Origin: a virus
Direction: 5' to 3' (one strand)
IMG/VR virus record: IMGVR_UViG_3300032240_001948
Span: 1 to 51,906 of that record
DNA: 51,906 nucleotides
Shown: in pieces, positions 1 through 51,906 of the stretch
How positions within the stretch are numbered: the stretch's first letter is position 1
Layout of the letters: every line of letters begins with the position of its first letter
Notes under the pieces: model-generated
What the model saw: only the letters and a program-made list of their open reading frames with translations
What the model was told of the DNA's origin: nothing
Databases searched by the model: none
Translations under genes and position numbers: made by a program

Positions 1-341
1 AGAAAGATAACTTCTGCTGCTAGAAGACCATCAAAACAAGCATGAACTTTACCATAACGATGCCGATACTCATTACAAAGAGCATAACCGTGCCGAATTA
101 ACCAGGCAAGGTTTTCATAATTCTTTGCTGCCCAAGCAGTACAAGGATGATTTCGGAATGCTCCTTTTTCAGTGCTATATGGGGTTCTATCTTTTTTGGG
201 AATAGTACCCCAGTTATGATACCACTTGGAGTAGATAACAGAAAGCATTTGGCAAGTTTCCAGAGGCATTTTTACAATATGCTTGTCTGGGAGTGACACA
301 GCAGAAAGTACAGGACACTCATCAGTCACAAAAATATTCAT
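1..341 (-). CDS. Conserved phage protein of unknown function (3' end beyond window)
   Basis: I translated this by hand from the ATG at 341. The frame stays open to base 1, giving 113 codons, so the C-terminus lies outside the window. The N-terminus has the pattern DKHIVKMPLETCQML, which I recognise from a widespread family of uncharacterised T4-like phage proteins that carry (D/C)DKHVVKM.LE..QML. A later segment reads EKGAFRNHPCTAWAA, followed by NLAWLIRHGYALCNEY. The conserved His and Cys residues could bind metal, but that is inference. It lies 19 bp downstream of the sliding clamp gene in the same direction and is probably co-transcribed with it. There is no clear ribosome binding site. 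I do not assign a function. Confidence 0.75.
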   Translation of the reverse strand, partial: MNIFVTDECPVLSAVSLPDKHIVKMPLETCQMLSVIYSKWYHNWGTIPKKDRTPYSTEKGAFRNHPCTAWAAKNYENLAWLIRHGYALCNEYRHRYGKVHACFDGLLAAEVIF

Positions 342-360
342 AATATAAAATAAAAATTAA

Positions 361-1011
361 TCAGGGTTCAAGAGCAATATAATACTTGATATTGTACCTT
401 TCATTCGTGAATTGTGACAAAAGTTTAGATGAAATCACAACATCATAATTTGTAGGAATGATTTTAAGATTTTCTACTTTAAAGTTATAAACAAATTCTT
501 GATCTGTTTCACCAACAATAATTGAATATTCATTGGATGTATCATTCTTCTTATCACGAACCACTAAACGAATAACACCAGCATCACCAATTACAGAAAG
601 ATCATTAAGTTGATAAACTGCTGCTGCTTTTTTGAGTTTATCCAACTGCGAATGTTCCAATTGAAAACAAACATCTTTAGAAGGAAGAGAAATTTCTTTT
701 TCTGGTGGTGAAACAATCACTTCTGGATCAGCAAAGAAATACTTAACCCGACGTTTTCCTTCACGAATTACAACGTGAGTATCATTTGAAAAATCAAGTT
801 CTGGTTCCTGGTGAAGAGAAAGACCATTTAGAAATTGATTAAGATCATAAATTGCAAAATCTTTTTCAAATGTTTCTTCAACTTTTGCTTCTGCAAGAAT
901 ATTTTTCATCACAGAAATTGTACGTAATTTATTACCACCCTTTACAAGAATTGATTGATTAATTGAAGCAAAGTTTTTTAAAATAGAAATAGTATTTTCA
1001 GAAAGTTTCAT
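361..1011 (-). CDS. 45: Sliding clamp, DNA polymerase accessory protein gp45
   Basis: This encodes the trimeric clamp that tethers phage DNA polymerase to DNA. In T4 it also activates late transcription by contacting gp55 and gp33 on RNA polymerase. The N-terminus MKLSENTISILKNFASIN aligns with T4 gp45 (MKLSKDT..LLKNFATIN), as does FAIYDLNQFL, and the protein ends in YIALEP, comparable to YVALEA in T4. From the ATG at 1011 it has 216 residues (T4: 228). A GTG at 1032 would add seven residues and overlap the upstream stop by 4 bp. I prefer the ATG because homology starts there, although neither start has a clear ribosome binding site. It follows the DUF3310 gene and gp46. Confidence 0.93.
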   Translation of the reverse strand: MKLSENTISILKNFASINQSILVKGGNKLRTISVMKNILAEAKVEETFEKDFAIYDLNQFLNGLSLHQEPELDFSNDTHVVIREGKRRVKYFFADPEVIVSPPEKEISLPSKDVCFQLEHSQLDKLKKAAAVYQLNDLSVIGDAGVIRLVVRDKKNDTSNEYSIIVGETDQEFVYNFKVENLKIIPTNYDVVISSKLLSQFTNERYNIKYYIALEP

Positions 1012-1028
1012 AGTTTGGGGTTTAATTT

Positions 1029-1559
1029 TCACTTATTTTCAACAAGATTGAGATGATTAATCAAAAGAATAGTATAGTGCAAAACTTTGAACAAGTCAGC
1101 ACGAGGAGTTCCTTTAGTATCATAACGATCAGTATACTTGGTAATGTTGCCAGCACAAAATCCTTCACGACGATTATGTTTAATCTTATCAAGGGTTTGT
1201 TCTGTTCCACCACCAGTTCTATCAACATAATGCTGACTATAAGTACCAGCAATATATTCTTCAAGTTGTTTCAGGATTTTATCTTCATTATATTTCCAAA
1301 ATCCATTTTTATTAGTATCTTCGTTCATTTTAATGCTATAAGAATTTAGTGAAAAAACATCAGGAGAGGCATAAGGATTTCCTGTCAAACTGTAACCATC
1401 ATCAACCCAGCAATCATTAATTCTAATATGATCTTCTCCCATTCCACCAGGAATAAAAGAAGATCCAATGTTATGCGTTTCTGAATGGATCTGAGCACCA
1501 AGTTCGGTGCCCAAAATATGATAATCTACACTATCTTTTTTTTCAGGAATTTCAGACAT
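1029..1559 (-). CDS. DUF3310-domain protein (SaV-like, putative nucleotide-metabolism protein)
   Basis: The 176-residue product has a C-terminal DUF3310 pattern (about residues 110-170): an HY pair in SQHYVD, then GFCAGNITKYTDRY and a Lys/Asp-rich segment leading to DLFKVLHYTILL. That matches the family pattern HY..G......GF..GN..KY..R...K.G..DL.KA..Y. The first 90 residues look unlike the usual short DUF3310 proteins and contain Gly-rich and Asn-rich stretches I do not recognise. DUF3310 proteins are common in phages and are sometimes annotated as nucleotide kinase, without strong biochemical support. The gene sits between gp46 and gp45, inside the replication and recombination cluster. Confidence 0.75.
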   Translation of the reverse strand: MSEIPEKKDSVDYHILGTELGAQIHSETHNIGSSFIPGGMGEDHIRINDCWVDDGYSLTGNPYASPDVFSLNSYSIKMNEDTNKNGFWKYNEDKILKQLEEYIAGTYSQHYVDRTGGGTEQTLDKIKHNRREGFCAGNITKYTDRYDTKGTPRADLFKVLHYTILLINHLNLVENK

Positions 1560-1624
1560 AAAATTTCACAATAAAGAACAAAAAGGCACATTTACCTTTA
1601 CCAATCATACCAAAAAACCAGAAA

Positions 1625-3340
1625 TCAGTCAATCATTTTGCTAAATCCTTTGACCTTATCAAACTTAATAACTTTATCAAATTTATCAATCAATTCATCT
1701 GTCTTATGTGAAATCACAAATACATTAGCATCTTTTATCACATACTTGATAATTTTAGTAAAATAATCCGTTCCCATATTGTCCAAAGAACTATCAAATA
1801 CTTCATCTAAAATTAGAAGATTTGTATTGATTGAATTTTTCATTCTTGCAATTTCTCTCCAAGTAAAAAGAATTGCAAGATTAATTCTCATTTTTTCACC
1901 TTCACTAAAACTTTCATAAGTAAAATCTTCGTGAATTGGTGATTTGATAATTTCTTTAAATTCTTCATCAAGTGTAAAGTTAATATAAAAATCCATCATC
2001 TGAAGATACTTATTGATCTGTTGATTCATTAATGGAAGATACTTTTCGATGATCTTTGTCTTCACTCCACCATCTTTCATTAGAAGTTGAGCAAAATCAA
2101 AATAAGCAATAGTTTCTTTATATTTTGACTTCTTTTTAAAGTTATCAATTTGTTCTTTTTTTAATTCTTCTAATTTTTTGTGTTCTTTGTTTTTATTTTT
2201 AAGTTGTTCCGTAATAGTTTGAATTTCTTTTTCTAAATCTTTTATCTGCCTTCTGGTAGCATTAATTTTAATATTATTCTGAGAAATGTTATTTGTAAGT
2301 TTTGAAATTTCTTTTGTAAGAATATTAAATTGACGTTCTCTCTCCTCTTCTTCTTTAATTGCTTCTTCTAATTCTTCATATCCAGTTTGCATCTCTTTTG
2401 CTTTATCTTGTGAATCTTTAAGTTTGTTTATTCTAAATTCTTCATCAATAGATTGAGTACAAGTAGGACATATCATATTTTCATTAAAGAATTTATGCTC
2501 TTCAGTAATTGTAGATATTTTCTGACTAATTTTACCTTTTAAATTTCCAAGTTTGCGAAGTTTTTCTGCAGATCCTGTTATTTCATCTTGTTCTTGAATA
2601 TAGTTACGAAGTGGATCTTCAAGAGAAGAGTTGTGTTCCATAAGATCATTGATTTCAGAATCTAAATCAGAAATTTTACGATTATTAGTATCAATCTTAT
2701 CATTTCCACGATTCTCTAATTCTTCAATAAACTCTTGTTGCATTGAAATCTTTTCTTCAATTGATTTCTCAAATAAAGTAAATTCTTTAATTTTTTCATT
2801 AGAACTTCTTATCTTTTCTTTAAGAATTGAATTCATTAAAGAAAATATTTTAATATCTAACAAATCTTCTACAACTTCACGACGGTGAGCAGTAGAAAGT
2901 TGCATAAAAGGAACAAAAGAAGCACTACCTAAAATTACAATCTGAGTAAATGATTTATAGTTAAGTTTTAGTATTGTATCTTCTAATTGTTTTTGTTGGT
3001 CCACTGTTGCTGCTGCTTGATTTTGCAAAACACCATTAATCCAAATTTCAAAAATATTTGGTTTAATACCTCTTACAATTTTATATTCTTTGTTCCCAAT
3101 ACTAAATTCAACTTCTACTAAACAATCTTTTTCATTAGTTGAATTAACTAATTGTGCTTTATTAATTTTGCGGAATGCTTTATTAAACAAACCAAAGCAC
3201 AAAGCATCAAGCATTGTGCTTTTACCTGAACCATTATGTCCAATAATTAAATTTGTTGTTGCTTCCGTAAATTTAATTTCTGTTGGGGTGTTTCCTGATG
3301 ATAAAAAATTACGAAATCTTATTTGTTTGAACAAAATCAT
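1625..3340 (-). CDS. 46: Recombination endonuclease subunit gp46 (Rad50-like ATPase)
   Basis: The product is an SMC/Rad50-type ATPase of 571 residues that works with gp47 to resect DNA ends for recombination-dependent replication and repair. Walker A is GHNGSGKST (residues 34-42). The zinc hook is CPTC (291-294), flanked by coiled-coil segments rich in Lys, Glu and Leu (about 170-290 and 300-410). The ABC signature is FSEGEKMRINLAILF (478-492) and Walker B is NLLILDEVFD (507-516). T4 gp46 is 560 residues, so it is full length. Its start overlaps the end of the DUF3110 gene by 32 bp, which suggests translational coupling. It is preceded in transcription by gp55, gp47 and the DUF3110 gene. Confidence 0.97.
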   Translation of the reverse strand: MILFKQIRFRNFLSSGNTPTEIKFTEATTNLIIGHNGSGKSTMLDALCFGLFNKAFRKINKAQLVNSTNEKDCLVEVEFSIGNKEYKIVRGIKPNIFEIWINGVLQNQAAATVDQQKQLEDTILKLNYKSFTQIVILGSASFVPFMQLSTAHRREVVEDLLDIKIFSLMNSILKEKIRSSNEKIKEFTLFEKSIEEKISMQQEFIEELENRGNDKIDTNNRKISDLDSEINDLMEHNSSLEDPLRNYIQEQDEITGSAEKLRKLGNLKGKISQKISTITEEHKFFNENMICPTCTQSIDEEFRINKLKDSQDKAKEMQTGYEELEEAIKEEEERERQFNILTKEISKLTNNISQNNIKINATRRQIKDLEKEIQTITEQLKNKNKEHKKLEELKKEQIDNFKKKSKYKETIAYFDFAQLLMKDGGVKTKIIEKYLPLMNQQINKYLQMMDFYINFTLDEEFKEIIKSPIHEDFTYESFSEGEKMRINLAILFTWREIARMKNSINTNLLILDEVFDSSLDNMGTDYFTKIIKYVIKDANVFVISHKTDELIDKFDKVIKFDKVKGFSKMID

Positions 3341-3596
3341 CTTTTCTTGGCGGAATTACAAATTCATCTGGGGTAATTATAACATAATTATATCCATACA
3401 TTTCACAAGTTTTGATTGCCAACTCATCATCCACTTCAACAGTAGTCATCTCTGGATAATCTTCTGCTTCTAATAATCCAGCATAACGTTCTGCATCATC
3501 TTCATCTTCAAAAAGATACAAAGTTTTTTCACCATCATCATCAATTACCGAATAGGCACCTTCCTCTTCTTTTCCTTTTATTGCAAGTAAATGCAT
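3309..3596 (-). CDS. DUF3110-domain small acidic protein
   Basis: This 95-residue acidic protein is inserted between gp47 and gp46. The core LYLFEDEDDAERYAGLLEAED matches the DUF3110 family, which is known mainly from cyanobacteria and plants and is carried by cyanophages. It is one of the clearer pointers to a cyanobacterial host. The function of the family is unknown. Both ends overlap neighbours: its start codon overlaps the gp47 stop (TAATG), and its last 32 bp lie inside the gp46 coding sequence. The three genes are therefore probably translated as a coupled unit. Whether it modulates the gp46/gp47 nuclease is speculation based only on position. Confidence 0.82.
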   Translation of the reverse strand: MHLLAIKGKEEEGAYSVIDDDGEKTLYLFEDEDDAERYAGLLEAEDYPEMTTVEVDDELAIKTCEMYGYNYVIITPDEFVIPPRKDDFVQTNKIS

Positions 3597-4639
3597 TATT
3601 CTACTTCCAAAGCTTCTTTATATACATCTCTGAGTAGTTTTTTAATTATGGTTTTATCCAAATCAAATTCCGACTCTTCCACATATTTATCTAAAATTGA
3701 TAATGTGTCTTCGGCAGAAATTTCTTCACAATCAACATTTCCGTCATTAATATCAACAATCTCTACCACCTTTAAATCTAATGGATTTGTTTTCAAGATT
3801 TTATCAACAAATTTATCAAATTTTAATTGATTTGTTTTTTGACGAACTACAACTTTTACAATCTTTTCTTCTAAGTATGAAGTATCAAATTTTTTATAAT
3901 CCGTATCTTCATAATATATTCTTTCAAATATATTGTATGGATTTTTAAAATATTCTAATTCATATGTATCTGTATCAAAGATATGAAATCCTCTTGTATC
4001 ATCTACATCATTCCAGAACATTTGGTAAGTATTTCCAAGATAAAATATCTTTCCATTATCTGATTTAGTATGGTAGTGACCTGTAAATACTCTATCAAAT
4101 TTATCAAATTTTTCTGGTTCCATTCCTTCGGTTTGAAGATGTCCAGGATAAGCAGCAAAACCAGATAGTTCAAGATGCCCAAAAACTACTTTTGCATTTG
4201 TTTTTTTAATTAAATTATAAGATTCTTCTTCATTATCAGAACAAATCCAAGGAAGCATTAGTGTATTCAAACCATCAATACAAAATTCTTTAGGATTAGA
4301 TATTGGTATTACATTATCATATTGTTGCAATAATGCATTAATAGCATTTACTTCATTTGAATTTTTATAATATGCATCGTGATTCCCTACAATATTATAA
4401 ACTTTAATACCAAGTTTTTCAAACCTATCATATACATTAGTTTTTGCCCATTCAAGTGCCCAATAATCAATTCCTTTACGATTATCAAAAGCATCACCCA
4501 AATGAACTACTGTCTTGATGTTTCTTTCTTCTAATTTAGGAAAAAACACATCATTATAAAATTTTGCAAAATAATCATGAAAAGACTTATTTGCTTTTTT
4601 AAAATTATAATGCGTATCCGTCAAAAGTCCGAGTTTCAT
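3596..4639 (-). CDS. 47: Recombination endonuclease subunit gp47 (Mre11-like nuclease)
   Basis: The product is a calcineurin-like metallophosphoesterase of 347 residues (T4 gp47: 339), the nuclease partner of gp46. The metal-binding motifs are in order: DTH at 8-10, GDAFDNR from 48, GNHDAYY from 85, GHLELSG with H155, and GHYHT with H188 and H190. The C-terminal third is variable and Lys/Glu/Asp rich, where Mre11 proteins bind their Rad50 partner. Its ATG overlaps the gp55 stop (ATGA) and its stop overlaps the start of the DUF3110 gene (TAATG), so the gp55-47-DUF3110-46 set is tightly packed. Confidence 0.97.
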   Translation of the reverse strand: MKLGLLTDTHYNFKKANKSFHDYFAKFYNDVFFPKLEERNIKTVVHLGDAFDNRKGIDYWALEWAKTNVYDRFEKLGIKVYNIVGNHDAYYKNSNEVNAINALLQQYDNVIPISNPKEFCIDGLNTLMLPWICSDNEEESYNLIKKTNAKVVFGHLELSGFAAYPGHLQTEGMEPEKFDKFDRVFTGHYHTKSDNGKIFYLGNTYQMFWNDVDDTRGFHIFDTDTYELEYFKNPYNIFERIYYEDTDYKKFDTSYLEEKIVKVVVRQKTNQLKFDKFVDKILKTNPLDLKVVEIVDINDGNVDCEEISAEDTLSILDKYVEESEFDLDKTIIKKLLRDVYKEALEVE

Positions 4640-5103
4640 TGGCTCATTTTAATTTGAATATTATCTTTAATCGTATTATAGTCTGAATTAAATCCAATTT
4701 CATCAGAAGTAAAAACTTCTTCAAATCCACTACGTTCAATAATTTTTTCTTTTATTTCCATTTGCCTTTTTTCTCTTTGAATTCTACGAAGAAAAGCATA
4801 ATATACAATCTGCGTAAAGTAAGCAAATGGATTTGAACGTTCTACATCAAAATTATGAATATACTGAACACAATTTTCAATACCATCGGAAATCATATCT
4901 TCACGAAACATATAGTTTACAAAGTTTGGACGATATGATAAATGAGTTGCAATCTTAAAAAAACATTCACCAATATATTCAGGAATTCTTGGTTTTGGTA
5001 AATTATTTTCTTTTGCAGCATCAACTTTTCTTCTATAGACAATTAAAGCATCATGAAAATCTTTGTTATTTACGTAATGTGGATTCTTATTTGATTTATT
5101 CAT
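4636..5103 (-). CDS. 55: Sigma factor for late transcription gp55
   Basis: This is the phage sigma factor that directs host RNA polymerase to late promoters of the TATAAATA type. It has 155 residues (T4: 185). Recognisable segments are NPHYVNNKDFHDALIVYRR near the N-terminus, then REDMISDGIENCVQYIHNFD and SNPFAYFTQIVYYAFLRRI, which resemble the region-2-like core of sigma-70 proteins as in T4 gp55. A host-type promoter lies just upstream (5126-5155), so gp55 can be made before late transcription begins. Many of the late-promoter motifs it should recognise are present in this window. Confidence 0.94.
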   Translation of the reverse strand: MNKSNKNPHYVNNKDFHDALIVYRRKVDAAKENNLPKPRIPEYIGECFFKIATHLSYRPNFVNYMFREDMISDGIENCVQYIHNFDVERSNPFAYFTQIVYYAFLRRIQREKRQMEIKEKIIERSGFEEVFTSDEIGFNSDYNTIKDNIQIKMSQ

Positions 5104-5125
5104 TTTTAAACTTAGATTTGTTCTT

Positions 5126-5155
5126 ATTATATCACAACAATCAAATAGTTGACAA
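5126..5155 (-). promoter_or_regulatory. Host sigma-70-type promoter for gp55-47-46 unit
   Basis: On the minus strand there is a -35 box TTGTCA (5150-5155; 5 of 6 match), an 18-bp spacer, and a perfect -10 box TATAAT (5126-5131) preceded by TG one base upstream (extended -10). Transcription would start near 5119, about 16 bases before the gp55 ATG. It occupies the only sizeable gap (5104-5204) in this gene cluster. Confidence 0.65.
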
Positions 5156-5204
5156 CTTTCCTAAACATGGTTAGAATCACTCTGTTAGGGTTGAAGGATG
5201 GGGT

Positions 5205-5597
5205 TTAGCTATTAGATTTATAGAGTTTTTCTAAGGATATTCTAGCATCAGCAACTGAAGAAATATATCCCATATTTGGACTTATTTCAGATTTACCAGA
5301 TTTTTTATCTTTATCTTTAATATATTTTTGATATATTTTTAAAAATACTTTATCGTGTACTTCTGTCATAGTAATAACTTTATCCATATCAACTATAAAC
5401 ATTTCATCATTTGTAAGTTTCATCCAAGCATCTACTTTAAGAACTTTCATTCCAGTATGACGAATTGTAATAGTTTCCATTACAACTGGATTATCAAGAA
5501 TTAAAATAATTTTATCTTTTTCTGTGCAAGGACAAACTTTTGAAAATATTTCTTCTCCAGATACTAATTTAATAGATGCAAAAAATTCTTCTTCCAT
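5205..5597 (-). CDS. Sm-like (LSm-fold) protein of cyanophage type, probable
   Basis: This 130-residue protein sits between uvsW and gp55. The first 90 residues read like an Sm fold: a short helix-free start, then IKLVSGEEIFSKVCPC (a strand pair with a Gly-Glu turn), KIILILDNPVVMETI, and later strands ending MFIVDMDKVITMTEV. The alternating hydrophobic pattern and the SGEEI...V....DNPVV arrangement resemble bacterial and archaeal Sm proteins. I recall a published structure of an Sm-like protein of putative cyanophage origin, but cannot check that it is this family. Its stop is 101 bp before gp55, and its ATG overlaps the uvsW stop. A role in RNA binding is inference. Residues 95-110 are Lys-rich. 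Confidence 0.6.
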   Translation of the reverse strand: MEEEFFASIKLVSGEEIFSKVCPCTEKDKIILILDNPVVMETITIRHTGMKVLKVDAWMKLTNDEMFIVDMDKVITMTEVHDKVFLKIYQKYIKDKDKKSGKSEISPNMGYISSVADARISLEKLYKSNS

Positions 5598-7066
5598 TAT
5601 TCTTTTTCCTTAAAATTAATTTGAATAATTTCATAATTAAAATGTTCTTCGTTATAAATTTTAATTCTTTCAATTAAATGATTTAATGTATAATTTTTTC
5701 TTGATTTATAAGTAGTATCATCAGCAATATCATAAAGAACTGCTTGTGTTTTATTTTCTCCTTTTCGAAGAACTCTACCGATACTTTGTAAATTTCTTAT
5801 TCTTGATTTGGAAGGAGAAGCAAAAATAACATTATGAAGATTTTTAATGTTAATTCCAGTGGAGAATGTACCATATGATGCAACAATAATCGCATTATTT
5901 TCTTTTTCGGTAATTTCTCTTACTTTTTCTCTTTGTTCAGTATCCACTCCACCATGAACAAAAAATATTTTTCTTTCATTTGATGCTGAATTATTTATCA
6001 ATTCATAAAGTGGTTGACCATGACTTTCAACACGATTAAAAAGAACTAAACTATTTCCTTTTAAATCTAAAACAAGATTTTTGATAAATTTATTTCTTTT
6101 TTCATGAGTAATTAAATATTGAATTTCATCTTCATATTCATCAAATTTATGTTCATCGTGTTTTAATAAAAGAACTTTAATGTTTAATTTTGATAAATGC
6201 CCTTTTTCAATTAGTTCTTTTGTTTGAGTAACTTTATAAGATGGTCCAAACAATCCTTCAAGCACCCACTTGTGGGTTTGTGACCCGTCTAAGGTGCCTG
6301 TAAATCCATATCTATACTTTGTGTTATCTAACTTAGTCATAATGCTTACAAGAGATTTTGACTTGAACTGGTGTGCTTCATCACCAATGACTACATCAAA
6401 GTCTTCAAAGAATTTTCTGTTTAAATTATAAATGGATTGCCAAGTTGTAATGATTACGTTTTTATCAGTGAATTTTTCTTTTCCTGAATAAATTTTGTGA
6501 CAATAATCTTCTGCATTCCAACTATAATCTTCAAAATCTTTATACATTTGTTCAACAAGAGATGTAGTAGGAACTACAAGAAGTATTTTTTTATCTTTCT
6601 CTACAAAATATCTAACAATTGAATAAATCATTAAAGATTTGCCAGAAGCAGTTGGAGATATTAATAATTTACGATTATACTTTAAAGCATCATAAACTGC
6701 ATTTATTTGATAATCTCTTGGTTGGTGTCTTGATATACTTTTCATGTAATCAGAAACACCTTCATGAGAAATCATTTCATTTTCTTCAAATGGAAGACCA
6801 TAAAATTTATTATCTTTAAATTCAACTGAATATTCACCTTTCTTTGCCCAGGATACTAATTTATCCAAAAGACCAACATAGATTTCACCATTGTGATTGG
6901 AATATAAACGTATTTTCCCATCCCAATGTTTGTTTCTAAATTGAGGCATAAATTTTGCCCCAGGAACTTCAAAAGTAAAATAATCAAACAATTCTTGATG
7001 AATATGTGGTTCTGCTTCTACTTTCAAATATATTTCATTTTTCTTTTGTATAATAATATCAGTCAT
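5597..7066 (-). CDS. uvsW: UvsW DNA/RNA helicase
   Basis: This is a superfamily 2 helicase of 489 residues (T4 UvsW: 503). In T4 it unwinds R-loops and branched DNA, drives fork regression and shifts replication from origin to recombination mode. Motif I is SPTASGKS (137-144), motif II DEAH (229-232) and motif III FTGT. The C-terminal RecA domain carries IVASYGTFSTGINI and motif VI QSIGRVLRKG. The N-terminal 100 residues (PQFRNKHWDGKIRLY) match the UvsW N-terminal domain. Its start overlaps the end of uvsY by 8 bp and its stop overlaps the start of the Sm-like gene. Confidence 0.96.
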   Translation of the reverse strand: MTDIIIQKKNEIYLKVEAEPHIHQELFDYFTFEVPGAKFMPQFRNKHWDGKIRLYSNHNGEIYVGLLDKLVSWAKKGEYSVEFKDNKFYGLPFEENEMISHEGVSDYMKSISRHQPRDYQINAVYDALKYNRKLLISPTASGKSLMIYSIVRYFVEKDKKILLVVPTTSLVEQMYKDFEDYSWNAEDYCHKIYSGKEKFTDKNVIITTWQSIYNLNRKFFEDFDVVIGDEAHQFKSKSLVSIMTKLDNTKYRYGFTGTLDGSQTHKWVLEGLFGPSYKVTQTKELIEKGHLSKLNIKVLLLKHDEHKFDEYEDEIQYLITHEKRNKFIKNLVLDLKGNSLVLFNRVESHGQPLYELINNSASNERKIFFVHGGVDTEQREKVREITEKENNAIIVASYGTFSTGINIKNLHNVIFASPSKSRIRNLQSIGRVLRKGENKTQAVLYDIADDTTYKSRKNYTLNHLIERIKIYNEEHFNYEIIQINFKEKE

Positions 7067-7490
7067 ATCCTGCTGTAAATTTGAGAAACTCGATTGAGTT
7101 TTTGATTTGATAAGTTCGATTTTGTATTGTTTTTAGAATACTATCCAAATAATTCAACATTGTTTGATAATAATCTATTTTGGTTGCAGATTTAATTAAG
7201 TCACCATCTGCATCCATATACTTATCTATATCTGCTTTTAAAACCTTATAATCAAATGGATCTTTTTTATAAATTTCTGGTTCTGCTTTACCAGAAAAAT
7301 ACATCCATTTGTCTTTTTTTAATATTTTAAAATTATTTTCTTCTATTTTTTTTAAAAGACTTATATTGTTATAAATTTTATAATATTTGGAATGTAAAGA
7401 AGGAATTTTAATAGATTCTTGATGTAAATTATCTGGATCTATTTTTGAATCCTCTTCCCATAATGTTTGAATTTCGTCAATGTTCATCAT
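7059..7490 (-). CDS. uvsY: UvsY recombination mediator
   Basis: The 143-residue product (T4 UvsY: 137) loads UvsX recombinase onto gp32-coated single-stranded DNA. The alignment with T4 is visible in order: an acidic start with a W-E-E-D pattern, HSKYYKIYNN (T4: YSKWLNKHSS), MYFSGKAEPE (T4: DYYSGRGDGD), then a helix with DYYQTMLNYLDSILKTIQNR and an ending IKNSIEFLKFTAGYD (T4: IKHIQDMRAFEAGK). Two ATG codons lie at the start (7490 and 7487), and the second overlaps the stop of the upstream tail gene. It precedes uvsW with an 8-bp overlap. Confidence 0.92.
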   Translation of the reverse strand: MMNIDEIQTLWEEDSKIDPDNLHQESIKIPSLHSKYYKIYNNISLLKKIEENNFKILKKDKWMYFSGKAEPEIYKKDPFDYKVLKADIDKYMDADGDLIKSATKIDYYQTMLNYLDSILKTIQNRTYQIKNSIEFLKFTAGYD

Positions 7491-8032
7491 ATTAATGAAA
7501 TGATATCGTAAATAGTATACTTAAATGATACAGTAGAAACAACATAATCTACATCTGAAACTTTTGCATCAAAAGAAATTTCAGACAAAGAAACAGGAAA
7601 TAAACCTTTAAAATTTACTTGAACTATTGGTTTAAAATTACTATTATAAACCAATAAAGTTCCATCCGATTCACCAGAAAATGCAGTTTGTTTTCCTGGA
7701 TTTTGTTGATCTTGATTTAATAAATTTTGATATTCTGCTAAATTGTCTGGATAACCAAGTCCTCTTAACCAATTATGAACGGTTAAATAATTTTCCATAT
7801 TTTCATCTACAAAAAATTTCAAATCAAAATCTTCATAAGTTAGTTTATCACCAGGGACAGAAATATCTTTTAGATAAGATGGTTGAACTGCAACTCCAAG
7901 ATTAATTCCGGGAATTCCTGTCGAATTTGAAAAGAAATCAATTTTTGGATATTTTGCTAAATTAAATTTAAAAACATTGGATGTTAAGTAATTTCGATTA
8001 CTTAATTGTCCTGACCAAGGAGTCTGAGTCAT
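7487..8032 (-). CDS. Tail completion / tail-tube-fold protein, probably cyanophage gp3
   Basis: This 181-residue protein lies between gp23 and uvsY, where T4-like cyanophages usually carry a gene annotated gp3 (tail completion and sheath stabiliser). The middle of the protein has the look of the gp19 tail-tube fold: PGINLGVAVQPSYLKDISVP, then LTYEDFDLKFFVDENMENYL and a helix VHNWLRGLGYP. The C-terminus (SLSEISFDAKVSDVDYVVST) resembles the last strands of tube proteins. It could therefore be a tube terminator, or a tube-like baseplate protein of the gp48/gp54 kind. The gp3 name rests mainly on gene order. A late-type promoter motif lies 10 bp upstream. The stop codon overlaps the uvsY start. 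Confidence 0.6.
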   Translation of the reverse strand: MTQTPWSGQLSNRNYLTSNVFKFNLAKYPKIDFFSNSTGIPGINLGVAVQPSYLKDISVPGDKLTYEDFDLKFFVDENMENYLTVHNWLRGLGYPDNLAEYQNLLNQDQQNPGKQTAFSGESDGTLLVYNSNFKPIVQVNFKGLFPVSLSEISFDAKVSDVDYVVSTVSFKYTIYDIISLI

Positions 8033-8041
8033 TTTTATTTC

Positions 8042-8049
8042 TATTTATT
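8042..8049 (-). promoter_or_regulatory. Late promoter motif AATAAATA upstream of gp3-like gene
   Basis: The minus strand reads AATAAATA, one base from the T4 late consensus TATAAATA, ten bases before the ATG at 8032. It lies directly after the gp23 terminator, where a new promoter would be needed to continue into the gp3-like gene, uvsY and uvsW. The leader would be very short. Confidence 0.45.
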
Positions 8050-8054
8050 TCCAT

Positions 8055-8080
8055 AAAAAAAGGACCCCATAAAGGGGTCC
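8055..8080 (-). terminator. Intrinsic terminator after major capsid gene
   Basis: On the minus strand, 20 bases after the gp23 stop, a perfect 7-bp stem GGACCCC / GGGGTCC encloses the loop TTTAT and is followed by seven T residues. This is the best intrinsic terminator in the window and ends the highly expressed head-gene transcript. Confidence 0.92.
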
Positions 8081-8099
8081 CAGAAAAAGTGAGAAAGAC

Positions 8100-9512
8100 T
8101 CACATTAAGTTGTCAACACGTACTCTTCTGTAATAACGGTTTGAGTTTACGTGAAGTCTACCGAGACCTTGGTTGGTAACATCTCCTTCAGCAAATGGGT
8201 TAGCAACAATGCCATAACGAGTTTTGAACCCAATTTTTGGTTGGAAGCTGTTCTCACCAACGGCACGAACCATTTGGAGAGGAACATAAGGACAGTAGAA
8301 GAGACCAGCATCATAAGGTGAAGAACCTTTATAACCAACAACGTAGTACTGGTTAGCAGATACGTTTGCAGCATAAGGATCGATATAAACACGATACTTA
8401 CCTTGAAGAACACCAGCAAAGGTATTGCCAGTATCATCAACGTTGAGGTTAGCATTGAGTGCTGGGGTGTAATCAAGAACACCTGCCATGGTGAGTGCCG
8501 AAGCAACGTCTGCCGAGCAGAGGATCATGTTACCCTTCCCTCTACGAGTTCTTTGTGCGATTGCGTTCGCATCACGCTCGATTTGGAAAAGAAGACCTTT
8601 GAATTTCTCAACTGACCAACGACCGTTGGAGTCAACATCAAGGTCAAAGATACCAGCAGTTGCGGTATTAGCAGCAGCACCTTGCTCAGCAACCTTATAG
8701 ATGGTTCTGATAACTTCTCTGTTGATTTCTGCGAGGATTTCAGTTGAGAGAATGTTAGCAAGTTCTGCTTCTGCATTCAGACCATGAATTGCTTTGAGGT
8801 CTTGTGCGAGTTCTAACGAATACTCAGCTTTGAGTGCTCTTGATTTTGCAGTAACAGTGACTTTCTCGATTGAGAATGCCATTTGTTGGAATGCGTTTGC
8901 ACCCGAACCATCAAGGTTTTCTGCATCCGCAGTGTTCAAACCTGAACCAACGTTATAAGACGTTGAAACTGCAGTACCAACTGGGTTAAGAAGACCTGGG
9001 TTTGTACCTGCCTGTGAAGGTGTAGTACCGAAACCAACGTTGGAATCTGATGCTTGTGCAGCATAACCAGGGGTAACAGTATTGTTGTAACCAGCATTTT
9101 CTCCAGAGAATGCAGTATCTGCTTCGTTGAAGAGTGCTTCAGTACCTGACTGGTTAGTGTAACGTGAACGCATTGCGAAGATAAGTCCAGTAGGACCGTT
9201 CATTGGTTGAACACCTGCGAGGTCATATGCGACCAAGTTAGGCATTGAACGTCTGATCAATGAGATCAGAACTGGATCGAAACCTGCAACTGGACCAGAT
9301 TTTGTTGAATCTCCACCATAACCACCAGTACCAGCAACGTTGGTTGGTGCTTCGGAAAGGAATGAACTTTCTTCTCTTAAGAATTTTTCTTGGTTTTCTA
9401 GCAGGACTGCGGTTACCATTCTGCGATGCGAGTCTTTGATTGGATCAAGACCATCATAGTTAAGGAGTGGTGCCCACTTCTCCTGCAGATGTTCTGCATT
9501 GAACATTTGCAT
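8100..9512 (-). CDS. 23: Major capsid protein gp23
   Basis: This is the main shell protein of the head, 470 residues (T4: 521), and is also the usual marker gene for T4-like phages. The N-terminal EKWAPLLNYDGLDPIKDSHR matches the gp23 delta region. The body carries VAYDLAGVQPMNGPTGLIFAM and SRALKAEYSLELAQDLKAIH, both conserved in gp23. A likely gp21 cleavage site of the L-x-E type is LSE at 52-54, followed by APTN, which would remove the N-terminal 54 residues on maturation. A ribosome binding site AGAGG lies 8 bases before the ATG at 9512. Base composition is less AT-rich than in its neighbours, as expected for a highly expressed gene. A strong terminator follows. Confidence 0.98.
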   Translation of the reverse strand: MQMFNAEHLQEKWAPLLNYDGLDPIKDSHRRMVTAVLLENQEKFLREESSFLSEAPTNVAGTGGYGGDSTKSGPVAGFDPVLISLIRRSMPNLVAYDLAGVQPMNGPTGLIFAMRSRYTNQSGTEALFNEADTAFSGENAGYNNTVTPGYAAQASDSNVGFGTTPSQAGTNPGLLNPVGTAVSTSYNVGSGLNTADAENLDGSGANAFQQMAFSIEKVTVTAKSRALKAEYSLELAQDLKAIHGLNAEAELANILSTEILAEINREVIRTIYKVAEQGAAANTATAGIFDLDVDSNGRWSVEKFKGLLFQIERDANAIAQRTRRGKGNMILCSADVASALTMAGVLDYTPALNANLNVDDTGNTFAGVLQGKYRVYIDPYAANVSANQYYVVGYKGSSPYDAGLFYCPYVPLQMVRAVGENSFQPKIGFKTRYGIVANPFAEGDVTNQGLGRLHVNSNRYYRRVRVDNLM

Positions 9513-9544
9513 TTGTTTTACCTCTTTTAGGAAATTGTTAGTTT

Positions 9545-9552
9545 GATTTATG
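9545..9552 (-). promoter_or_regulatory. Possible late promoter CATAAATC for gp23
   Basis: The minus strand reads CATAAATC, 32 bases before the gp23 ATG. Six of eight bases match TATAAATA. It is the only candidate in the 49-bp gap between gp22 and gp23, so it is weak evidence; gp23 may also be read from the gp22 promoter. Confidence 0.3.
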
Positions 9553-9561
9553 ATTTAAAAA

Positions 9562-10791
9562 TCACTTTTTAGAAACTCGGCTCAAAGTCTGAAGATAAGA
9601 TTCCATCACACCAGAAACTGGTTGATTGTAGTTTGCTTCTTCAGATAAATTTTCCGAATAATCTTTTTGAGTACCAACAGTTCTTGGGAAGTATGCTTCC
9701 CTTAAAGTTGTTAGTTTCTCACGATAGTCTTCCTCACTTTCAAACTCAACACTTTCAGATAGGGAAGCGAGTTTATCTTTCTGAGAAAGTGCAAGACCCT
9801 CAGAAATATCACTTAAAATTACATCGGCAACCGACTCTGCCAGTCTTTTGTTTAGAGCAACATTTCTTTCGATTTGCTCATTGAGTTTGGACTCCATTTC
9901 ATCAAGTTTATCTACCATACTCTCAAGTACATCATATTTTTCTTCAGGGATTGATACATAATGATCTTCAAAAAGACCCTTCATTCCTTGAAGGAATGAT
10001 TCAGTCATTTCGGTCTTAAGACCTTGCTCTACAACAAGAGCATTTTCTTGTAACCATTCATCAGCAACATACTCAAGATATGAATCAACTCTCTCTACGA
10101 GTTGACCTTTCATTGCTTCAACTTCTTCAAGAAGTTGAGATTCATAATGTGCTTCGAGTGATTCGTAAATTTCAACAATCTTAGAATTGATTGCTGCTTC
10201 AAAGATTAATTTTGCTTTCTCTCTAAATTCTTCAGAGAGTTGCTCACCAGCAAGAAGAGCATCTACATCCTCTTCAATACTGAGTGCTTCTTCCATTTTC
10301 TTTTTCTTACCATATCCATTTCCACTTTCGTCTTCTTCTTCGTCATCCTCTTCATCATCATCTTCCTCATCATCTTCCTCATCATCATCTTCTTCTTCTT
10401 TAGATTTTTTAGCTTCTGTTACTTTCTTTTTCTTTGAAGTTTTTCCATTTTCTTCCTCTTCATCATCATCTTCCTCATCATCATCTGCTTCTTCTTCTTC
10501 TTTGGCTTCTTTCATTTTCTGCATTGCTTCAGCAGAAGATGCTTTAGCATTTACAACGTCACGAACCTGCTTAATAGTTGAACCAGGAACTTTAAGTTTT
10601 GCAGAATCATCATCGTTGCGATAATTTTCTGGTGTTGGACCTCCAAGGTCTTCCCAAGAACCAGTTTGTCCAGGAGCAATTCCAGTAGACAATTTTGGCA
10701 TTGATTCTGCTGCCTTTGCATTTGCATTTACAGCAGTACGAGATTGAGTGGTGCCTGTTTCCATTTCTTGTAAATTTTTACCACGGGACAT
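9562..10791 (-). CDS. 22: Prohead core scaffold protein gp22
   Basis: This is the main internal scaffold of the prohead, degraded by gp21 during maturation. It has 409 residues (T4: 269). The extra length is mostly an N-terminal arm. It contains the cyanophage-type motif WEDLGGPTPENYRNDDDSAK (47-66), followed by two acidic runs of Glu/Asp (about 97-114 and 131-155) separated by a Lys-rich stretch. From about 165 on it is a long helical, Glu-rich protein of the gp22 kind, ending in the typical YLQTLSRVSKK. L-x-E sites for gp21 are frequent, for example LSE near 179 and near the end. A ribosome binding site GGAGAG precedes the ATG. It lies between gp21 and gp23, as in T4. Confidence 0.93.
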   Translation of the reverse strand: MSRGKNLQEMETGTTQSRTAVNANAKAAESMPKLSTGIAPGQTGSWEDLGGPTPENYRNDDDSAKLKVPGSTIKQVRDVVNAKASSAEAMQKMKEAKEEEEADDDEEDDDEEEENGKTSKKKKVTEAKKSKEEEDDDEEDDEEDDDEEDDEEEDESGNGYGKKKKMEEALSIEEDVDALLAGEQLSEEFREKAKLIFEAAINSKIVEIYESLEAHYESQLLEEVEAMKGQLVERVDSYLEYVADEWLQENALVVEQGLKTEMTESFLQGMKGLFEDHYVSIPEEKYDVLESMVDKLDEMESKLNEQIERNVALNKRLAESVADVILSDISEGLALSQKDKLASLSESVEFESEEDYREKLTTLREAYFPRTVGTQKDYSENLSEEANYNQPVSGVMESYLQTLSRVSKK

Positions 10792-10827
10792 TTGAACTCT
10801 CCGATTTACCTTTATTAAATCTATATT

Positions 10828-10835
10828 TATTTATA
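10828..10835 (-). promoter_or_regulatory. Late promoter TATAAATA for gp22
   Basis: A perfect T4 late consensus TATAAATA on the minus strand, 36 bases before the gp22 ATG, in the 46-bp gap after gp21 (its last bases overlap the gap edge). Position and sequence agree with a late transcript for gp22-gp23. Confidence 0.75.
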
Positions 10836-10837
10836 AT

Positions 10838-11488
10838 TTAAAGATTTGAAAGAAAGTTATTGAATAACTTTACTTTATGCTCATTTAGTTGTCTTTGTGA
10901 AACCAATGTATTAATTCTACGATTGGTTTTCTCGACTAATTGCTCTGTGAGTTCTCCATTTGCAAAAACCCACTCTTTACCTTCCATAATTCCCTGCACA
11001 AAAGCATCAGGAGCAGAAGGATCTGCTACAATATCAGCAGCAGTTGCTAACATAAAATCTTCTCCAACAACTTTATGTCCTTCATTCGTTTGAATCAAAG
11101 AACCTACACCACGAGAAGAAACACCAAGGGTTACACCTTCACTAATAAGTGATTGTGCAATTTTTCCCATTGGAGTAGAAAGAAGTTGTGCTCTTCCAGT
11201 AAAATTATTTCCCTCACGAACAAGGGAAGTAATCATATGAGAAACACGATCTAAATTTATTGATGGACCATCGGGATGACCGAGTTCACCAAGAGCACGA
11301 CCCTTTTGAATGAAGCACTCATTATAACGATTTACTTCACGTTCCAAAATATGGACAGGATATTCTCTTCCATTACGATTTTTCATGTCTCCTTGAAGAA
11401 AAATTCCTTCAATAAACATTTTCTTGCTGGCACCAGTGCCTTCAACAATAAATTCTACCTTTTGGATTTCTTCTGTGATGAGTTTCAT
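10838..11488 (-). CDS. 21: Prohead core protein protease gp21
   Basis: This is the maturation protease, a serine protease of the phage prohead / herpesvirus assemblin group, 216 residues (T4: 212). It cuts gp22, gp67 and gp23 after L-x-E or I-x-E. The N-terminal region has the typical FIEGIFLQGDMKNRNGREYP. The likely catalytic residues are H71 in GELGHPDGP and S124 or S125 in LGVSSRGVGS, both motifs conserved in gp21. The segment DFMLATAADIVADPSAPDAF is also family-typical. The gene begins one base after the preceding gene stops, so it is probably translated as part of the gp67 transcript. Confidence 0.96.
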   Translation of the reverse strand: MKLITEEIQKVEFIVEGTGASKKMFIEGIFLQGDMKNRNGREYPVHILEREVNRYNECFIQKGRALGELGHPDGPSINLDRVSHMITSLVREGNNFTGRAQLLSTPMGKIAQSLISEGVTLGVSSRGVGSLIQTNEGHKVVGEDFMLATAADIVADPSAPDAFVQGIMEGKEWVFANGELTEQLVEKTNRRINTLVSQRQLNEHKVKLFNNFLSNL

Positions 11489-11489
11489 T

Positions 11490-12011
11490 TTAGGTTACCG
11501 ATACTGTTTGGACTTCTGCAATACTTACACTTGTTGCAGTGGGTGAAAATGCAGAAACTTTTACACTTCTTGCAACAATTGCTGCGGTAAATGCAATTCC
11601 AGTAATGGAACTACTATCAGATGTAATTGTAATAGAAGAATCTGTAGTTGCTGTTACTGGGACATGTGTAGTATTAATTCCAGCAGGGTATGCATTTTGA
11701 ATTGTTACATAATCACCAACTACAAATGGATTTCCATTATTTGCCCCAAATGAAACTACAGTAGAAGTTCCAGTTGTAATTCCAGTTATTACTTGTCTTG
11801 AAACTTTTTGTTTTATTACTTCAGATGTATTTGGAACAACCATAAAATCGTTTATAGTTGCTACTGGATTTGCTCCAATCGCAATATAAGCAGCAGTTGC
11901 TGCACATGAAACACGAATATAACCAGATTGCAAAGCAATTCCATTTGATGTTGTTGCGATTCCCGCAGCAACATTGACTTGGTTGACTGTTTGGACGATT
12001 CTAAAACTCAT
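11490..12011 (-). CDS. Beta-rich protein of unknown function in the head operon, probable virion protein
   Basis: This 173-residue protein is rich in Thr, Ser, Val and Ala. It shows alternating short strands with no recognisable motif, signal peptide or membrane segment. The N-terminus is SFRIVQTVNQVNVAAGIATT, and a middle segment FVVGDYVTIQNAYPAGINTT resembles the small beta modules that decorate the tail proteins of this phage. It sits between gp67 and gp21, overlapping the gp67 stop (ATGA). The position suggests a head-associated structural or decoration protein made with the prohead core, but I cannot name a T4 counterpart. T4 has gp68 near here, which is a small helical core protein and does not look similar. 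Confidence 0.7.
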   Translation of the reverse strand: MSFRIVQTVNQVNVAAGIATTSNGIALQSGYIRVSCAATAAYIAIGANPVATINDFMVVPNTSEVIKQKVSRQVITGITTGTSTVVSFGANNGNPFVVGDYVTIQNAYPAGINTTHVPVTATTDSSITITSDSSSITGIAFTAAIVARSVKVSAFSPTATSVSIAEVQTVSVT

Positions 12012-12241
12012 CAGTCTTCCTCATCATCATCTTCTTCATCATCTTCTTCATCGTCATCTTCTTCTTTTCTTTTCTTCTTGGATTCTGAAACTAATGTTTC
12101 TTCACCAAAAAGACCAGCAGCAACCGATGGTCTTGCTGCATCTACTCTTTCTGCACTTTTAGCAAAAAGAATATCTTTAATCTTCTCACTAACTTGCGAA
12201 GGAGATTCATCAGAAATAATCATATCTATTAGATCGTCCAT
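12011..12241 (-). CDS. 67: Prohead core protein gp67-like, acidic tail
   Basis: This is a 76-residue protein. An N-terminal helix (MDDLIDMIISDESPSQVSEK) is followed by KIKDILFAKSAERVDAARPS, a short Lys/Arg cluster (KKKRK near 56-60) and a pure Asp/Glu tail of about 16 residues. Size (T4 gp67: 80), acidity and position next to the portal gene match gp67, an internal prohead core component that gp21 cleaves to release an internal peptide. The tail is encoded by a GAT/GAA/GAG array very like the two acidic tracts in gp22. It starts a late transcript with gp21; a TATAAATA lies 30 bases upstream. Confidence 0.78.
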   Translation of the reverse strand: MDDLIDMIISDESPSQVSEKIKDILFAKSAERVDAARPSVAAGLFGEETLVSESKKKRKEEDDDEEDDEEDDDEED

Positions 12242-12270
12242 AGTTTTATAGTAATATAATAACTAAAAAC

Positions 12271-12278
12271 TATTTATA
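12271..12278 (-). promoter_or_regulatory. Late promoter TATAAATA for gp67-gp21
   Basis: A perfect TATAAATA on the minus strand, 30 bases upstream of the gp67 ATG and overlapping the last codon of the portal gene. Confidence 0.75.
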
Positions 12279-13953
12279 TCTCTCCACCTTTCGGCATTTG
12301 GACTTCCGTTGCCTTTCCTTGTTTTTCTAAGTCTGGTTCCATCATTGGTTGTCCCAAATTCATTCCTCCAGAAGTATCTTGAATCGGCATTCCAGTCATT
12401 GGATCAATAGATGCTGGATCTGGAATAATGCCATCTTTAATTTCTTTTTCAATTTGTTCATCAATTTCTTTCATAAGAGTATCTGATTGTCTTAAAACTT
12501 TTTCTCTTACATATTTTGCGGAAAAATATCTACCAATATAAGGTTCCATAGCAGCAACCACACCTAATTGATCATTTAAAAGTTCATTATTTTTTAAATC
12601 GGAAAAATGATTATCATAAACATAATCATATTGAATATGATCTGCTAATTTGTCCCAATCTTCTGGTGTAATAATATTTTTAAGGATCAATTGAGTCCTC
12701 AGCATATCATCAAAAATATTTGAAAATCTTTTTCTAAGTCTTCCTACAAATTTTGTAAATTTTAGTTCATCTCTTAAAATTTCAGAAGAACGTCCTAAAT
12801 TAAATCCACCACCACCAACATCAATTCTACTTGATGGAACATTCAAAGACTTATAAAGTTTTTTCTGAAAATATTCAATATCTGCAAGTTCTCCAAGATT
12901 TTGACCACCAGGAAGTGTGGTAATTTCAGTTCCTCTACCACCTTCTCTACGTGGCAACCAAAAATCTTCAAGCATTGCCATTTGTTTTCGATCATCACGA
13001 ATTTCACCAGTGTCAGCATTATAGACAAGTTTATTTCTATAACGATTCATGACATCACGAAGATATTGTTCTGCTTTTATCTTTGGAAGATTACCAACAT
13101 CAATATAAAATATTCTTCTTTCTGGAGCACGAGATAATCTATAAATTACAAGACTATCTTCAATCATTCTCAATTGATTGAGTGCTTTAATTGCTTTATG
13201 AAGATAAGATAAAATAGTTTGTTTGTTGCGATCTACAAGTCCAGATGTAACAAAAGTAATTGCATCTTTTGCAATTTTTACACTTTTTGAATCATTTCTA
13301 AATGAAATTGATCCTCCACTTCCCATGGCAGCATTTGGATCATAAAGATAATATTCTTCAATTTTTGGAGCTTGATACATTTCAATTGGATCCTTACCTC
13401 CATTTACAGGAGTTGGGAAATTTGGATTTGGTCCTTGTTGTTCTGCTTTACGAATAAATCTAATTTTAAGTGGATCAATATATCTTATTTCCTGTATCCC
13501 TTCTTGTGGTTTTTTAAGATCAATTACTTTATGATAAAAAATTCTCCCATCTACATACCAATTCCTAAAGATTTCATGAGATTTGCTATCAAAATTCATA
13601 ATATCTTTAATTTTTTTAAACTCATCTCTAATAATTTGTTTTAATTTATCAGATGCAGGAACATTTGAAAGTTCAATTTCTACTGGTGAATCATGTAAAT
13701 CTGATACAATTGCTTCATTCACAACGTCTTCAATGGCACTATCACACTCTGGATGAAGTGCCATTTCACGATATCTTCTAACTAAATCCTGTTCGTTTTT
13801 ATAAACTCCTTCTATATCTACGTATTGTCCGTAGAATCCACTTTGAATATAATAATCTGATTTATCTTCTTCATTAGGGGGAACTGGAGAGACAAGTCTT
13901 TTTGACTTATCTGCTCCAGTATCCTGTATTTTAAATCCGAATAATTTAGCCAT
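12274..13953 (-). CDS. 20: Portal vertex protein gp20
   Basis: This dodecameric portal initiates head assembly and carries DNA in and out. It has 559 residues (T4: 524). Family motifs seen are GVYKNEQDLVRRYREMALHP near the N-terminus, ECDSAIEDVVNEAIV, RAPERRIFYIDVGNLPK (stem region), and DEIREDIKF-like segments such as GRSSEILRDELKFTKFV with RLRKRFSNIF. The C-terminal 60 residues are Pro, Met and Gly rich. The gene starts 26 bp after gp19 and has its own late-type motif. This is the gene usually used, along with gp23, to place cyanomyoviruses in phylogenies. Confidence 0.97.
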   Translation of the reverse strand: MAKLFGFKIQDTGADKSKRLVSPVPPNEEDKSDYYIQSGFYGQYVDIEGVYKNEQDLVRRYREMALHPECDSAIEDVVNEAIVSDLHDSPVEIELSNVPASDKLKQIIRDEFKKIKDIMNFDSKSHEIFRNWYVDGRIFYHKVIDLKKPQEGIQEIRYIDPLKIRFIRKAEQQGPNPNFPTPVNGGKDPIEMYQAPKIEEYYLYDPNAAMGSGGSISFRNDSKSVKIAKDAITFVTSGLVDRNKQTILSYLHKAIKALNQLRMIEDSLVIYRLSRAPERRIFYIDVGNLPKIKAEQYLRDVMNRYRNKLVYNADTGEIRDDRKQMAMLEDFWLPRREGGRGTEITTLPGGQNLGELADIEYFQKKLYKSLNVPSSRIDVGGGGFNLGRSSEILRDELKFTKFVGRLRKRFSNIFDDMLRTQLILKNIITPEDWDKLADHIQYDYVYDNHFSDLKNNELLNDQLGVVAAMEPYIGRYFSAKYVREKVLRQSDTLMKEIDEQIEKEIKDGIIPDPASIDPMTGMPIQDTSGGMNLGQPMMEPDLEKQGKATEVQMPKGGEI

Positions 13954-13976
13954 TAAATCCCAGTCACGTTATAATG

Positions 13977-13984
13977 TATTTATC
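13977..13984 (-). promoter_or_regulatory. Late promoter motif GATAAATA for gp20
   Basis: The minus strand reads GATAAATA, one base from the late consensus, 23 bases before the gp20 ATG and overlapping the gp19 stop region. Confidence 0.55.
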
Positions 13985-14684
13985 CGTTTGCACCTGTAGT
14001 GAACTGACTTGCTATATCGGCATTTGATATAGATCCAGGTGCAGCATCAGTAGAAGTACCAAGAATACTTGATCCAGTTTCATCAAGTGCATCCCACCAT
14101 TGGACTTGAAGATCTACTGTGAATTCTTCAATTGTGTCCGAACTATCATAAGAAAGTGTAATATCACTAATTGAAGTTGGAAAAGTTCCATAAAATACAT
14201 AACTTTTCAATCTTTTCAAGGTGTCTGATGAAGATGGTAATGCTCCAATTACTCCTTGATTTGATGTTCCTCTGCTTAATTGGTGAACAACCATTTCCTT
14301 TTGGTATGCAGCAGGAGTAATTACCCCCGCATTATCATCATGACGGTTGATGAAGTTCATCCACTTTTCAAATGCATTACGAACTCTAAAATTTGTATCG
14401 TTAATAACAGTAATTGTCCAAGGATCAAATGTGCGATCTCCAGCAATCTGAAGAGTTCTTCCTCTAAATGGAACTGGAATTGAAGAAATTGTTGAAGCGG
14501 GAAGAGCTGCTGATTTTACAAAAAATCTTAGATCTTGATTTAATTCTTGATCGAGAGGTACTGCCCCTGTTGGAAAATTAATTTCACATTCAAATAAATT
14601 AGGTCTTGCACCACCACCAGCTAATCTTGATTTAAAATCATTAATAGTTCTAGCAGAATAACTTGGGATATTGAAAGAAGCCAT
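13980..14684 (-). CDS. 19: Tail tube protein gp19
   Basis: This is the subunit of the inner tail tube, 234 residues, longer than T4 gp19 (163). The N-terminus SARTINDFKSRLAGGGARP followed by PNLFECEINFP is typical of the family. The segments FFVKSAALPASTISSIPVPF and FRVRNAFEKWMNFINRH mark the tube fold (strand, loop and helix). The excess length is in the loop around YQKEMVVHQLSRGTSNQ and in a Ser/Thr/Ala-rich C-terminal tail (from about 200). A strong ribosome binding site AAAGGAGA precedes the ATG. It is probably co-transcribed with gp18, since there is no late motif in the 26-bp gap. Confidence 0.95.
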   Translation of the reverse strand: MASFNIPSYSARTINDFKSRLAGGGARPNLFECEINFPTGAVPLDQELNQDLRFFVKSAALPASTISSIPVPFRGRTLQIAGDRTFDPWTITVINDTNFRVRNAFEKWMNFINRHDDNAGVITPAAYQKEMVVHQLSRGTSNQGVIGALPSSSDTLKRLKSYVFYGTFPTSISDITLSYDSSDTIEEFTVDLQVQWWDALDETGSSILGTSTDAAPGSISNADIASQFTTGANG

Positions 14685-14710
14685 GGATTTTCTCCTTTAG
14701 ATTAGGTTGA

Positions 14711-16831
14711 TTAAACAGATCCTACAACTTCAGAGAAGCTGATTCCTGTTCTGGTTGCAACGAAAGTAAGACCAATAAAGTTGATAGATCTTGCTGGTTT
14801 TACGTAAATATCAGCTCTGAATCTATTTGCATCAATTACATCTGGTGTATTGTTAGATTCATCACAAACAAGAAGGAATTCGGTAATTCCTCTTTTTGCT
14901 TTTACATCACGAAGGTATGGTTCAACAAGATTTACAAAATTTGATCTTGTGATTGCATCATTGAATTCAAATAATTGTGCTCTTGCTGCTCTTTCAATCG
15001 TAGATTCTAATGTTAAGAATAAACGACGAACATTAATTCTATCAAATGCCGATTGATATCCCTGAGCAGTTTTATCACCAAATAGGATAATTCCTTGACC
15101 AGGAGAAGCAATAATTGGATTGACTCTATTTGTGTAAAGTAAATCTCTTTGAGATTGTGATGGATTGTATGCCAGTTTTACAGCATTGTTGATTGCTCCT
15201 CTTGCTGCACCAGCAGGGGAGAACCAAGGATATTGATTAATTGAAGTTCTTGCCATCAATCCAGCAATATCTGCATTACATGCAAGATAAACAAATTGAT
15301 TATTAAATCTATCATAAGTGTATTTGTATCCAGAATCAAATACTGTATAAGAACTTGAAGTCAAAGGACTAAAGAATTTTATAATATTTGAAGTCTGAGT
15401 ATCAGAATTAGTAACATTTACAACATCTGCTTTATGTGGAGAAATTACAGCAATACAATCTTTTCTATTTTCTGCGATTGAAATTAATGTATTTGCTTTT
15501 GATTGTGATTCGTAAATGGTTGATCCACCCGATGGTCCATTAATTAAGAAATTAATTGGATATTCAACTTGACTTGCAAATAAATTATAAGAAGAAATAA
15601 TATTAGCAAGGGGTGCAGCATAACTTCCAGTTCCATTTGTATAGTCTGTTCCACCAGATAATGTATAGGTTTTTGCACCAAGACCAGAAAAAACTGTTCC
15701 TTGAGCATTTGTATTTGTATTTCCAGTAGTTCCAATAAATCCATTAGAAGCAGTAAATCCAGTTGAATTTCCATTTTCTGGAAGTCCAGCAAAGATATAA
15801 TTCGAATTTAATGCAATAAAGTCATCAAAATAAATTGGTTGTGAAGGAGTTGCTTTTGCATCAGTTGCTTTTGAAAGACCTACAAACTTTTCAACAACAT
15901 TTCCAGCAGTTCCAGTTACTGTTCCAATATCATCAATTACAACTACATGAATTTCATCATTTTTTCCATTTCTCTGAGATGTATACAATGATGTTCCTGG
16001 TTTTGGTGCAATACTGTTCCAATAAACTGTCGAATTAGTAAGACCAAGTGTTTGTTGATTGTACCAATCAGATGCTGTATAAGAAGAAGTTGTTGCGATT
16101 CCAACTCCAGAAGTATTGGATATTACAACATTACCAGAACTAATTGAATTAATTGTATTTGCTGCATATGTGGCATCTACAAAATCAGCAGTTGAATTTC
16201 TGTACCTATTTACAATTTTTACGGTAATTGCACTATTCCCAACTCCCGTAATAATTCCCTTAATATAACCATTTTCAGTGGTTACAGTACCAACTCCTGC
16301 TAATGATGTATTAATTCCAACTGTAATAGCATATCCAACTAGAACACTACTAGTTGAGATTCCTGAAAGAATTTGATCTGCTGCTGCGTCAATTACACAT
16401 ACTTTTAAACTATTTGCCCAAGAACCTGGATTTTTTGCTGCAAATGTCCAAGTAGTATCAGTTGTATGACTATTCACATAATCTTCGTATGATTTAATTT
16501 TTAATGAAGCATTACCACCAGTTGAATTTGAGTTCGCATTATTAAGTGCTCCACTAGTAGAACTATCCGTTCTTACTACTCTTAAAATTCCTCCATAAGA
16601 GAGATATGCGGAAGCACTTAACCAATATTCTGATTGCGAATCAGTTGAAATTGGTTTTCCAAAATAATTTAATAAATCTTGTTCAGTTTCAATTAAAATT
16701 GGATAATCTACTGGACCTTTTTGGAATGGACCAACAAAAGCACCAACTTGATCATTAGCAGCAGTAACTGCCCCAATAGTTAAATCTACTTCTCTTGTTT
16801 TGACGCCTGGTGATACTAAATTTACCGCCAT
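14711..16831 (-). CDS. 18: Tail sheath protein gp18
   Basis: This is the contractile sheath subunit, 706 residues (T4: 659). The N-terminus has VNLVSPGVKTREVDLT and GAFVGPFQKGPVDYPI, which are sheath hallmarks. The C-terminal domain that forms the sheath lattice is clear: SPAGAARGAINNAVKLAYNP, QSAFDRINVRRLFLTLE, and the end GLTFVATRTGISFSEVVG. A Thr/Ser/Gly-rich segment (about residues 155-260) with repeated short strands is inserted in the variable outer region and looks like the small modules found in the baseplate proteins. A perfect late promoter lies upstream, and GAGGG serves as ribosome binding site. Confidence 0.97.
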   Translation of the reverse strand: MAVNLVSPGVKTREVDLTIGAVTAANDQVGAFVGPFQKGPVDYPILIETEQDLLNYFGKPISTDSQSEYWLSASAYLSYGGILRVVRTDSSTSGALNNANSNSTGGNASLKIKSYEDYVNSHTTDTTWTFAAKNPGSWANSLKVCVIDAAADQILSGISTSSVLVGYAITVGINTSLAGVGTVTTENGYIKGIITGVGNSAITVKIVNRYRNSTADFVDATYAANTINSISSGNVVISNTSGVGIATTSSYTASDWYNQQTLGLTNSTVYWNSIAPKPGTSLYTSQRNGKNDEIHVVVIDDIGTVTGTAGNVVEKFVGLSKATDAKATPSQPIYFDDFIALNSNYIFAGLPENGNSTGFTASNGFIGTTGNTNTNAQGTVFSGLGAKTYTLSGGTDYTNGTGSYAAPLANIISSYNLFASQVEYPINFLINGPSGGSTIYESQSKANTLISIAENRKDCIAVISPHKADVVNVTNSDTQTSNIIKFFSPLTSSSYTVFDSGYKYTYDRFNNQFVYLACNADIAGLMARTSINQYPWFSPAGAARGAINNAVKLAYNPSQSQRDLLYTNRVNPIIASPGQGIILFGDKTAQGYQSAFDRINVRRLFLTLESTIERAARAQLFEFNDAITRSNFVNLVEPYLRDVKAKRGITEFLLVCDESNNTPDVIDANRFRADIYVKPARSINFIGLTFVATRTGISFSEVVGSV

Positions 16832-16868
16832 CTTTTTCCCTCTTAAAGAAGATCATTTTGTCTAGAAG

Positions 16869-16876
16869 TATTTATA
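16869..16876 (-). promoter_or_regulatory. Late promoter TATAAATA for gp18-gp19
   Basis: A perfect TATAAATA on the minus strand, 37 bases upstream of the gp18 ATG, in the 62-bp gap after gp17. Confidence 0.78.
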
Positions 16877-16893
16877 ATTTAGTCTTTTTTCGT

Positions 16894-18585
16894 CTATCTA
16901 TATTCCCACATATATGAACGATCTCCATATTCATCAACATTCCAACCATTTCCATCTCCAACAATTTGACTTCCATTTATCACATTCCAAGTATCTCCAT
17001 CAACATCAACAAAAGAATTTTCATTATTCAATCCATCGGAAATAAAACCAAATGGAGACATATCTTGTTCTATTTGCTCTTTTTGTTCTTCATAAATTCT
17101 TTTACGGACATCATTTTCCGTCATTTCTTTGAAATAATCTTGAGCAATCAACCAAGCAAAAATAACTAAACACATTACCAAATCATCATTAGATCCTTCT
17201 TCTGCTTCAAATGATTGATTTTTTTGGATGAAAGTAGTCAATTCACTAATAATATCATAATCACTGAATATAAGTTTGCTATCTTCTATAATTGTCTTTA
17301 AGTTGGAGCAACCAACTCTTTTTACTGTTTTAGACATTTTTACGCCTAATTGGGTTTTCTTCCCCGAAAATCCTTGTCCTACAAGTTGTCCTGCTCTTCC
17401 TCTCATAGCACACATCAAAATATTATCATATTCTAAATCAAAATGAAGAATACTTGTAACTTGCTCACCAATATCATTAACTTCTGCTAGAACAAATGCT
17501 TTATTATATGCTTTTGCTACATCAAGAATGATGTTAGGAAATAGCATGGGTTTTATTTCATTATTTCTATATTTTGCAACTATTTTATATGGAAATGTAG
17601 TTATATCAAAAACTACAAAAGCAGAGTAATCATTGTTCAATCCTCTTGATACATCAACTGTCATTATGTAAGTATTATCTTCTTGTGGTTCTTCGTAAAT
17701 ATCTAACCCCGCACTTCTTTCTATTGGCTCATCGTAAACTAATGATTTTAATTTTGCAGCATTAATTAATGTTCCAACCGAACCAAGAAATTCACATTCA
17801 AATTCAACTGCAAATTGTTGTTCACTTGTATTTGCTATTGTTTGTCTTTTCCACTCAACATCTCTTCCTGGAACATCACTCCAGTGAACCTCTGTTGCAA
17901 TATATTCATTTTTCTTTCTTTCTGCATCGTGCCAAATTTTATAAAAATGATTCATCCCGTGAGGGGTAGAAACAATAATCATTTTAGTAGATTGTCCTGA
18001 TGATATAACAGGATAAACAGAACTAAAAAATTCATCAGCAACATGATTGGGAACAAACGCAAATTCGTCCAAAAACACAATGTTGTAAGAACCACCACGG
18101 ACAGCAGAAGCTGAAGTGGAAGCTGCAAGTATTTTTGATCCATTTTCTAATTCTAATGAACCTTTATTCCAAATTAAGACACCTTGCTGCATCCATTTTG
18201 GAAGATTCTCATATGCTAATTGGAGTCTTCCGAGAAGATCTCTAGCAGTTGAAGCTTTATTAGCAAGAATCGCAATATTGACATTATCATTAAATATTGC
18301 ATAATGTAGCAAGTAAGAAACGACAGTGGTAGATTTGCCAGACTGTCTTGGCATTTTGCAGACGTTAAATCTGTTATCATGGAAATTCTTGATTAGTTTT
18401 TCTTGAAACTTGTACATATTAAACGGCACAAGACCATGATCAAGAGAAACAATTTTTATATAATTTCTTGCAAAATATACAGGATCATTTTTGCATTTTA
18501 TATATTGCTCAATATTGTCTTTAGTAAACTCTATTGGTGTATTTGCTTTTTTTAATAAAGGATTGCCTAAATATTGGTCACTCAT
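16894..18585 (-). CDS. 17: Terminase large subunit gp17
   Basis: This is the DNA packaging motor and headful nuclease, 563 residues (T4: 610). Walker A is PRQSGKSTT (79-87) and Walker B is NIVFLDEF (168-175), with D173 and E174. The coupling motif is STPHG near 206. In the RNase-H-like nuclease domain the acidic residues are D311 in MTVDVSRG, E368 in LAEVND and D467 or D468 in SNDDLV. These correspond in order to D401, E458 and D542 of T4. The gene starts 3 bp after a 62-aa ORF. It is separated from the small subunit by two non-terminase genes. Confidence 0.98.
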   Translation of the reverse strand: MSDQYLGNPLLKKANTPIEFTKDNIEQYIKCKNDPVYFARNYIKIVSLDHGLVPFNMYKFQEKLIKNFHDNRFNVCKMPRQSGKSTTVVSYLLHYAIFNDNVNIAILANKASTARDLLGRLQLAYENLPKWMQQGVLIWNKGSLELENGSKILAASTSASAVRGGSYNIVFLDEFAFVPNHVADEFFSSVYPVISSGQSTKMIIVSTPHGMNHFYKIWHDAERKKNEYIATEVHWSDVPGRDVEWKRQTIANTSEQQFAVEFECEFLGSVGTLINAAKLKSLVYDEPIERSAGLDIYEEPQEDNTYIMTVDVSRGLNNDYSAFVVFDITTFPYKIVAKYRNNEIKPMLFPNIILDVAKAYNKAFVLAEVNDIGEQVTSILHFDLEYDNILMCAMRGRAGQLVGQGFSGKKTQLGVKMSKTVKRVGCSNLKTIIEDSKLIFSDYDIISELTTFIQKNQSFEAEEGSNDDLVMCLVIFAWLIAQDYFKEMTENDVRKRIYEEQKEQIEQDMSPFGFISDGLNNENSFVDVDGDTWNVINGSQIVGDGNGWNVDEYGDRSYMWEYR

Positions 18586-18588
18586 TAT

Positions 18589-18777
18589 TTATTTTCCCTT
18601 AAACGATTCTAAATCTAATACTGTTAGGGTTTCCTGTTGTTTGAAATATAATTTCACATAACATTTTGAAATATTTCTAAGATGCTCTAAATCATCACAA
18701 GAATCCAATTCTCTTGAAATTTTTTCATATTCAAAAATCTTACTTAGATTTTCAAGTTCAATTTTTTGCGGGTCCAT
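18589..18777 (-). CDS. Small protein between gp16 and gp17, unknown function
   Basis: This 62-residue protein is predicted to be mostly helical and has mixed charge (IELENLSKIFEYEKISREL). It has two Cys residues (in SCDD and SKCY) and no recognised domain. I chose the ATG at 18777 because AGGAG lies 6-7 bases upstream; a TTG at 18780 is the alternative. The gene overlaps the end of the preceding 333-aa gene by 20 bp and stops three bases before gp17, so it is part of the packaging transcript. A role near the terminase is only inferred from position. Confidence 0.72.
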   Translation of the reverse strand: MDPQKIELENLSKIFEYEKISRELDSCDDLEHLRNISKCYVKLYFKQQETLTVLDLESFKGK

Positions 18778-19759
18778 CAAGTTCTCCTGTAAATAATAAT
18801 GGTTTTGTTGGATCCTTCAATGAAGGCATAAAGGACAATACAACTGCATTTGGATATACTTTTCTTACTTCTCTTGTTACCTCTGGTTTTGATGGTCTAG
18901 TAAATTGCTGAAAGAACATTTGAGTTGTGATATATTTTCCTCTCCAGTTAAGAAATATAGTATAAGTTGTTCCACGAGATTGTATTCTTAGATAGTTTTC
19001 TTCCAATTCATTTTTTGGTTTAATATTTTTCTTTTTCATATTAATCGCAATTGCTGCTTGTTGGGCAGAATTTACTGCTTCACTTTTAGTGCCCCAGTTT
19101 TTGGCACCAACTTTGCGACATTTAACTAATGCTCCAGATGCATATGCAGAAGGCCAAACTTTATAACGAGATTTTACTTTGTTATAACATGCATCTTTTT
19201 CTCCTGCAGATTCATGGGTAGCAACCATTTTTGCCTTACCTTTTCTGTCTGGATTTGGGTCCTCTCTCCTCTTTCTTCTTACTGCAGCATCTTCTTCTTC
19301 AGGAGACATTTCTGCAGCCATCTTAGAAGAACCGCACTTTGGTTTTGTAGTTTGTCCTGGCTGACGAGCACAAGGAGCACCTGCAAACTTACCTCCTATT
19401 TGAGGCCATCCTTTTACTTTTCTTCCTGTTTTAGGATCTGTTCCACTAGATTTCAAAAACCAATCATGAAGACTTTCATCTCCAGATGCGGTTTCTTCAC
19501 TTATACCTTTCATTTTTTCTGGTTTAATTACATCAACAACTTCCAAAAAAGAATTTCCATTTGCATCTTCTATAGTTATGGTATCATTTTCATATTGAGT
19601 TTCTTCTGGAAAATTACCAGGATGGATTGTTGCTATTGAATAATTTTTTTTTAGCAATCCAGGGCACATTTTTTCTCCATGAATTGGACAATTTTTTCCC
19701 TTCCCGGTTTTATTACAAGTATTATTTGCTTCGTATATAAACTCTTTGAAACTTTTCAT
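18758..19759 (-). CDS. Multi-domain protein with DUF5872-type Cys/Lys-rich segments, inserted in terminase operon
   Basis: This 333-residue protein is not part of the T4 packaging operon. There are at least three segments. Residues 1-50 hold CNKTGKGKNCPIHGEKMCPG, a Cys/His-rich stretch that may bind zinc. Residues about 95-175 carry SLHDWFLKSSGTDPKTGRK, then KFAGAPCARQPGQTTKPKCG and AAVRRKRREDPNPDRKGKAK. This is a cassette I recognise from many cyanophage and marine phage proteins, annotated DUF5872 as far as I recall. Residues about 190-225 hold CYNKVKSRYKVWPSAYASGA, which often travels with it. The C-terminal 80 residues form a separate beta/alpha unit (TYTIFLNWRGKYITTQMFF). The protein is basic and could bind nucleic acid (inference). 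It lies between gp16 and gp17. Confidence 0.75.
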   Translation of the reverse strand: MKSFKEFIYEANNTCNKTGKGKNCPIHGEKMCPGLLKKNYSIATIHPGNFPEETQYENDTITIEDANGNSFLEVVDVIKPEKMKGISEETASGDESLHDWFLKSSGTDPKTGRKVKGWPQIGGKFAGAPCARQPGQTTKPKCGSSKMAAEMSPEEEDAAVRRKRREDPNPDRKGKAKMVATHESAGEKDACYNKVKSRYKVWPSAYASGALVKCRKVGAKNWGTKSEAVNSAQQAAIAINMKKKNIKPKNELEENYLRIQSRGTTYTIFLNWRGKYITTQMFFQQFTRPSKPEVTREVRKVYPNAVVLSFMPSLKDPTKPLLFTGELDGPAKN

Positions 19760-19773
19760 GGAAATCTTTTTAA

Positions 19774-20205
19774 CTATTTAGAAATATCTTCTGGATCAAA
19801 TCCTTTTTTTAATAATTTTTGCAATTCAGCAGTTGATCCAACAAAAAGAGCATTAGTAACATTTTTGGGTCCTCTTGCATTTTCTTCTTTAAGTTTTTTC
19901 ATTTTTTGTTGAAGATCTGCCAACTTATCAGTTACATCGGAAATATTTTTAATTCCCTGCAAAGCAACTTCATATGCTCTTGGACTATCAGTTTCTCTTG
20001 CTAATTCCATAATACCATCTATTGCTTCTTGACCTTTTTCTATTAAACTATATAAATGTCCTCTTGTGTACTCATAATCAAAATCTGAATCGTCCTTGTT
20101 GTCAGGTTTGATTGCATCTTTTTTTGGTTTTTTTATAATTTCATTAGATATTGGAGTACTACTAACTTCTAATGCTTCATCTATATTTTTAAATTTATTA
20201 CTCAT
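19774..20205 (-). CDS. 16: Terminase small subunit gp16
   Basis: This regulates packaging initiation and gp17 activity by forming rings. It has 143 residues (T4: 164). A charged N-terminal 45 residues (Lys/Asp rich) is followed by the helical ring-forming core YTRGHLYSLIEKGQEAIDGI and the coiled-coil KLADLQQKMKKLKEENARGP. The C-terminal signature VTNALFVGSTAELQKLLK is conserved in T4-like gp16. It overlaps the gp15 stop by 4 bp and precedes the DUF5872-type gene. Confidence 0.93.
   Translation of the reverse strand: MSNKFKNIDEALEVSSTPISNEIIKKPKKDAIKPDNKDDSDFDYEYTRGHLYSLIEKGQEAIDGIMELARETDSPRAYEVALQGIKNISDVTDKLADLQQKMKKLKEENARGPKNVTNALFVGSTAELQKLLKKGFDPEDISK
19775..19781 (-). promoter_or_regulatory. 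Late promoter motif CTAAATA
   Basis: The minus strand reads CTAAATA, the variant late motif reported for cyanophages, 15 bases before the ATG of the 333-aa gene and overlapping the gp16 stop region. It could start a transcript for the DUF5872-type gene, the 62-aa gene and gp17. Confidence 0.4.
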
Positions 20206-21245
20206 ACATCAATTCCTTTCACTGGACTATATATTTTTCCATCACCAAAATCAAAACGTGTTTCACTAAATCCAAAATCATCAGTAGATTCTACAAGAGC
20301 ATTATCTGATGCATTAATAACATTTACTACATCACCAGTTTGATGTGATGAAATAGTTGTTCCATCTTGACCTCTAGCAACATGTAAAGTATTTCCTGTT
20401 ATTTTGTCGATATACATTTCTTCACTTCCAATCATAATATAACTATTTGAAATTAATTGTGATGCATTAGATACTGCAAATGAAGTAATTTGAGTATTTA
20501 CTTCTTGTGCAAGAACTGTTATTGCATCATTATTATAATCTTTAATTGCCCTTGGTGTAGCAGTATATCTCACTTGACGAGAAGCATTTGCAGTAGTTGT
20601 ATTTGTAAAGTAATCAACTTGAACTTGTTTAATAAGACCTTCTGTGCTATTTGCAATTGCACCAAAGATATAAGTTTTTGCAGTAAAATTAATTGTATAA
20701 ATTAAATTCCTTCTTTCATTGAAATCATCTTCATAATTATCAGACATTTGGATATTTTCAATTATAATTGGAATATCTCTTTTTTCACCAATTGAATTTA
20801 CTAAATCAATTGTCAAATTAAATTGGGGTTGAAAATATGGAAGTATTTGTTCAACAATTTGAAGCATATCATCATTTAATTTTGTGATAATATTTAATTC
20901 TATTCCCAAATTATAAGGAACAGGCATATAAACTTTTTTATTATTTGATCCATCAGTAGCATTAAAAGTTTGCATTGTAGAAACTTTTCTGCTTGGATCA
21001 TATTGAATACTTGTAAGTTCAAATGACATTCTTGGAAGAGTCAATGCTACCCTCTTCCTTAAATCTGGTTTTTGTTCTAATCTTGCTAGAAATTTTTGTA
21101 TTGGACCATATGCAATCGGAACTTTTATTAAACTAAAATCATTCCCATTTGCATCCTCATGACGAATTTCCAAATTATTAAATAATGTACCAAAAGCAAT
21201 GATGGTTTTTCTTATAATTTCGTTGTAGGAATAAGTTCCAAGCAT
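20202..21245 (-). CDS. 15: Proximal tail sheath stabilisation protein gp15, with extra C-terminal module
   Basis: This is the tail terminator or connector ring that joins the tail to the neck and stabilises the sheath. The first 240 residues match gp15: YNEIIRKTIIAFGTLFNNL, IQKFLARLEQKPDLRKRVAL, LPRMSFELTSIQYD and later NLIYTINFTAKTYIFGAI. It has 347 residues against 272 in T4. The excess is a C-terminal module (about 248-313) with YIMIGSEEMYIDKITGN and VARGQDGTTISSHQTGD. The same module occurs in the giant baseplate protein and the DUF4815 protein of this window. Its stop overlaps the gp16 start. Confidence 0.94.
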   Translation of the reverse strand: MLGTYSYNEIIRKTIIAFGTLFNNLEIRHEDANGNDFSLIKVPIAYGPIQKFLARLEQKPDLRKRVALTLPRMSFELTSIQYDPSRKVSTMQTFNATDGSNNKKVYMPVPYNLGIELNIITKLNDDMLQIVEQILPYFQPQFNLTIDLVNSIGEKRDIPIIIENIQMSDNYEDDFNERRNLIYTINFTAKTYIFGAIANSTEGLIKQVQVDYFTNTTTANASRQVRYTATPRAIKDYNNDAITVLAQEVNTQITSFAVSNASQLISNSYIMIGSEEMYIDKITGNTLHVARGQDGTTISSHQTGDVVNVINASDNALVESTDDFGFSETRFDFGDGKIYSPVKGIDV

Positions 21246-21265
21246 AATATTTACTTTTTATTAAT

Positions 21266-21272
21266 TATTTAG
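21266..21272 (-). promoter_or_regulatory. Late promoter motif CTAAATA for gp15
   Basis: The minus strand reads CTAAATA, 20 bases before the gp15 ATG and overlapping the gp14 stop codon region. Confidence 0.4.
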
Positions 21273-22684
21273 TAATTCCCAAAAGGATTGCTTTCAGAAA
21301 AATCTAATATTTCATTTGCCTCTGATTGAATTATGGCATTTTCTGAATACTTATCATACAAATCATCTGTATAAATTTTTTGAATTGTGTAACTAGAATT
21401 GGATCCCCCTGCGGTTGTCCCCATTCCAATAATGGTTTCACCAATTGCAAAATAACCATCAGTGATTGAAACTTTTAATATTGATGTGGAATTATCCCAG
21501 TTTTTGACATATGCACTAGTTCCAGTAGAAACACCTTTAACTATTTCATTAAATACATAATTTCCAGTAGAAATTCCAGCAGGTGAAGAAATAGTAATAG
21601 TTGGAGATTGAGTATAACCAATACCAGCAGTCTTATATCTAATTGAGGTAACGATTCCAGAAGAGTTTAAAAGTGCTTCTGCAACTGCATTTATTCCACC
21701 AGAAGGAGCAGTTGAAATAGAAACAATTGGAGTAGATCCATAACCAATACCACCAGAATTTATAACAACTGGACCAAGAGAACCAGTCCCAAGTATTGCT
21801 GTTGCAATAGCACCAGATCCACTATCACTTATTATATTAACAGTGGGAATTGTCGTATATCCAATCCCTGGATTTATAACCAATATTCTATCAACTGAAA
21901 AACCAGTTCTACCAGATTTACTGGTCATAATTGCAACAGCAGTTGCATTTATTCCACCAGATGCTGCATTTGAAATTGAAATAGTTGGAGTGCTCAAATA
22001 GTATGCACCATCATTAATTAAATCAATTGCGTATACAGATTTTCCAAAAGGAGATGCAATTTGTGATGATGCTAAAGAAACTTGTGCTCGTGCTTGTGTT
22101 GCACCTAAACCAACCATTTGAAGAGTTTGAATATATCCAAAATCTTTAATAGCATTATCTACTTCTTCTATTGTAGTATCAACAATCTCATCTTCATATT
22201 CAAATACCTCACATCTCAATTCATAGATATAGAGATTGTTTAATTGATAAAAAGGTTTTTTCCCTTCTACATATTTTATTTCAAATATTGTGTTATCTAT
22301 AGGAAGATATATCAAATCACCTTCTTCTGGTCTATTTGATATTTTGACATTACTTTGAGAAGATAAAAATGGAGTTATAAAATTTTCATATCTATCTTTT
22401 GAAATTAATAAAGTTAACTCATCAGTTGTTCTTACACCAAATTTTGATAAAATATCTCCCTGTCCACCAAATCCTTCAAAATTTGTTATATACGCTTCCA
22501 ATCTATAATTATCATCAAATTTTGATGCGGTAATTTCTTTAATAATAGTATTTTGATTAATAATTTTTCTAGGAAGATATACAATATCTTGTCCATACAT
22601 TTTCAATTGTTCATTAATTAAATCTTGCACCAATCTTTGTTCACTTGGTGACCCTTGAAGAAAATATGGATTAAGAGGAGACAT
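21269..22684 (-). CDS. 14: Neck protein gp14, expanded by beta repeats
   Basis: This head completion and neck protein has 471 residues, far more than T4 gp14 (256). The N-terminal 200 residues are gp14: NPYFLQGSPSEQRLVQDL, YLPRKIINQNTIIKE, FEGFGGQGDILSKFGVR and QLNNLYIYELRCEVFEYEDE. The C-terminus SEANEILDFSESNPFGNY is also gp14-like. Between them (about 225-375) lie four or five repeats with the pattern (I/V).(N/I).G.GY...P.(I/V).IS....G..A.A.A, for example INPGIGYTTIPTVNI. The same repeat is found in gp8, the DUF4815 protein and the giant protein. The insert probably projects outward from the neck (inference). gp13 ends 5 bases upstream. Confidence 0.93.
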   Translation of the reverse strand: MSPLNPYFLQGSPSEQRLVQDLINEQLKMYGQDIVYLPRKIINQNTIIKEITASKFDDNYRLEAYITNFEGFGGQGDILSKFGVRTTDELTLLISKDRYENFITPFLSSQSNVKISNRPEEGDLIYLPIDNTIFEIKYVEGKKPFYQLNNLYIYELRCEVFEYEDEIVDTTIEEVDNAIKDFGYIQTLQMVGLGATQARAQVSLASSQIASPFGKSVYAIDLINDGAYYLSTPTISISNAASGGINATAVAIMTSKSGRTGFSVDRILVINPGIGYTTIPTVNIISDSGSGAIATAILGTGSLGPVVINSGGIGYGSTPIVSISTAPSGGINAVAEALLNSSGIVTSIRYKTAGIGYTQSPTITISSPAGISTGNYVFNEIVKGVSTGTSAYVKNWDNSTSILKVSITDGYFAIGETIIGMGTTAGGSNSSYTIQKIYTDDLYDKYSENAIIQSEANEILDFSESNPFGNY

Positions 22685-22688
22685 AATA

Positions 22689-23504
22689 TTAACCTATCAT
22701 ATCCATAGGAGGAGTTTCATATTCATCTCTAAGTTCTCTTTCTGCTTCTTCTAATTCTCTTACTGCATCTTCAAATATTTGCCTTCCATTTAATTGAACA
22801 CCACCAGGAAGCATAACTCCTTGGAATTTGATCATATTTTGTCCCCACTGTCTTTTGATTAAAGCAGTTAAATATTTTTTAACCCACCAATCATTGTATA
22901 TGCTTGGAGTATCAGAAGGATCAATCATTCTATAACAATCAAATATTAAATAATTACTAGCACTCATTTGACTCCAATCAATATCCAAATATAATCTATG
23001 ATTTTTTTTATTAAATCTAATTTGAATATCTGGTGTAATAATTCTACTTAAATCTTCCAAATATGTTTTTACCATTGAATAATTTAAAAGATCTAACGCA
23101 CCATAATAATATAGATCATTCAAGAATAATTGATATTTTATATTAAAAAGACCACTAGATATTGTACTAGAATCCACCTTAAATACATTATTTACACCAA
23201 TTACATGATCTGGTATTGATAAAAAGTTATTTGTTTCTACATATGAAACTGTTGAAACTCCAACAGTCGATATTCCTGCAGCACTTGGAGCATTTGCTTT
23301 CATTACATCAATTTCACTTTGACTCAATTGATGTTTCAAAAATACTCTTTGTATACCATCATAATGTCTTTCATTAAAATGTTGAATTGCATCATCAACT
23401 AAATCATCAATTTGATCATCATCTACATTAATTTCCAATACAGGATAACCAAGTTTTCTTAAACAGTAATCAATCAATCCTTGACGAGTTGCTGGTTGAG
23501 CCAT
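22689..23504 (-). CDS. 13: Neck protein gp13
   Basis: This is the head completion protein that binds the portal, 271 residues (T4: 309). Family motifs are QGLIDYCLRKLGYPVLEIN and QIDDLVDDAIQHFNERHYDG at the N-terminus, VFKVDSSTISSGLFNIKYQL and NDLYYYGALDLLNYSMVKTY in the middle, and WWVKKYLTALIKRQWGQN with GGVQLNGRQIFEDA near the end. A short insert with repeated GIST/GVST (about 76-86) replaces part of a loop. A ribosome binding site AAGGA precedes the ATG. It starts the gp13-gp14-gp15-gp16 series. Confidence 0.96.
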   Translation of the reverse strand: MAQPATRQGLIDYCLRKLGYPVLEINVDDDQIDDLVDDAIQHFNERHYDGIQRVFLKHQLSQSEIDVMKANAPSAAGISTVGVSTVSYVETNNFLSIPDHVIGVNNVFKVDSSTISSGLFNIKYQLFLNDLYYYGALDLLNYSMVKTYLEDLSRIITPDIQIRFNKKNHRLYLDIDWSQMSASNYLIFDCYRMIDPSDTPSIYNDWWVKKYLTALIKRQWGQNMIKFQGVMLPGGVQLNGRQIFEDAVRELEEAERELRDEYETPPMDMIG

Positions 23505-23520
23505 CGTTATCCTTTATAGT

Positions 23521-23528
23521 TATTTATT
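23521..23528 (-). promoter_or_regulatory. Late promoter motif AATAAATA for gp13
   Basis: The minus strand reads AATAAATA (one base from consensus), 16 bases before the gp13 ATG, in the 25-bp gap after the 123-aa gene. Confidence 0.5.
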
Positions 23529-23529
23529 T

Positions 23530-23901
23530 TTATACTGTTGTTGTAACACCTGCCGTAACAAGTGCGGTTCCTTCAACAACTCTAATTTTTTGAGTTCCAC
23601 TATTTAATAATACATCATAAGAATATCTTCCTGGTTTTAATGAAGTCGTTAATGATGAACCCAAAGATATTTGAACTTGACCATTTGTTCTATTTGGAAA
23701 AGAAACAGAAAAAACAGCAGAAGAATTCAATGAAGCAGGAGATTTTTTTAAAACAGATGCCCCAGTATATCCAGTCAAGTTTATTGGATTATTTGAAAAA
23801 TCTTGAAGATTGTATGTAAAACTAAAATCAGTATTTATTGGTATTATAATATTTCTCACATACACTGATTCTGAACCAATTATAATATTGTGATTTGACA
23901 T
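23530..23901 (-). CDS. Small beta-sandwich structural protein, unknown function
   Basis: This 123-residue protein has an immunoglobulin-like strand pattern: INTDFSFTYNLQDFSNNPIN, LTGYTGASVLKKSP, VSFPNRTNGQVQISLGSSLT, and LKPGRYSYDVLLNSGTQKIR followed by VVEGTALVTAGVTTT. The order (unset default, linear term, sandwich strands, G-R-Y-x-Y-D-V) resembles the N-terminal domain of baseplate upper proteins and other small phage Ig-like domains. I recognise this pattern from cyanophage virion proteins, but do not know a T4 counterpart. It has a perfect late promoter and lies between gp13 and the 66-aa gene, so it is very probably a virion component. Confidence 0.72.
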   Translation of the reverse strand: MSNHNIIIGSESVYVRNIIIPINTDFSFTYNLQDFSNNPINLTGYTGASVLKKSPASLNSSAVFSVSFPNRTNGQVQISLGSSLTTSLKPGRYSYDVLLNSGTQKIRVVEGTALVTAGVTTTV

Positions 23902-23931
23902 ATTTTATATACTCTTACTGATCATTATTTT

Positions 23932-23939
23932 TATTTATA
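23932..23939 (-). promoter_or_regulatory. Late promoter TATAAATA
   Basis: A perfect TATAAATA on the minus strand, 30 bases upstream of the ATG of the 123-aa structural gene. Confidence 0.72.
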
Positions 23940-24135
23940 GTTTACTTTTGATGAGTTCATTTAAAAGAACTTTAAGATCTTTTATTTCATTTTTTAATTC
24001 ATCAATTTCAGTTTTTTCATCTATTATTTTATTTTTTATTTTTAAATATTCTTCATATTCATAATTGTTGCAATTTAAAATTGCATTCGATTCTTCATCT
24101 CTGAATAATCCTTTATGTCCTTCTACTGGTATCAT
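23935..24135 (-). CDS. Short coiled-coil protein, unknown function
   Basis: This 66-residue protein has a conserved-looking head MIPVEGHKGLFRDEESNAIL and a heptad-type coiled coil from about residue 26 to the end (Ile, Leu and Lys/Glu alternating). I recall similar short proteins in other T4-like cyanophages and Pelagibacter phages, where the head sequence is conserved. Its ATG overlaps the stop of the 2500-aa gene by 4 bp, suggesting coupled translation. It may be an assembly partner of that protein, which is inference from gene order only. Confidence 0.7.
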   Translation of the reverse strand: MIPVEGHKGLFRDEESNAILNCNNYEYEEYLKIKNKIIDEKTEIDELKNEIKDLKVLLNELIKSKL

Positions 24136-27100
24136 ACTGTTGCTATTACACGAAGATCTCTAATTGCTGGAACAAATGCTTGGTTTGTTCCATTCATAAT
24201 AATTTTAATTTGAAATCCATTAAATAATGCAAGATTTTTTGCTGTAAATTCATAACTTTGAAAATCATTGGAGGTAGTTGATGGAGAAACAAATCTATCG
24301 GGTTTTCCATTATTTTTTGAAGGATCTATAACATTTCCATTATTTAAATTATCATATCCTGGGAATAATTCATAGTATTGTTGTAAAGTTGGAGAATCAT
24401 TTCTCAATAATCTATATAAAACCCTAATGTCATTTGTATAATCCCTATAAGCATCAAAAAGAACTTTTAATGAATCTGATGCTTTATCTAATTTTACAAT
24501 TTTTGAAACATAAATTGCTGAATTTGGATCACGAGACAGATCATTTACTCTTGGATCCAAAGTAAAGTCAGATATAGGAGTATCAAGTCTATTCATAATT
24601 GTAATCAAATTAACTCTATCTAAATCTATCATTGGAGAAACTTTAGAATCTCCAGTCGATAAATTCATTTCCAAAGTCAAAGATTTATTTCCAGGTAAAG
24701 ATTGTAAATTATTTTGTTCATTTACTTTTGAACAAATGATTCTTGTACTATTTAAGAAATTATTTGAATTTAAAGATATAGTTTCAAATCCTTTATCAAC
24801 GAATGAGATTTCATTTCCGTTTACACTTGTTCCAGAGGTAGTTCTAATTTTTGTTTCAATCGATGTTGTTTCTGGTAATAATGTTTGTATATTTGGTTTT
24901 ACTATGTTAAATGCAATATTTTGTGATGCTTTTGCACCATTCAATGAATTTGATTGTGAAATGTTGTATAGATATGAACCTCCATTTTTTGTAGATTTAA
25001 AGAATAAATCAGGTCCATTTGCACCATCAGAACTTCTATCTAAACCAGATTTTGATGTATCAATTTTTACGTGGTAACTATCCAAACTAATTGGATAATT
25101 TGTAAAATCTACTGCAGGATTAGAGAATGAATGTATTTTATTAATTCTTCTCAAAGAAATTCCATTAAATTCATATTTAAACACCAATTGATTTTGATCA
25201 TAGGATGATGGAATTGTCGAATCAATTCCTCTATTTCCACTAATTCCTCCAATTGTATTCAATGATAAACTATATGTTGTATAACCAACAATTTCTTTAT
25301 TAATTAATACATAACCTGTATTTGCTGCTGATACAGGTTGATTTTCAAATGTTGTCAATATTCCAACAGAAGATAATTGAATATCTGCAGTTGACGATGA
25401 AGAATAACTTGAAGATATTTTTAATGGTGCTACATCAGACTCCACTCCACTCAATTTCACATAATTATTTGAAGCATATAAACCATGATTTTGGTGATTT
25501 ACTTTAATATATAATCCATCATTTAAATCTAATGTGGAAGAAACCACTGCACTTGTAATTTGTGTTCCATTACTTGAAATGACATCAGATCCATTTGCAT
25601 TTATATTTCCTTGAACATTATCAATTATCAATGAATTGAATGAAGAAATAATACCAGAATTATTTGGAATTGTGATAATTAGATTTTTTCCAAAATTTCC
25701 AGTTTGAGAAGAATTTACTGTTAAAGTATCACCAGCAGCATATCCAGATCCTCCCACAGAAACAGTAGCAGCAACTGCAACATTATTAATAATAGTAAGA
25801 TTTGCTGTTGCACCTTTCCCAAATCCAGTAACAGTAGTTAGATTTACATTACTCCAAGTAGTGTTCGATGTATAACCATAACCAGAATTTGTAATTGATA
25901 ATGTACTTCCAATTCCAATTGCACCAACTATTGATCTTAAATTTCCACTAAAATATGAATTATTATTTTGAGTAATTACAGATCCTGAAGCCAAATTTGT
26001 TAAATCTGAAGAAGTTAAACTCTTTCCAATTCCAACAAATATTGATTTAGAATATGCAGTAAGAGGATTTGGTCTCAATGATACAATTTGATTATTTCCA
26101 ATATCTAAATCTGGATTATAAAATCTCACAGATGCAGAATTAGTAGTAAATTCTGCTCTATAAAGAATAAATTTTAAATCCTCCAATTGACTTGCATCCC
26201 ATGTAGAACCATTTTGGGATTTGAATAAAGATCCAAGAGTTGGTTGTTGAGAGACAATAATCTTTTCAGAATCTGGTTTATTGATAGTAGATATATCGAT
26301 TTCACCCATTCTCGAAATCCATACATTATATGAATCTGATGCAGAAACTAATACTATCGCATAAGAATTTCCTTTTTCCAAATATATTGGAGATTCAAAA
26401 GTAAATGTAGTAGCAACACTTGCATTTTCTGATACATTGACATTTTCAGGATTTAAGACAACTTCACCAAAAGGAAGAATTGTTTGTGAAGGAAGTCCAC
26501 TTTGCATAGTTCTAATTTGCAAAGTAACTGGTATATTATTTGTATCTTTTGTTTTAAAGAAAACATCACACTTAGTTATATAAACACCATTTGGATCATT
26601 TACTTCGAATGATTCTGCCAACGGATCTACCCATCTGGTTTGTTCCGTTGTTCTATCGGTAAATGTATTATTTGCAACTAATTTTGTAGTAGTATCAGTT
26701 AAAGTTTTTTGATCTTGTCTTGTAAATCTTTCGACACTTGCATTCTTAAGTCTAAGAGTAGAATCTTCAACATTATCTAATGTTCCTGCAGAAATAAAGT
26801 TTGTTTCTGCAGAACTTTCAGATACACCAACAATGGTGGAATTTGTTGAACTTGTTGTCAACAACAAAGTTTTTGTTCCAGTTTGGAAAGCAGGTGTTGA
26901 GGGAACAGAAGGATCTGGGATAAAAAGTGAACCAATAAAAGTGCCAGAAGAATCTGTAATTAATCTAAGATCTGTGATTTTTGCAATAGCATTGCTAGTC
27001 TCACCAGTCAATTTCATCCCAATCGATACTGATCCAAAAAATCCAGATGAAGATTGAAGTTCCAAACTTCCAGTATCTATATTTAAAATATTTGTTGTGG

Positions 27101-30100
27101 AAGTATATGTATTAGAAAGACCATTTTGTGGTTGATATGGATTTATTGAATAAGTTTCTGTTGGTGAATTATAAGGACCATATTTATGATTTTGAGTTGC
27201 AAGTCTAAATCTAATACTTACTGAACCCAAAGTTCCAACAATTGTTTCACCACTCATGAAAGTTCCACTCGTCATAGAAACTTCTAAAAGTTTTGGAACA
27301 ATGTATGAGGTTATATCTACATTATCAAAAAATCCATAAAATCTACTAGTTGGTTTTAAACGTTTTGCAATAATTTCAATATTTCTAGATCTCATTGTTG
27401 TTATGATTTCTCTAGAAACAACTCTATCTCCTAATCTTGCACTATCATAACGAGCAGTAACTCCATATTGTATTCCTTGTCGTGTTTGTCCAGTTGTTGT
27501 AGTTACTGTTTGATTTGAAAAATCAACAAAACTATCTCTAAATGTTTGAGATTCTGTTAAACTCTGCCTCATTACTCCATCTGGAGCACGAGACGCATGT
27601 GAATCAGAAGTTGCTACCCAACCACTATCAGATATTAAACTACTTCCAGTTTGTAATCTGCTAATAGAAGGACCTTGTGAAATAGATGTTCCAGTCCAAC
27701 TTGTTTCCCAAGCACCCCAATCTACTGCAGAAAATCCTGTATTGGTATCTACTCCCAGTGACTGTACAAAACCATCATAACTTCCTGCTAGATCTATTGT
27801 TCTTTGAGTAGTTCTAGTATCAATCCAAGTATCACTAGAAGGATTTAATTGTATACTACCAATCCAGTTAATATTATTAAATGGATTTACATTTTCTATT
27901 CTTGTTGCAAATTTATTTTTAGTATATTCAACATCCGAATAATTTAAACAGATAACACTACCAACTCTTTTAATGTCTTGTGAACCCAAATCTGTAACAA
28001 ATCTAAGGTCAGCATTTGGATTTGATGTTGTTCCTATTCCAATTACTGCTTCTGATCCTAAAAGTAAATCAATCGATGTTGAATATGTTTGTGGTTTCAA
28101 TAAACCATTTGCAACATCTATACTTGCTTTATAATTTTTATTTGAAATATCTCCACCATTATATGATTTAAAATTGTCTACAAAGAATCCACACTTAAAT
28201 CTATCCAACCCTGTTTGGGCATCTCTAATTGTAAGATTTTGAGTATCAGTTTCAAGTAATGATAATGAAGTATAATATTCTATATTTGATACCCTATCTT
28301 CCAATCTAGAGATATCTCTCATTGTATATCTTTTATGTGTTGCAAAAGTAATTTTTGCATCTTTTACATTATAAAGATATGCTGGTAAGAATATAGTTGC
28401 AACTTCTAATGCTGTATCTAAACTATCTGGAACTTTTGGATTTAATGCTGGAACTCCTTTATTGACAATAAAACTTCCATCTTTTGATAAAAATAATTTA
28501 TCAATTCTTGGTAAATAATAAGAATAAGAAAGATTGATTGTTTTATTTTTTGCAAAAATATTTTGTGAAGATCCTGTAGTTGAAGAAAATACTCTAGAAT
28601 TAAACTCAAAAGGAGAACTGCCTGAAGTATATGGAGAAACTCTAGGTCTTAAATCAATCAAATCAGTAACTCTAAATGTATCAATAGATGGTATATTGAA
28701 AGAATAACGATCCTTATCATATGAGTTCACACCAACAAAATCACCAGGATCTGTTGAATCTATTGTGTAATAATTAAATATTATTTTTATTCTTTTTGAT
28801 GGTGAAGAAGTATTAGGATTTCTTACTATTCTTGAAAAATCCAAATATTCACTTCTTTGTCCATTATCTAATTTAAAGTTATCTCTAATATTTTTATCTC
28901 CAACTTCAACTATAGACACTAAACCTGATATTGAAGATTCTTCAAATGTTACAATTTCTCCAGTAATAAAAGTATTTTCATTCAAATATACTAATTCTAC
29001 TTCATTACTTCCATTTCTTGAGACCAATGAAGCAACAGCATTGCTATTTGATCCTATTATTCTCTCACCTTGAATTGAATTTAAAATATTTGAATTTAAA
29101 TTGGTTAAAGTTATTTTTGGAAGAGAAGGATCAGATGAAGATGATGACTCAAATACTCCCAAAACAGATTCCACATCACAAACATTTAATGAAATTTCAT
29201 CATCTTCTACCCTTAATCCATAATATTGACTTGTAGATAAACCACTAGTTGAAGTAGAAACCCCAGATAAAGTTTTATTGACAATAATAGATGAACAACG
29301 ATTATAAATTTTCTTACGAACTTTAGTATTTACTTTAGTATATGTTACTGTTAAATTCGCAGTACCAGTATTGGTAGTATTTGATATAGTTAAAGTTCTT
29401 CCTGCAATATTTGATATTTTTTGATTATTTAATGCTTCTACGGAACCATTTGTAAAAGTTAAATTATAGTCTTGGTCACTATAAGGAACCAATGTCAAAT
29501 TTGTATCACTCTCTGGCAAACTTCCACTAAATGGAATAGTAACCGTATATGATTTTTTAATAACTATATTCCCATTCGTCAAATCGAGATTTGAAATATT
29601 TTTATTTGATAAATTTGAATATAAAAATGCATTTGATGTATTTAAAATATTTAATGTTACCTTCTTAAAGTCATTTGCAGAAATTGTAGAAGATGGTAGA
29701 GAACCAGAACAAACATTATAAACAGTACTTATTCCAGAAAGAGTAAGAGATCTTAATGTAGTATTTACTGATGAAACTTTATTATAGGTTGGAGTAGAAT
29801 CACCAGTCTTAGTATAAGAAACAATATCACCAGTACTAATTCCCACATAAAAATTCTGATCAGAAGTACTTACAGTACTAATTCCACCACTAGATCCTGT
29901 AATTGTAAATTGAGTTCCTGGTACTGCTAATGAAATATATTTTGATAATACTGGATCAGCAGTAAAAGTGCTAATTCCAGTATTTGTGGCATATATTTGA
30001 TGCACATCAGTTAAATCGTAATCTCTAACACTTGCTATTGTTCTTCCGTTATCTATTCCATTAATAGTGATCTGTTCTCCAGAAATAAAAGTTCCAGAAA

Positions 30101-31634
30101 CTTGATATAAATTAATAGTATTAGAAGAACTTACACTACTTACTAAATATCCTTTTGCTGCACTATTTTTTCCTTGAATATATGCAGGAATAGATTGAGT
30201 AAGTGAAGCATTCAATGTCAATGTTGTATATGTTTGAATATCATATAAAGAACATTCAAATTGAGTTGATGTATCTGCATAAGAAACATTTTTGAGTTTT
30301 AAATCATAAACTCTTGCAACTCCAATTTTATTTCCTGAAGAATTTCCTGGATTGGAAGTCCTATCTGAATATAAATCTACTTGTGTGATTGTACCAAATC
30401 CAACAGGAAGAGATCCATATACATTATTTACTAATATTTGCCTACCAACACTAAAAGGAATTGACTCATTGACTGCAGTATCAGTAGTTCTTGGTTTATC
30501 TACATCTAAAATTGTATTACTAATTGTTTCAATTTCATATCCTCTCACATAAGCTTTTCCTGGTCCTATAGATAAGCATGATAAATTATCTGATGGAATA
30601 TTTCCTTGTTTTGTTTGTTGATTTTTGTTATAAATTCCGTTATTTCCTATTTTATTATTTAAAGATTCATTTAAAGAAACTGTAAAATCTTTTACATAAT
30701 AATCACCAGATTGATCATATGTTCTTCTTGCGAGTTCATCTGCAATTATATTATATTGAGTATCTTTTTTAAATTTTTGAAGAATGCCATTCTCAATTCT
30801 TAATAATTCAATAAAATTTTCATCATTAAAATCTGTTATTGCTTTTTTAATTAAAGTTGCAGTGATTTTTAATCTATCTGCACCTGGAGCAGAATAGTTA
30901 GAAAATCCACTTGCATTATCATATAAATCTTTATATTCGTTTGATGCTATTGCAATTTCTTCATTGATCAATAATCCAACTCTATAAGTTGGATTATTGC
31001 TATAATAATCTAAAATTTGAGTTTGAGGAGAAACACTTACAAAAAATCCACGAATAAAATAAACACCTTCTGCAATTTTTGCTGCAGATCCTACAGAAGT
31101 TGAATTTGATATTATACTAGTCGCAAAAGTAGTATTTGCTCTGATTGAAGATTCTGAATAAGAAACATCTTCAAGAGAAATTAAATTTTCACCATCAACA
31201 AAAGTTCTTGTTGTAAAATCAGTGTCACTTGATTTTTGATATTTTACGTAAATTGTGTAATTTGATACTTCATTTGTATCAAAAGGAGATACTATATTTT
31301 CTATTTTTGCAGTAACTCCACTAATTTCACCTTTAATTTGCTTTCCAATAAAATTATCAATATAATTTGATACTGGAATTCCTAAATGATTATCATCAAT
31401 TTGGACAGATGTATATTGTGAATCATACGCAATTTGACCAGGAATTACTACAGATCCTTCTTGGAAAAAATGCTTACCAAACTGCTCAATTTGATCTTGT
31501 AATATTGATTGTAACGTTGTTAATTCTCTTGCCTGAATTGGAGTTGCAGGTTTAAATAATACTTTATTGTAATTTTTAAACCTATCAAAATCATCAAAAT
31601 ATGGAGAAACGTTAAGATTTGTATTTTGAGGCAT
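24132..31634 (-). CDS. DUF4815-type giant structural protein (2500 aa)
   Basis: The N-terminus (SPYFDDFDRFKNYNKVLFKP, then PIQARELTTLQSILQDQIEQ and FGKHFFQEGSVVIPG) is the conserved start of the cyanophage DUF4815 virion proteins. The product is long and beta-rich. Residues about 1-1200 hold the DUF4815 part and many short decorated segments; RRYTMRDISRLEDRVSNIEY near 1110-1140 (numbering approximate) and the DSFVDFSN region belong to a conserved middle. A segment with VDPLAESFEVNDPNGVYITK and TKDTNNIPVTLQIRTMQSG is also typical. Later come two GxGY repeats (about 1905-1970) and an IDDE/ERG-like module with VLINKEIVGYTT (about 2095-2168). The C-terminus is NGTNQAFVPAIRDLRVIAT. It is probably a baseplate or tail-fibre-network protein, since it lies beside gp8; no T4 homologue can be named. 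Confidence 0.82.
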   Translation of the reverse strand: MPQNTNLNVSPYFDDFDRFKNYNKVLFKPATPIQARELTTLQSILQDQIEQFGKHFFQEGSVVIPGQIAYDSQYTSVQIDDNHLGIPVSNYIDNFIGKQIKGEISGVTAKIENIVSPFDTNEVSNYTIYVKYQKSSDTDFTTRTFVDGENLISLEDVSYSESSIRANTTFATSIISNSTSVGSAAKIAEGVYFIRGFFVSVSPQTQILDYYSNNPTYRVGLLINEEIAIASNEYKDLYDNASGFSNYSAPGADRLKITATLIKKAITDFNDENFIELLRIENGILQKFKKDTQYNIIADELARRTYDQSGDYYVKDFTVSLNESLNNKIGNNGIYNKNQQTKQGNIPSDNLSCLSIGPGKAYVRGYEIETISNTILDVDKPRTTDTAVNESIPFSVGRQILVNNVYGSLPVGFGTITQVDLYSDRTSNPGNSSGNKIGVARVYDLKLKNVSYADTSTQFECSLYDIQTYTTLTLNASLTQSIPAYIQGKNSAAKGYLVSSVSSSNTINLYQVSGTFISGEQITINGIDNGRTIASVRDYDLTDVHQIYATNTGISTFTADPVLSKYISLAVPGTQFTITGSSGGISTVSTSDQNFYVGISTGDIVSYTKTGDSTPTYNKVSSVNTTLRSLTLSGISTVYNVCSGSLPSSTISANDFKKVTLNILNTSNAFLYSNLSNKNISNLDLTNGNIVIKKSYTVTIPFSGSLPESDTNLTLVPYSDQDYNLTFTNGSVEALNNQKISNIAGRTLTISNTTNTGTANLTVTYTKVNTKVRKKIYNRCSSIIVNKTLSGVSTSTSGLSTSQYYGLRVEDDEISLNVCDVESVLGVFESSSSSDPSLPKITLTNLNSNILNSIQGERIIGSNSNAVASLVSRNGSNEVELVYLNENTFITGEIVTFEESSISGLVSIVEVGDKNIRDNFKLDNGQRSEYLDFSRIVRNPNTSSPSKRIKIIFNYYTIDSTDPGDFVGVNSYDKDRYSFNIPSIDTFRVTDLIDLRPRVSPYTSGSSPFEFNSRVFSSTTGSSQNIFAKNKTINLSYSYYLPRIDKLFLSKDGSFIVNKGVPALNPKVPDSLDTALEVATIFLPAYLYNVKDAKITFATHKRYTMRDISRLEDRVSNIEYYTSLSLLETDTQNLTIRDAQTGLDRFKCGFFVDNFKSYNGGDISNKNYKASIDVANGLLKPQTYSTSIDLLLGSEAVIGIGTTSNPNADLRFVTDLGSQDIKRVGSVICLNYSDVEYTKNKFATRIENVNPFNNINWIGSIQLNPSSDTWIDTRTTQRTIDLAGSYDGFVQSLGVDTNTGFSAVDWGAWETSWTGTSISQGPSISRLQTGSSLISDSGWVATSDSHASRAPDGVMRQSLTESQTFRDSFVDFSNQTVTTTTGQTRQGIQYGVTARYDSARLGDRVVSREIITTMRSRNIEIIAKRLKPTSRFYGFFDNVDITSYIVPKLLEVSMTSGTFMSGETIVGTLGSVSIRFRLATQNHKYGPYNSPTETYSINPYQPQNGLSNTYTSTTNILNIDTGSLELQSSSGFFGSVSIGMKLTGETSNAIAKITDLRLITDSSGTFIGSLFIPDPSVPSTPAFQTGTKTLLLTTSSTNSTIVGVSESSAETNFISAGTLDNVEDSTLRLKNASVERFTRQDQKTLTDTTTKLVANNTFTDRTTEQTRWVDPLAESFEVNDPNGVYITKCDVFFKTKDTNNIPVTLQIRTMQSGLPSQTILPFGEVVLNPENVNVSENASVATTFTFESPIYLEKGNSYAIVLVSASDSYNVWISRMGEIDISTINKPDSEKIIVSQQPTLGSLFKSQNGSTWDASQLEDLKFILYRAEFTTNSASVRFYNPDLDIGNNQIVSLRPNPLTAYSKSIFVGIGKSLTSSDLTNLASGSVITQNNNSYFSGNLRSIVGAIGIGSTLSITNSGYGYTSNTTWSNVNLTTVTGFGKGATANLTIINNVAVAATVSVGGSGYAAGDTLTVNSSQTGNFGKNLIITIPNNSGIISSFNSLIIDNVQGNINANGSDVISSNGTQITSAVVSSTLDLNDGLYIKVNHQNHGLYASNNYVKLSGVESDVAPLKISSSYSSSSTADIQLSSVGILTTFENQPVSAANTGYVLINKEIVGYTTYSLSLNTIGGISGNRGIDSTIPSSYDQNQLVFKYEFNGISLRRINKIHSFSNPAVDFTNYPISLDSYHVKIDTSKSGLDRSSDGANGPDLFFKSTKNGGSYLYNISQSNSLNGAKASQNIAFNIVKPNIQTLLPETTSIETKIRTTSGTSVNGNEISFVDKGFETISLNSNNFLNSTRIICSKVNEQNNLQSLPGNKSLTLEMNLSTGDSKVSPMIDLDRVNLITIMNRLDTPISDFTLDPRVNDLSRDPNSAIYVSKIVKLDKASDSLKVLFDAYRDYTNDIRVLYRLLRNDSPTLQQYYELFPGYDNLNNGNVIDPSKNNGKPDRFVSPSTTSNDFQSYEFTAKNLALFNGFQIKIIMNGTNQAFVPAIRDLRVIATV

Positions 31635-31640
31635 TTTTTC

Positions 31641-33221
31641 TTAAAACTCCAAAACTATTTTAATATCTTCTTTTTGACTTGAAGAAAGTGGAATTGCTGA
31701 TCTATTATCTATGTATATGATTTCACCAGACTTCTTATTATATTCTGCAGAAGAAATACCAGAAATAAATGTTTGCCCAAGTTGATATGGTGTGTTATTT
31801 ATTGTTGTAGTAGGACCGTTAAATCCTGTATCTATGCTTAAAACAGAACCAACAAAATTTGGAGAAGTACAGTTTATAGTTAATACTCCAGATCCAGATA
31901 CAGAAGAACTAAACTCATTAATTTTATAATTAACAAGTGCTGTTGCTAATCCTACTGGTTGGTAATATTTTAATATACCAGTTACATTATCCCAAGAAGC
32001 AACAAATCCAATTGCAGTAATACCAGTTCCCACTGTTTGTGTAATTACTGAGTCTACTGGATATGTAGTGCTTGTTGTGACACCTGCAAGTTTTAATGCT
32101 TTCAAAGCACTTACTTCTGCAGTATTTAAAAGTTGAGTGTCACTACCAAAAACAGTTGGGTTTTTGATGACACCAACTCTTGCAAAATCATTTCCTAAGA
32201 TAGTATCAGGATTTGATGAATCTGTTTGAAATCTTGAATATAAAAGAACACGATATGCCCCAAGTTCTCTGTAAATATCGTATCCATGCCCACCTTTTGG
32301 TGGAATGATAACATTAAATGACGCAAATGATCCTGTATTTGTTAATCCTGTAGGAACTCCATTTGCTCCTGGAATAAAATTTACGACACCATTTGTATAT
32401 CCACTTCCACCATCAGTAACAAAAATATCTGAAACTCTTCCAATAGAATCAACAGTTACCGTTGCCTTTCCTCCAGTACCATCACCTAAAATTGGAATAT
32501 TTGTAAAAGAATACGGAAGGCCACCACTATATTGATATCCAGAACCAGCATTTGTAATTGTTATAATTTGTATTTTTCCATCTATTGCATTATTTTTTAT
32601 AGAAATACTTTCACCAGTAGTTCCCCAACCTTCGGGAACAGGAATAAAATCAATTGAATCAAATTTTATAATTTCTGATGGTTTAATAGTGAAGAGATAT
32701 TTCCAAATATATCCATCACCACTTGTTCCTGCTACTCTTGGTTCTAAATCTACAAATGTAGGTTGATCGAATGATGGTTTTCCAGATGGTGTATTCGCAT
32801 CTGTTCCATTTTTTAAACAAACATAGACTCTTAAATCTTCATTAACTACATAATAATTTGAATCATATAATCTAGTTTTTTTAGTTACAGGAGTTTTATT
32901 GTATACAGAATAATCATCTCTATACATTTCATAAGTTGTTCCTGCTGACCATTGAACTTTTCTTATTACTCTTCTTACATCAGAACTCGTTATTTTTTTT
33001 AATGATATGATTGTCTGTTTTATTTTATTTTCATCAGAAAAACTGTCCAATGGATTTAATCCATCCCCCCAATTTGGAGATCCACCTGCTTGAGTGTTAC
33101 CACTGTTTGGTTGTCCCAAAAAAGCATAATAATTATTTGCAGTATTTCCTATTGAAGTAAAACTTTGAACAAAAGTTTCAGCATTCAATACTCTAAATTG
33201 ATCTGATATAATTGCTGGCAT
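31641..33221 (-). CDS. 8: Baseplate wedge subunit gp8, expanded
   Basis: This dimeric wedge protein of the baseplate has 526 residues, longer than T4 gp8 (334). The T4-like features are a start QFRVLNAETFVQSFTSIG, a middle GTSGDGYIWKYLFTIKPSE (T4: GDGYVWEYLFEI) and an ending GEIIYIDNRSAIPLSSSQ followed by EDIKIVLEF (T4: GEMIYMENRPPI..., EEINILFTF). An insert at about 220-297 carries two GxGY repeats (NAGSGYQYSG and DGGSGYTNGV). Another extra segment near 375-440 has Thr/Val-rich strands. It lies directly after the giant gene, in T4 order 6-7-8. A late-type motif precedes it. Confidence 0.9.
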   Translation of the reverse strand: MPAIISDQFRVLNAETFVQSFTSIGNTANNYYAFLGQPNSGNTQAGGSPNWGDGLNPLDSFSDENKIKQTIISLKKITSSDVRRVIRKVQWSAGTTYEMYRDDYSVYNKTPVTKKTRLYDSNYYVVNEDLRVYVCLKNGTDANTPSGKPSFDQPTFVDLEPRVAGTSGDGYIWKYLFTIKPSEIIKFDSIDFIPVPEGWGTTGESISIKNNAIDGKIQIITITNAGSGYQYSGGLPYSFTNIPILGDGTGGKATVTVDSIGRVSDIFVTDGGSGYTNGVVNFIPGANGVPTGLTNTGSFASFNVIIPPKGGHGYDIYRELGAYRVLLYSRFQTDSSNPDTILGNDFARVGVIKNPTVFGSDTQLLNTAEVSALKALKLAGVTTSTTYPVDSVITQTVGTGITAIGFVASWDNVTGILKYYQPVGLATALVNYKINEFSSSVSGSGVLTINCTSPNFVGSVLSIDTGFNGPTTTINNTPYQLGQTFISGISSAEYNKKSGEIIYIDNRSAIPLSSSQKEDIKIVLEF

Positions 33222-33239
33222 TTTTAAAACACTTTTTTC

Positions 33240-33247
33240 TATTTATT
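33240..33247 (-). promoter_or_regulatory. Late promoter motif AATAAATA for gp8
   Basis: The minus strand reads AATAAATA, 18 bases before the gp8 ATG in the 28-bp gap after the giant gene. Confidence 0.5.
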
Positions 33248-33249
33248 CT

Positions 33250-36200
33250 TTAAATGATACCACGAGTTCTATAAACAGTAGGACCGGAAGAAATTCCAAT
33301 TAAACCATTATCAACATTCAAAGTGAATGTTTTTGGTTTAAAGTTGGATCTATTGAAATAATTATAAATTTTACTCCAAGAGTAACGTCCATAGAATGTA
33401 TTTACACCAACAGAGACATTTATGGGATATCCAGATGGACCAGGAGCAAAATTGCATCCTACAGTCACAATTCCAGAATTAACATCTGTTGATACTCTTT
33501 CTGCTCTATATACACCGTCAAGATAAGTAGTTGCTGTTCCTACTTTTGATGCAGGATAATTGGATAATCCACCTAAACTAGTTGTAATTCCAGTAAGTGC
33601 ATGACCACAAATGCAATTACTATTTGAAATAATAAAATAATCACCAATACTAATTTGACTATAATTAATTCCAAAACTATTTAAGGATGAGTATCCAATT
33701 CCAATCGGATAACTATCAGATTTTAAAGTAAATGATATTGTAGAATTTGCTACACTAACATTTGTGATGGTTCCATAATCACCTTGTGCTGAAATTGAAT
33801 AAATCATTTCATTTTTTATAGTATCACTTTCAAATAATACTGGTAGATTGTAATTTTGAGGATGACCAAAACCACCATTAGTTATATTGACAGAACTTAC
33901 TTGACCATTTACTACATTTGCAGTTGCAGATGCTTTATTGTATGTTGGAGTTGCGTAAATTGCTGTTCCAGAAGATCCAACTGCAGAAGTTAATGCTAAT
34001 GAAGAATTGTAAATGATGTCATTTATTTTATTTGATTGATTTGTACTGCGATTTATCCAATTTGTCAAATCAAATGAGAAATACAATGTTCCAGAATCAC
34101 TCAGTGCATAATAAACATTTTCATAATATTTAATATTTTTTAAGTTATCTGAAATATTTGATGTAATTGTAGTCCAACTCGTTCCATTTGTAGAAGTTGC
34201 AATATAACCAGAATTACCAACTACAATATATTTTGTTCCATCCCAAATTACTTTATTGAGATTGATAGATGATATAATTGATGAATTTGTCCAAATCAAT
34301 CCATTATCAGAAGTAACTAATTGACCATTATTTCCAACACCAACAAATTGATTTTCATTTGTTGTAATACTATTTAAAGTATTAGGAGAAGATTGCGATT
34401 GAATGAAATTAGTAGAACCAACTCCAACAGCAGAGAATATTACACCAGAACTTCCAACTACAACCCAAGTGTCTTTTGACGATGAATATACAACATCATT
34501 AAAAGTTCCAACAAAAGAATTTGAAGAATAAGTGATATTGTTTAAAATATCTTGTGTTGCAGTTAATAAATTAAGTTTTTTCCAAGATGAAATTGTAGTT
34601 CCAATACCAACAGAATTTATGATAGTTCCAGTATTTCCAACTGCAACATAAACATTTGATGGTGATACATTAATTGCATTAAACGATATTGTCGTTCCAT
34701 AACCCAATGTACTATTTTTCCAATTAATTCCATTTACACTAGTACCAACAAGACTACTTGTTCCAACAGAAACAAATATATTACCATAAGAAATTGATTT
34801 AAATTCATATGAAGTAGTTAGTCCAACAGTTCCAGACCAATTGTATGTTATATCCTTTTTGTATATTCTTGATTGTGGAATAATAACATTTGGTGAAGTG
34901 TTGTTAATATAACCAGATCCAGCAAAAGAAACAACAACACTTGAAATAGTTGATCCTGAAGATACTATTGCTGTTCCAATTGCAGGAGAAATTTCACGAT
35001 TTTCAATGATTTCTACATTTCTTAAAGTTTGAGTCAAACCTTTATTTGAATCAATGTCAACAAATAATGGATATGCATTATCGACATATATTGACGAATC
35101 ACTTGGTAAAACTTGTTTGATAATTTGGGCAGATGGAATAATTCTTGATTTTAAATCTGGTCTTGATTTTGAATACAAAACACCATTAATTATGGTATCG
35201 GTGGTTTGTTTTGTCCAATCCATAGGTCTAAACACAGAAGCATTAATACCAAAACTATTATAAGTAAATGTATCTAATTGATCATATGTAACAATTTTTT
35301 TCACAACTCTATCAAATTGCGACCTAATTGTTTGATCGTATAAATCATTTTTAATTTTTATGTTATCTCCTGGTTTAATTGTTTTTGGTGGATCTATTTG
35401 TTCGACATCTAAATCTGATCCACGATAAAACAGGATATTGCATTTCGATCCTTTTTTTGGAGCTTCTTGGAATATAATTCTAGAATTTTGAACAGTGTAT
35501 GAATAATTTTGTTTTTTTACATTACTTAAATTGGTTAAAATTGAATATGAATAATTTGGTGATTGTAATATATCATCAATAAAAATGAAAATATTTTTAT
35601 TTGGATCCAAATCTGATCCATCAGAAACTCTAAATGCAAACACATCAGTAATTCCATTTTCAGTCACAGTAAGAGTAAATTTAGTTTTTACTCCATCAAA
35701 ATAATTAGAAATATCATCAAATTGTACAAATTGTCCTGGATAATATCCAGAAAACTTATCAGTCAAAACTTCTTGAACTGTAAGTCTAAATTCACTAAAT
35801 CCAGCACCAACAGTTGGATTTGTTGTAATTCCAGAAACTTTTAATATTTCTCCCACTTTATACCCATATCCTGGATTATCCAAATTAAATCCAATAATAC
35901 TTGATCCATTTCCAACTACAACAGAAACTTTAGCATCTGTTCCTACACCAGAAGAACCTCCCGCATATGTAAGATTTAAATTACTATATGATCTTGGTAT
36001 TTCAACTGATACAATTGGTAATGATGTGTTGGTATATCCAAATCCTGGATTTGCAATTGAAAGTGATGTGATTGTCCCACCAGAACCAACTGTTGCTGTA
36101 ATTGATGCTCCTGTACCAACTGTGGAGGCAATACTTATGTTTGGTGCAATTACATATCCTGATCCATATCCAGTCAAATAAACATTAGATATTGTTCCAG

Positions 36201-39200
36201 CAGCAGACACAGAGACAGTTGCAGACGCACCTACAAGAGGTTGATAACCATATCCAGTAGTGATGGCAACTCTTACAATTTTTCCAGCATTAGGAACACC
36301 ACTAATGAACTTGATTGTATTATTTCCTGGTGTATCAATAATAAAATCTTTTCCAGATGTCTGTGAAACATTATTGATTAAAATGATTGGATTATTGTTA
36401 ATGTTGGACACACTATTCAAAATAGTATTTGAATTTGTATATAAACCAACAACATTTTGATTATTTGATTTAAGTATAAAATTATTTCTTATAACTGTAA
36501 AAGTGGTTGTTGCAATCCCAATTATATTATTATGATTTGGAACTATTGTTATTGATCCAATTCCAATAGAATTGATTATAGTGTTTAATGGTAGAAGTAA
36601 ATTATTTGAATATTGTACATTAATTACATCACCAAGAGCAAACAAAGAAGTATCAATTCCAAGAATTGAAGAAGGATAATTTGCATCCAATGATCCAGTA
36701 AATATCCCAATTGGTGTTGATCTGCCAGTAAATTGTGTTGATATGTCATCTAAAATTAAATTTTTATCATTTGGTTTTGATATTGCATCAAATTTTCTTG
36801 AAAATGCTCTTCCTTCAAAACTTGATGTTATTGATAGTGAGGTTGTAAATCCAGTATTATTTGATGATTGTCCATATGTTATTTTTCCATATGGAGGTTC
36901 AGTGAAATAAATGACATCATTAACTATATTAAAATCCCCTCTCACAACAGTAACTGCTGATCCAGAATTGTGAGTATTTGCTATTGATCCTAAGAAACCT
37001 CTTTCTACATCAATTGAATTTGTTGATCCAATTCCAACATTTACAATTTTTAAATATTCATCATCAATTTGGAGAAAATCAAATCCACTAATTGAAGATA
37101 TTCCAGAACTTACATAAATCGTTGTCGATGAAATTCCAACATTTGAAGATAAAGTAGTATATAAATTTCTTCTATAAACTGGACTTTGGATAATATTATC
37201 AAGTTGAATTAAAACACTTGGATTTGGATTTTTTAATGCAAATGAATGACTACCAACTCCAACCGATGTTAAATATAACACATTTTCTGTTGTTGTATTT
37301 AAACCGGAAACTCTAAAATTGTTATTGTCTATTTTTTTAACATAAAGATTTTTTGGTAATTTATTTGAACCTAAAACAGTTGGAGTTATATAAACATTAT
37401 CCAATGATGTCGATCCACCAACATAAGTGCCAGCAATACTAATATTATCTGTTAATGCATATCCAACTCCACCATATGCAATAGAAATTGAATTGATAAT
37501 TCCACTACTATCCCTAGAAACATTAAATTTAGCACCAGTCCCAAATCCAGTCACAGATGTTCCAGGAATATTTGAATATGATTGATTTGATTGAGTCGAA
37601 ATACCAGTATTTGCTATTTTTGATACTTTAAATGATAAATCATTTGTTGGTGTAGTTCCTCCAATGTAAGTTCCAGAAATTGAAACAGTATTTCCAATGC
37701 CATAATAATTGCCACCATTATTCAATACCAATGAAGTTGAAATTGGTGTTCCTGTTCCATCATAAACAATAAATACACTGAATTTAGCATTAGTTCCAAT
37801 ACCACTTGTAGATTTTTGTGGGAATGGATTACCAAATCCATAAAATACATTTTTCGATGCAGATGAAGGAATAACAGCAGAAGTTCCAGATATTGTTGTG
37901 CTGATTGCAACATTATATCCATTTTCATAAATTGCACTTCCAATATAACCACCACCAGAAACTTCCATAATAATACTTGAATCTGTCGATGCAACAGATA
38001 GATATGGAATATTTCCACTTGTTTTTTGAACTATTACAGAACTCTCCAAAATTGAAGTTGTTGCAATACCAATTGGAGTATTATTTCCATATGAGTAAAT
38101 TATATTTTGTCCAGTTTGGAAATTATGATTAGGAATTGAAAAATATTGAGAAGATAAATTTACAGATGTAGTGATTGAATTTGAACTATCAAATTCTCTA
38201 TAAAATAATGGATAAAAAGAAGTTCCAATTGAATTTGTCAATTTGAATGAACTTAAACCAACTATAGAATTTCCTGGCAACAACCTGTTAAAAGTTAAGG
38301 TTTGTGTAGTTATTCCAGATATAACTTTATGTCCATAAAATGTTCCAATTCCAATTGAATTGATACCAATTGATATTATCGTAGTATCGATTGGATCTCT
38401 TAATAGTGTACTAAATCCAATATAATCTCCAATTTGCAGTCCAGATGTAGATACACCAAGATTAAATGGATATAATGAATCAAATGTAACAGAAGTTGTT
38501 GCAATAGAAGTATATGTCTTTGTTCCAGTGAATTGATCACTTATATCATTAATTTGTAAAACTTTATTTGTGTTGCATAATAAGTATGGAGTAAGATCTA
38601 CACCATCTAATACTACCGATTCTACAGAACCATCTTCAAATATATTATCATCAATAGCAGTTGCAAAATTATTTCTAGTATTAAATGATGCTAAATTGTC
38701 AATCTCTACCAATAATGATAACGAAGACGCAGTAGAAACAATCATATTTGAAGATTTTGCAATTCCAATATTAACTGGACCATCAGTAGGAATTCCAATA
38801 ACATTTAAATCGGAAAATTCTTTATATCCAGATGGATGCACTAAAGATTTTACTGGTTCTTTCCATTTATCATATGAAATTTGACTCTTTATCGCATATG
38901 AAAATTTTTGATAATAATTATTATCTGAAATTCTTTGAAGATAATCATTAGTAATACCAACTGGATCACTGAAATTGTTAATTTTATCTCTTGATACTCC
39001 TAATGTTGTTTTTAGTTTGAATTGATTTATATTTTTTACTGTTCCATTTAGTTTGGAATTTTTTCCATACAATTTATTACCAACTCGTAAATCACCTTTG
39101 CAATTAATCATTCTTATTTCATTGATATCATTGTCCCAACCATTTTCCATGACGGTTGCGGAAAAAATATTATTTCCAGAATTATCATAACCAAAAACAG

Positions 39201-42200
39201 ATTCACCTGAGGTATAACTTAAATCATCAACAATAAACATTTGGAATTTGGCAATATCTTTTTGATTGACCACATAACCAGGACCAAATCTAATATCATA
39301 AATTCCAAAATTAGTACTAATACCAGATGCATTATAAGTTACAGTGTAATTGATGGTACTTATTCCAGTCACAGTGAATGATTGATAATTATAATCTTTT
39401 GAATTATAATTATTTCTTATTATTGGATTTCCCCCTGTATCATACTCATCAAAAATTCTACATCTTTCGATAAAAATTTTATCACCAATTGAGAATGGAA
39501 ATTCGACATTTGAACTTCCATAAGTGTTAGAAAACAGTGGATAAATTTGATTATCTACGTTAATGAGTTCTAAAGTTACATCATTTCCAGAAATTTTAAT
39601 ATCATTGATATCATAACCATTTGAATTATTTGTTGCTATTATATCTAATGGTGCTGACAAATTATTAGTATTTTGAACAATAGATACTGATGCTACTGAT
39701 TGACCCTGTAATGATGCAGATAGTTTTATATTATCATTTCCAATTACTTTTAAAATCGGAGGATAATTATAATTTTTTCCACCAGTAATAATTCCAACAT
39801 AATCAACTCTAGAAATATCCTTAATTTGTGCTACTGCTGGAACTCCAAGATATGGATTGAGAGTGACATCTGTTGGATAATCAAATCCATCTTTAACTCT
39901 TTCCAATAGATCAATTTTTCCTAAATTATTCGAATCTGCTCTTAAAATAGAATTTGTTCCAATTCCAGATGTTATTGAAGTTATTTTTGGAAGTTTTTTA
40001 TATCCTTTTCCAGATGCATTTATTTTTATTTTTGAAATTGGACCTTTTGCGTTTAAAGAGTCTGTATCATAAAATATTGAAGTTATCCCAGAAGTAGATG
40101 TGTATGATGTAGTTTCTGGTTTTTTTGTTAAATCAAATTTGAATGAAGTACTTCCAATTCCAATTATTGAATACTCTTTATTATAAACACTCTTATTTAA
40201 TTTTATTTGATTTGAATTTAATACTTCAGAATCAGAAGAAATTTGCTTTTGATTATTTGATGCAAAATCTTTTGCAATAAAATTATAATATATTTGATTT
40301 GGATAACTTATTGTTTGTGTTGTTAATATAAGATTATCATAATTATATGTTTCTAATTCTTTTGTAAAATTCCTATCACTATAGAGAACTAGTTGCATAT
40401 TATTCAGACTTGAATCTGAAGTATCAAAATTGATAGCGTTTCCTTGAGTTGCGTTTATTTGTGGATTTATTTTTGCAAAATAATGGGTTCCTACACCAGA
40501 AGATGTTAATAATACAGTTGAAATTCCAACATTTGCATCATATCCAAAATTACACAAACTAATATTGTCTGGATTTTCTTTTAAAATAAAATATATTGAA
40601 TTATCACTCAATCCACCAACAGGAGAATTTCCATCTGAATAATATACAACCTTATCTCCAGTAACAAAAGAATTGTTTGGAATATTTACAGTTGAATTTG
40701 AAGTACTAATTCCAGTAGAAGAGTCAAATGCAATTTTTTCTGTTGTTATTTTTCTTATAATAGGATCATATCTAAAAGTAATCGTTTCATTTTTATTTGG
40801 GAAAAGATTGAATATTACTTTATCACCAGTAGTTAATTCATGAGTTTGTGCAGTCGAAACATTTACAGAATAGTTTTCAACTCTTCCTTGAATTAAACTA
40901 TAATTTGTTGTCAATGAATGAGAATATCCAACGTTATAATTACCTCCAAAATACAATGAATTTAATTGTGTTCCAATTCCAGATGAAGTAGTGAATCCTA
41001 ATGTAGATAATCCAACAAAATCAACTCCAAAATTCAATGCATAAACAGTTTGTCCATCTTGAAGTCTAAATGTTGTCCCTGTCCCAGTATTTGAAACAAC
41101 AAGACCTTGATTTGATAATCCAGTACTATAAACTAATTGTTGACCAGTATAAAAAGTGTGATTTGGTATATAAATTGATCTTGATGGAACAAATATATTT
41201 GTAACACCAATTCCAGAAACAAAATAATTTGTTCCAGAAGTTCCAACACCAACACTATTGGATGGGTTGAAATATATTACATCATTTTTATATGATGATG
41301 AAGTTATGTTTTCTTGTATAAAATTAAATTTAGTTGGCAATAAACTTACAGAAGATATACCTGCAGTATGAACTCCAGAAAAACCATCATAACGATTTAC
41401 AATAAATGATGATTTTTCTGATAAAATATTAGTAATTTTTAATACTTCTGAATCTATTTGAATATAATCATTAATTTCAAATCCAGAAATATCTGTAACT
41501 GAAATAAAAGTAGATACACCAGTCAAAGACTGACTTAACAGTGAACTAGTCAATCCAACAGTTTTTTGTTTTACATTAATTATTTTATAACCTTCTAAAT
41601 TTTTATAATTTGAATTTGATATTGATGATACAAGAACTTGATCTTGATCAAGTAAATTATGTGGTGTTCCAGTTACTCCAAATACTTTATTTGATTTATT
41701 GTAAAATACAACATCATTAAAAGTAGATATTCCAACTACAATATTACTTATATCTTTTCCTTTAACTCTTGATACAACTGCCGAAGCACCAGTACCTTCT
41801 GTAAATTCATTATTAAAATTTAAATTATCATTAACTTTATAATCATTTCCAGAATCATAAATTGTTATGGAATTTATTCCAGATGATAAAGTTTTTGTGA
41901 CAATAAAATCTTGTTTGTATTTTTTATCTACGGAATTCAATAAACCATAACTGGATTGATTTGAATTAATAAAATATGGACTAGTATTTCTTACAATATC
42001 AATATTTTTAAAATTTATATTTTGATTAAATTGATCATCATAATTTTTTAAAATTGGATTATTTTTAAACTTATTACCAATTACATATGGATAAGTATTT
42101 GTGGAAAAATATGCATATGTTCCATTTGGAAATTTTGGTGAGTTAGGTAAATATTTTCCATTATATTCATCCAAATCACCAACTGAGTAAGAATATTGAT

Positions 42201-45200
42201 AATCTTGAACAAAAAATCCATCAACATAATTAGGTGGTCTTAATTGTGGATTAGTTTCTTTTAGTAATTTATAACTGGATTTTACAGGTCTATATGAAGA
42301 TCCATCCTTTATATTTGACCCGTAAATTGGATTTCCATCATATGCCCAACCAAGTATTGGATAATTGTCTTCTATTCCATCTTTTACCTTTGTCTTCAAA
42401 CTTGCTGGAGGATAAAAATGAACAAATTTTAAACCCAAATCTTCATTTATGTTTGGTACAATATATCCATCATCATCAGAAAGAGTATTTTTTGCTACTT
42501 GATTTATTTTCCATTCATAAACATTGCTTCCAAATAATACCCCTGATCCTCTTCTTTGTAATGTAAGTTGAGTATTATTGTCATATCCAATACCACCATT
42601 TAATATTTGTACAGACGATAATTTTCCATTTTGAATAATTGGTATAATATCTGCATATTTTCCATTGCCATTAACATCACTAATAACAATATCTACATCA
42701 TTTCCATATCCACTTCCATAATTCAATATTTGAACATCAACAATTGTTCCATTTAGTATTGATGGTTTTAAAATTGCTTCTGAAATATTTGAAATTTTAA
42801 TATCTGGTTTTCTGTGGAAATTGATAATATCCAAACACCCATACCCAACTCCAGAATCTTGAACAAAAACACTTTCGATTGGACCAGTAACAATTGGTTG
42901 AAGGACTGGTTGAACCACTGATGTTTGTGCAATTCCAGGAAGTGCTTCAATTTTTATTGTAATTGGAGGGTATGAAAAAGTATGAGAATCGGTGATACTT
43001 GTAATTCCTGTAAGATTTACATATCTTTTATTAATATAATTTGAATCTGTAAATAAAGTTCCAATTCCAGCATCAGAAAGTTTGAAATTATTTTCATCAA
43101 TGACAGTTACAAAATATTGAGTTGTAGTAGATAAACCACCAATAGGATTATTTGTATATGAATATATTATTATGTCTTTATTATTAAAATTATGTCCATT
43201 TGCAGTAATATAATTATCGTAAGTATTAATTCCAGAAGAGATTGTAATGGATTTATTTGAATACCCAGATCCAGAATTTTTTACATATACTTTATTAATT
43301 GTATTCTTGGAATTTAAAGTTTTGAATGAATGAATACCAGAACTAATTCCAACAATATCAATATTATTTGTTTTATTTAATGCATCATTTAAATTTTTAT
43401 AAAGTTTTATTTGATTACTTGTTACTATTCCGACAAAATAAACTGCATCTGATGATAATGCTGAATCTACATATCCTGCTGTAAATGGATTAGTATCACG
43501 ATATGTTATACTATTATTTCCATTTGAACTATAAATTACCTGTTCACCATCATTAAAATTGTGATTTCCAGTAAAAGTAATAATATCAGTGCTAAAATTT
43601 ACTCCAACAGAATCACCTTTAAATGGTGATATGATTCTTGCTTTTACTAAATTTGGTTCAAGAACAGCACCAGATCCATTTCCACCTTCAATTGTAATTT
43701 TTGGTTTTGTTTGATAACCAATTCCAGGAGAACTGATTTTGATTTCTTGTACACTTCCAGAAATATTAGGAGTTACAATTGCTCCTGTTCCAGTATCATC
43801 GGAAACAACAAGTGTTGGAGGATTGATCGCATCATATCCAGATCCACCTTTTTCTACAAAAACACTATCAAGTTTTCCATAATAAATGCTTTCATTTAAA
43901 ACGGTAGGTGAATACAATTCAACACCATTAATTAAAATTCCGATTGCACGATTTGTTGTTGATTTGTCTTGATTGTAATCAAAAATATTTTCTTTTTGTT
44001 TTAGATTGAATTTTTTAAGTAATTTTTGATGATTTAATTGTTTTCTATCATTTGTGTTGCTATTGTAATAACCTTCTTTTATAATATAATCTGCCGATGA
44101 AGAAATTCCAGAAATATAACTTCCTTTGTATAAATCACTTTGATTAAATGATAGATAAAATTGATTTGAATTAATTCTTTTAATAAAATAATAACTACTT
44201 GAAATTCCAGAACCAGGTGAAGAAATATAACGTATTTTCTCACCTGTTTGTAAATTATGAGTAGTTGTTGTAAATATACTTCCTACACCTGCCTGAACAT
44301 TATATTGATCAATTTGTGAAGTAATAGGATAGTTTGGAATACCACTAGATGCGACAAAGAAATTATTAAAATCATAATCAGAATAAGTATTTTGTACTCC
44401 TGCTGGCAAAATACTTATTTCAGAAAAATTAGAACTAGATCCTTTTTGAATTGTTTTGGTTAATACATTTTTATTTGATATGTTCGTATTTGTCTTAACC
44501 CTTACTTCTTTGGAAGAAAAATTATAATCAGTTACTTGTATACTAATTGGAATATCATTTATGTCATTTGTATTTGTGAATACTACTGTTTCTCCAATAA
44601 TAAATTTTACATCATCATAGGTATTAAATACATATTCATCTAGAGATCCAGTAATTTTTTCTTTAAATGAAATATCATGAGATGTTGGAATATTATAAAT
44701 CCAACTATTTAATTGTACATTATCATTTAAATCTGTTCCAAACGTCAATAGAGATATTTTATCACCAACTCTTATCTTTTTGGTTTTTGAATAATCAATA
44801 TCACTAATAATATTAATTAATCTAAATTCAATTAGTGATCCATCATCAAGATGAGAATATAATAAATTCTTTTCTAAAACAACATCATTGTATTGTAAAT
44901 TTGAAGTTAATCCAGTTACACCAAGAAATTGATTTGTTGTTTTATCTGAATATTGGATTTCAATAGGATTTGATAATTCCGTTGGATAAACAGTAAGGAT
45001 AGAAGTTGTAAATCCAATTGTAGAATCTACTAAAATCGAACTAGAACCAGCAGAAACTGATTCAGATACATTAGTTTTTTTAGTTACATTGAAATTTAAA
45101 ATAAATGAAGTATCATCAAGAGAAATTTCATATAAATTTTTTCCTTGCAAAGGACGATATTCTACATTATAAATTGCTGCACTTGCTGTTCCGACTCCAA

Positions 45201-46002
45201 AAATAGTTTGGAATAAACTTTTTCCTCGTAACTCTACTGGATCTCCACCACTTACTTTTTCTACTAAAATATTTTTAGTGACAAAACTTTTGATGTCAGA
45301 TGGTCTAAGTAAATAATCTTTTGGTTTAATTACATCAATTTCATTACCAAAAAGAACACGAAACAGAATTTTGAAAGAAGCATCTGTTCCTTTTGAAATA
45401 TAAAAATCTTTTGCTCTACTTAAAATTGTTTGTAAGTTTATGCCAGAATAAAATTCTCTACCTTCAAATCCTGGTAAAAATTGAGTTTTAAATTTTTCAA
45501 ATATTTTTTCAAAAAAGATTAAACTTAAATTATTAACAGTAGAGTTTTCAGCATGTTCTGCTGCATTTGTTGAAGTAAAATTTAAAAATTCAACATTATT
45601 TGATTGCGAAAGACTATCAACTCCACTAAATCCACGAATACAACCAGTGAAAGAAGTTGAAGTTTTTCCTGTATATGTAATGATTTCATCATTAATTTTT
45701 AATAATCCATATTTACTTGGAAACCCATTTGTATGATTTACATTGATCGTATCATCAAATGCAAGAATATTCGATAATACAATACAAGGAACTTTTGTAG
45801 TATAGAAAGTTTCATCATTGAAATTCTCTATACTTTTGTACTTGTTTAAATTGTTTGATAAATCTACAATTCCTGTTTGATATTCTTGAGAAATATAATA
45901 TTGCTGCAAGAATTCCTTAAATAACGGATAATCTTCATTTAAAAACTCTGGAATTTGAGATTCAACCAAAGATTGAATTTTTACTGATTTGATTTCCGTC
46001 AT
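33250..46002 (-). CDS. Giant baseplate protein in gp7 position (4250 aa; YHYH domain, beta-propeller-like segment)
   Basis: A single open frame of 12.75 kb sits between gp6 and gp8, where T4 has gp7 (1032 aa). The first 75 residues (VESQIPEFLNEDYPLFKEFL) and residues about 160-300 (FEKFKTQFLPGFEGREFYSG; FYISKGTDASFKILFRVLFG) are the conserved N-terminus of cyanophage proteins at this position. A YHYH domain lies at about 1195-1310 (YPILGWAYDGNPIYG ... LDEYNGKYLPNSPKFPNGTY). At least 15 GxGY repeats and three IDDE/ERG modules (about 74-140, 1490-1555, 2950-3018) are spread through it. Residues about 3720-4018 hold repeats of the type FVGVGNNGQLVTSDNGLIWT, like BNR/Ycf48 propeller blades. HNF..G..VIYS / YFV motifs also recur. 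It is probably a wedge component carrying surface-exposed modules; homology to T4 gp7 is not shown. Confidence 0.85.
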   Translation of the reverse strand: MTEIKSVKIQSLVESQIPEFLNEDYPLFKEFLQQYYISQEYQTGIVDLSNNLNKYKSIENFNDETFYTTKVPCIVLSNILAFDDTINVNHTNGFPSKYGLLKINDEIITYTGKTSTSFTGCIRGFSGVDSLSQSNNVEFLNFTSTNAAEHAENSTVNNLSLIFFEKIFEKFKTQFLPGFEGREFYSGINLQTILSRAKDFYISKGTDASFKILFRVLFGNEIDVIKPKDYLLRPSDIKSFVTKNILVEKVSGGDPVELRGKSLFQTIFGVGTASAAIYNVEYRPLQGKNLYEISLDDTSFILNFNVTKKTNVSESVSAGSSSILVDSTIGFTTSILTVYPTELSNPIEIQYSDKTTNQFLGVTGLTSNLQYNDVVLEKNLLYSHLDDGSLIEFRLINIISDIDYSKTKKIRVGDKISLLTFGTDLNDNVQLNSWIYNIPTSHDISFKEKITGSLDEYVFNTYDDVKFIIGETVVFTNTNDINDIPISIQVTDYNFSSKEVRVKTNTNISNKNVLTKTIQKGSSSNFSEISILPAGVQNTYSDYDFNNFFVASSGIPNYPITSQIDQYNVQAGVGSIFTTTTHNLQTGEKIRYISSPGSGISSSYYFIKRINSNQFYLSFNQSDLYKGSYISGISSSADYIIKEGYYNSNTNDRKQLNHQKLLKKFNLKQKENIFDYNQDKSTTNRAIGILINGVELYSPTVLNESIYYGKLDSVFVEKGGSGYDAINPPTLVVSDDTGTGAIVTPNISGSVQEIKISSPGIGYQTKPKITIEGGNGSGAVLEPNLVKARIISPFKGDSVGVNFSTDIITFTGNHNFNDGEQVIYSSNGNNSITYRDTNPFTAGYVDSALSSDAVYFVGIVTSNQIKLYKNLNDALNKTNNIDIVGISSGIHSFKTLNSKNTINKVYVKNSGSGYSNKSITISSGINTYDNYITANGHNFNNKDIIIYSYTNNPIGGLSTTTQYFVTVIDENNFKLSDAGIGTLFTDSNYINKRYVNLTGITSITDSHTFSYPPITIKIEALPGIAQTSVVQPVLQPIVTGPIESVFVQDSGVGYGCLDIINFHRKPDIKISNISEAILKPSILNGTIVDVQILNYGSGYGNDVDIVISDVNGNGKYADIIPIIQNGKLSSVQILNGGIGYDNNTQLTLQRRGSGVLFGSNVYEWKINQVAKNTLSDDDGYIVPNINEDLGLKFVHFYPPASLKTKVKDGIEDNYPILGWAYDGNPIYGSNIKDGSSYRPVKSSYKLLKETNPQLRPPNYVDGFFVQDYQYSYSVGDLDEYNGKYLPNSPKFPNGTYAYFSTNTYPYVIGNKFKNNPILKNYDDQFNQNINFKNIDIVRNTSPYFINSNQSSYGLLNSVDKKYKQDFIVTKTLSSGINSITIYDSGNDYKVNDNLNFNNEFTEGTGASAVVSRVKGKDISNIVVGISTFNDVVFYNKSNKVFGVTGTPHNLLDQDQVLVSSISNSNYKNLEGYKIINVKQKTVGLTSSLLSQSLTGVSTFISVTDISGFEINDYIQIDSEVLKITNILSEKSSFIVNRYDGFSGVHTAGISSVSLLPTKFNFIQENITSSSYKNDVIYFNPSNSVGVGTSGTNYFVSGIGVTNIFVPSRSIYIPNHTFYTGQQLVYSTGLSNQGLVVSNTGTGTTFRLQDGQTVYALNFGVDFVGLSTLGFTTSSGIGTQLNSLYFGGNYNVGYSHSLTTNYSLIQGRVENYSVNVSTAQTHELTTGDKVIFNLFPNKNETITFRYDPIIRKITTEKIAFDSSTGISTSNSTVNIPNNSFVTGDKVVYYSDGNSPVGGLSDNSIYFILKENPDNISLCNFGYDANVGISTVLLTSSGVGTHYFAKINPQINATQGNAINFDTSDSSLNNMQLVLYSDRNFTKELETYNYDNLILTTQTISYPNQIYYNFIAKDFASNNQKQISSDSEVLNSNQIKLNKSVYNKEYSIIGIGSTSFKFDLTKKPETTSYTSTSGITSIFYDTDSLNAKGPISKIKINASGKGYKKLPKITSITSGIGTNSILRADSNNLGKIDLLERVKDGFDYPTDVTLNPYLGVPAVAQIKDISRVDYVGIITGGKNYNYPPILKVIGNDNIKLSASLQGQSVASVSIVQNTNNLSAPLDIIATNNSNGYDINDIKISGNDVTLELINVDNQIYPLFSNTYGSSNVEFPFSIGDKIFIERCRIFDEYDTGGNPIIRNNYNSKDYNYQSFTVTGISTINYTVTYNASGISTNFGIYDIRFGPGYVVNQKDIAKFQMFIVDDLSYTSGESVFGYDNSGNNIFSATVMENGWDNDINEIRMINCKGDLRVGNKLYGKNSKLNGTVKNINQFKLKTTLGVSRDKINNFSDPVGITNDYLQRISDNNYYQKFSYAIKSQISYDKWKEPVKSLVHPSGYKEFSDLNVIGIPTDGPVNIGIAKSSNMIVSTASSLSLLVEIDNLASFNTRNNFATAIDDNIFEDGSVESVVLDGVDLTPYLLCNTNKVLQINDISDQFTGTKTYTSIATTSVTFDSLYPFNLGVSTSGLQIGDYIGFSTLLRDPIDTTIISIGINSIGIGTFYGHKVISGITTQTLTFNRLLPGNSIVGLSSFKLTNSIGTSFYPLFYREFDSSNSITTSVNLSSQYFSIPNHNFQTGQNIIYSYGNNTPIGIATTSILESSVIVQKTSGNIPYLSVASTDSSIIMEVSGGGYIGSAIYENGYNVAISTTISGTSAVIPSSASKNVFYGFGNPFPQKSTSGIGTNAKFSVFIVYDGTGTPISTSLVLNNGGNYYGIGNTVSISGTYIGGTTPTNDLSFKVSKIANTGISTQSNQSYSNIPGTSVTGFGTGAKFNVSRDSSGIINSISIAYGGVGYALTDNISIAGTYVGGSTSLDNVYITPTVLGSNKLPKNLYVKKIDNNNFRVSGLNTTTENVLYLTSVGVGSHSFALKNPNPSVLIQLDNIIQSPVYRRNLYTTLSSNVGISSTTIYVSSGISSISGFDFLQIDDEYLKIVNVGIGSTNSIDVERGFLGSIANTHNSGSAVTVVRGDFNIVNDVIYFTEPPYGKITYGQSSNNTGFTTSLSITSSFEGRAFSRKFDAISKPNDKNLILDDISTQFTGRSTPIGIFTGSLDANYPSSILGIDTSLFALGDVINVQYSNNLLLPLNTIINSIGIGSITIVPNHNNIIGIATTTFTVIRNNFILKSNNQNVVGLYTNSNTILNSVSNINNNPIILINNVSQTSGKDFIIDTPGNNTIKFISGVPNAGKIVRVAITTGYGYQPLVGASATVSVSAAGTISNVYLTGYGSGYVIAPNISIASTVGTGASITATVGSGGTITSLSIANPGFGYTNTSLPIVSVEIPRSYSNLNLTYAGGSSGVGTDAKVSVVVGNGSSIIGFNLDNPGYGYKVGEILKVSGITTNPTVGAGFSEFRLTVQEVLTDKFSGYYPGQFVQFDDISNYFDGVKTKFTLTVTENGITDVFAFRVSDGSDLDPNKNIFIFIDDILQSPNYSYSILTNLSNVKKQNYSYTVQNSRIIFQEAPKKGSKCNILFYRGSDLDVEQIDPPKTIKPGDNIKIKNDLYDQTIRSQFDRVVKKIVTYDQLDTFTYNSFGINASVFRPMDWTKQTTDTIINGVLYSKSRPDLKSRIIPSAQIIKQVLPSDSSIYVDNAYPLFVDIDSNKGLTQTLRNVEIIENREISPAIGTAIVSSGSTISSVVVSFAGSGYINNTSPNVIIPQSRIYKKDITYNWSGTVGLTTSYEFKSISYGNIFVSVGTSSLVGTSVNGINWKNSTLGYGTTISFNAINVSPSNVYVAVGNTGTIINSVGIGTTISSWKKLNLLTATQDILNNITYSSNSFVGTFNDVVYSSSKDTWVVVGSSGVIFSAVGVGSTNFIQSQSSPNTLNSITTNENQFVGVGNNGQLVTSDNGLIWTNSSIISSINLNKVIWDGTKYIVVGNSGYIATSTNGTSWTTITSNISDNLKNIKYYENVYYALSDSGTLYFSFDLTNWINRSTNQSNKINDIIYNSSLALTSAVGSSGTAIYATPTYNKASATANVVNGQVSSVNITNGGFGHPQNYNLPVLFESDTIKNEMIYSISAQGDYGTITNVSVANSTISFTLKSDSYPIGIGYSSLNSFGINYSQISIGDYFIISNSNCICGHALTGITTSLGGLSNYPASKVGTATTYLDGVYRAERVSTDVNSGIVTVGCNFAPGPSGYPINVSVGVNTFYGRYSWSKIYNYFNRSNFKPKTFTLNVDNGLIGISSGPTVYRTRGII

Positions 46003-46003
46003 C

Positions 46004-47884
46004 TTATCTTGTATAATATCCGTTTACGTAACTTGAAGAAACTGCGTATTGAGTTCCTGAAACATTTTGACCAGAAGAAAGTGTGTCCTCTATCATATTT
46101 ACTACTATGTTAGGAATATTTAGTTCCAAATAAATGTCCTTCACTGAGATTACATCATTAGATTCTGGCAATGCTTCGATCTGAATTCCCTCCGCATTTT
46201 TTGATGAAGTAATTATAACAGGATTTAATCTAATTTCTCCTCTTTTATAATTAACTGTTCCCGCATTGGTATCTGTAATTACGGGAATGTTATTAACAAG
46301 TTTGAAATATATTATTGTTCCCCTTTCATTATCAATGGGTTTATCAGTTAGATATAAGGTATCAGCAACATCCTTAATTGTAAATCCAGAAGATCTTATA
46401 TTATATCCAAATCCATTATCTGATGTTTTCTTTAAGTGGAAACTATTTCCATAACATATTTCATAATTAGCAAGTACATTTAATTGTGGTTGGAGATCTC
46501 TTCTAATTTTAATAGTTGTAATGTTTGATGTGATGGCATTACTTGTATTATCAATCAAAGATACCAATTTACTATATTTAAATCTTCCTCCAAAATTATT
46601 TACTTCTGATGATGCCGCATAAGTTTTAATTGTGTTATAAACTTTTGATTGCAAATCAAGAACATTTGAAACCATAGATTTGTTATAATATACATTGATT
46701 TGAGATTCAATATACAAATATTTCAAATCAATTATTTCTTGTTCAATTCCAGCAATAGTATATTGCTTTAATTGTTTTTTAATATCTTGCTTTGTAATTT
46801 GTGATAAAAATGAACCATTTCTTGGTTTAATCGATATTAAAACTTTACCATATTGTGGAGGATCAAGTTCATCTCCTCCATATGCATTTACTGATTCTAC
46901 ATTTGGAAAAAGATAAGTAATCAATCCTTTATAATCATTTGCAGTTACTGCTCTGTACTGTGAAGAATATACTCTTGGACCTAGATACTTAACTGATTCA
47001 GTCGATTCAATCTCATCTCCATTTTGTGAAGATTGTATAGTAGTTAATAATGAAATACCACTTGTAATTGGAGATCCATTATTATCTACTAATATACCAG
47101 AAAATGTAAAATTAGAAGCACCATTTGCACTACTACCATTAGTAACAATATAGGTAATAAACAAACTACTTCCACTGATTGGTTTTTTTCCTAAAATATT
47201 ATCTCCAAATAAAATTTCATATTTTTCATCTGCTACTTCTTGAAGTAAAAATATTTTACTATTTGAATCTACATTAAAAATATTTGAATACTGTTTATAT
47301 TCTTCTGTAACATCAGTATGAACAAAAGTTCTAATTGTTGATGTATCAACATTTGGATTTGGAATTATAAATCTTTGATTTGGTTGAGATGAATCAACTA
47401 CAAATGTTTTTGTTAAATATGATCCTTCATAAATTACAACGTCATTAAAAGTTGCAATTCCACTATCATCTACATTTATTGTAATATCTTCTGGTATTGA
47501 AAATATATAATTTCCATTCTGTGCGGCACCAAGAGCAACAATTCCAGACTTCAAAGTAACAGTTCTTGATTTTAATGTTGATACATTTGCACTAAAACTA
47601 ACTTTTGCTGTTGATGCTTTTTTTGATCTTGGTACATATCCAATATTTCTTGCAAGAGAAACTACATTCTCTCTTAAAGTAGCTGAATCTATAAAAGATT
47701 CATTTACCGCCATATTTGTATTAAAAGAATTAATATAAGAATTATATGCTAATAGATCAATTAACGTGGAAAAGTTAGATCCCTCAAAATCAAAATCCGT
47801 AAAATTACTATTCGATCTCAGATAATCTTTAATCTGAGATCGAAGAGAATTAAAATCTAAATTTGTAAATTGATTAAAAGCCAT
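46004..47884 (-). CDS. 6: Baseplate wedge subunit gp6
   Basis: This is the core wedge protein that forms the inner ring of the baseplate with gp53 and gp7. It has 626 residues (T4: 660). The N-terminus FTNLDFNSLRSQIKDYLRSN is followed by the strongly conserved STLIDLLAYNSYINSFNTNM, then AVNESFIDSATLRENVVSLA and RNIGYVPRSKKASTA. The middle has the J-domain-like pattern YRAVTANDYKGLITYLFPNV with GKVLISIKPRNG. The ending is variable, with Ser/Asn. Its ATG overlaps the gp25 stop (TAATG), and the giant gene starts 1 bp after its stop. Confidence 0.96.
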   Translation of the reverse strand: MAFNQFTNLDFNSLRSQIKDYLRSNSNFTDFDFEGSNFSTLIDLLAYNSYINSFNTNMAVNESFIDSATLRENVVSLARNIGYVPRSKKASTAKVSFSANVSTLKSRTVTLKSGIVALGAAQNGNYIFSIPEDITINVDDSGIATFNDVVIYEGSYLTKTFVVDSSQPNQRFIIPNPNVDTSTIRTFVHTDVTEEYKQYSNIFNVDSNSKIFLLQEVADEKYEILFGDNILGKKPISGSSLFITYIVTNGSSANGASNFTFSGILVDNNGSPITSGISLLTTIQSSQNGDEIESTESVKYLGPRVYSSQYRAVTANDYKGLITYLFPNVESVNAYGGDELDPPQYGKVLISIKPRNGSFLSQITKQDIKKQLKQYTIAGIEQEIIDLKYLYIESQINVYYNKSMVSNVLDLQSKVYNTIKTYAASSEVNNFGGRFKYSKLVSLIDNTSNAITSNITTIKIRRDLQPQLNVLANYEICYGNSFHLKKTSDNGFGYNIRSSGFTIKDVADTLYLTDKPIDNERGTIIYFKLVNNIPVITDTNAGTVNYKRGEIRLNPVIITSSKNAEGIQIEALPESNDVISVKDIYLELNIPNIVVNMIEDTLSSGQNVSGTQYAVSSSYVNGYYTR

Positions 47885-48285
47885 TATACTCTAGTTGGTT
47901 GTAGTAAAAACTCTATATTTTGAACTGGAAAAGGCAAACCAACAATATTATATGAAATTCTTACATTTAAATCATTTGTATCATCTGGAGCATCAACATA
48001 AACAGAATTTAATGTGATTCTTGGTTCAAAGTTATTTAATACATTCTGTATTTCTTCTTGAATTAATGTAGATGTTTCATTCCCCTGTAGTTCAAAAAGT
48101 GATTTTTGAACAGATGTCCCCAACAAACTATTAAAAAATCTCTCACCAATCTGAGTTCTAACTAGATTGATAACAGACTTTTTAATTGCATCTTCATTTT
48201 TTAAAATTGTCACATCATTTGTGATTGGATTTCTAGCAAAAGACAAACTAATATCTTTAAATGCTCTAGAAATTTGAAGGGCCAT
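47884..48285 (-). CDS. 25: Baseplate wedge subunit gp25
   Basis: This small wedge protein with a lysozyme-like (gpW/gp25) fold couples the baseplate to sheath assembly. It has 133 residues from the ATG (T4: 132). The typical features are SRAFKDISLSFARNPITNDV near the N-terminus, AIKKSVINLVRTQIGERFFN, then LLGTSVQKSLFELQGNETST and the closing PRITLNSVYVDA. I chose the ATG at 48285 because it gives MALQISRAF; a TTG three bases earlier is the alternative. Its stop overlaps the gp6 start. Confidence 0.95.
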   Translation of the reverse strand: MALQISRAFKDISLSFARNPITNDVTILKNEDAIKKSVINLVRTQIGERFFNSLLGTSVQKSLFELQGNETSTLIQEEIQNVLNNFEPRITLNSVYVDAPDDTNDLNVRISYNIVGLPFPVQNIEFLLQPTRV

Positions 48286-48322
48286 CAAATGTTTGAAATA
48301 CTTACTATATCTATAATAGTTC

Positions 48323-48562
48323 TCAAATCATTTTTCCGTAGACTGGTTCTGTTCCATACTCCCAATCATCATAATCTTCATCATTGCGAATGATTTCATG
48401 CAACTCAGTTTGTTTTTTTAGATTATGTCTTGGGGCAGTATCATTCATAACTTCTTGAATGACCCTTTCTTTTTGAATTGGTTGATAATCTGTAATTAAA
48501 CGAGAGGTTCCCCACATCTCTCTCATATAATTTTGATCTCGATCTGTTGGTAAATTTGACAT
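48323..48562 (-). CDS. Small acidic/basic mixed protein, unknown function
   Basis: This 79-residue protein has no recognised domain. It begins SNLPTDRDQNYMREMWGTSR and ends with an acidic, aromatic stretch NDEDYDDWEYGTEPVYGKM. The middle is helical and charged. A good ribosome binding site AGGAG lies 6 bases before the ATG, and a 7-bp hairpin overlaps its edge. It lies between speD and gp25, the start of the baseplate operon. Whether it is made early or late is unclear, since no late-promoter motif is present. Confidence 0.7.
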   Translation of the reverse strand: MSNLPTDRDQNYMREMWGTSRLITDYQPIQKERVIQEVMNDTAPRHNLKKQTELHEIIRNDEDYDDWEYGTEPVYGKMI

Positions 48563-48570
48563 TTTAGCTC

Positions 48571-48591
48571 CTGTTTTAAAAATTAAAACAG
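48571..48591 (-). promoter_or_regulatory. Leader hairpin touching the ribosome binding site of the 79-aa gene
   Basis: On the minus strand CTGTTTT / AAAACAG forms a perfect 7-bp stem with a 7-base loop. Its 3' arm ends in the first bases of the AGGAG site. It could limit translation from transcripts that enter from upstream. Confidence 0.35.
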
Positions 48592-48601
48592 AACTTTTAT
48601 A

Positions 48602-48621
48602 AAGGAGGTTGCTATCTCCTT
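48602..48621 (-). terminator. Possible weak terminator after speD
   Basis: A stem AAGGAG / CTCCTT with an 8-base loop begins 9 bases after the speD stop. No proper T run follows (TATAAAAG), so it may be a pause or processing hairpin rather than a terminator. Confidence 0.3.
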
Positions 48622-48629
48622 ACTTCTAT

Positions 48630-48956
48630 TTAACGATCCAGATGACGAAGTTTATAATTATCCGAATTTAAATGTTTTAATAGTTCCAATGCAATTAATT
48701 TTGGATTTCCTGCTCCACAAGTATAAGCATCTATTGCAATACAACCTTTTTCTGGCCATGTATGACAAGAAACATGACTTTCTTCCAATGCAATCACAAT
48801 TGTAACTCCTTGAGGTTGAAAACAGTACTGAAAAATATTTAAAATTGTCATTCCAGCACGTTGAATACCACGTTCCATGACCTCCTGAAGGGTAATTCCA
48901 TCATTTAGAAGGTCATGGTTTACGTCATAGACCTCCAAAAGAAGGTGATTGCCCAT
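48630..48956 (-). CDS. speD: S-adenosylmethionine decarboxylase proenzyme (SpeD)
   Basis: This pyruvoyl enzyme converts S-adenosylmethionine to decarboxylated S-adenosylmethionine, the aminopropyl donor for spermidine. From the ATG at 48956 (MGNHLLLEVYDV) it has 108 residues, the size of the small bacterial type. Self-cleavage is expected between E59 and S60 in ALEESHVSCHTWPE, and S60, H65 and C80 have the same spacing as S63, H68 and C83 of the Thermotoga enzyme. All catalytic residues are present, so it should be active. A TTG at 48971 would add five residues. speD is a known host-like metabolic gene of cyanophages; polyamines may help DNA packaging or host photosynthesis (inference). Confidence 0.95.
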   Translation of the reverse strand: MGNHLLLEVYDVNHDLLNDGITLQEVMERGIQRAGMTILNIFQYCFQPQGVTIVIALEESHVSCHTWPEKGCIAIDAYTCGAGNPKLIALELLKHLNSDNYKLRHLDR

Positions 48957-48991
48957 CGAAAACTGTTCCAATTCTTATCTCTCGCAGTAGT

Positions 48992-49207
48992 TTATTTATT
49001 TTTACTTAAATCTTCTATATTTACACGATTAAAGGTATAATTTTTTTGAATTCGAATCTCTGGATTTGCAAAAGTCCAGCATTCTCCACTTTCATCAAGA
49101 AAAACAACCCATTCTAAATGGTGTTCTTGTGATCTATCAATTAAAAAAAATGCCCAACCATTACCTTTTGGTGTAATGACTGGGATTGTAGGATTTAACT
49201 GAATCAT
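48992..49207 (-). CDS. Conserved cyanophage small protein, unknown function
   Basis: This 71-residue protein has a conserved look: IQLNPTIPVITPKGNGWAFF, LIDRSQEHHLEWVVFLDESG and ECWTFANPEIRIQKNYTF. I recall close relatives in many T4-like cyanophages and marine phages, always uncharacterised. The beta-strand pattern and the length suggest a single small domain. The gene is preceded by two tiny basic genes and its ATG overlaps the stop of the 40-aa gene (ATGA). A late-type motif for speD overlaps its stop codon. Confidence 0.8.
   Translation of the reverse strand: MIQLNPTIPVITPKGNGWAFFLIDRSQEHHLEWVVFLDESGECWTFANPEIRIQKNYTFNRVNIEDLSKNK
48993..49000 (-). promoter_or_regulatory. Late promoter motif AATAAATA upstream of speD
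   Basis: The minus strand reads AATAAATA, 36 bases before the preferred speD ATG and overlapping the end of the 71-aa gene. Late expression of speD would fit a role in packaging, but the motif is one base off consensus. Confidence 0.4.
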
Positions 49208-49326
49208 TTTTTCTTTCTAGCATTCGATGCTTTCTTTTGAGCACTACTACGACATTGACCAGTTGCTTTTCTTTTATCTCCGTTACCAAAAGTAGGATTC
49301 TTTTTTGGTTTTTTTGATTCAGCCAT
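49204..49326 (-). CDS. Tiny very basic protein (40 aa)
   Basis: I found this by hand. The ATG at 49326 opens a 40-codon frame with the start MAESKKPKKNPTFGNGDK and the end ASNARKKK. It contains Lys/Arg in more than a third of positions. Its start shares a base with the stop of the 44-aa gene (TAATG), and its stop overlaps the start of the 71-aa gene (ATGA). Such tight coupling supports a real gene. It may bind nucleic acid, based on charge only. Confidence 0.65.
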   Translation of the reverse strand: MAESKKPKKNPTFGNGDKRKATGQCRSSAQKKASNARKKK

Positions 49327-49460
49327 TATCGTCCTTGACCTCGATAAGGTTTTCTTGCATTATTACGACTTGTTCTTGCGTATTTAGTATTCTTTCCATC
49401 ACCTTGACGAGTATTCTTTGGAGTACTCTCAACCTTTATTTCTTTTTTTGATACTGCCAT
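49326..49460 (-). CDS. Tiny very basic protein (44 aa)
   Basis: I found this by hand. The ATG at 49460 opens 44 codons, with VESTPKNTRQGDGKNTKYAR in the middle and a basic end RNNARKPYRGQGR. A ribosome binding site TTGGAGA lies about 10 bases upstream. I recall similar short proteins with an ending like KAYRGQGR in other cyanophages. The sequence resembles the next gene (SKK start, N/G-rich middle, SxxNARK-type end), so the two may be an old duplication. Nucleic-acid binding is inferred only from charge. Confidence 0.68.
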   Translation of the reverse strand: MAVSKKEIKVESTPKNTRQGDGKNTKYARTSRNNARKPYRGQGR

Positions 49461-49572
49461 TTTAATTATTCTCCAATTAGGTTCAAAAGACGGTTTTTTA
49501 ACGGATTTTATAAAGGGTTTTAAGAGTTTATAAAAATTATAAATCTATAAACTTTCTCAAAGGTCACAAAAA

Positions 49573-49606
49573 GACCCTACAAGACCTTTTCAAATCTCAT
49601 AGGGTC
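49573..49606 (-). terminator. Intrinsic terminator-like hairpin after glycosyltransferase gene
   Basis: On the minus strand GACCCTA / TAGGGTC form a 7-bp stem with a 20-base loop, followed by TTTTTG. It lies 53 bases after the stop of the gene at 49659, in the 198-bp gap 49461-49658. The rest of the gap is AT-rich with no other feature I can support, apart from the ribosome binding site of the 44-aa gene. Confidence 0.6.
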
Positions 49607-49658
49607 CATTCTATCATGTAATGACTGAAAACGTCAAGAATGATCTGAGAGACTAGAC

Positions 49659-50411
49659 TCAGATGATTCTAGTCTTTTCATGACCAACACGAATCTTTGG
49701 ATCACACCAAATCTCAAATCCTGCTTCTTTTGCATCAAGACAGAATGAAACATCCTCTCCACACATATCCTGTACTTCACCAGACTCAAAGACTTGCATC
49801 TTTGGTGCAAACCAAGGGTATTCAAGATTCTCAAAGACTCCTTTCTTAATCAGTACCCAACCAAAACCAGTATAATCAACTGTAAACATCTTACGACGTT
49901 TGCTCATTGTCTCTAAGGTTTCATGATTCATCACTCCACCATTGCCTCTGAAATCTTCTTCTTCCAACCAATGTGCAACTGAAGTAGTCATTCCATCTTC
50001 TGTGCAATACCACCCTGCTGCAATCTCTTTATCCATACCTACAAGACGATAAAACTTCTCAGTATCAAATACAATATCACTATCAATCCATAACTGATAA
50101 TCATAATGAAGTTTTCCATCCCAAGGTACTTGCTTTGGACCACGTAATACATTTGCTCCAAGTACTTTGCAACGTGCAAAGTTTACCATGGAAGAATAAT
50201 CCTGTGAAATTTGAATACTTGCACCATTTTGGACAAGATCAAAACATAACTGAACAAAGTTCTTCAAGAAGATATATGATACTCCTCGACCTGGAAGACA
50301 AAATACAATCGACTTACCTCGAATTGCTTCCTTTGCTGCTTCCAAATTAAAGTCATCTTCACTAGATGTACTCTTTGGTGCTGCTGCTTTTACTGTAAAA
50401 CCTTTTGCCAT
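49659..50411 (-). CDS. Glycosyltransferase-like protein (GT-A type)
   Basis: The product has 250 residues with a GT-A type arrangement. A first strand SIVFCLPGRGVSYIFLKNF is followed by a nucleotide-binding half, and a D-x-D motif D110-S111-D112 in LWIDSDIVF binds the metal and sugar nucleotide. Acceptor-side motifs include TGFGWVLIKKGVFENLEYPWF-like residues around 186-206, GEDVSFC near 220 (candidate base region) and VGHEK near the end, where a metal-binding His is common. The first 30 residues are a low-complexity Ala/Ser/Lys extension. The donor and acceptor are unknown. It could modify phage DNA, capsid or host surface. It resembles conserved cyanophage proteins annotated as glycosyltransferases. 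Confidence 0.75.
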   Translation of the reverse strand: MAKGFTVKAAAPKSTSSEDDFNLEAAKEAIRGKSIVFCLPGRGVSYIFLKNFVQLCFDLVQNGASIQISQDYSSMVNFARCKVLGANVLRGPKQVPWDGKLHYDYQLWIDSDIVFDTEKFYRLVGMDKEIAAGWYCTEDGMTTSVAHWLEEEDFRGNGGVMNHETLETMSKRRKMFTVDYTGFGWVLIKKGVFENLEYPWFAPKMQVFESGEVQDMCGEDVSFCLDAKEAGFEIWCDPKIRVGHEKTRII

Positions 50412-50451
50412 AAAATTTTGAATAGTAACGTTTACATTCTACCACCGCAAA

Positions 50452-50622
50452 TCAAATCTTGCAAGGTGGTTCTGACTTATTTAGAACTACTTGAATATCC
50501 TCATCATTTCCCCCAGATGTCCATACAAGTCCTCTAATCATTTTTAGATTCTCCTGTAATTCACTCTGCGGCACTTGCTTTAATATTTCATTCCCTTTGA
50601 CTGAAATATTATACGTATTCAT
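50452..50622 (-). CDS. Small protein (56 aa), unknown function
   Basis: I found this by hand. The ATG at 50622 follows GAGGAAG (ribosome binding site) and opens 56 codons. The product begins MNTYNISVKGNEILKQVPQS and has a middle MIRGLVWTSGGNDEDIQVVL. The alternating pattern suggests a small alpha/beta domain. It starts 14 bp inside the end of the 50-aa gene. No family is recognised. A CTAAATA motif lies in its 3' part and may serve the glycosyltransferase gene. Confidence 0.6.
   Translation of the reverse strand: MNTYNISVKGNEILKQVPQSELQENLKMIRGLVWTSGGNDEDIQVVLNKSEPPCKI
50478..50484 (-). promoter_or_regulatory. Possible late promoter CTAAATA for glycosyltransferase gene
   Basis: CTAAATA on the minus strand, 66 bases upstream of the ATG at 50411 and inside the end of the 56-aa gene. 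It is the only late-type motif near this gene. Confidence 0.3.
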
Positions 50623-50761
50623 CTTCCTCTATCTTTCGAAGAAGATCTTCCAATTCTTCTTTCAATGAATTATTGATTACTAATATTTTATCAGTATCCA
50701 ATCTATGCTGAATTGTTTCTAATAACAAATCTTTCTCATAATCGTCAATCTCTAATCTCAT
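50609..50761 (-). CDS. Small acidic helical protein (50 aa), unknown function
   Basis: I found this by hand. The ATG at 50761 follows TTGGAGAG with 5-base spacing, a strong ribosome binding site. The product (MRLEIDDYEKDLLLETIQHR... ending EELEDLLRKIEEDEYV) is acidic and should be a helical hairpin. Similar short proteins with a DDYE start occur widely in phages, as far as I recall. It overlaps the next gene by 14 bp. It is the first gene after the non-coding repeat region and has a candidate host-type promoter at 50784-50813. Confidence 0.65.
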   Translation of the reverse strand: MRLEIDDYEKDLLLETIQHRLDTDKILVINNSLKEELEDLLRKIEEDEYV

Positions 50762-50783
50762 ATACTCTCCAAGTTTATTTCTT

Positions 50784-50813
50784 TTTATATAGCAAAATCA
50801 ACTTTTTTATCAA
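50784..50813 (-). promoter_or_regulatory. Candidate host sigma-70-type promoter for the two small genes
   Basis: On the minus strand there is a -35 box TTGATA (50808-50813), an 18-bp spacer and a -10 box TATAAA (50784-50789), each 5 of 6. Transcription would start about 16 bases before the ATG at 50761. The surroundings are AT-rich, so chance matches are likely. Confidence 0.4.
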
Positions 50814-50981
50814 AAAATTTTTCCCGAAATTTTTTTTATTTGACGTGTAATTGTTCTCTCGTTTTCAAAGTTTTGTAGGTTACAGGGACCCTTAAAATTA
50901 GCTTTGAGGGGGGCATCGGTTTAGTATAAGAATTAAACAATAATCGTATATAACTGTCATTTTAACTGTTTTATAAGAATA

Positions 50982-51179
50982 ACGAACTATACCCAGGGTA
51001 TGAGATAACGAAGGGGCACGATATAAGTGCTTATACAACACTGTCTGATTGTAATACGAAACTATACCCAGGGTCTGCTATCACGAACAGAGGGTATAAG
51101 TTACTGTCAAGAACTGCCCATAACGAATAGTATACCACAGAGTGATTAGAATAGCAAACTATACCCAGGGTATGACGAA
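50982..51179. repeat. Three-copy palindromic repeat with flanking ACGAA boxes
   Basis: The 15-base unit AACTATACCCAGGGT occurs at 50985-50999, 51060-51074 and 51157-51171. In the first and third copy its core is part of the palindrome ATACCC-A-GGGTAT. The first two copies are bracketed by ACGAA (50982 and 51008; 51056 and 51083), with eight bases between the unit and the right-hand box. Further ACGAA boxes lie at 51123 and 51175. GGGTATA (51093) and TATACC (51130) appear as half-sites between. The layout suggests binding sites for a dimeric protein or replication iterons; function unknown. Confidence 0.75.
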
Positions 51180-51183
51180 TTGC

Positions 51184-51546
51184 TTATGTCTTTTCATACT
51201 TTATACAACATCTTGGTTTGATTTGTTCTTGTAACTGTGCCTCACAATCAATATCAGCAAACACTGAGAATACAAAGTTCTCTATACCAAACTCTGCCAT
51301 ATGATAGTGTATACTTTGCACCACGAACTTTTCGTTTGATTTGCCAATAGAACGAACACACGATTTATGAACTTTCCATCTATGTTCGGGGTTTATACTT
51401 TTCCCTACATAAACAATTTCATTAGTAACGATGTTTGTTATAGTATAAGTATAAACTGTTCTCAACAGTTTCTCCACAGTTTTCCCCCAGTTTCTCCACA
51501 AGTATATAAAGACTTTACAGTCTATTATAACACGAAGCACGAGCAT
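51184..51546 (-). CDS. GIY-YIG nuclease-domain protein, probable
   Basis: The product has up to 120 residues. The domain reads VYTYTITNIVTNEIVYVGKS, then NPEHRWKVH and FGIENFVFSVFADIDCEAQL. This fits the GIY-YIG order: a degenerate first motif (TYTI for GIYxI), YVG for YIG, the Arg after NPE, and a Glu in EAQLQEQ as the candidate metal ligand. No DNA-binding module follows, and the end (CCIKYEKT) is shorter than usual. The true start is uncertain: the ATG at 51546 adds an odd leader, while the GTG at 51477 after GGGGG gives 97 residues. It may be a small homing-type or stand-alone nuclease. It lies in an isolated position between two non-coding regions. Confidence 0.6.
   Translation of the reverse strand: MLVLRVIIDCKVFIYLWRNWGKTVEKLLRTVYTYTITNIVTNEIVYVGKSINPEHRWKVHKSCVRSIGKSNEKFVVQSIHYHMAEFGIENFVFSVFADIDCEAQLQEQIKPRCCIKYEKT
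51466..51500 (-). repeat. 13-bp direct repeat at the start of the GIY-YIG ORF
   Basis: TGTGGAGAAACTG (minus strand) occurs twice, at 51488-51500 and 51466-51478, 22 bases apart. The offset is not a multiple of three, so the copies are read in different frames. The second copy contains the alternative GTG start. Confidence 0.6.
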
Positions 51547-51586
51547 AAGTCAATAATGTGCCAGTTCTTATAGTGTCTACGAGGTC

Positions 51587-51615
51587 TTGACTTTTTTGAG
51601 GTCTTGTGTTATAAT
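51587..51615 (+). promoter_or_regulatory. Strong host sigma-70-type promoter on the plus strand
   Basis: TTGACT (51587-51592), a spacer of exactly 17 bp, and a perfect TATAAT (51610-51615) preceded by TG in the extended -10 position. Transcription would start near 51622 and run rightward, against all genes in the window. Confidence 0.75.
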
Positions 51616-51621
51616 GCGGGC

Positions 51622-51725
51622 TTAGACGACTATAAAGACGTACATTTATTGAAGCATTAACACATAAGAACAAGCATTATAGTATAATAACATACATTCA
51701 CATAACATTAACATTATGTTTTTTA
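51622..51725 (+). ncRNA. Hypothetical short plus-strand RNA
   Basis: The region between the plus-strand promoter start (about 51622) and a hairpin with a T run would give an RNA of about 100 bases. The hairpin is ACATAA / TTATGT (51700-51705 and 51714-51719), followed by six T. The stem is all A-T except one pair each side, so termination is doubtful. No ORF longer than 17 codons is present. This is a prediction from signals only. Confidence 0.25.
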
Positions 51726-51783
51726 ATACATTTAATTTAATTATAAAATATAACGTAATTATGTTTTAATTGATAATTTAGAC

Positions 51784-51906
51784 TTATGAGTATAAAGAAA
51801 TTAGTTCATTACGAATGTCTAGGACTTCATATTCATCATCACATGCGTCTAAATCTACTGGTGCAAATTCATTGAGATTAACTGAACCATCAGTGTAGAT
51901 AGGAGC
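51784..51906 (-). CDS. C-terminal fragment of unknown protein (5' end beyond window)
   Basis: On the minus strand an open frame enters from the right edge and ends with TAA at 51784-51786. It has 40 codons. The sequence is acidic (APIYTDGSVNLNEFAPVDLD ... VLDIRNELISLYS). It is too short to name. It ends where the AT-rich non-coding region begins, and the plus-strand promoter would produce RNA antisense to it if transcription read through. Confidence 0.55.
   Translation of the reverse strand, partial: APIYTDGSVNLNEFAPVDLDACDDEYEVLDIRNELISLYS

Follow-up and report, generated by a model that had tools for sequence, protein, structure and literature searches.

Among the T4-like phages of the sea, cyanomyoviruses are abundant, and the rim of the baseplate is the least T4-like part of their virion. 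The DNA examined here (referred to below as the window) is a linear virus fragment of 51,906 nucleotides (51.9 kb), for which the closest isolates in a terminase comparison belong to the Kyanoviridae (about 77%). Between the genes for gp6 and gp8, where phage T4 encodes gp7, the window carries one reading frame of 4250 codons. This locus raises the questions of whether so long a frame is a single genuine gene, whether its product is gp7, and how such a chain would be arranged at the baseplate.

The frame starts with an ATG at 46002 and stops at 33250, and a frame check found zero internal stops; the uninterrupted gene described in the earlier note is therefore present, on the minus strand, which that note had left unstated. 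The genes on this strand follow the order gp25, gp6, gp7, gp8, a DUF4815 protein, a 123-aa ORF and then gp13 onward to gp23. This is the cyanomyovirus order, and the gp25/gp6/gp7/gp8 arrangement is identical in annotated relatives, so that the position between gp6 and gp8 is upheld both by synteny and by the Pfam and PHROG 438 matches of gp8. The 4250-codon frame reads as a genuine gene because the GC content at codon position 3 is about 0.10 throughout (against 0.36 at position 1 and 0.38 at position 2), its codon usage correlates at 0.98 with that of the adjoining structural genes, the alternative frames examined across it contain 284–486 stops, and the chance of so long a frame at the composition of the window is about 10^-167. 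An assembly artefact joining separate genes, which had been named as a concern, is ruled out, since a fused and colinear frame recurs in independent contigs (4107, 4287, and 4630 aa on other IMG/VR contigs) and in isolates (3884, 4107, 4156, 5172, and 5195 aa). The boundaries compiled in Table 1 are of use for structural work, as they delimit the residues assigned to the wedge, those that would project from it, and the points where the chain is cut or exchanged in relatives. Residue positions in the 4250-aa window protein are prefixed W.

Table 1. Features of the gp7 locus in the window, with the evidence on which each was assigned.
Feature	Residues	Nucleotides	Strand	Evidence
Giant gp7 orthologue	4250 aa, 463 kDa	33250..46002	minus	PHROG 2885, E 0
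N-terminal gp7 region	W1-430	44713..46002	minus	HMM of 15 cyanophage sequences
Core segment A (ILSRAKDFYISKGTDASFKILFRVLFGNEIDVI)	W185-227	45322..45450	minus	T4 gp7 722-756, hhalign P 4e-8
Stretch of about 2,110 residues between A and B, largely beta modules	W228-2338	38989..45321	minus	A-B spacing, conservation profile
Tandem pair of small GxGY beta modules	W713-804	43591..43866	minus	Module profile
YHYH domain (PF14240)	W1137-1308	42079..42594	minus	E 8e-22; 78.6 bits vs cut-off 25
Core segment B (YYQKFSYAIKSQISYDKWKEPVKSLVHPSGYKEF)	W2339-2407	38782..38988	minus	Small gp7s, E 8e-20 to 9e-11
Variable joint; gene break of relatives, possible extra gene	W2500-3150	36553..38505	minus	Conservation profile, gene structures of relatives
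Conserved part of C-terminal unit; separate gene in many relatives	W3155-3740	34783..36540	minus	Conservation profile, relatives
Propeller-like cassette	W3740-4010	33973..34785	minus	Repeats; present or absent among relatives
Conserved C-terminal end	W4010-4250	33253..33975	minus	Conservation profile
gp6, baseplate wedge, expected partner of gp7		46004..47884	minus	Position and synteny with annotated phages
gp8, baseplate wedge		31641..33221	minus	Pfam Phage-Gp8 E 3e-10; PHROG 438
DUF4815 protein, "VrlC" in relatives; follows gp8, not gp7	2500 aa	24132..31634	minus	Profile matches

A giant gp7 is an already known kind of protein and is the rule in cyanomyoviruses. The window protein matches PHROG 2885 ("baseplate wedge subunit", 4179 positions), its residues 5-2499 aligning with positions 8-2553 of the profile and its C-terminal part with positions 3539-4098. 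A tblastn search with the first 1000 residues found relatives in 466 public phage records, mostly of Synechococcus and Prochlorococcus phages, where they are usually annotated as "gp7" or "baseplate wedge initiator". The gp7 proteins of cyanomyoviruses such as S-SSM7, Sf-FS3, S-SCSM2R, S-CAM9, P-SSM2, and Bellamy (PHROG 2885) share with it their position, giant size and a YHYH domain, and they are colinear with it over W1-2500 and the C-terminal part; identity to the closest isolates is about 41–44% over the first 1000 residues. The proteins at the gp7 position in our panel measure 503, 767, 874, 896, 1937, 3224, 3884, 3895, 4067, 4107, 4120, 4156, 4307, 4314, 4749, 5172, 5195, 6064, 6619, and 7312 aa, and with such a range the length of 4250 aa is ordinary and falls in the middle. 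The earlier note had correctly recognized a structural protein at the gp7 position, but its treatment of this protein as an unusual outlier does not hold, nor does its statement that only the first 300 or so residues are conserved; its description of the genome as compact goes beyond what a linear fragment can show. Residues 2301-2450 are found in 94–95 loci and residues 3251-3600 in 109–115, as compared with 97–101 for residues 1-300; conservation extends from one end of the chain to the other, dipping at about 450-550, 2500-2600, and 3100-3200.

Two orthologues have been identified in virions by mass spectrometry, in agreement with the structural role that had been proposed. These are the "baseplate wedge initiator" S-SZBM1_208 (6619 aa), with 71 peptides and 13.5% coverage (PMC9146016), whose gene carries both of the core segments A and B described below, and S-CREM2 gp122 (1937 aa), with 91 unique peptides and 27% coverage (PMC10665884), which is recognized by both core profiles (3e-53 and 4e-21). 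The record of the S-SCSM1 orthologue (4120 aa) also notes "virion protein". As orthologues are present in virions, absence of the gp7 product is unlikely, and the window protein is very likely a virion structural protein.

It has been reported that T4 gp7 is absent from pelagi- and cyanomyophages and is replaced in them by VrlC (PMC7029224). If so, the giant would be an unrelated cyanophage protein occupying the place of a lost gp7, for which VrlC substitutes. To examine descent, an HMM was built from 15 cyanophage N termini. In a search among 483 ORFs it matched residues 727-758 of T4 gp7 (E 5e-8), and it also matched the gp7 proteins of Caulobacter phage Cr30, Stenotrophomonas phage YB07, pelagiphage Mosig and methylophage Melnitz-2. 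Within this N-terminal region the stretch W5-36 is conserved and is likely a helix-turn-helix of the core bundle; a model of a small gp7 has helices at the equivalent place. The hhalign comparison that defines segment A was run against four T4-type gp7s. A second conserved segment, B (YYQKFSYAIKS..WKEPVKSLVHPSGYKEF), was found towards the C terminus of the small gp7s with E values of 8e-20, 8e-17, 5e-13, and 9e-11, and a reverse search recovered the window protein (E 2e-7); in T4 gp7 it is weak, at residues 863-885 (hhalign P 6e-4, HMM E 0.02). With HMMs made from the small gp7s only, segment A was recovered from all giants tested and segment B from most, in the right order and above reversed controls, the match for segment B in S-T4 (L013) falling under the best control and S-CAM7 being absent among the listed matches.

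T4 gp7 was not convincingly found when it was sought with the small-gp7 profiles alone, so that the link to T4 is carried by the profile of the giants, the hhalign comparison and a ranking of folds. For the latter, an AlphaFold model of a small pelagiphage-type gp7 was used, with a mean pLDDT of 63.7 that was lowest at the core helices. The best two of its 307 PDB matches were 9F4A (E 5e-5), the baseplate of a Klebsiella KP1 variant, and 5IV5 (E 5e-3), the T4 baseplate, with TM scores of 0.07–0.08; since the model is poor and these scores are low, only the ranking carries weight. The matched chains have 1031 and 1004 residues, respectively, a gp7 sequence of 1032 aa is present in both entries, and we infer from their length that PDB chains A0 and BJ are gp7. 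A sequence search of the whole window protein against the PDB gave no match.

These results bear directly upon the published statement. In favor of an unrelated protein are the failure of that study to find T4 gp7 in pelagi- and cyanomyophages and the fact that the match to T4 gp7 is highly significant over only about 35 residues. It is opposed by the P value for segment A, by the fold ranking and by the transitive links through the gp7s of Cr30, YB07, and the pelagiphage, and its second element is ruled out: VrlC is the DUF4815 protein that follows gp8, and such proteins match the gp7-core HMM with E 0.02 or worse, below inclusion. We regard the replacement of gp7 by an unrelated protein as very improbable. 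The gp7 core in the cyanophage giants contradicts the claim of absence (PMC7029224), because segment A matches T4 gp7 with P 4e-8. The window protein is almost certainly a gp7 orthologue, and this identity, together with a core in two pieces, corrects the statement that gp7 is missing.

The arrangement of the two core segments differs markedly among these proteins. In T4 gp7 (1032 aa; PDB 5HX2, 5IV5), which lies in the same gp6-gp7-gp8 order and contains segment A and, downstream of it, probably segment B, the greater part of the chain comes before A (727-758) and the two segments are about 106 residues apart. In the window protein, by contrast, A lies near the N terminus, about 2,110 residues separate it from B, and about 1,840 residues follow B. 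The small gp7s (Mosig, 874 aa; Melnitz-2, 896 aa; Cr30, 767 aa; YB07, 503 aa) have both segments in the order seen in the window, but only 261–557 residues lie between them, and they have no counterpart of the second unit, which measures about 1,750 residues. The spacing is 2112–2232 residues in the clade of the window, 1585 in S-H9-2 and 2695–2796 in P-SSM4, S-MbCM100, and S-SZBM1, in which segment A is set off from the N-terminal helices by about 500 additional residues. That the gp7 core comes in two pieces with arms projecting from it is, in our judgment, probable. We lean towards the more specific reading that the core is interrupted after A by an external arm (about 2,100 residues, or about 2,700–2,800 in another clade), is completed at B, and is followed by a second arm that is covalent in some phages and separately encoded in close relatives. 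Since the first arm hardly varies in length within a clade, it may serve as a spacer or as a ring-forming element at the baseplate rim. What is new here is the interruption of the core by about 2,100 residues and the frequent cutting of the gene into two or three in close relatives; together with the degenerate YHYH site described below, the two-piece core and the recurrent splitting are the parts most worth following up.

The putative first arm is composed largely of small modules. The region W740-1340 is predicted to consist mostly of beta modules and the YHYH domain (pLDDT 86), which fits the chain of small beta modules anticipated earlier. Its model gave no significant match to PDB folds (best E 2.6e-3, TM 0.11), and its best match among viral predicted structures was Bellamy gp7. 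Matches to the fold of Uba1 (111 columns, TM 0.10) were taken as chance. In addition to the tandem GxGY pair, further copies of this module lie near W904, 1089, 1130, 2676, 3273, 3314, 3688, and 4083, about ten in all. Such modules (W713-804, W3273-3364) are also present in the neck protein gp14 (window 21269-22684; profile made from gp7 only, E 2e-7), and PHROG 460 (head closure) matches gp7 with E 4e-20; these two matches suggest that modules are passed between proteins of the neck and of the baseplate. We do not claim them for gp8, where the gp7-only profile gave E 0.007 and the reversed control 0.0067.

The YHYH domain, which had been recognized from the letters, is amply confirmed by its Pfam match. 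Domains of this type have been proposed to be metal-dependent hydrolases (PMC7824862), which raises the possibility that the inserted modules are mainly an envelope enzyme, the arm delivering a tail-borne metal hydrolase. The domain is indeed highly significant, and Asp1222, Asp1267, Asp1278, and Tyr1227/1298 are conserved between the window and the bacterial proteins, the FDG-type residue Asp1222 being kept in all of the phage domains. However, in 14 bacterial YHYH proteins the histidines of YHxH, the His of HSPI and the Asp of FDG are invariant, whereas in 64 phage domains the YHxH histidine positions are mainly occupied by other residues (I/V/T and F/L/Y). Neither of these histidines is present in the window, where position 1213, a His in 58 of the 64 phage domains, is Asn, and position 1280 is Tyr. 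With the histidines of the metal site gone from the domain that most hints at an activity, the proposed hydrolase function is unlikely in the window protein, and we consider an arm that mainly delivers an enzyme improbable.

From about W2500 onward the chain constitutes a second unit, whose fused or split state has switched at least three times. In a quick tree of 49 N termini this state changed six times, with three of the changes forced by well-supported branches. While the window phage has one gene, S-SSM7 and Sf-FS3 have three (about 3000, 340, and 2500–3000 aa), DSL-LC02 has two, and the closest neighbor in the tree (L025, 62% over the N terminus) has genes of 2791, 753, and 1678 aa. The break in split relatives falls within about W2400-3150, and the 340-aa gene found there carries the N-terminal domain of T4 gp9/10 (E 4e-11). 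A separate gene for the second arm, sometimes accompanied by a gp9/10-type connector, would indicate a component of the rim that needs no covalent link to gp7. Part of the variable joint (W2752-2862) shares a stretch with the DUF4815 (VrlC) protein (33%, E 2e-6). In S-SKS1 (L023, 122000-146000) the gp7 region is mostly unannotated and apparently consists of several open pieces (710, 1113, and 739 aa), which may reflect sequencing error or another split form.

Near the end of this unit are about six repeats of the type VxVGxxGxIxxSxDGxxW. The propeller-like character suggested for this stretch receives some support from its self-similarity (60, against 50 or less in 200 shuffles) and from a match, below threshold, to Pfam DUF6242; a sequence search of it against the PDB gave no match. 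The stretch is present in the window, S-SSM7, S-CAM9, and others, but precisely absent from S-SM2, Bellamy, P-SSM2, and L035, and at the level of sequence it is a removable cassette. It occurs in 51 loci and is lacking in 32, counts that include near-identical contigs and are thus not independent. An exchangeable propeller-like cassette and the gain and loss of modules are what a host-contact surface might display, and the length of the chain would permit a fibre. The window protein could thus itself be the receptor-binding adhesin, a fibre tipped by its propeller-like and C-terminal domains, and fibres encoded elsewhere would then be secondary. However, the C-terminal end belongs to the conserved stretches of the protein, which is not typical of adhesin tips, and the gp9/10-type connector at the break in split relatives points to fibres that are attached separately; we therefore view an adhesin as possible but rather unlikely.

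Our preferred interpretation, which we hold to be likely, is that the protein serves as gp7 in a contractile-tail baseplate of the T4 type and represents the giant form of this subunit usual in cyanomyoviruses, with a two-piece core and lateral arms. In phage XM1 the N-terminal helices of the gp7 orthologue gp17 are part of the (gp16)2-gp17 core bundle and its flexible segments bind the tail spikes (PMC10457771), and in AlgoCIS the gp7-like part of Alg12 is laterally exposed and contacts tail fibres (PMC8894135). Both are exposed wedge subunits in contact with fibres or spikes and are far smaller than the window protein, to which we liken them from their published descriptions. By the logic of XM1 the core pieces would dock in the wedge, while the insert of about 2,110 residues and the C-terminal 1,840 or so would project. 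Judging from T4-type and XM1 structures, there would be one gp7 per wedge and six per baseplate, with segments A and B joining the N-terminal helices at the (gp6)2-gp7 core bundle and the trifurcation. After A the chain would leave the wedge as a long arm on its lateral face, comprising the small beta modules and the YHYH domain, return at B, and then depart once more, W2500-4250 forming a second arm that is exchangeable in part and bears the propeller-like cassette. This arrangement is most naturally read as a large structure lying outside the wedge core. By analogy with these systems, the inserted and appended arms at the baseplate rim would more likely than not dock tail fibres and touch the cell, while the host recognition put forward in the earlier note is a candidate function only; the lateral arms, six per virion, would then hold fibres or contact the cell surface.

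Some further observations concern gp7-like sequences elsewhere. Proteins encoded between gp7 and gp8 match the N-terminal gp7 profile in S-MbCM100 (L010:29786-33931, E 1.5e-9, annotated gp14) and in P-SSM4 (L017:26346-30677, E 1e-7), which points to partial gp7-like modules in further proteins of the baseplate region. S-MbCM100 also has a second gene labeled "gp7" upstream of gp25 (L010:3940-6969; T4-GC 507, 1009 aa); its product gave no match to the gp7 core profile, and the label therefore looks wrong. Lastly, a sequence filed as part of a Planctomycetaceae genome bin (L278, PAPJ01000027.1) encodes a fragment of phage gp7 and is probably viral sequence inside a bacterial bin.

Follow-up and report, generated by a model that had tools for sequence, protein, structure and literature searches.

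Gene content and layout of the locus

The window, meaning the whole 51,906-base virus record analysed here, belongs by gene content to a T4-like cyanomyophage, and nearly all of its genes lie on the - strand. Homologues of the sliding clamp gp45, gp46/47, the sigma factor gp55, a UvsW-like helicase and UvsY are present, as are genes for the major head, portal and terminase proteins, gp25, gp6 and speD. With gp45, gp46/47, the UvsW-like helicase and UvsY all encoded in the window, the phage falls among those with T4-type replication. The clamp gene (361-1032) sits at the opposite end of the window from the locus described below, and uvsY is 44 kb from it.

The locus occupies a gap of about 1 kb whose left neighbour is a glycosyltransferase-like (GT) gene (49659-50411), T4-GC 102 in S-SSM7. 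The encoded protein has relatives in 105 GenBank phage records, the best being that of S-SSM7 (86%), and the GenBank relatives that were fetched are mostly placed in the Kyanoviridae. A BLAST search of the window gap against GenBank phages gave no match, a search of the window for tRNA genes found none, and Rfam yielded nothing at the gathering score in the window, with sub-threshold matches only in the gap. Scanning for NtcA, Pho and T4 late promoter motifs returned a single NtcA-like match, at 51682, outside the array.

From left to right, the locus comprises a repeat array, DnaA-box-like clusters, a rightward promoter and, 50-250 bp downstream of it, an AT-rich block (Table 1). The repeats reported in the first-pass annotation are real, but the coordinates given there cover only the left part of the feature, which continues to ~51780. 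Between the array and the box repeats sits a GIY-YIG homing-endonuclease-like ORF, the first ~30 residues of which run over the box repeats. The ORF list of one relative, L025, holds no counterpart between array and boxes, and the ORF is probably an insertion that lies outside the function of the locus.

Table 1. Coordinates of features at the locus, numbered from the first base of the window
Feature	Position	Strand	Details
Array unit 1	50963..51012	+	palindrome 50989-51001; ACGAA 50982, 51008; unit HMM E 3.8e-12
Array unit 2	51037..51087	+	ACGAA 51056, 51083; right half-site imperfect, GGGTCT; unit HMM E 2.6e-11
Leftward promoter-like site in unit 3	51129..51157	-	TTGCTA-17-TATACT, TG before -10; 9/12, consensus match only
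Array unit 3	51134..51179	+	palindrome 51161-51173; ACGAA 51175; unit HMM E 3.2e-11
GIY-YIG homing-endonuclease-like ORF	51184..51546	-	PF01541 8.1e-07, domain residues 32-93; PHROG homing endonuclease
Four tandem 11-bp DnaA-box-like repeats	51459..51500	+	TTCTCAACA, TTCTCCACA, TTTCCCCCA, TTCTCCACA; degenerate
Second leftward promoter-like site	51524..51553	-	TTGACT-18-TATAAT; 11/12
Predicted extended -10 sigma-70 promoter	51587..51615	+	TTGACT-17-TATAAT, TG before -10; 11/12 consensus match
AT-rich block, candidate DNA unwinding element	51700..51779	.	11% GC; sequence conserved

The ATACCC/ACGAA array

The array consists of three 48-nt repeat units in one orientation on the + strand (50963-51179), built on a repeat of ~48 nt (ACTGTTTGATTnnAATnnnnAACTATACCCAGGGTAT) with start spacings of 75 and 97. 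Three copies of AACTATACCCAGGGT, two perfect palindromes, six ACGAA boxes and a repeated eight-base spacing had been described on first inspection, and all are present where they were placed. AACTATACCCAGGGT occurs exactly three times, on the + strand (50985-50999, 51060-51074 and 51157-51171); copies 1 and 3 are centred on ATACCC-A-GGGTAT, and copy 2 ends in GGGTCT. All six ACGAA boxes, those in Table 1 and one at 51123, are on the + strand, and the eight-base spacing corresponds to GGGT-N8-ACGAA in copies 1 and 2. When the gap was shuffled 500 times by dinucleotide, no shuffle contained a 15-mer in triplicate. Six ACGAA boxes in 198 bp compare with 0.33 expected, and none of 5000 shuffles reached six; over the whole ~1-kb gap the motif occurs nine times on the + strand and once on the - strand, against about one expected on each. 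Taken loosely (three mismatches), the palindrome shows no over-representation in the window (13 versus 8.2 expected). Two short ORFs (47 and 40 aa) overlie the array and were taken as spurious because the unit spacing in relatives breaks the frame.

A second conserved stretch lies to the left of the array, at 50845-50920 of the window (TTGTTCTC...TTTTGTAGGTTA...GGGGGG). In many relatives its TTTTGTAGGTTA core (at most two mismatches) is found at a comparable location, and the P-SSM2 gap contains the stretch as well.

The exact 15-mer matches 27 viral contig stretches, 18 of which align with the window and carry one to five copies of the array in the same gap; the other nine contigs are unrelated, bear no similarity to the window and were dropped. 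With a unit HMM (E<1e-4) the array is found in 21 loci, the window included, part of the relative loci having come from among the matches listed. A check for the same array in the same gap of related phages had been proposed, and the array is indeed conserved there, upstream of a conserved glycosyltransferase-gp25-gp6 block. Unit HMM matches at E<=0.5 number 88 on the + strand and 2 on the - strand, the consensus of 47 non-redundant units (E<0.01) is ACTGTtTGATtnnAATnnnnAACTATACCCAGGGTAT, and units in relatives are spaced by 71-75, 97, 147 or 166 bp. Among loci that lack the ATACCC core, L034, L037 and L046 are examples with related arrays that share the ACGAA bias but have different G/C-rich centres. 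In the 171-kb genome G001, strong ACGAA strand bias is seen in one 3-kb bin only, at the locus. A different repeat, with four 72-bp copies and paired ACGAA boxes, is present at the corresponding gap of L101 (1354-1600 upstream of the GT gene); it is unlike the ATACCC array.

N4-type promoter hairpins and primosome sites are known single-strand hairpin elements, and a 5-bp stem with a 3-nt loop is possible in copies 1 and 3, such that the palindromes might act as single-strand or RNA hairpins. The stem is broken, however, in copy 2 and in several relatives, the DNA fold z-scores are -0.15, 0.97 and -1.77, and the large ORFs match, by position, gp7-like and other structural proteins of isolates rather than the N4 virion RNA polymerase. 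A hairpin role is therefore considered highly improbable; hairpin promoters for an N4 virion RNA polymerase in particular were rejected, given that a stable DNA hairpin is not conserved in all copies.

The tandem direct repeats would also suit a packaging or site-specific recombination site, one of the options that the first-pass annotation offered. Nothing else supports that option, which is extremely unlikely: the large terminase gene (16894-18585) is more than 30 kb from the array, and no integrase or resolvase was found among the 20 window proteins examined.

Two narrower candidates were tried and set aside. T4 primase start sites require a set base context, and this context is not kept at ACGAA, which follows A in 99 and C in 80 of 255 cases. 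As rightward promoters the array units fail in that the second position of the -10-like box is variable, and no + strand promoter was found in the array.

Rightward promoter and AT-rich block

The predicted rightward promoter points against all genes. An HMM of the promoter region, trained on 48 environmental loci with the window and the isolates held out, matches the window at 51558-51678 (E 2.8e-26). At E<1e-4 it also matches 12 of 15 isolates, four of which (S-BM3, Bellamy, DSL-LC03 and S-SCSM2R) were chosen since BLAST already pointed to the locus, and among the other 11 isolates eight match. Besides those four, the isolates with the element are S-SM2, S-SSM7, S-CAM9, S-8S55, S-SCSM1, Sf-FS3, DSL-LC02 and ACG-2014f; P-SSM2, S-SRM01 and S-T4 gave no match in the stretches fetched. 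The element is single both in G001 (171 kb; E 1.9e-28, next best 0.15) and in S-SM2, where it lies at 58,097-58,168 (E 3e-11, next best 0.93). Of 97 matches to the element, spread over 94 of 154 loci, 96 are on the + strand, and the array is confined to a narrower set of phages. Annotation of the S-SM2 stretch (L370, 7841-8355) places the small ORFs SSM2_085-087 on top of the conserved non-coding locus; these may not be real genes.

The AT-rich block of the window is level with the third-lowest-GC 80-bp stretch of the whole window, and its conservation was read from an alignment in which rows other than L025, L026 and possibly L013 were relied on. Across 58 aligned loci, mean GC falls from ~0.39 to ~0.25 about 125-150 bp downstream of the -35 box. 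In most of these loci the 60-bp window with the lowest GC in 1.1 kb is found 50-250 bp downstream of the promoter; exceptions include L138, L198, L212, L023, L101 and L032, where a window of equal or lower GC lies upstream.

Among 44 loci fetched by way of the GT gene, each with at least 2.5 kb upstream, the promoter is present in 24, including all eight that have at least two DnaA boxes. Given these counts, the promoter and AT-rich block are regarded as the core of the locus, and the boxes and array as lineage-specific additions.

The transcript predicted downstream of the promoter shows no structure, with a z-score of 0.48 in the window and no predicted pair in an alignment of 48 sequences. 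A search of the window found no terminator, and no + strand gene is apparent downstream of the promoter in the 18 loci listed. With no conserved fold and no apparent gene on its own strand, the transcribed region is a better candidate for a primer than for a structured RNA, although it may also give an antisense RNA. Detrended GC skew of G001, Syn9 and S-SM2 has maxima ~8-18 kb from the locus and minima much farther away; it was judged uninformative because nearly all genes are on one strand.

DnaA-box-like repeats

The cyanobacterial DnaA box is TTTTCCACA, as given in an excerpt of PMC4674748. The window gap contains no exact TTTTCCACA box: its repeats are of the non-consensus variant TTCTCCACA, which occurs twice, and two of the four repeats are decayed. 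L016, the closest relative of the window, has five intact TTCTCCACA repeats with an 11-bp period, and many relatives carry TTTTCCACA clusters to the right of the array. In 2-kb segments of 88 non-redundant loci, 281 DnaA boxes were counted versus 5 expected, where part of the loci had been selected by a box pattern with spacing 18-24, a selection that favours only that spacing class. Box spacings concentrate at 11-12, 20-22, 31-33, 42-44 and 54-55 bp, which are multiples of the helix turn. In G001, eight of the 11 exact boxes in 171 kb cluster in a 203-bp stretch of the longest intergenic gap, and in S-SM2 two of the three exact boxes of the genome lie beside the rightward promoter element.

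Boxes of this kind could titrate host DnaA and so stop host initiation, in the manner of datA, the DnaA-titrating site of E. coli. Such a sink would fit the relatives in which perfect boxes are numerous and helically phased (up to 12 in L026). It is nonetheless improbable, in that the window boxes are decayed, at least two boxes are present in only eight of the 44 GT-selected relatives, and both the promoter and the AT-rich block would go unexplained. Because boxes are absent from most GT-selected relatives, they are not considered essential to the locus.

Leftward promoter-like sites and possible divergent control

The palindrome of array unit 3 lies directly upstream of the -35 box of a leftward promoter-like site, and a leftward site is likewise found in the last array unit of L016, L019, L025, L017, L020 and L008. 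Its recurrence in the window and in these six relatives indicates that the array adjoins leftward transcription. The second leftward site of the window has similarly placed counterparts (-44) in L013, L023, L026 and L124. More generally, 46 of 69 non-redundant loci have a strong - strand promoter within 700 bp on the left side of the rightward one, versus 3.8 expected from single-base shuffles. The other array units score a mean of 6.9 of 12 as leftward promoters, compared with 5.6 at random positions, and in a test of the repeats as an operator array a palindromic site adjoins a promoter in the last unit only. The transcription switch suggested at first is thus borne out in part: the last unit holds a leftward promoter-like site and divergent promoters are common, but the other units are close to random.

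These promoters speak for a reading without origin function, in which the locus would control divergent early promoters, with the array and boxes as operators and DnaA as a transcription factor. This is the main rival to the origin reading set out below, and a less probable one. The rightward promoter might then drive a short antisense or regulatory RNA, and the leftward promoters the GT operon together with the small genes that precede it, a division of labour that is possible but doubtful. A precedent exists in the antisense RNA CfrI, known from another locus of S-PM2 (excerpt of PMC2984593). Against divergent control alone stand the unstructured downstream transcript and the want of a terminator or an apparent + strand gene noted above, and the AT-rich block would be left needing another explanation.

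A candidate replication origin

The preferred reading is a composite, strand-polar locus of T4-like cyanophages that would combine a replication origin with early promoters and has the array as its left part, a proposal that, on sequence evidence, stands about an even chance of being correct. It is favoured because of the promoter and AT-rich block architecture, the unfolded and geneless transcript, and the DnaA boxes near divergent promoters. Among the options that had been offered for the array, a replication origin fits the wider locus best.

Under this proposal, host RNA polymerase would fire the rightward promoter, and the short transcript, meeting no gene on its own strand, would form an R-loop over the AT-rich block. 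A T4-type replisome could then extend the transcript as a leading-strand primer, as at T4 oriF and oriG. Host DnaA or a phage initiator would assemble on DnaA boxes of consensus or one-base-variant sequence, which lie on one helix face close to divergent promoters, and might then open or regulate the site. The ATACCC/ACGAA units would be putative binding sites for a regulator controlling the leftward promoters at the array end.

A more specific and more tentative proposal, which we think possible but rather doubtful, is that some T4-like cyanophage lineages have an oriC-like origin, in which host DnaA would be recruited to a phage R-loop origin, with a phage-specific iteron array at its flank. 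Recruitment of this kind would be a hybrid of T4-type and chromosomal initiation, undescribed for T4-like phages in the literature searched.

Comparison with known origins and antisense RNAs

As described in an excerpt of PMC3016281, a promoter followed by an A+T-rich unwinding element makes up each of the minimal T4 origins oriF and oriG, and their transcript forms an R-loop that primes the leading strand. The cyanophage locus has the same order of promoter and A+T-rich element, and a T4-type replisome and UvsW-like helicase are encoded by the phage. Unlike in T4, the locus is flanked by DnaA-box clusters and ATACCC/ACGAA arrays, and the R-loop here is inferred. Two further differences separate it from oriF: it is not next to uvsY, and its promoter is of the sigma-70 extended -10 type rather than a MotA-dependent middle promoter. 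Cyanomyoviruses are described as having no MotA in an excerpt of PMC2984593.

The tandem TTTTCCACA boxes in relatives, with AT-rich DNA nearby, resemble cyanobacterial oriC, and the 9-mers of L016 are 2 nt apart, as described for Cyanothece. Unlike oriC, the locus has no adjacent dnaN, its boxes are missing or degenerate in the window and many relatives, and its best conserved part is a strong outward promoter.

One origin in a T4-like cyanophage would also agree with Syn9, for which a single theta origin has been predicted (cited in PMC2984593, seen in excerpt). In Syn9 (L366) the best match to the promoter element, at 52680-52633, is not significant (E 0.15). Two of its four exact boxes (52565 and 52589) lie beside this weak match, ~6 kb upstream of gp25, and 52565-52680 is a candidate for the predicted single origin.

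The likeness to CfrI of S-PM2 extends to the setting, antisense-oriented transcription beside a homing endonuclease in a cyanomyophage. CfrI, however, is located at psbA and was shown experimentally, whereas the rightward RNA of the present locus is predicted only.

T4-like cyanophages are abundant ocean viruses, and it is the start of their replication that is at stake. No paper with a mapped origin or DnaA-box clusters in T4-like cyanophages, and no description of the composite locus itself, was found in the literature searched, outside which subscription papers largely fall. Since the conserved element is single in two fully scanned genomes and has landmarks in the isolates S-SM2, DSL-LC03, S-BM3 and Bellamy, the origin question can be tested by read depth in infection data. 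If the proposal is true, boxes for host DnaA would link the replication of a T4-like phage to the initiator and cell cycle of its host.

Tandem boxes in other viral contigs

The tandem-box pattern alone, scanned over viral contigs, retrieved 106 stretches, 97 of them new. Within the new set, 54 have the rightward promoter element within 1 kb and 49 encode cyanophage proteins of the neighbourhood, such that 60 pass the promoter or the protein test and 37 pass neither. These 37 contigs, among L132-L228, carry tandem GTTTTCCACAGG pairs without the tested cyanophage proteins or the promoter element, and host DnaA boxes may be in use in other phages too. A 5.2-kb microvirus genome (H61; MZ089777.1, Microvirus mar31) has eight matches to the tandem DnaA-box region of a cyanophage contig.
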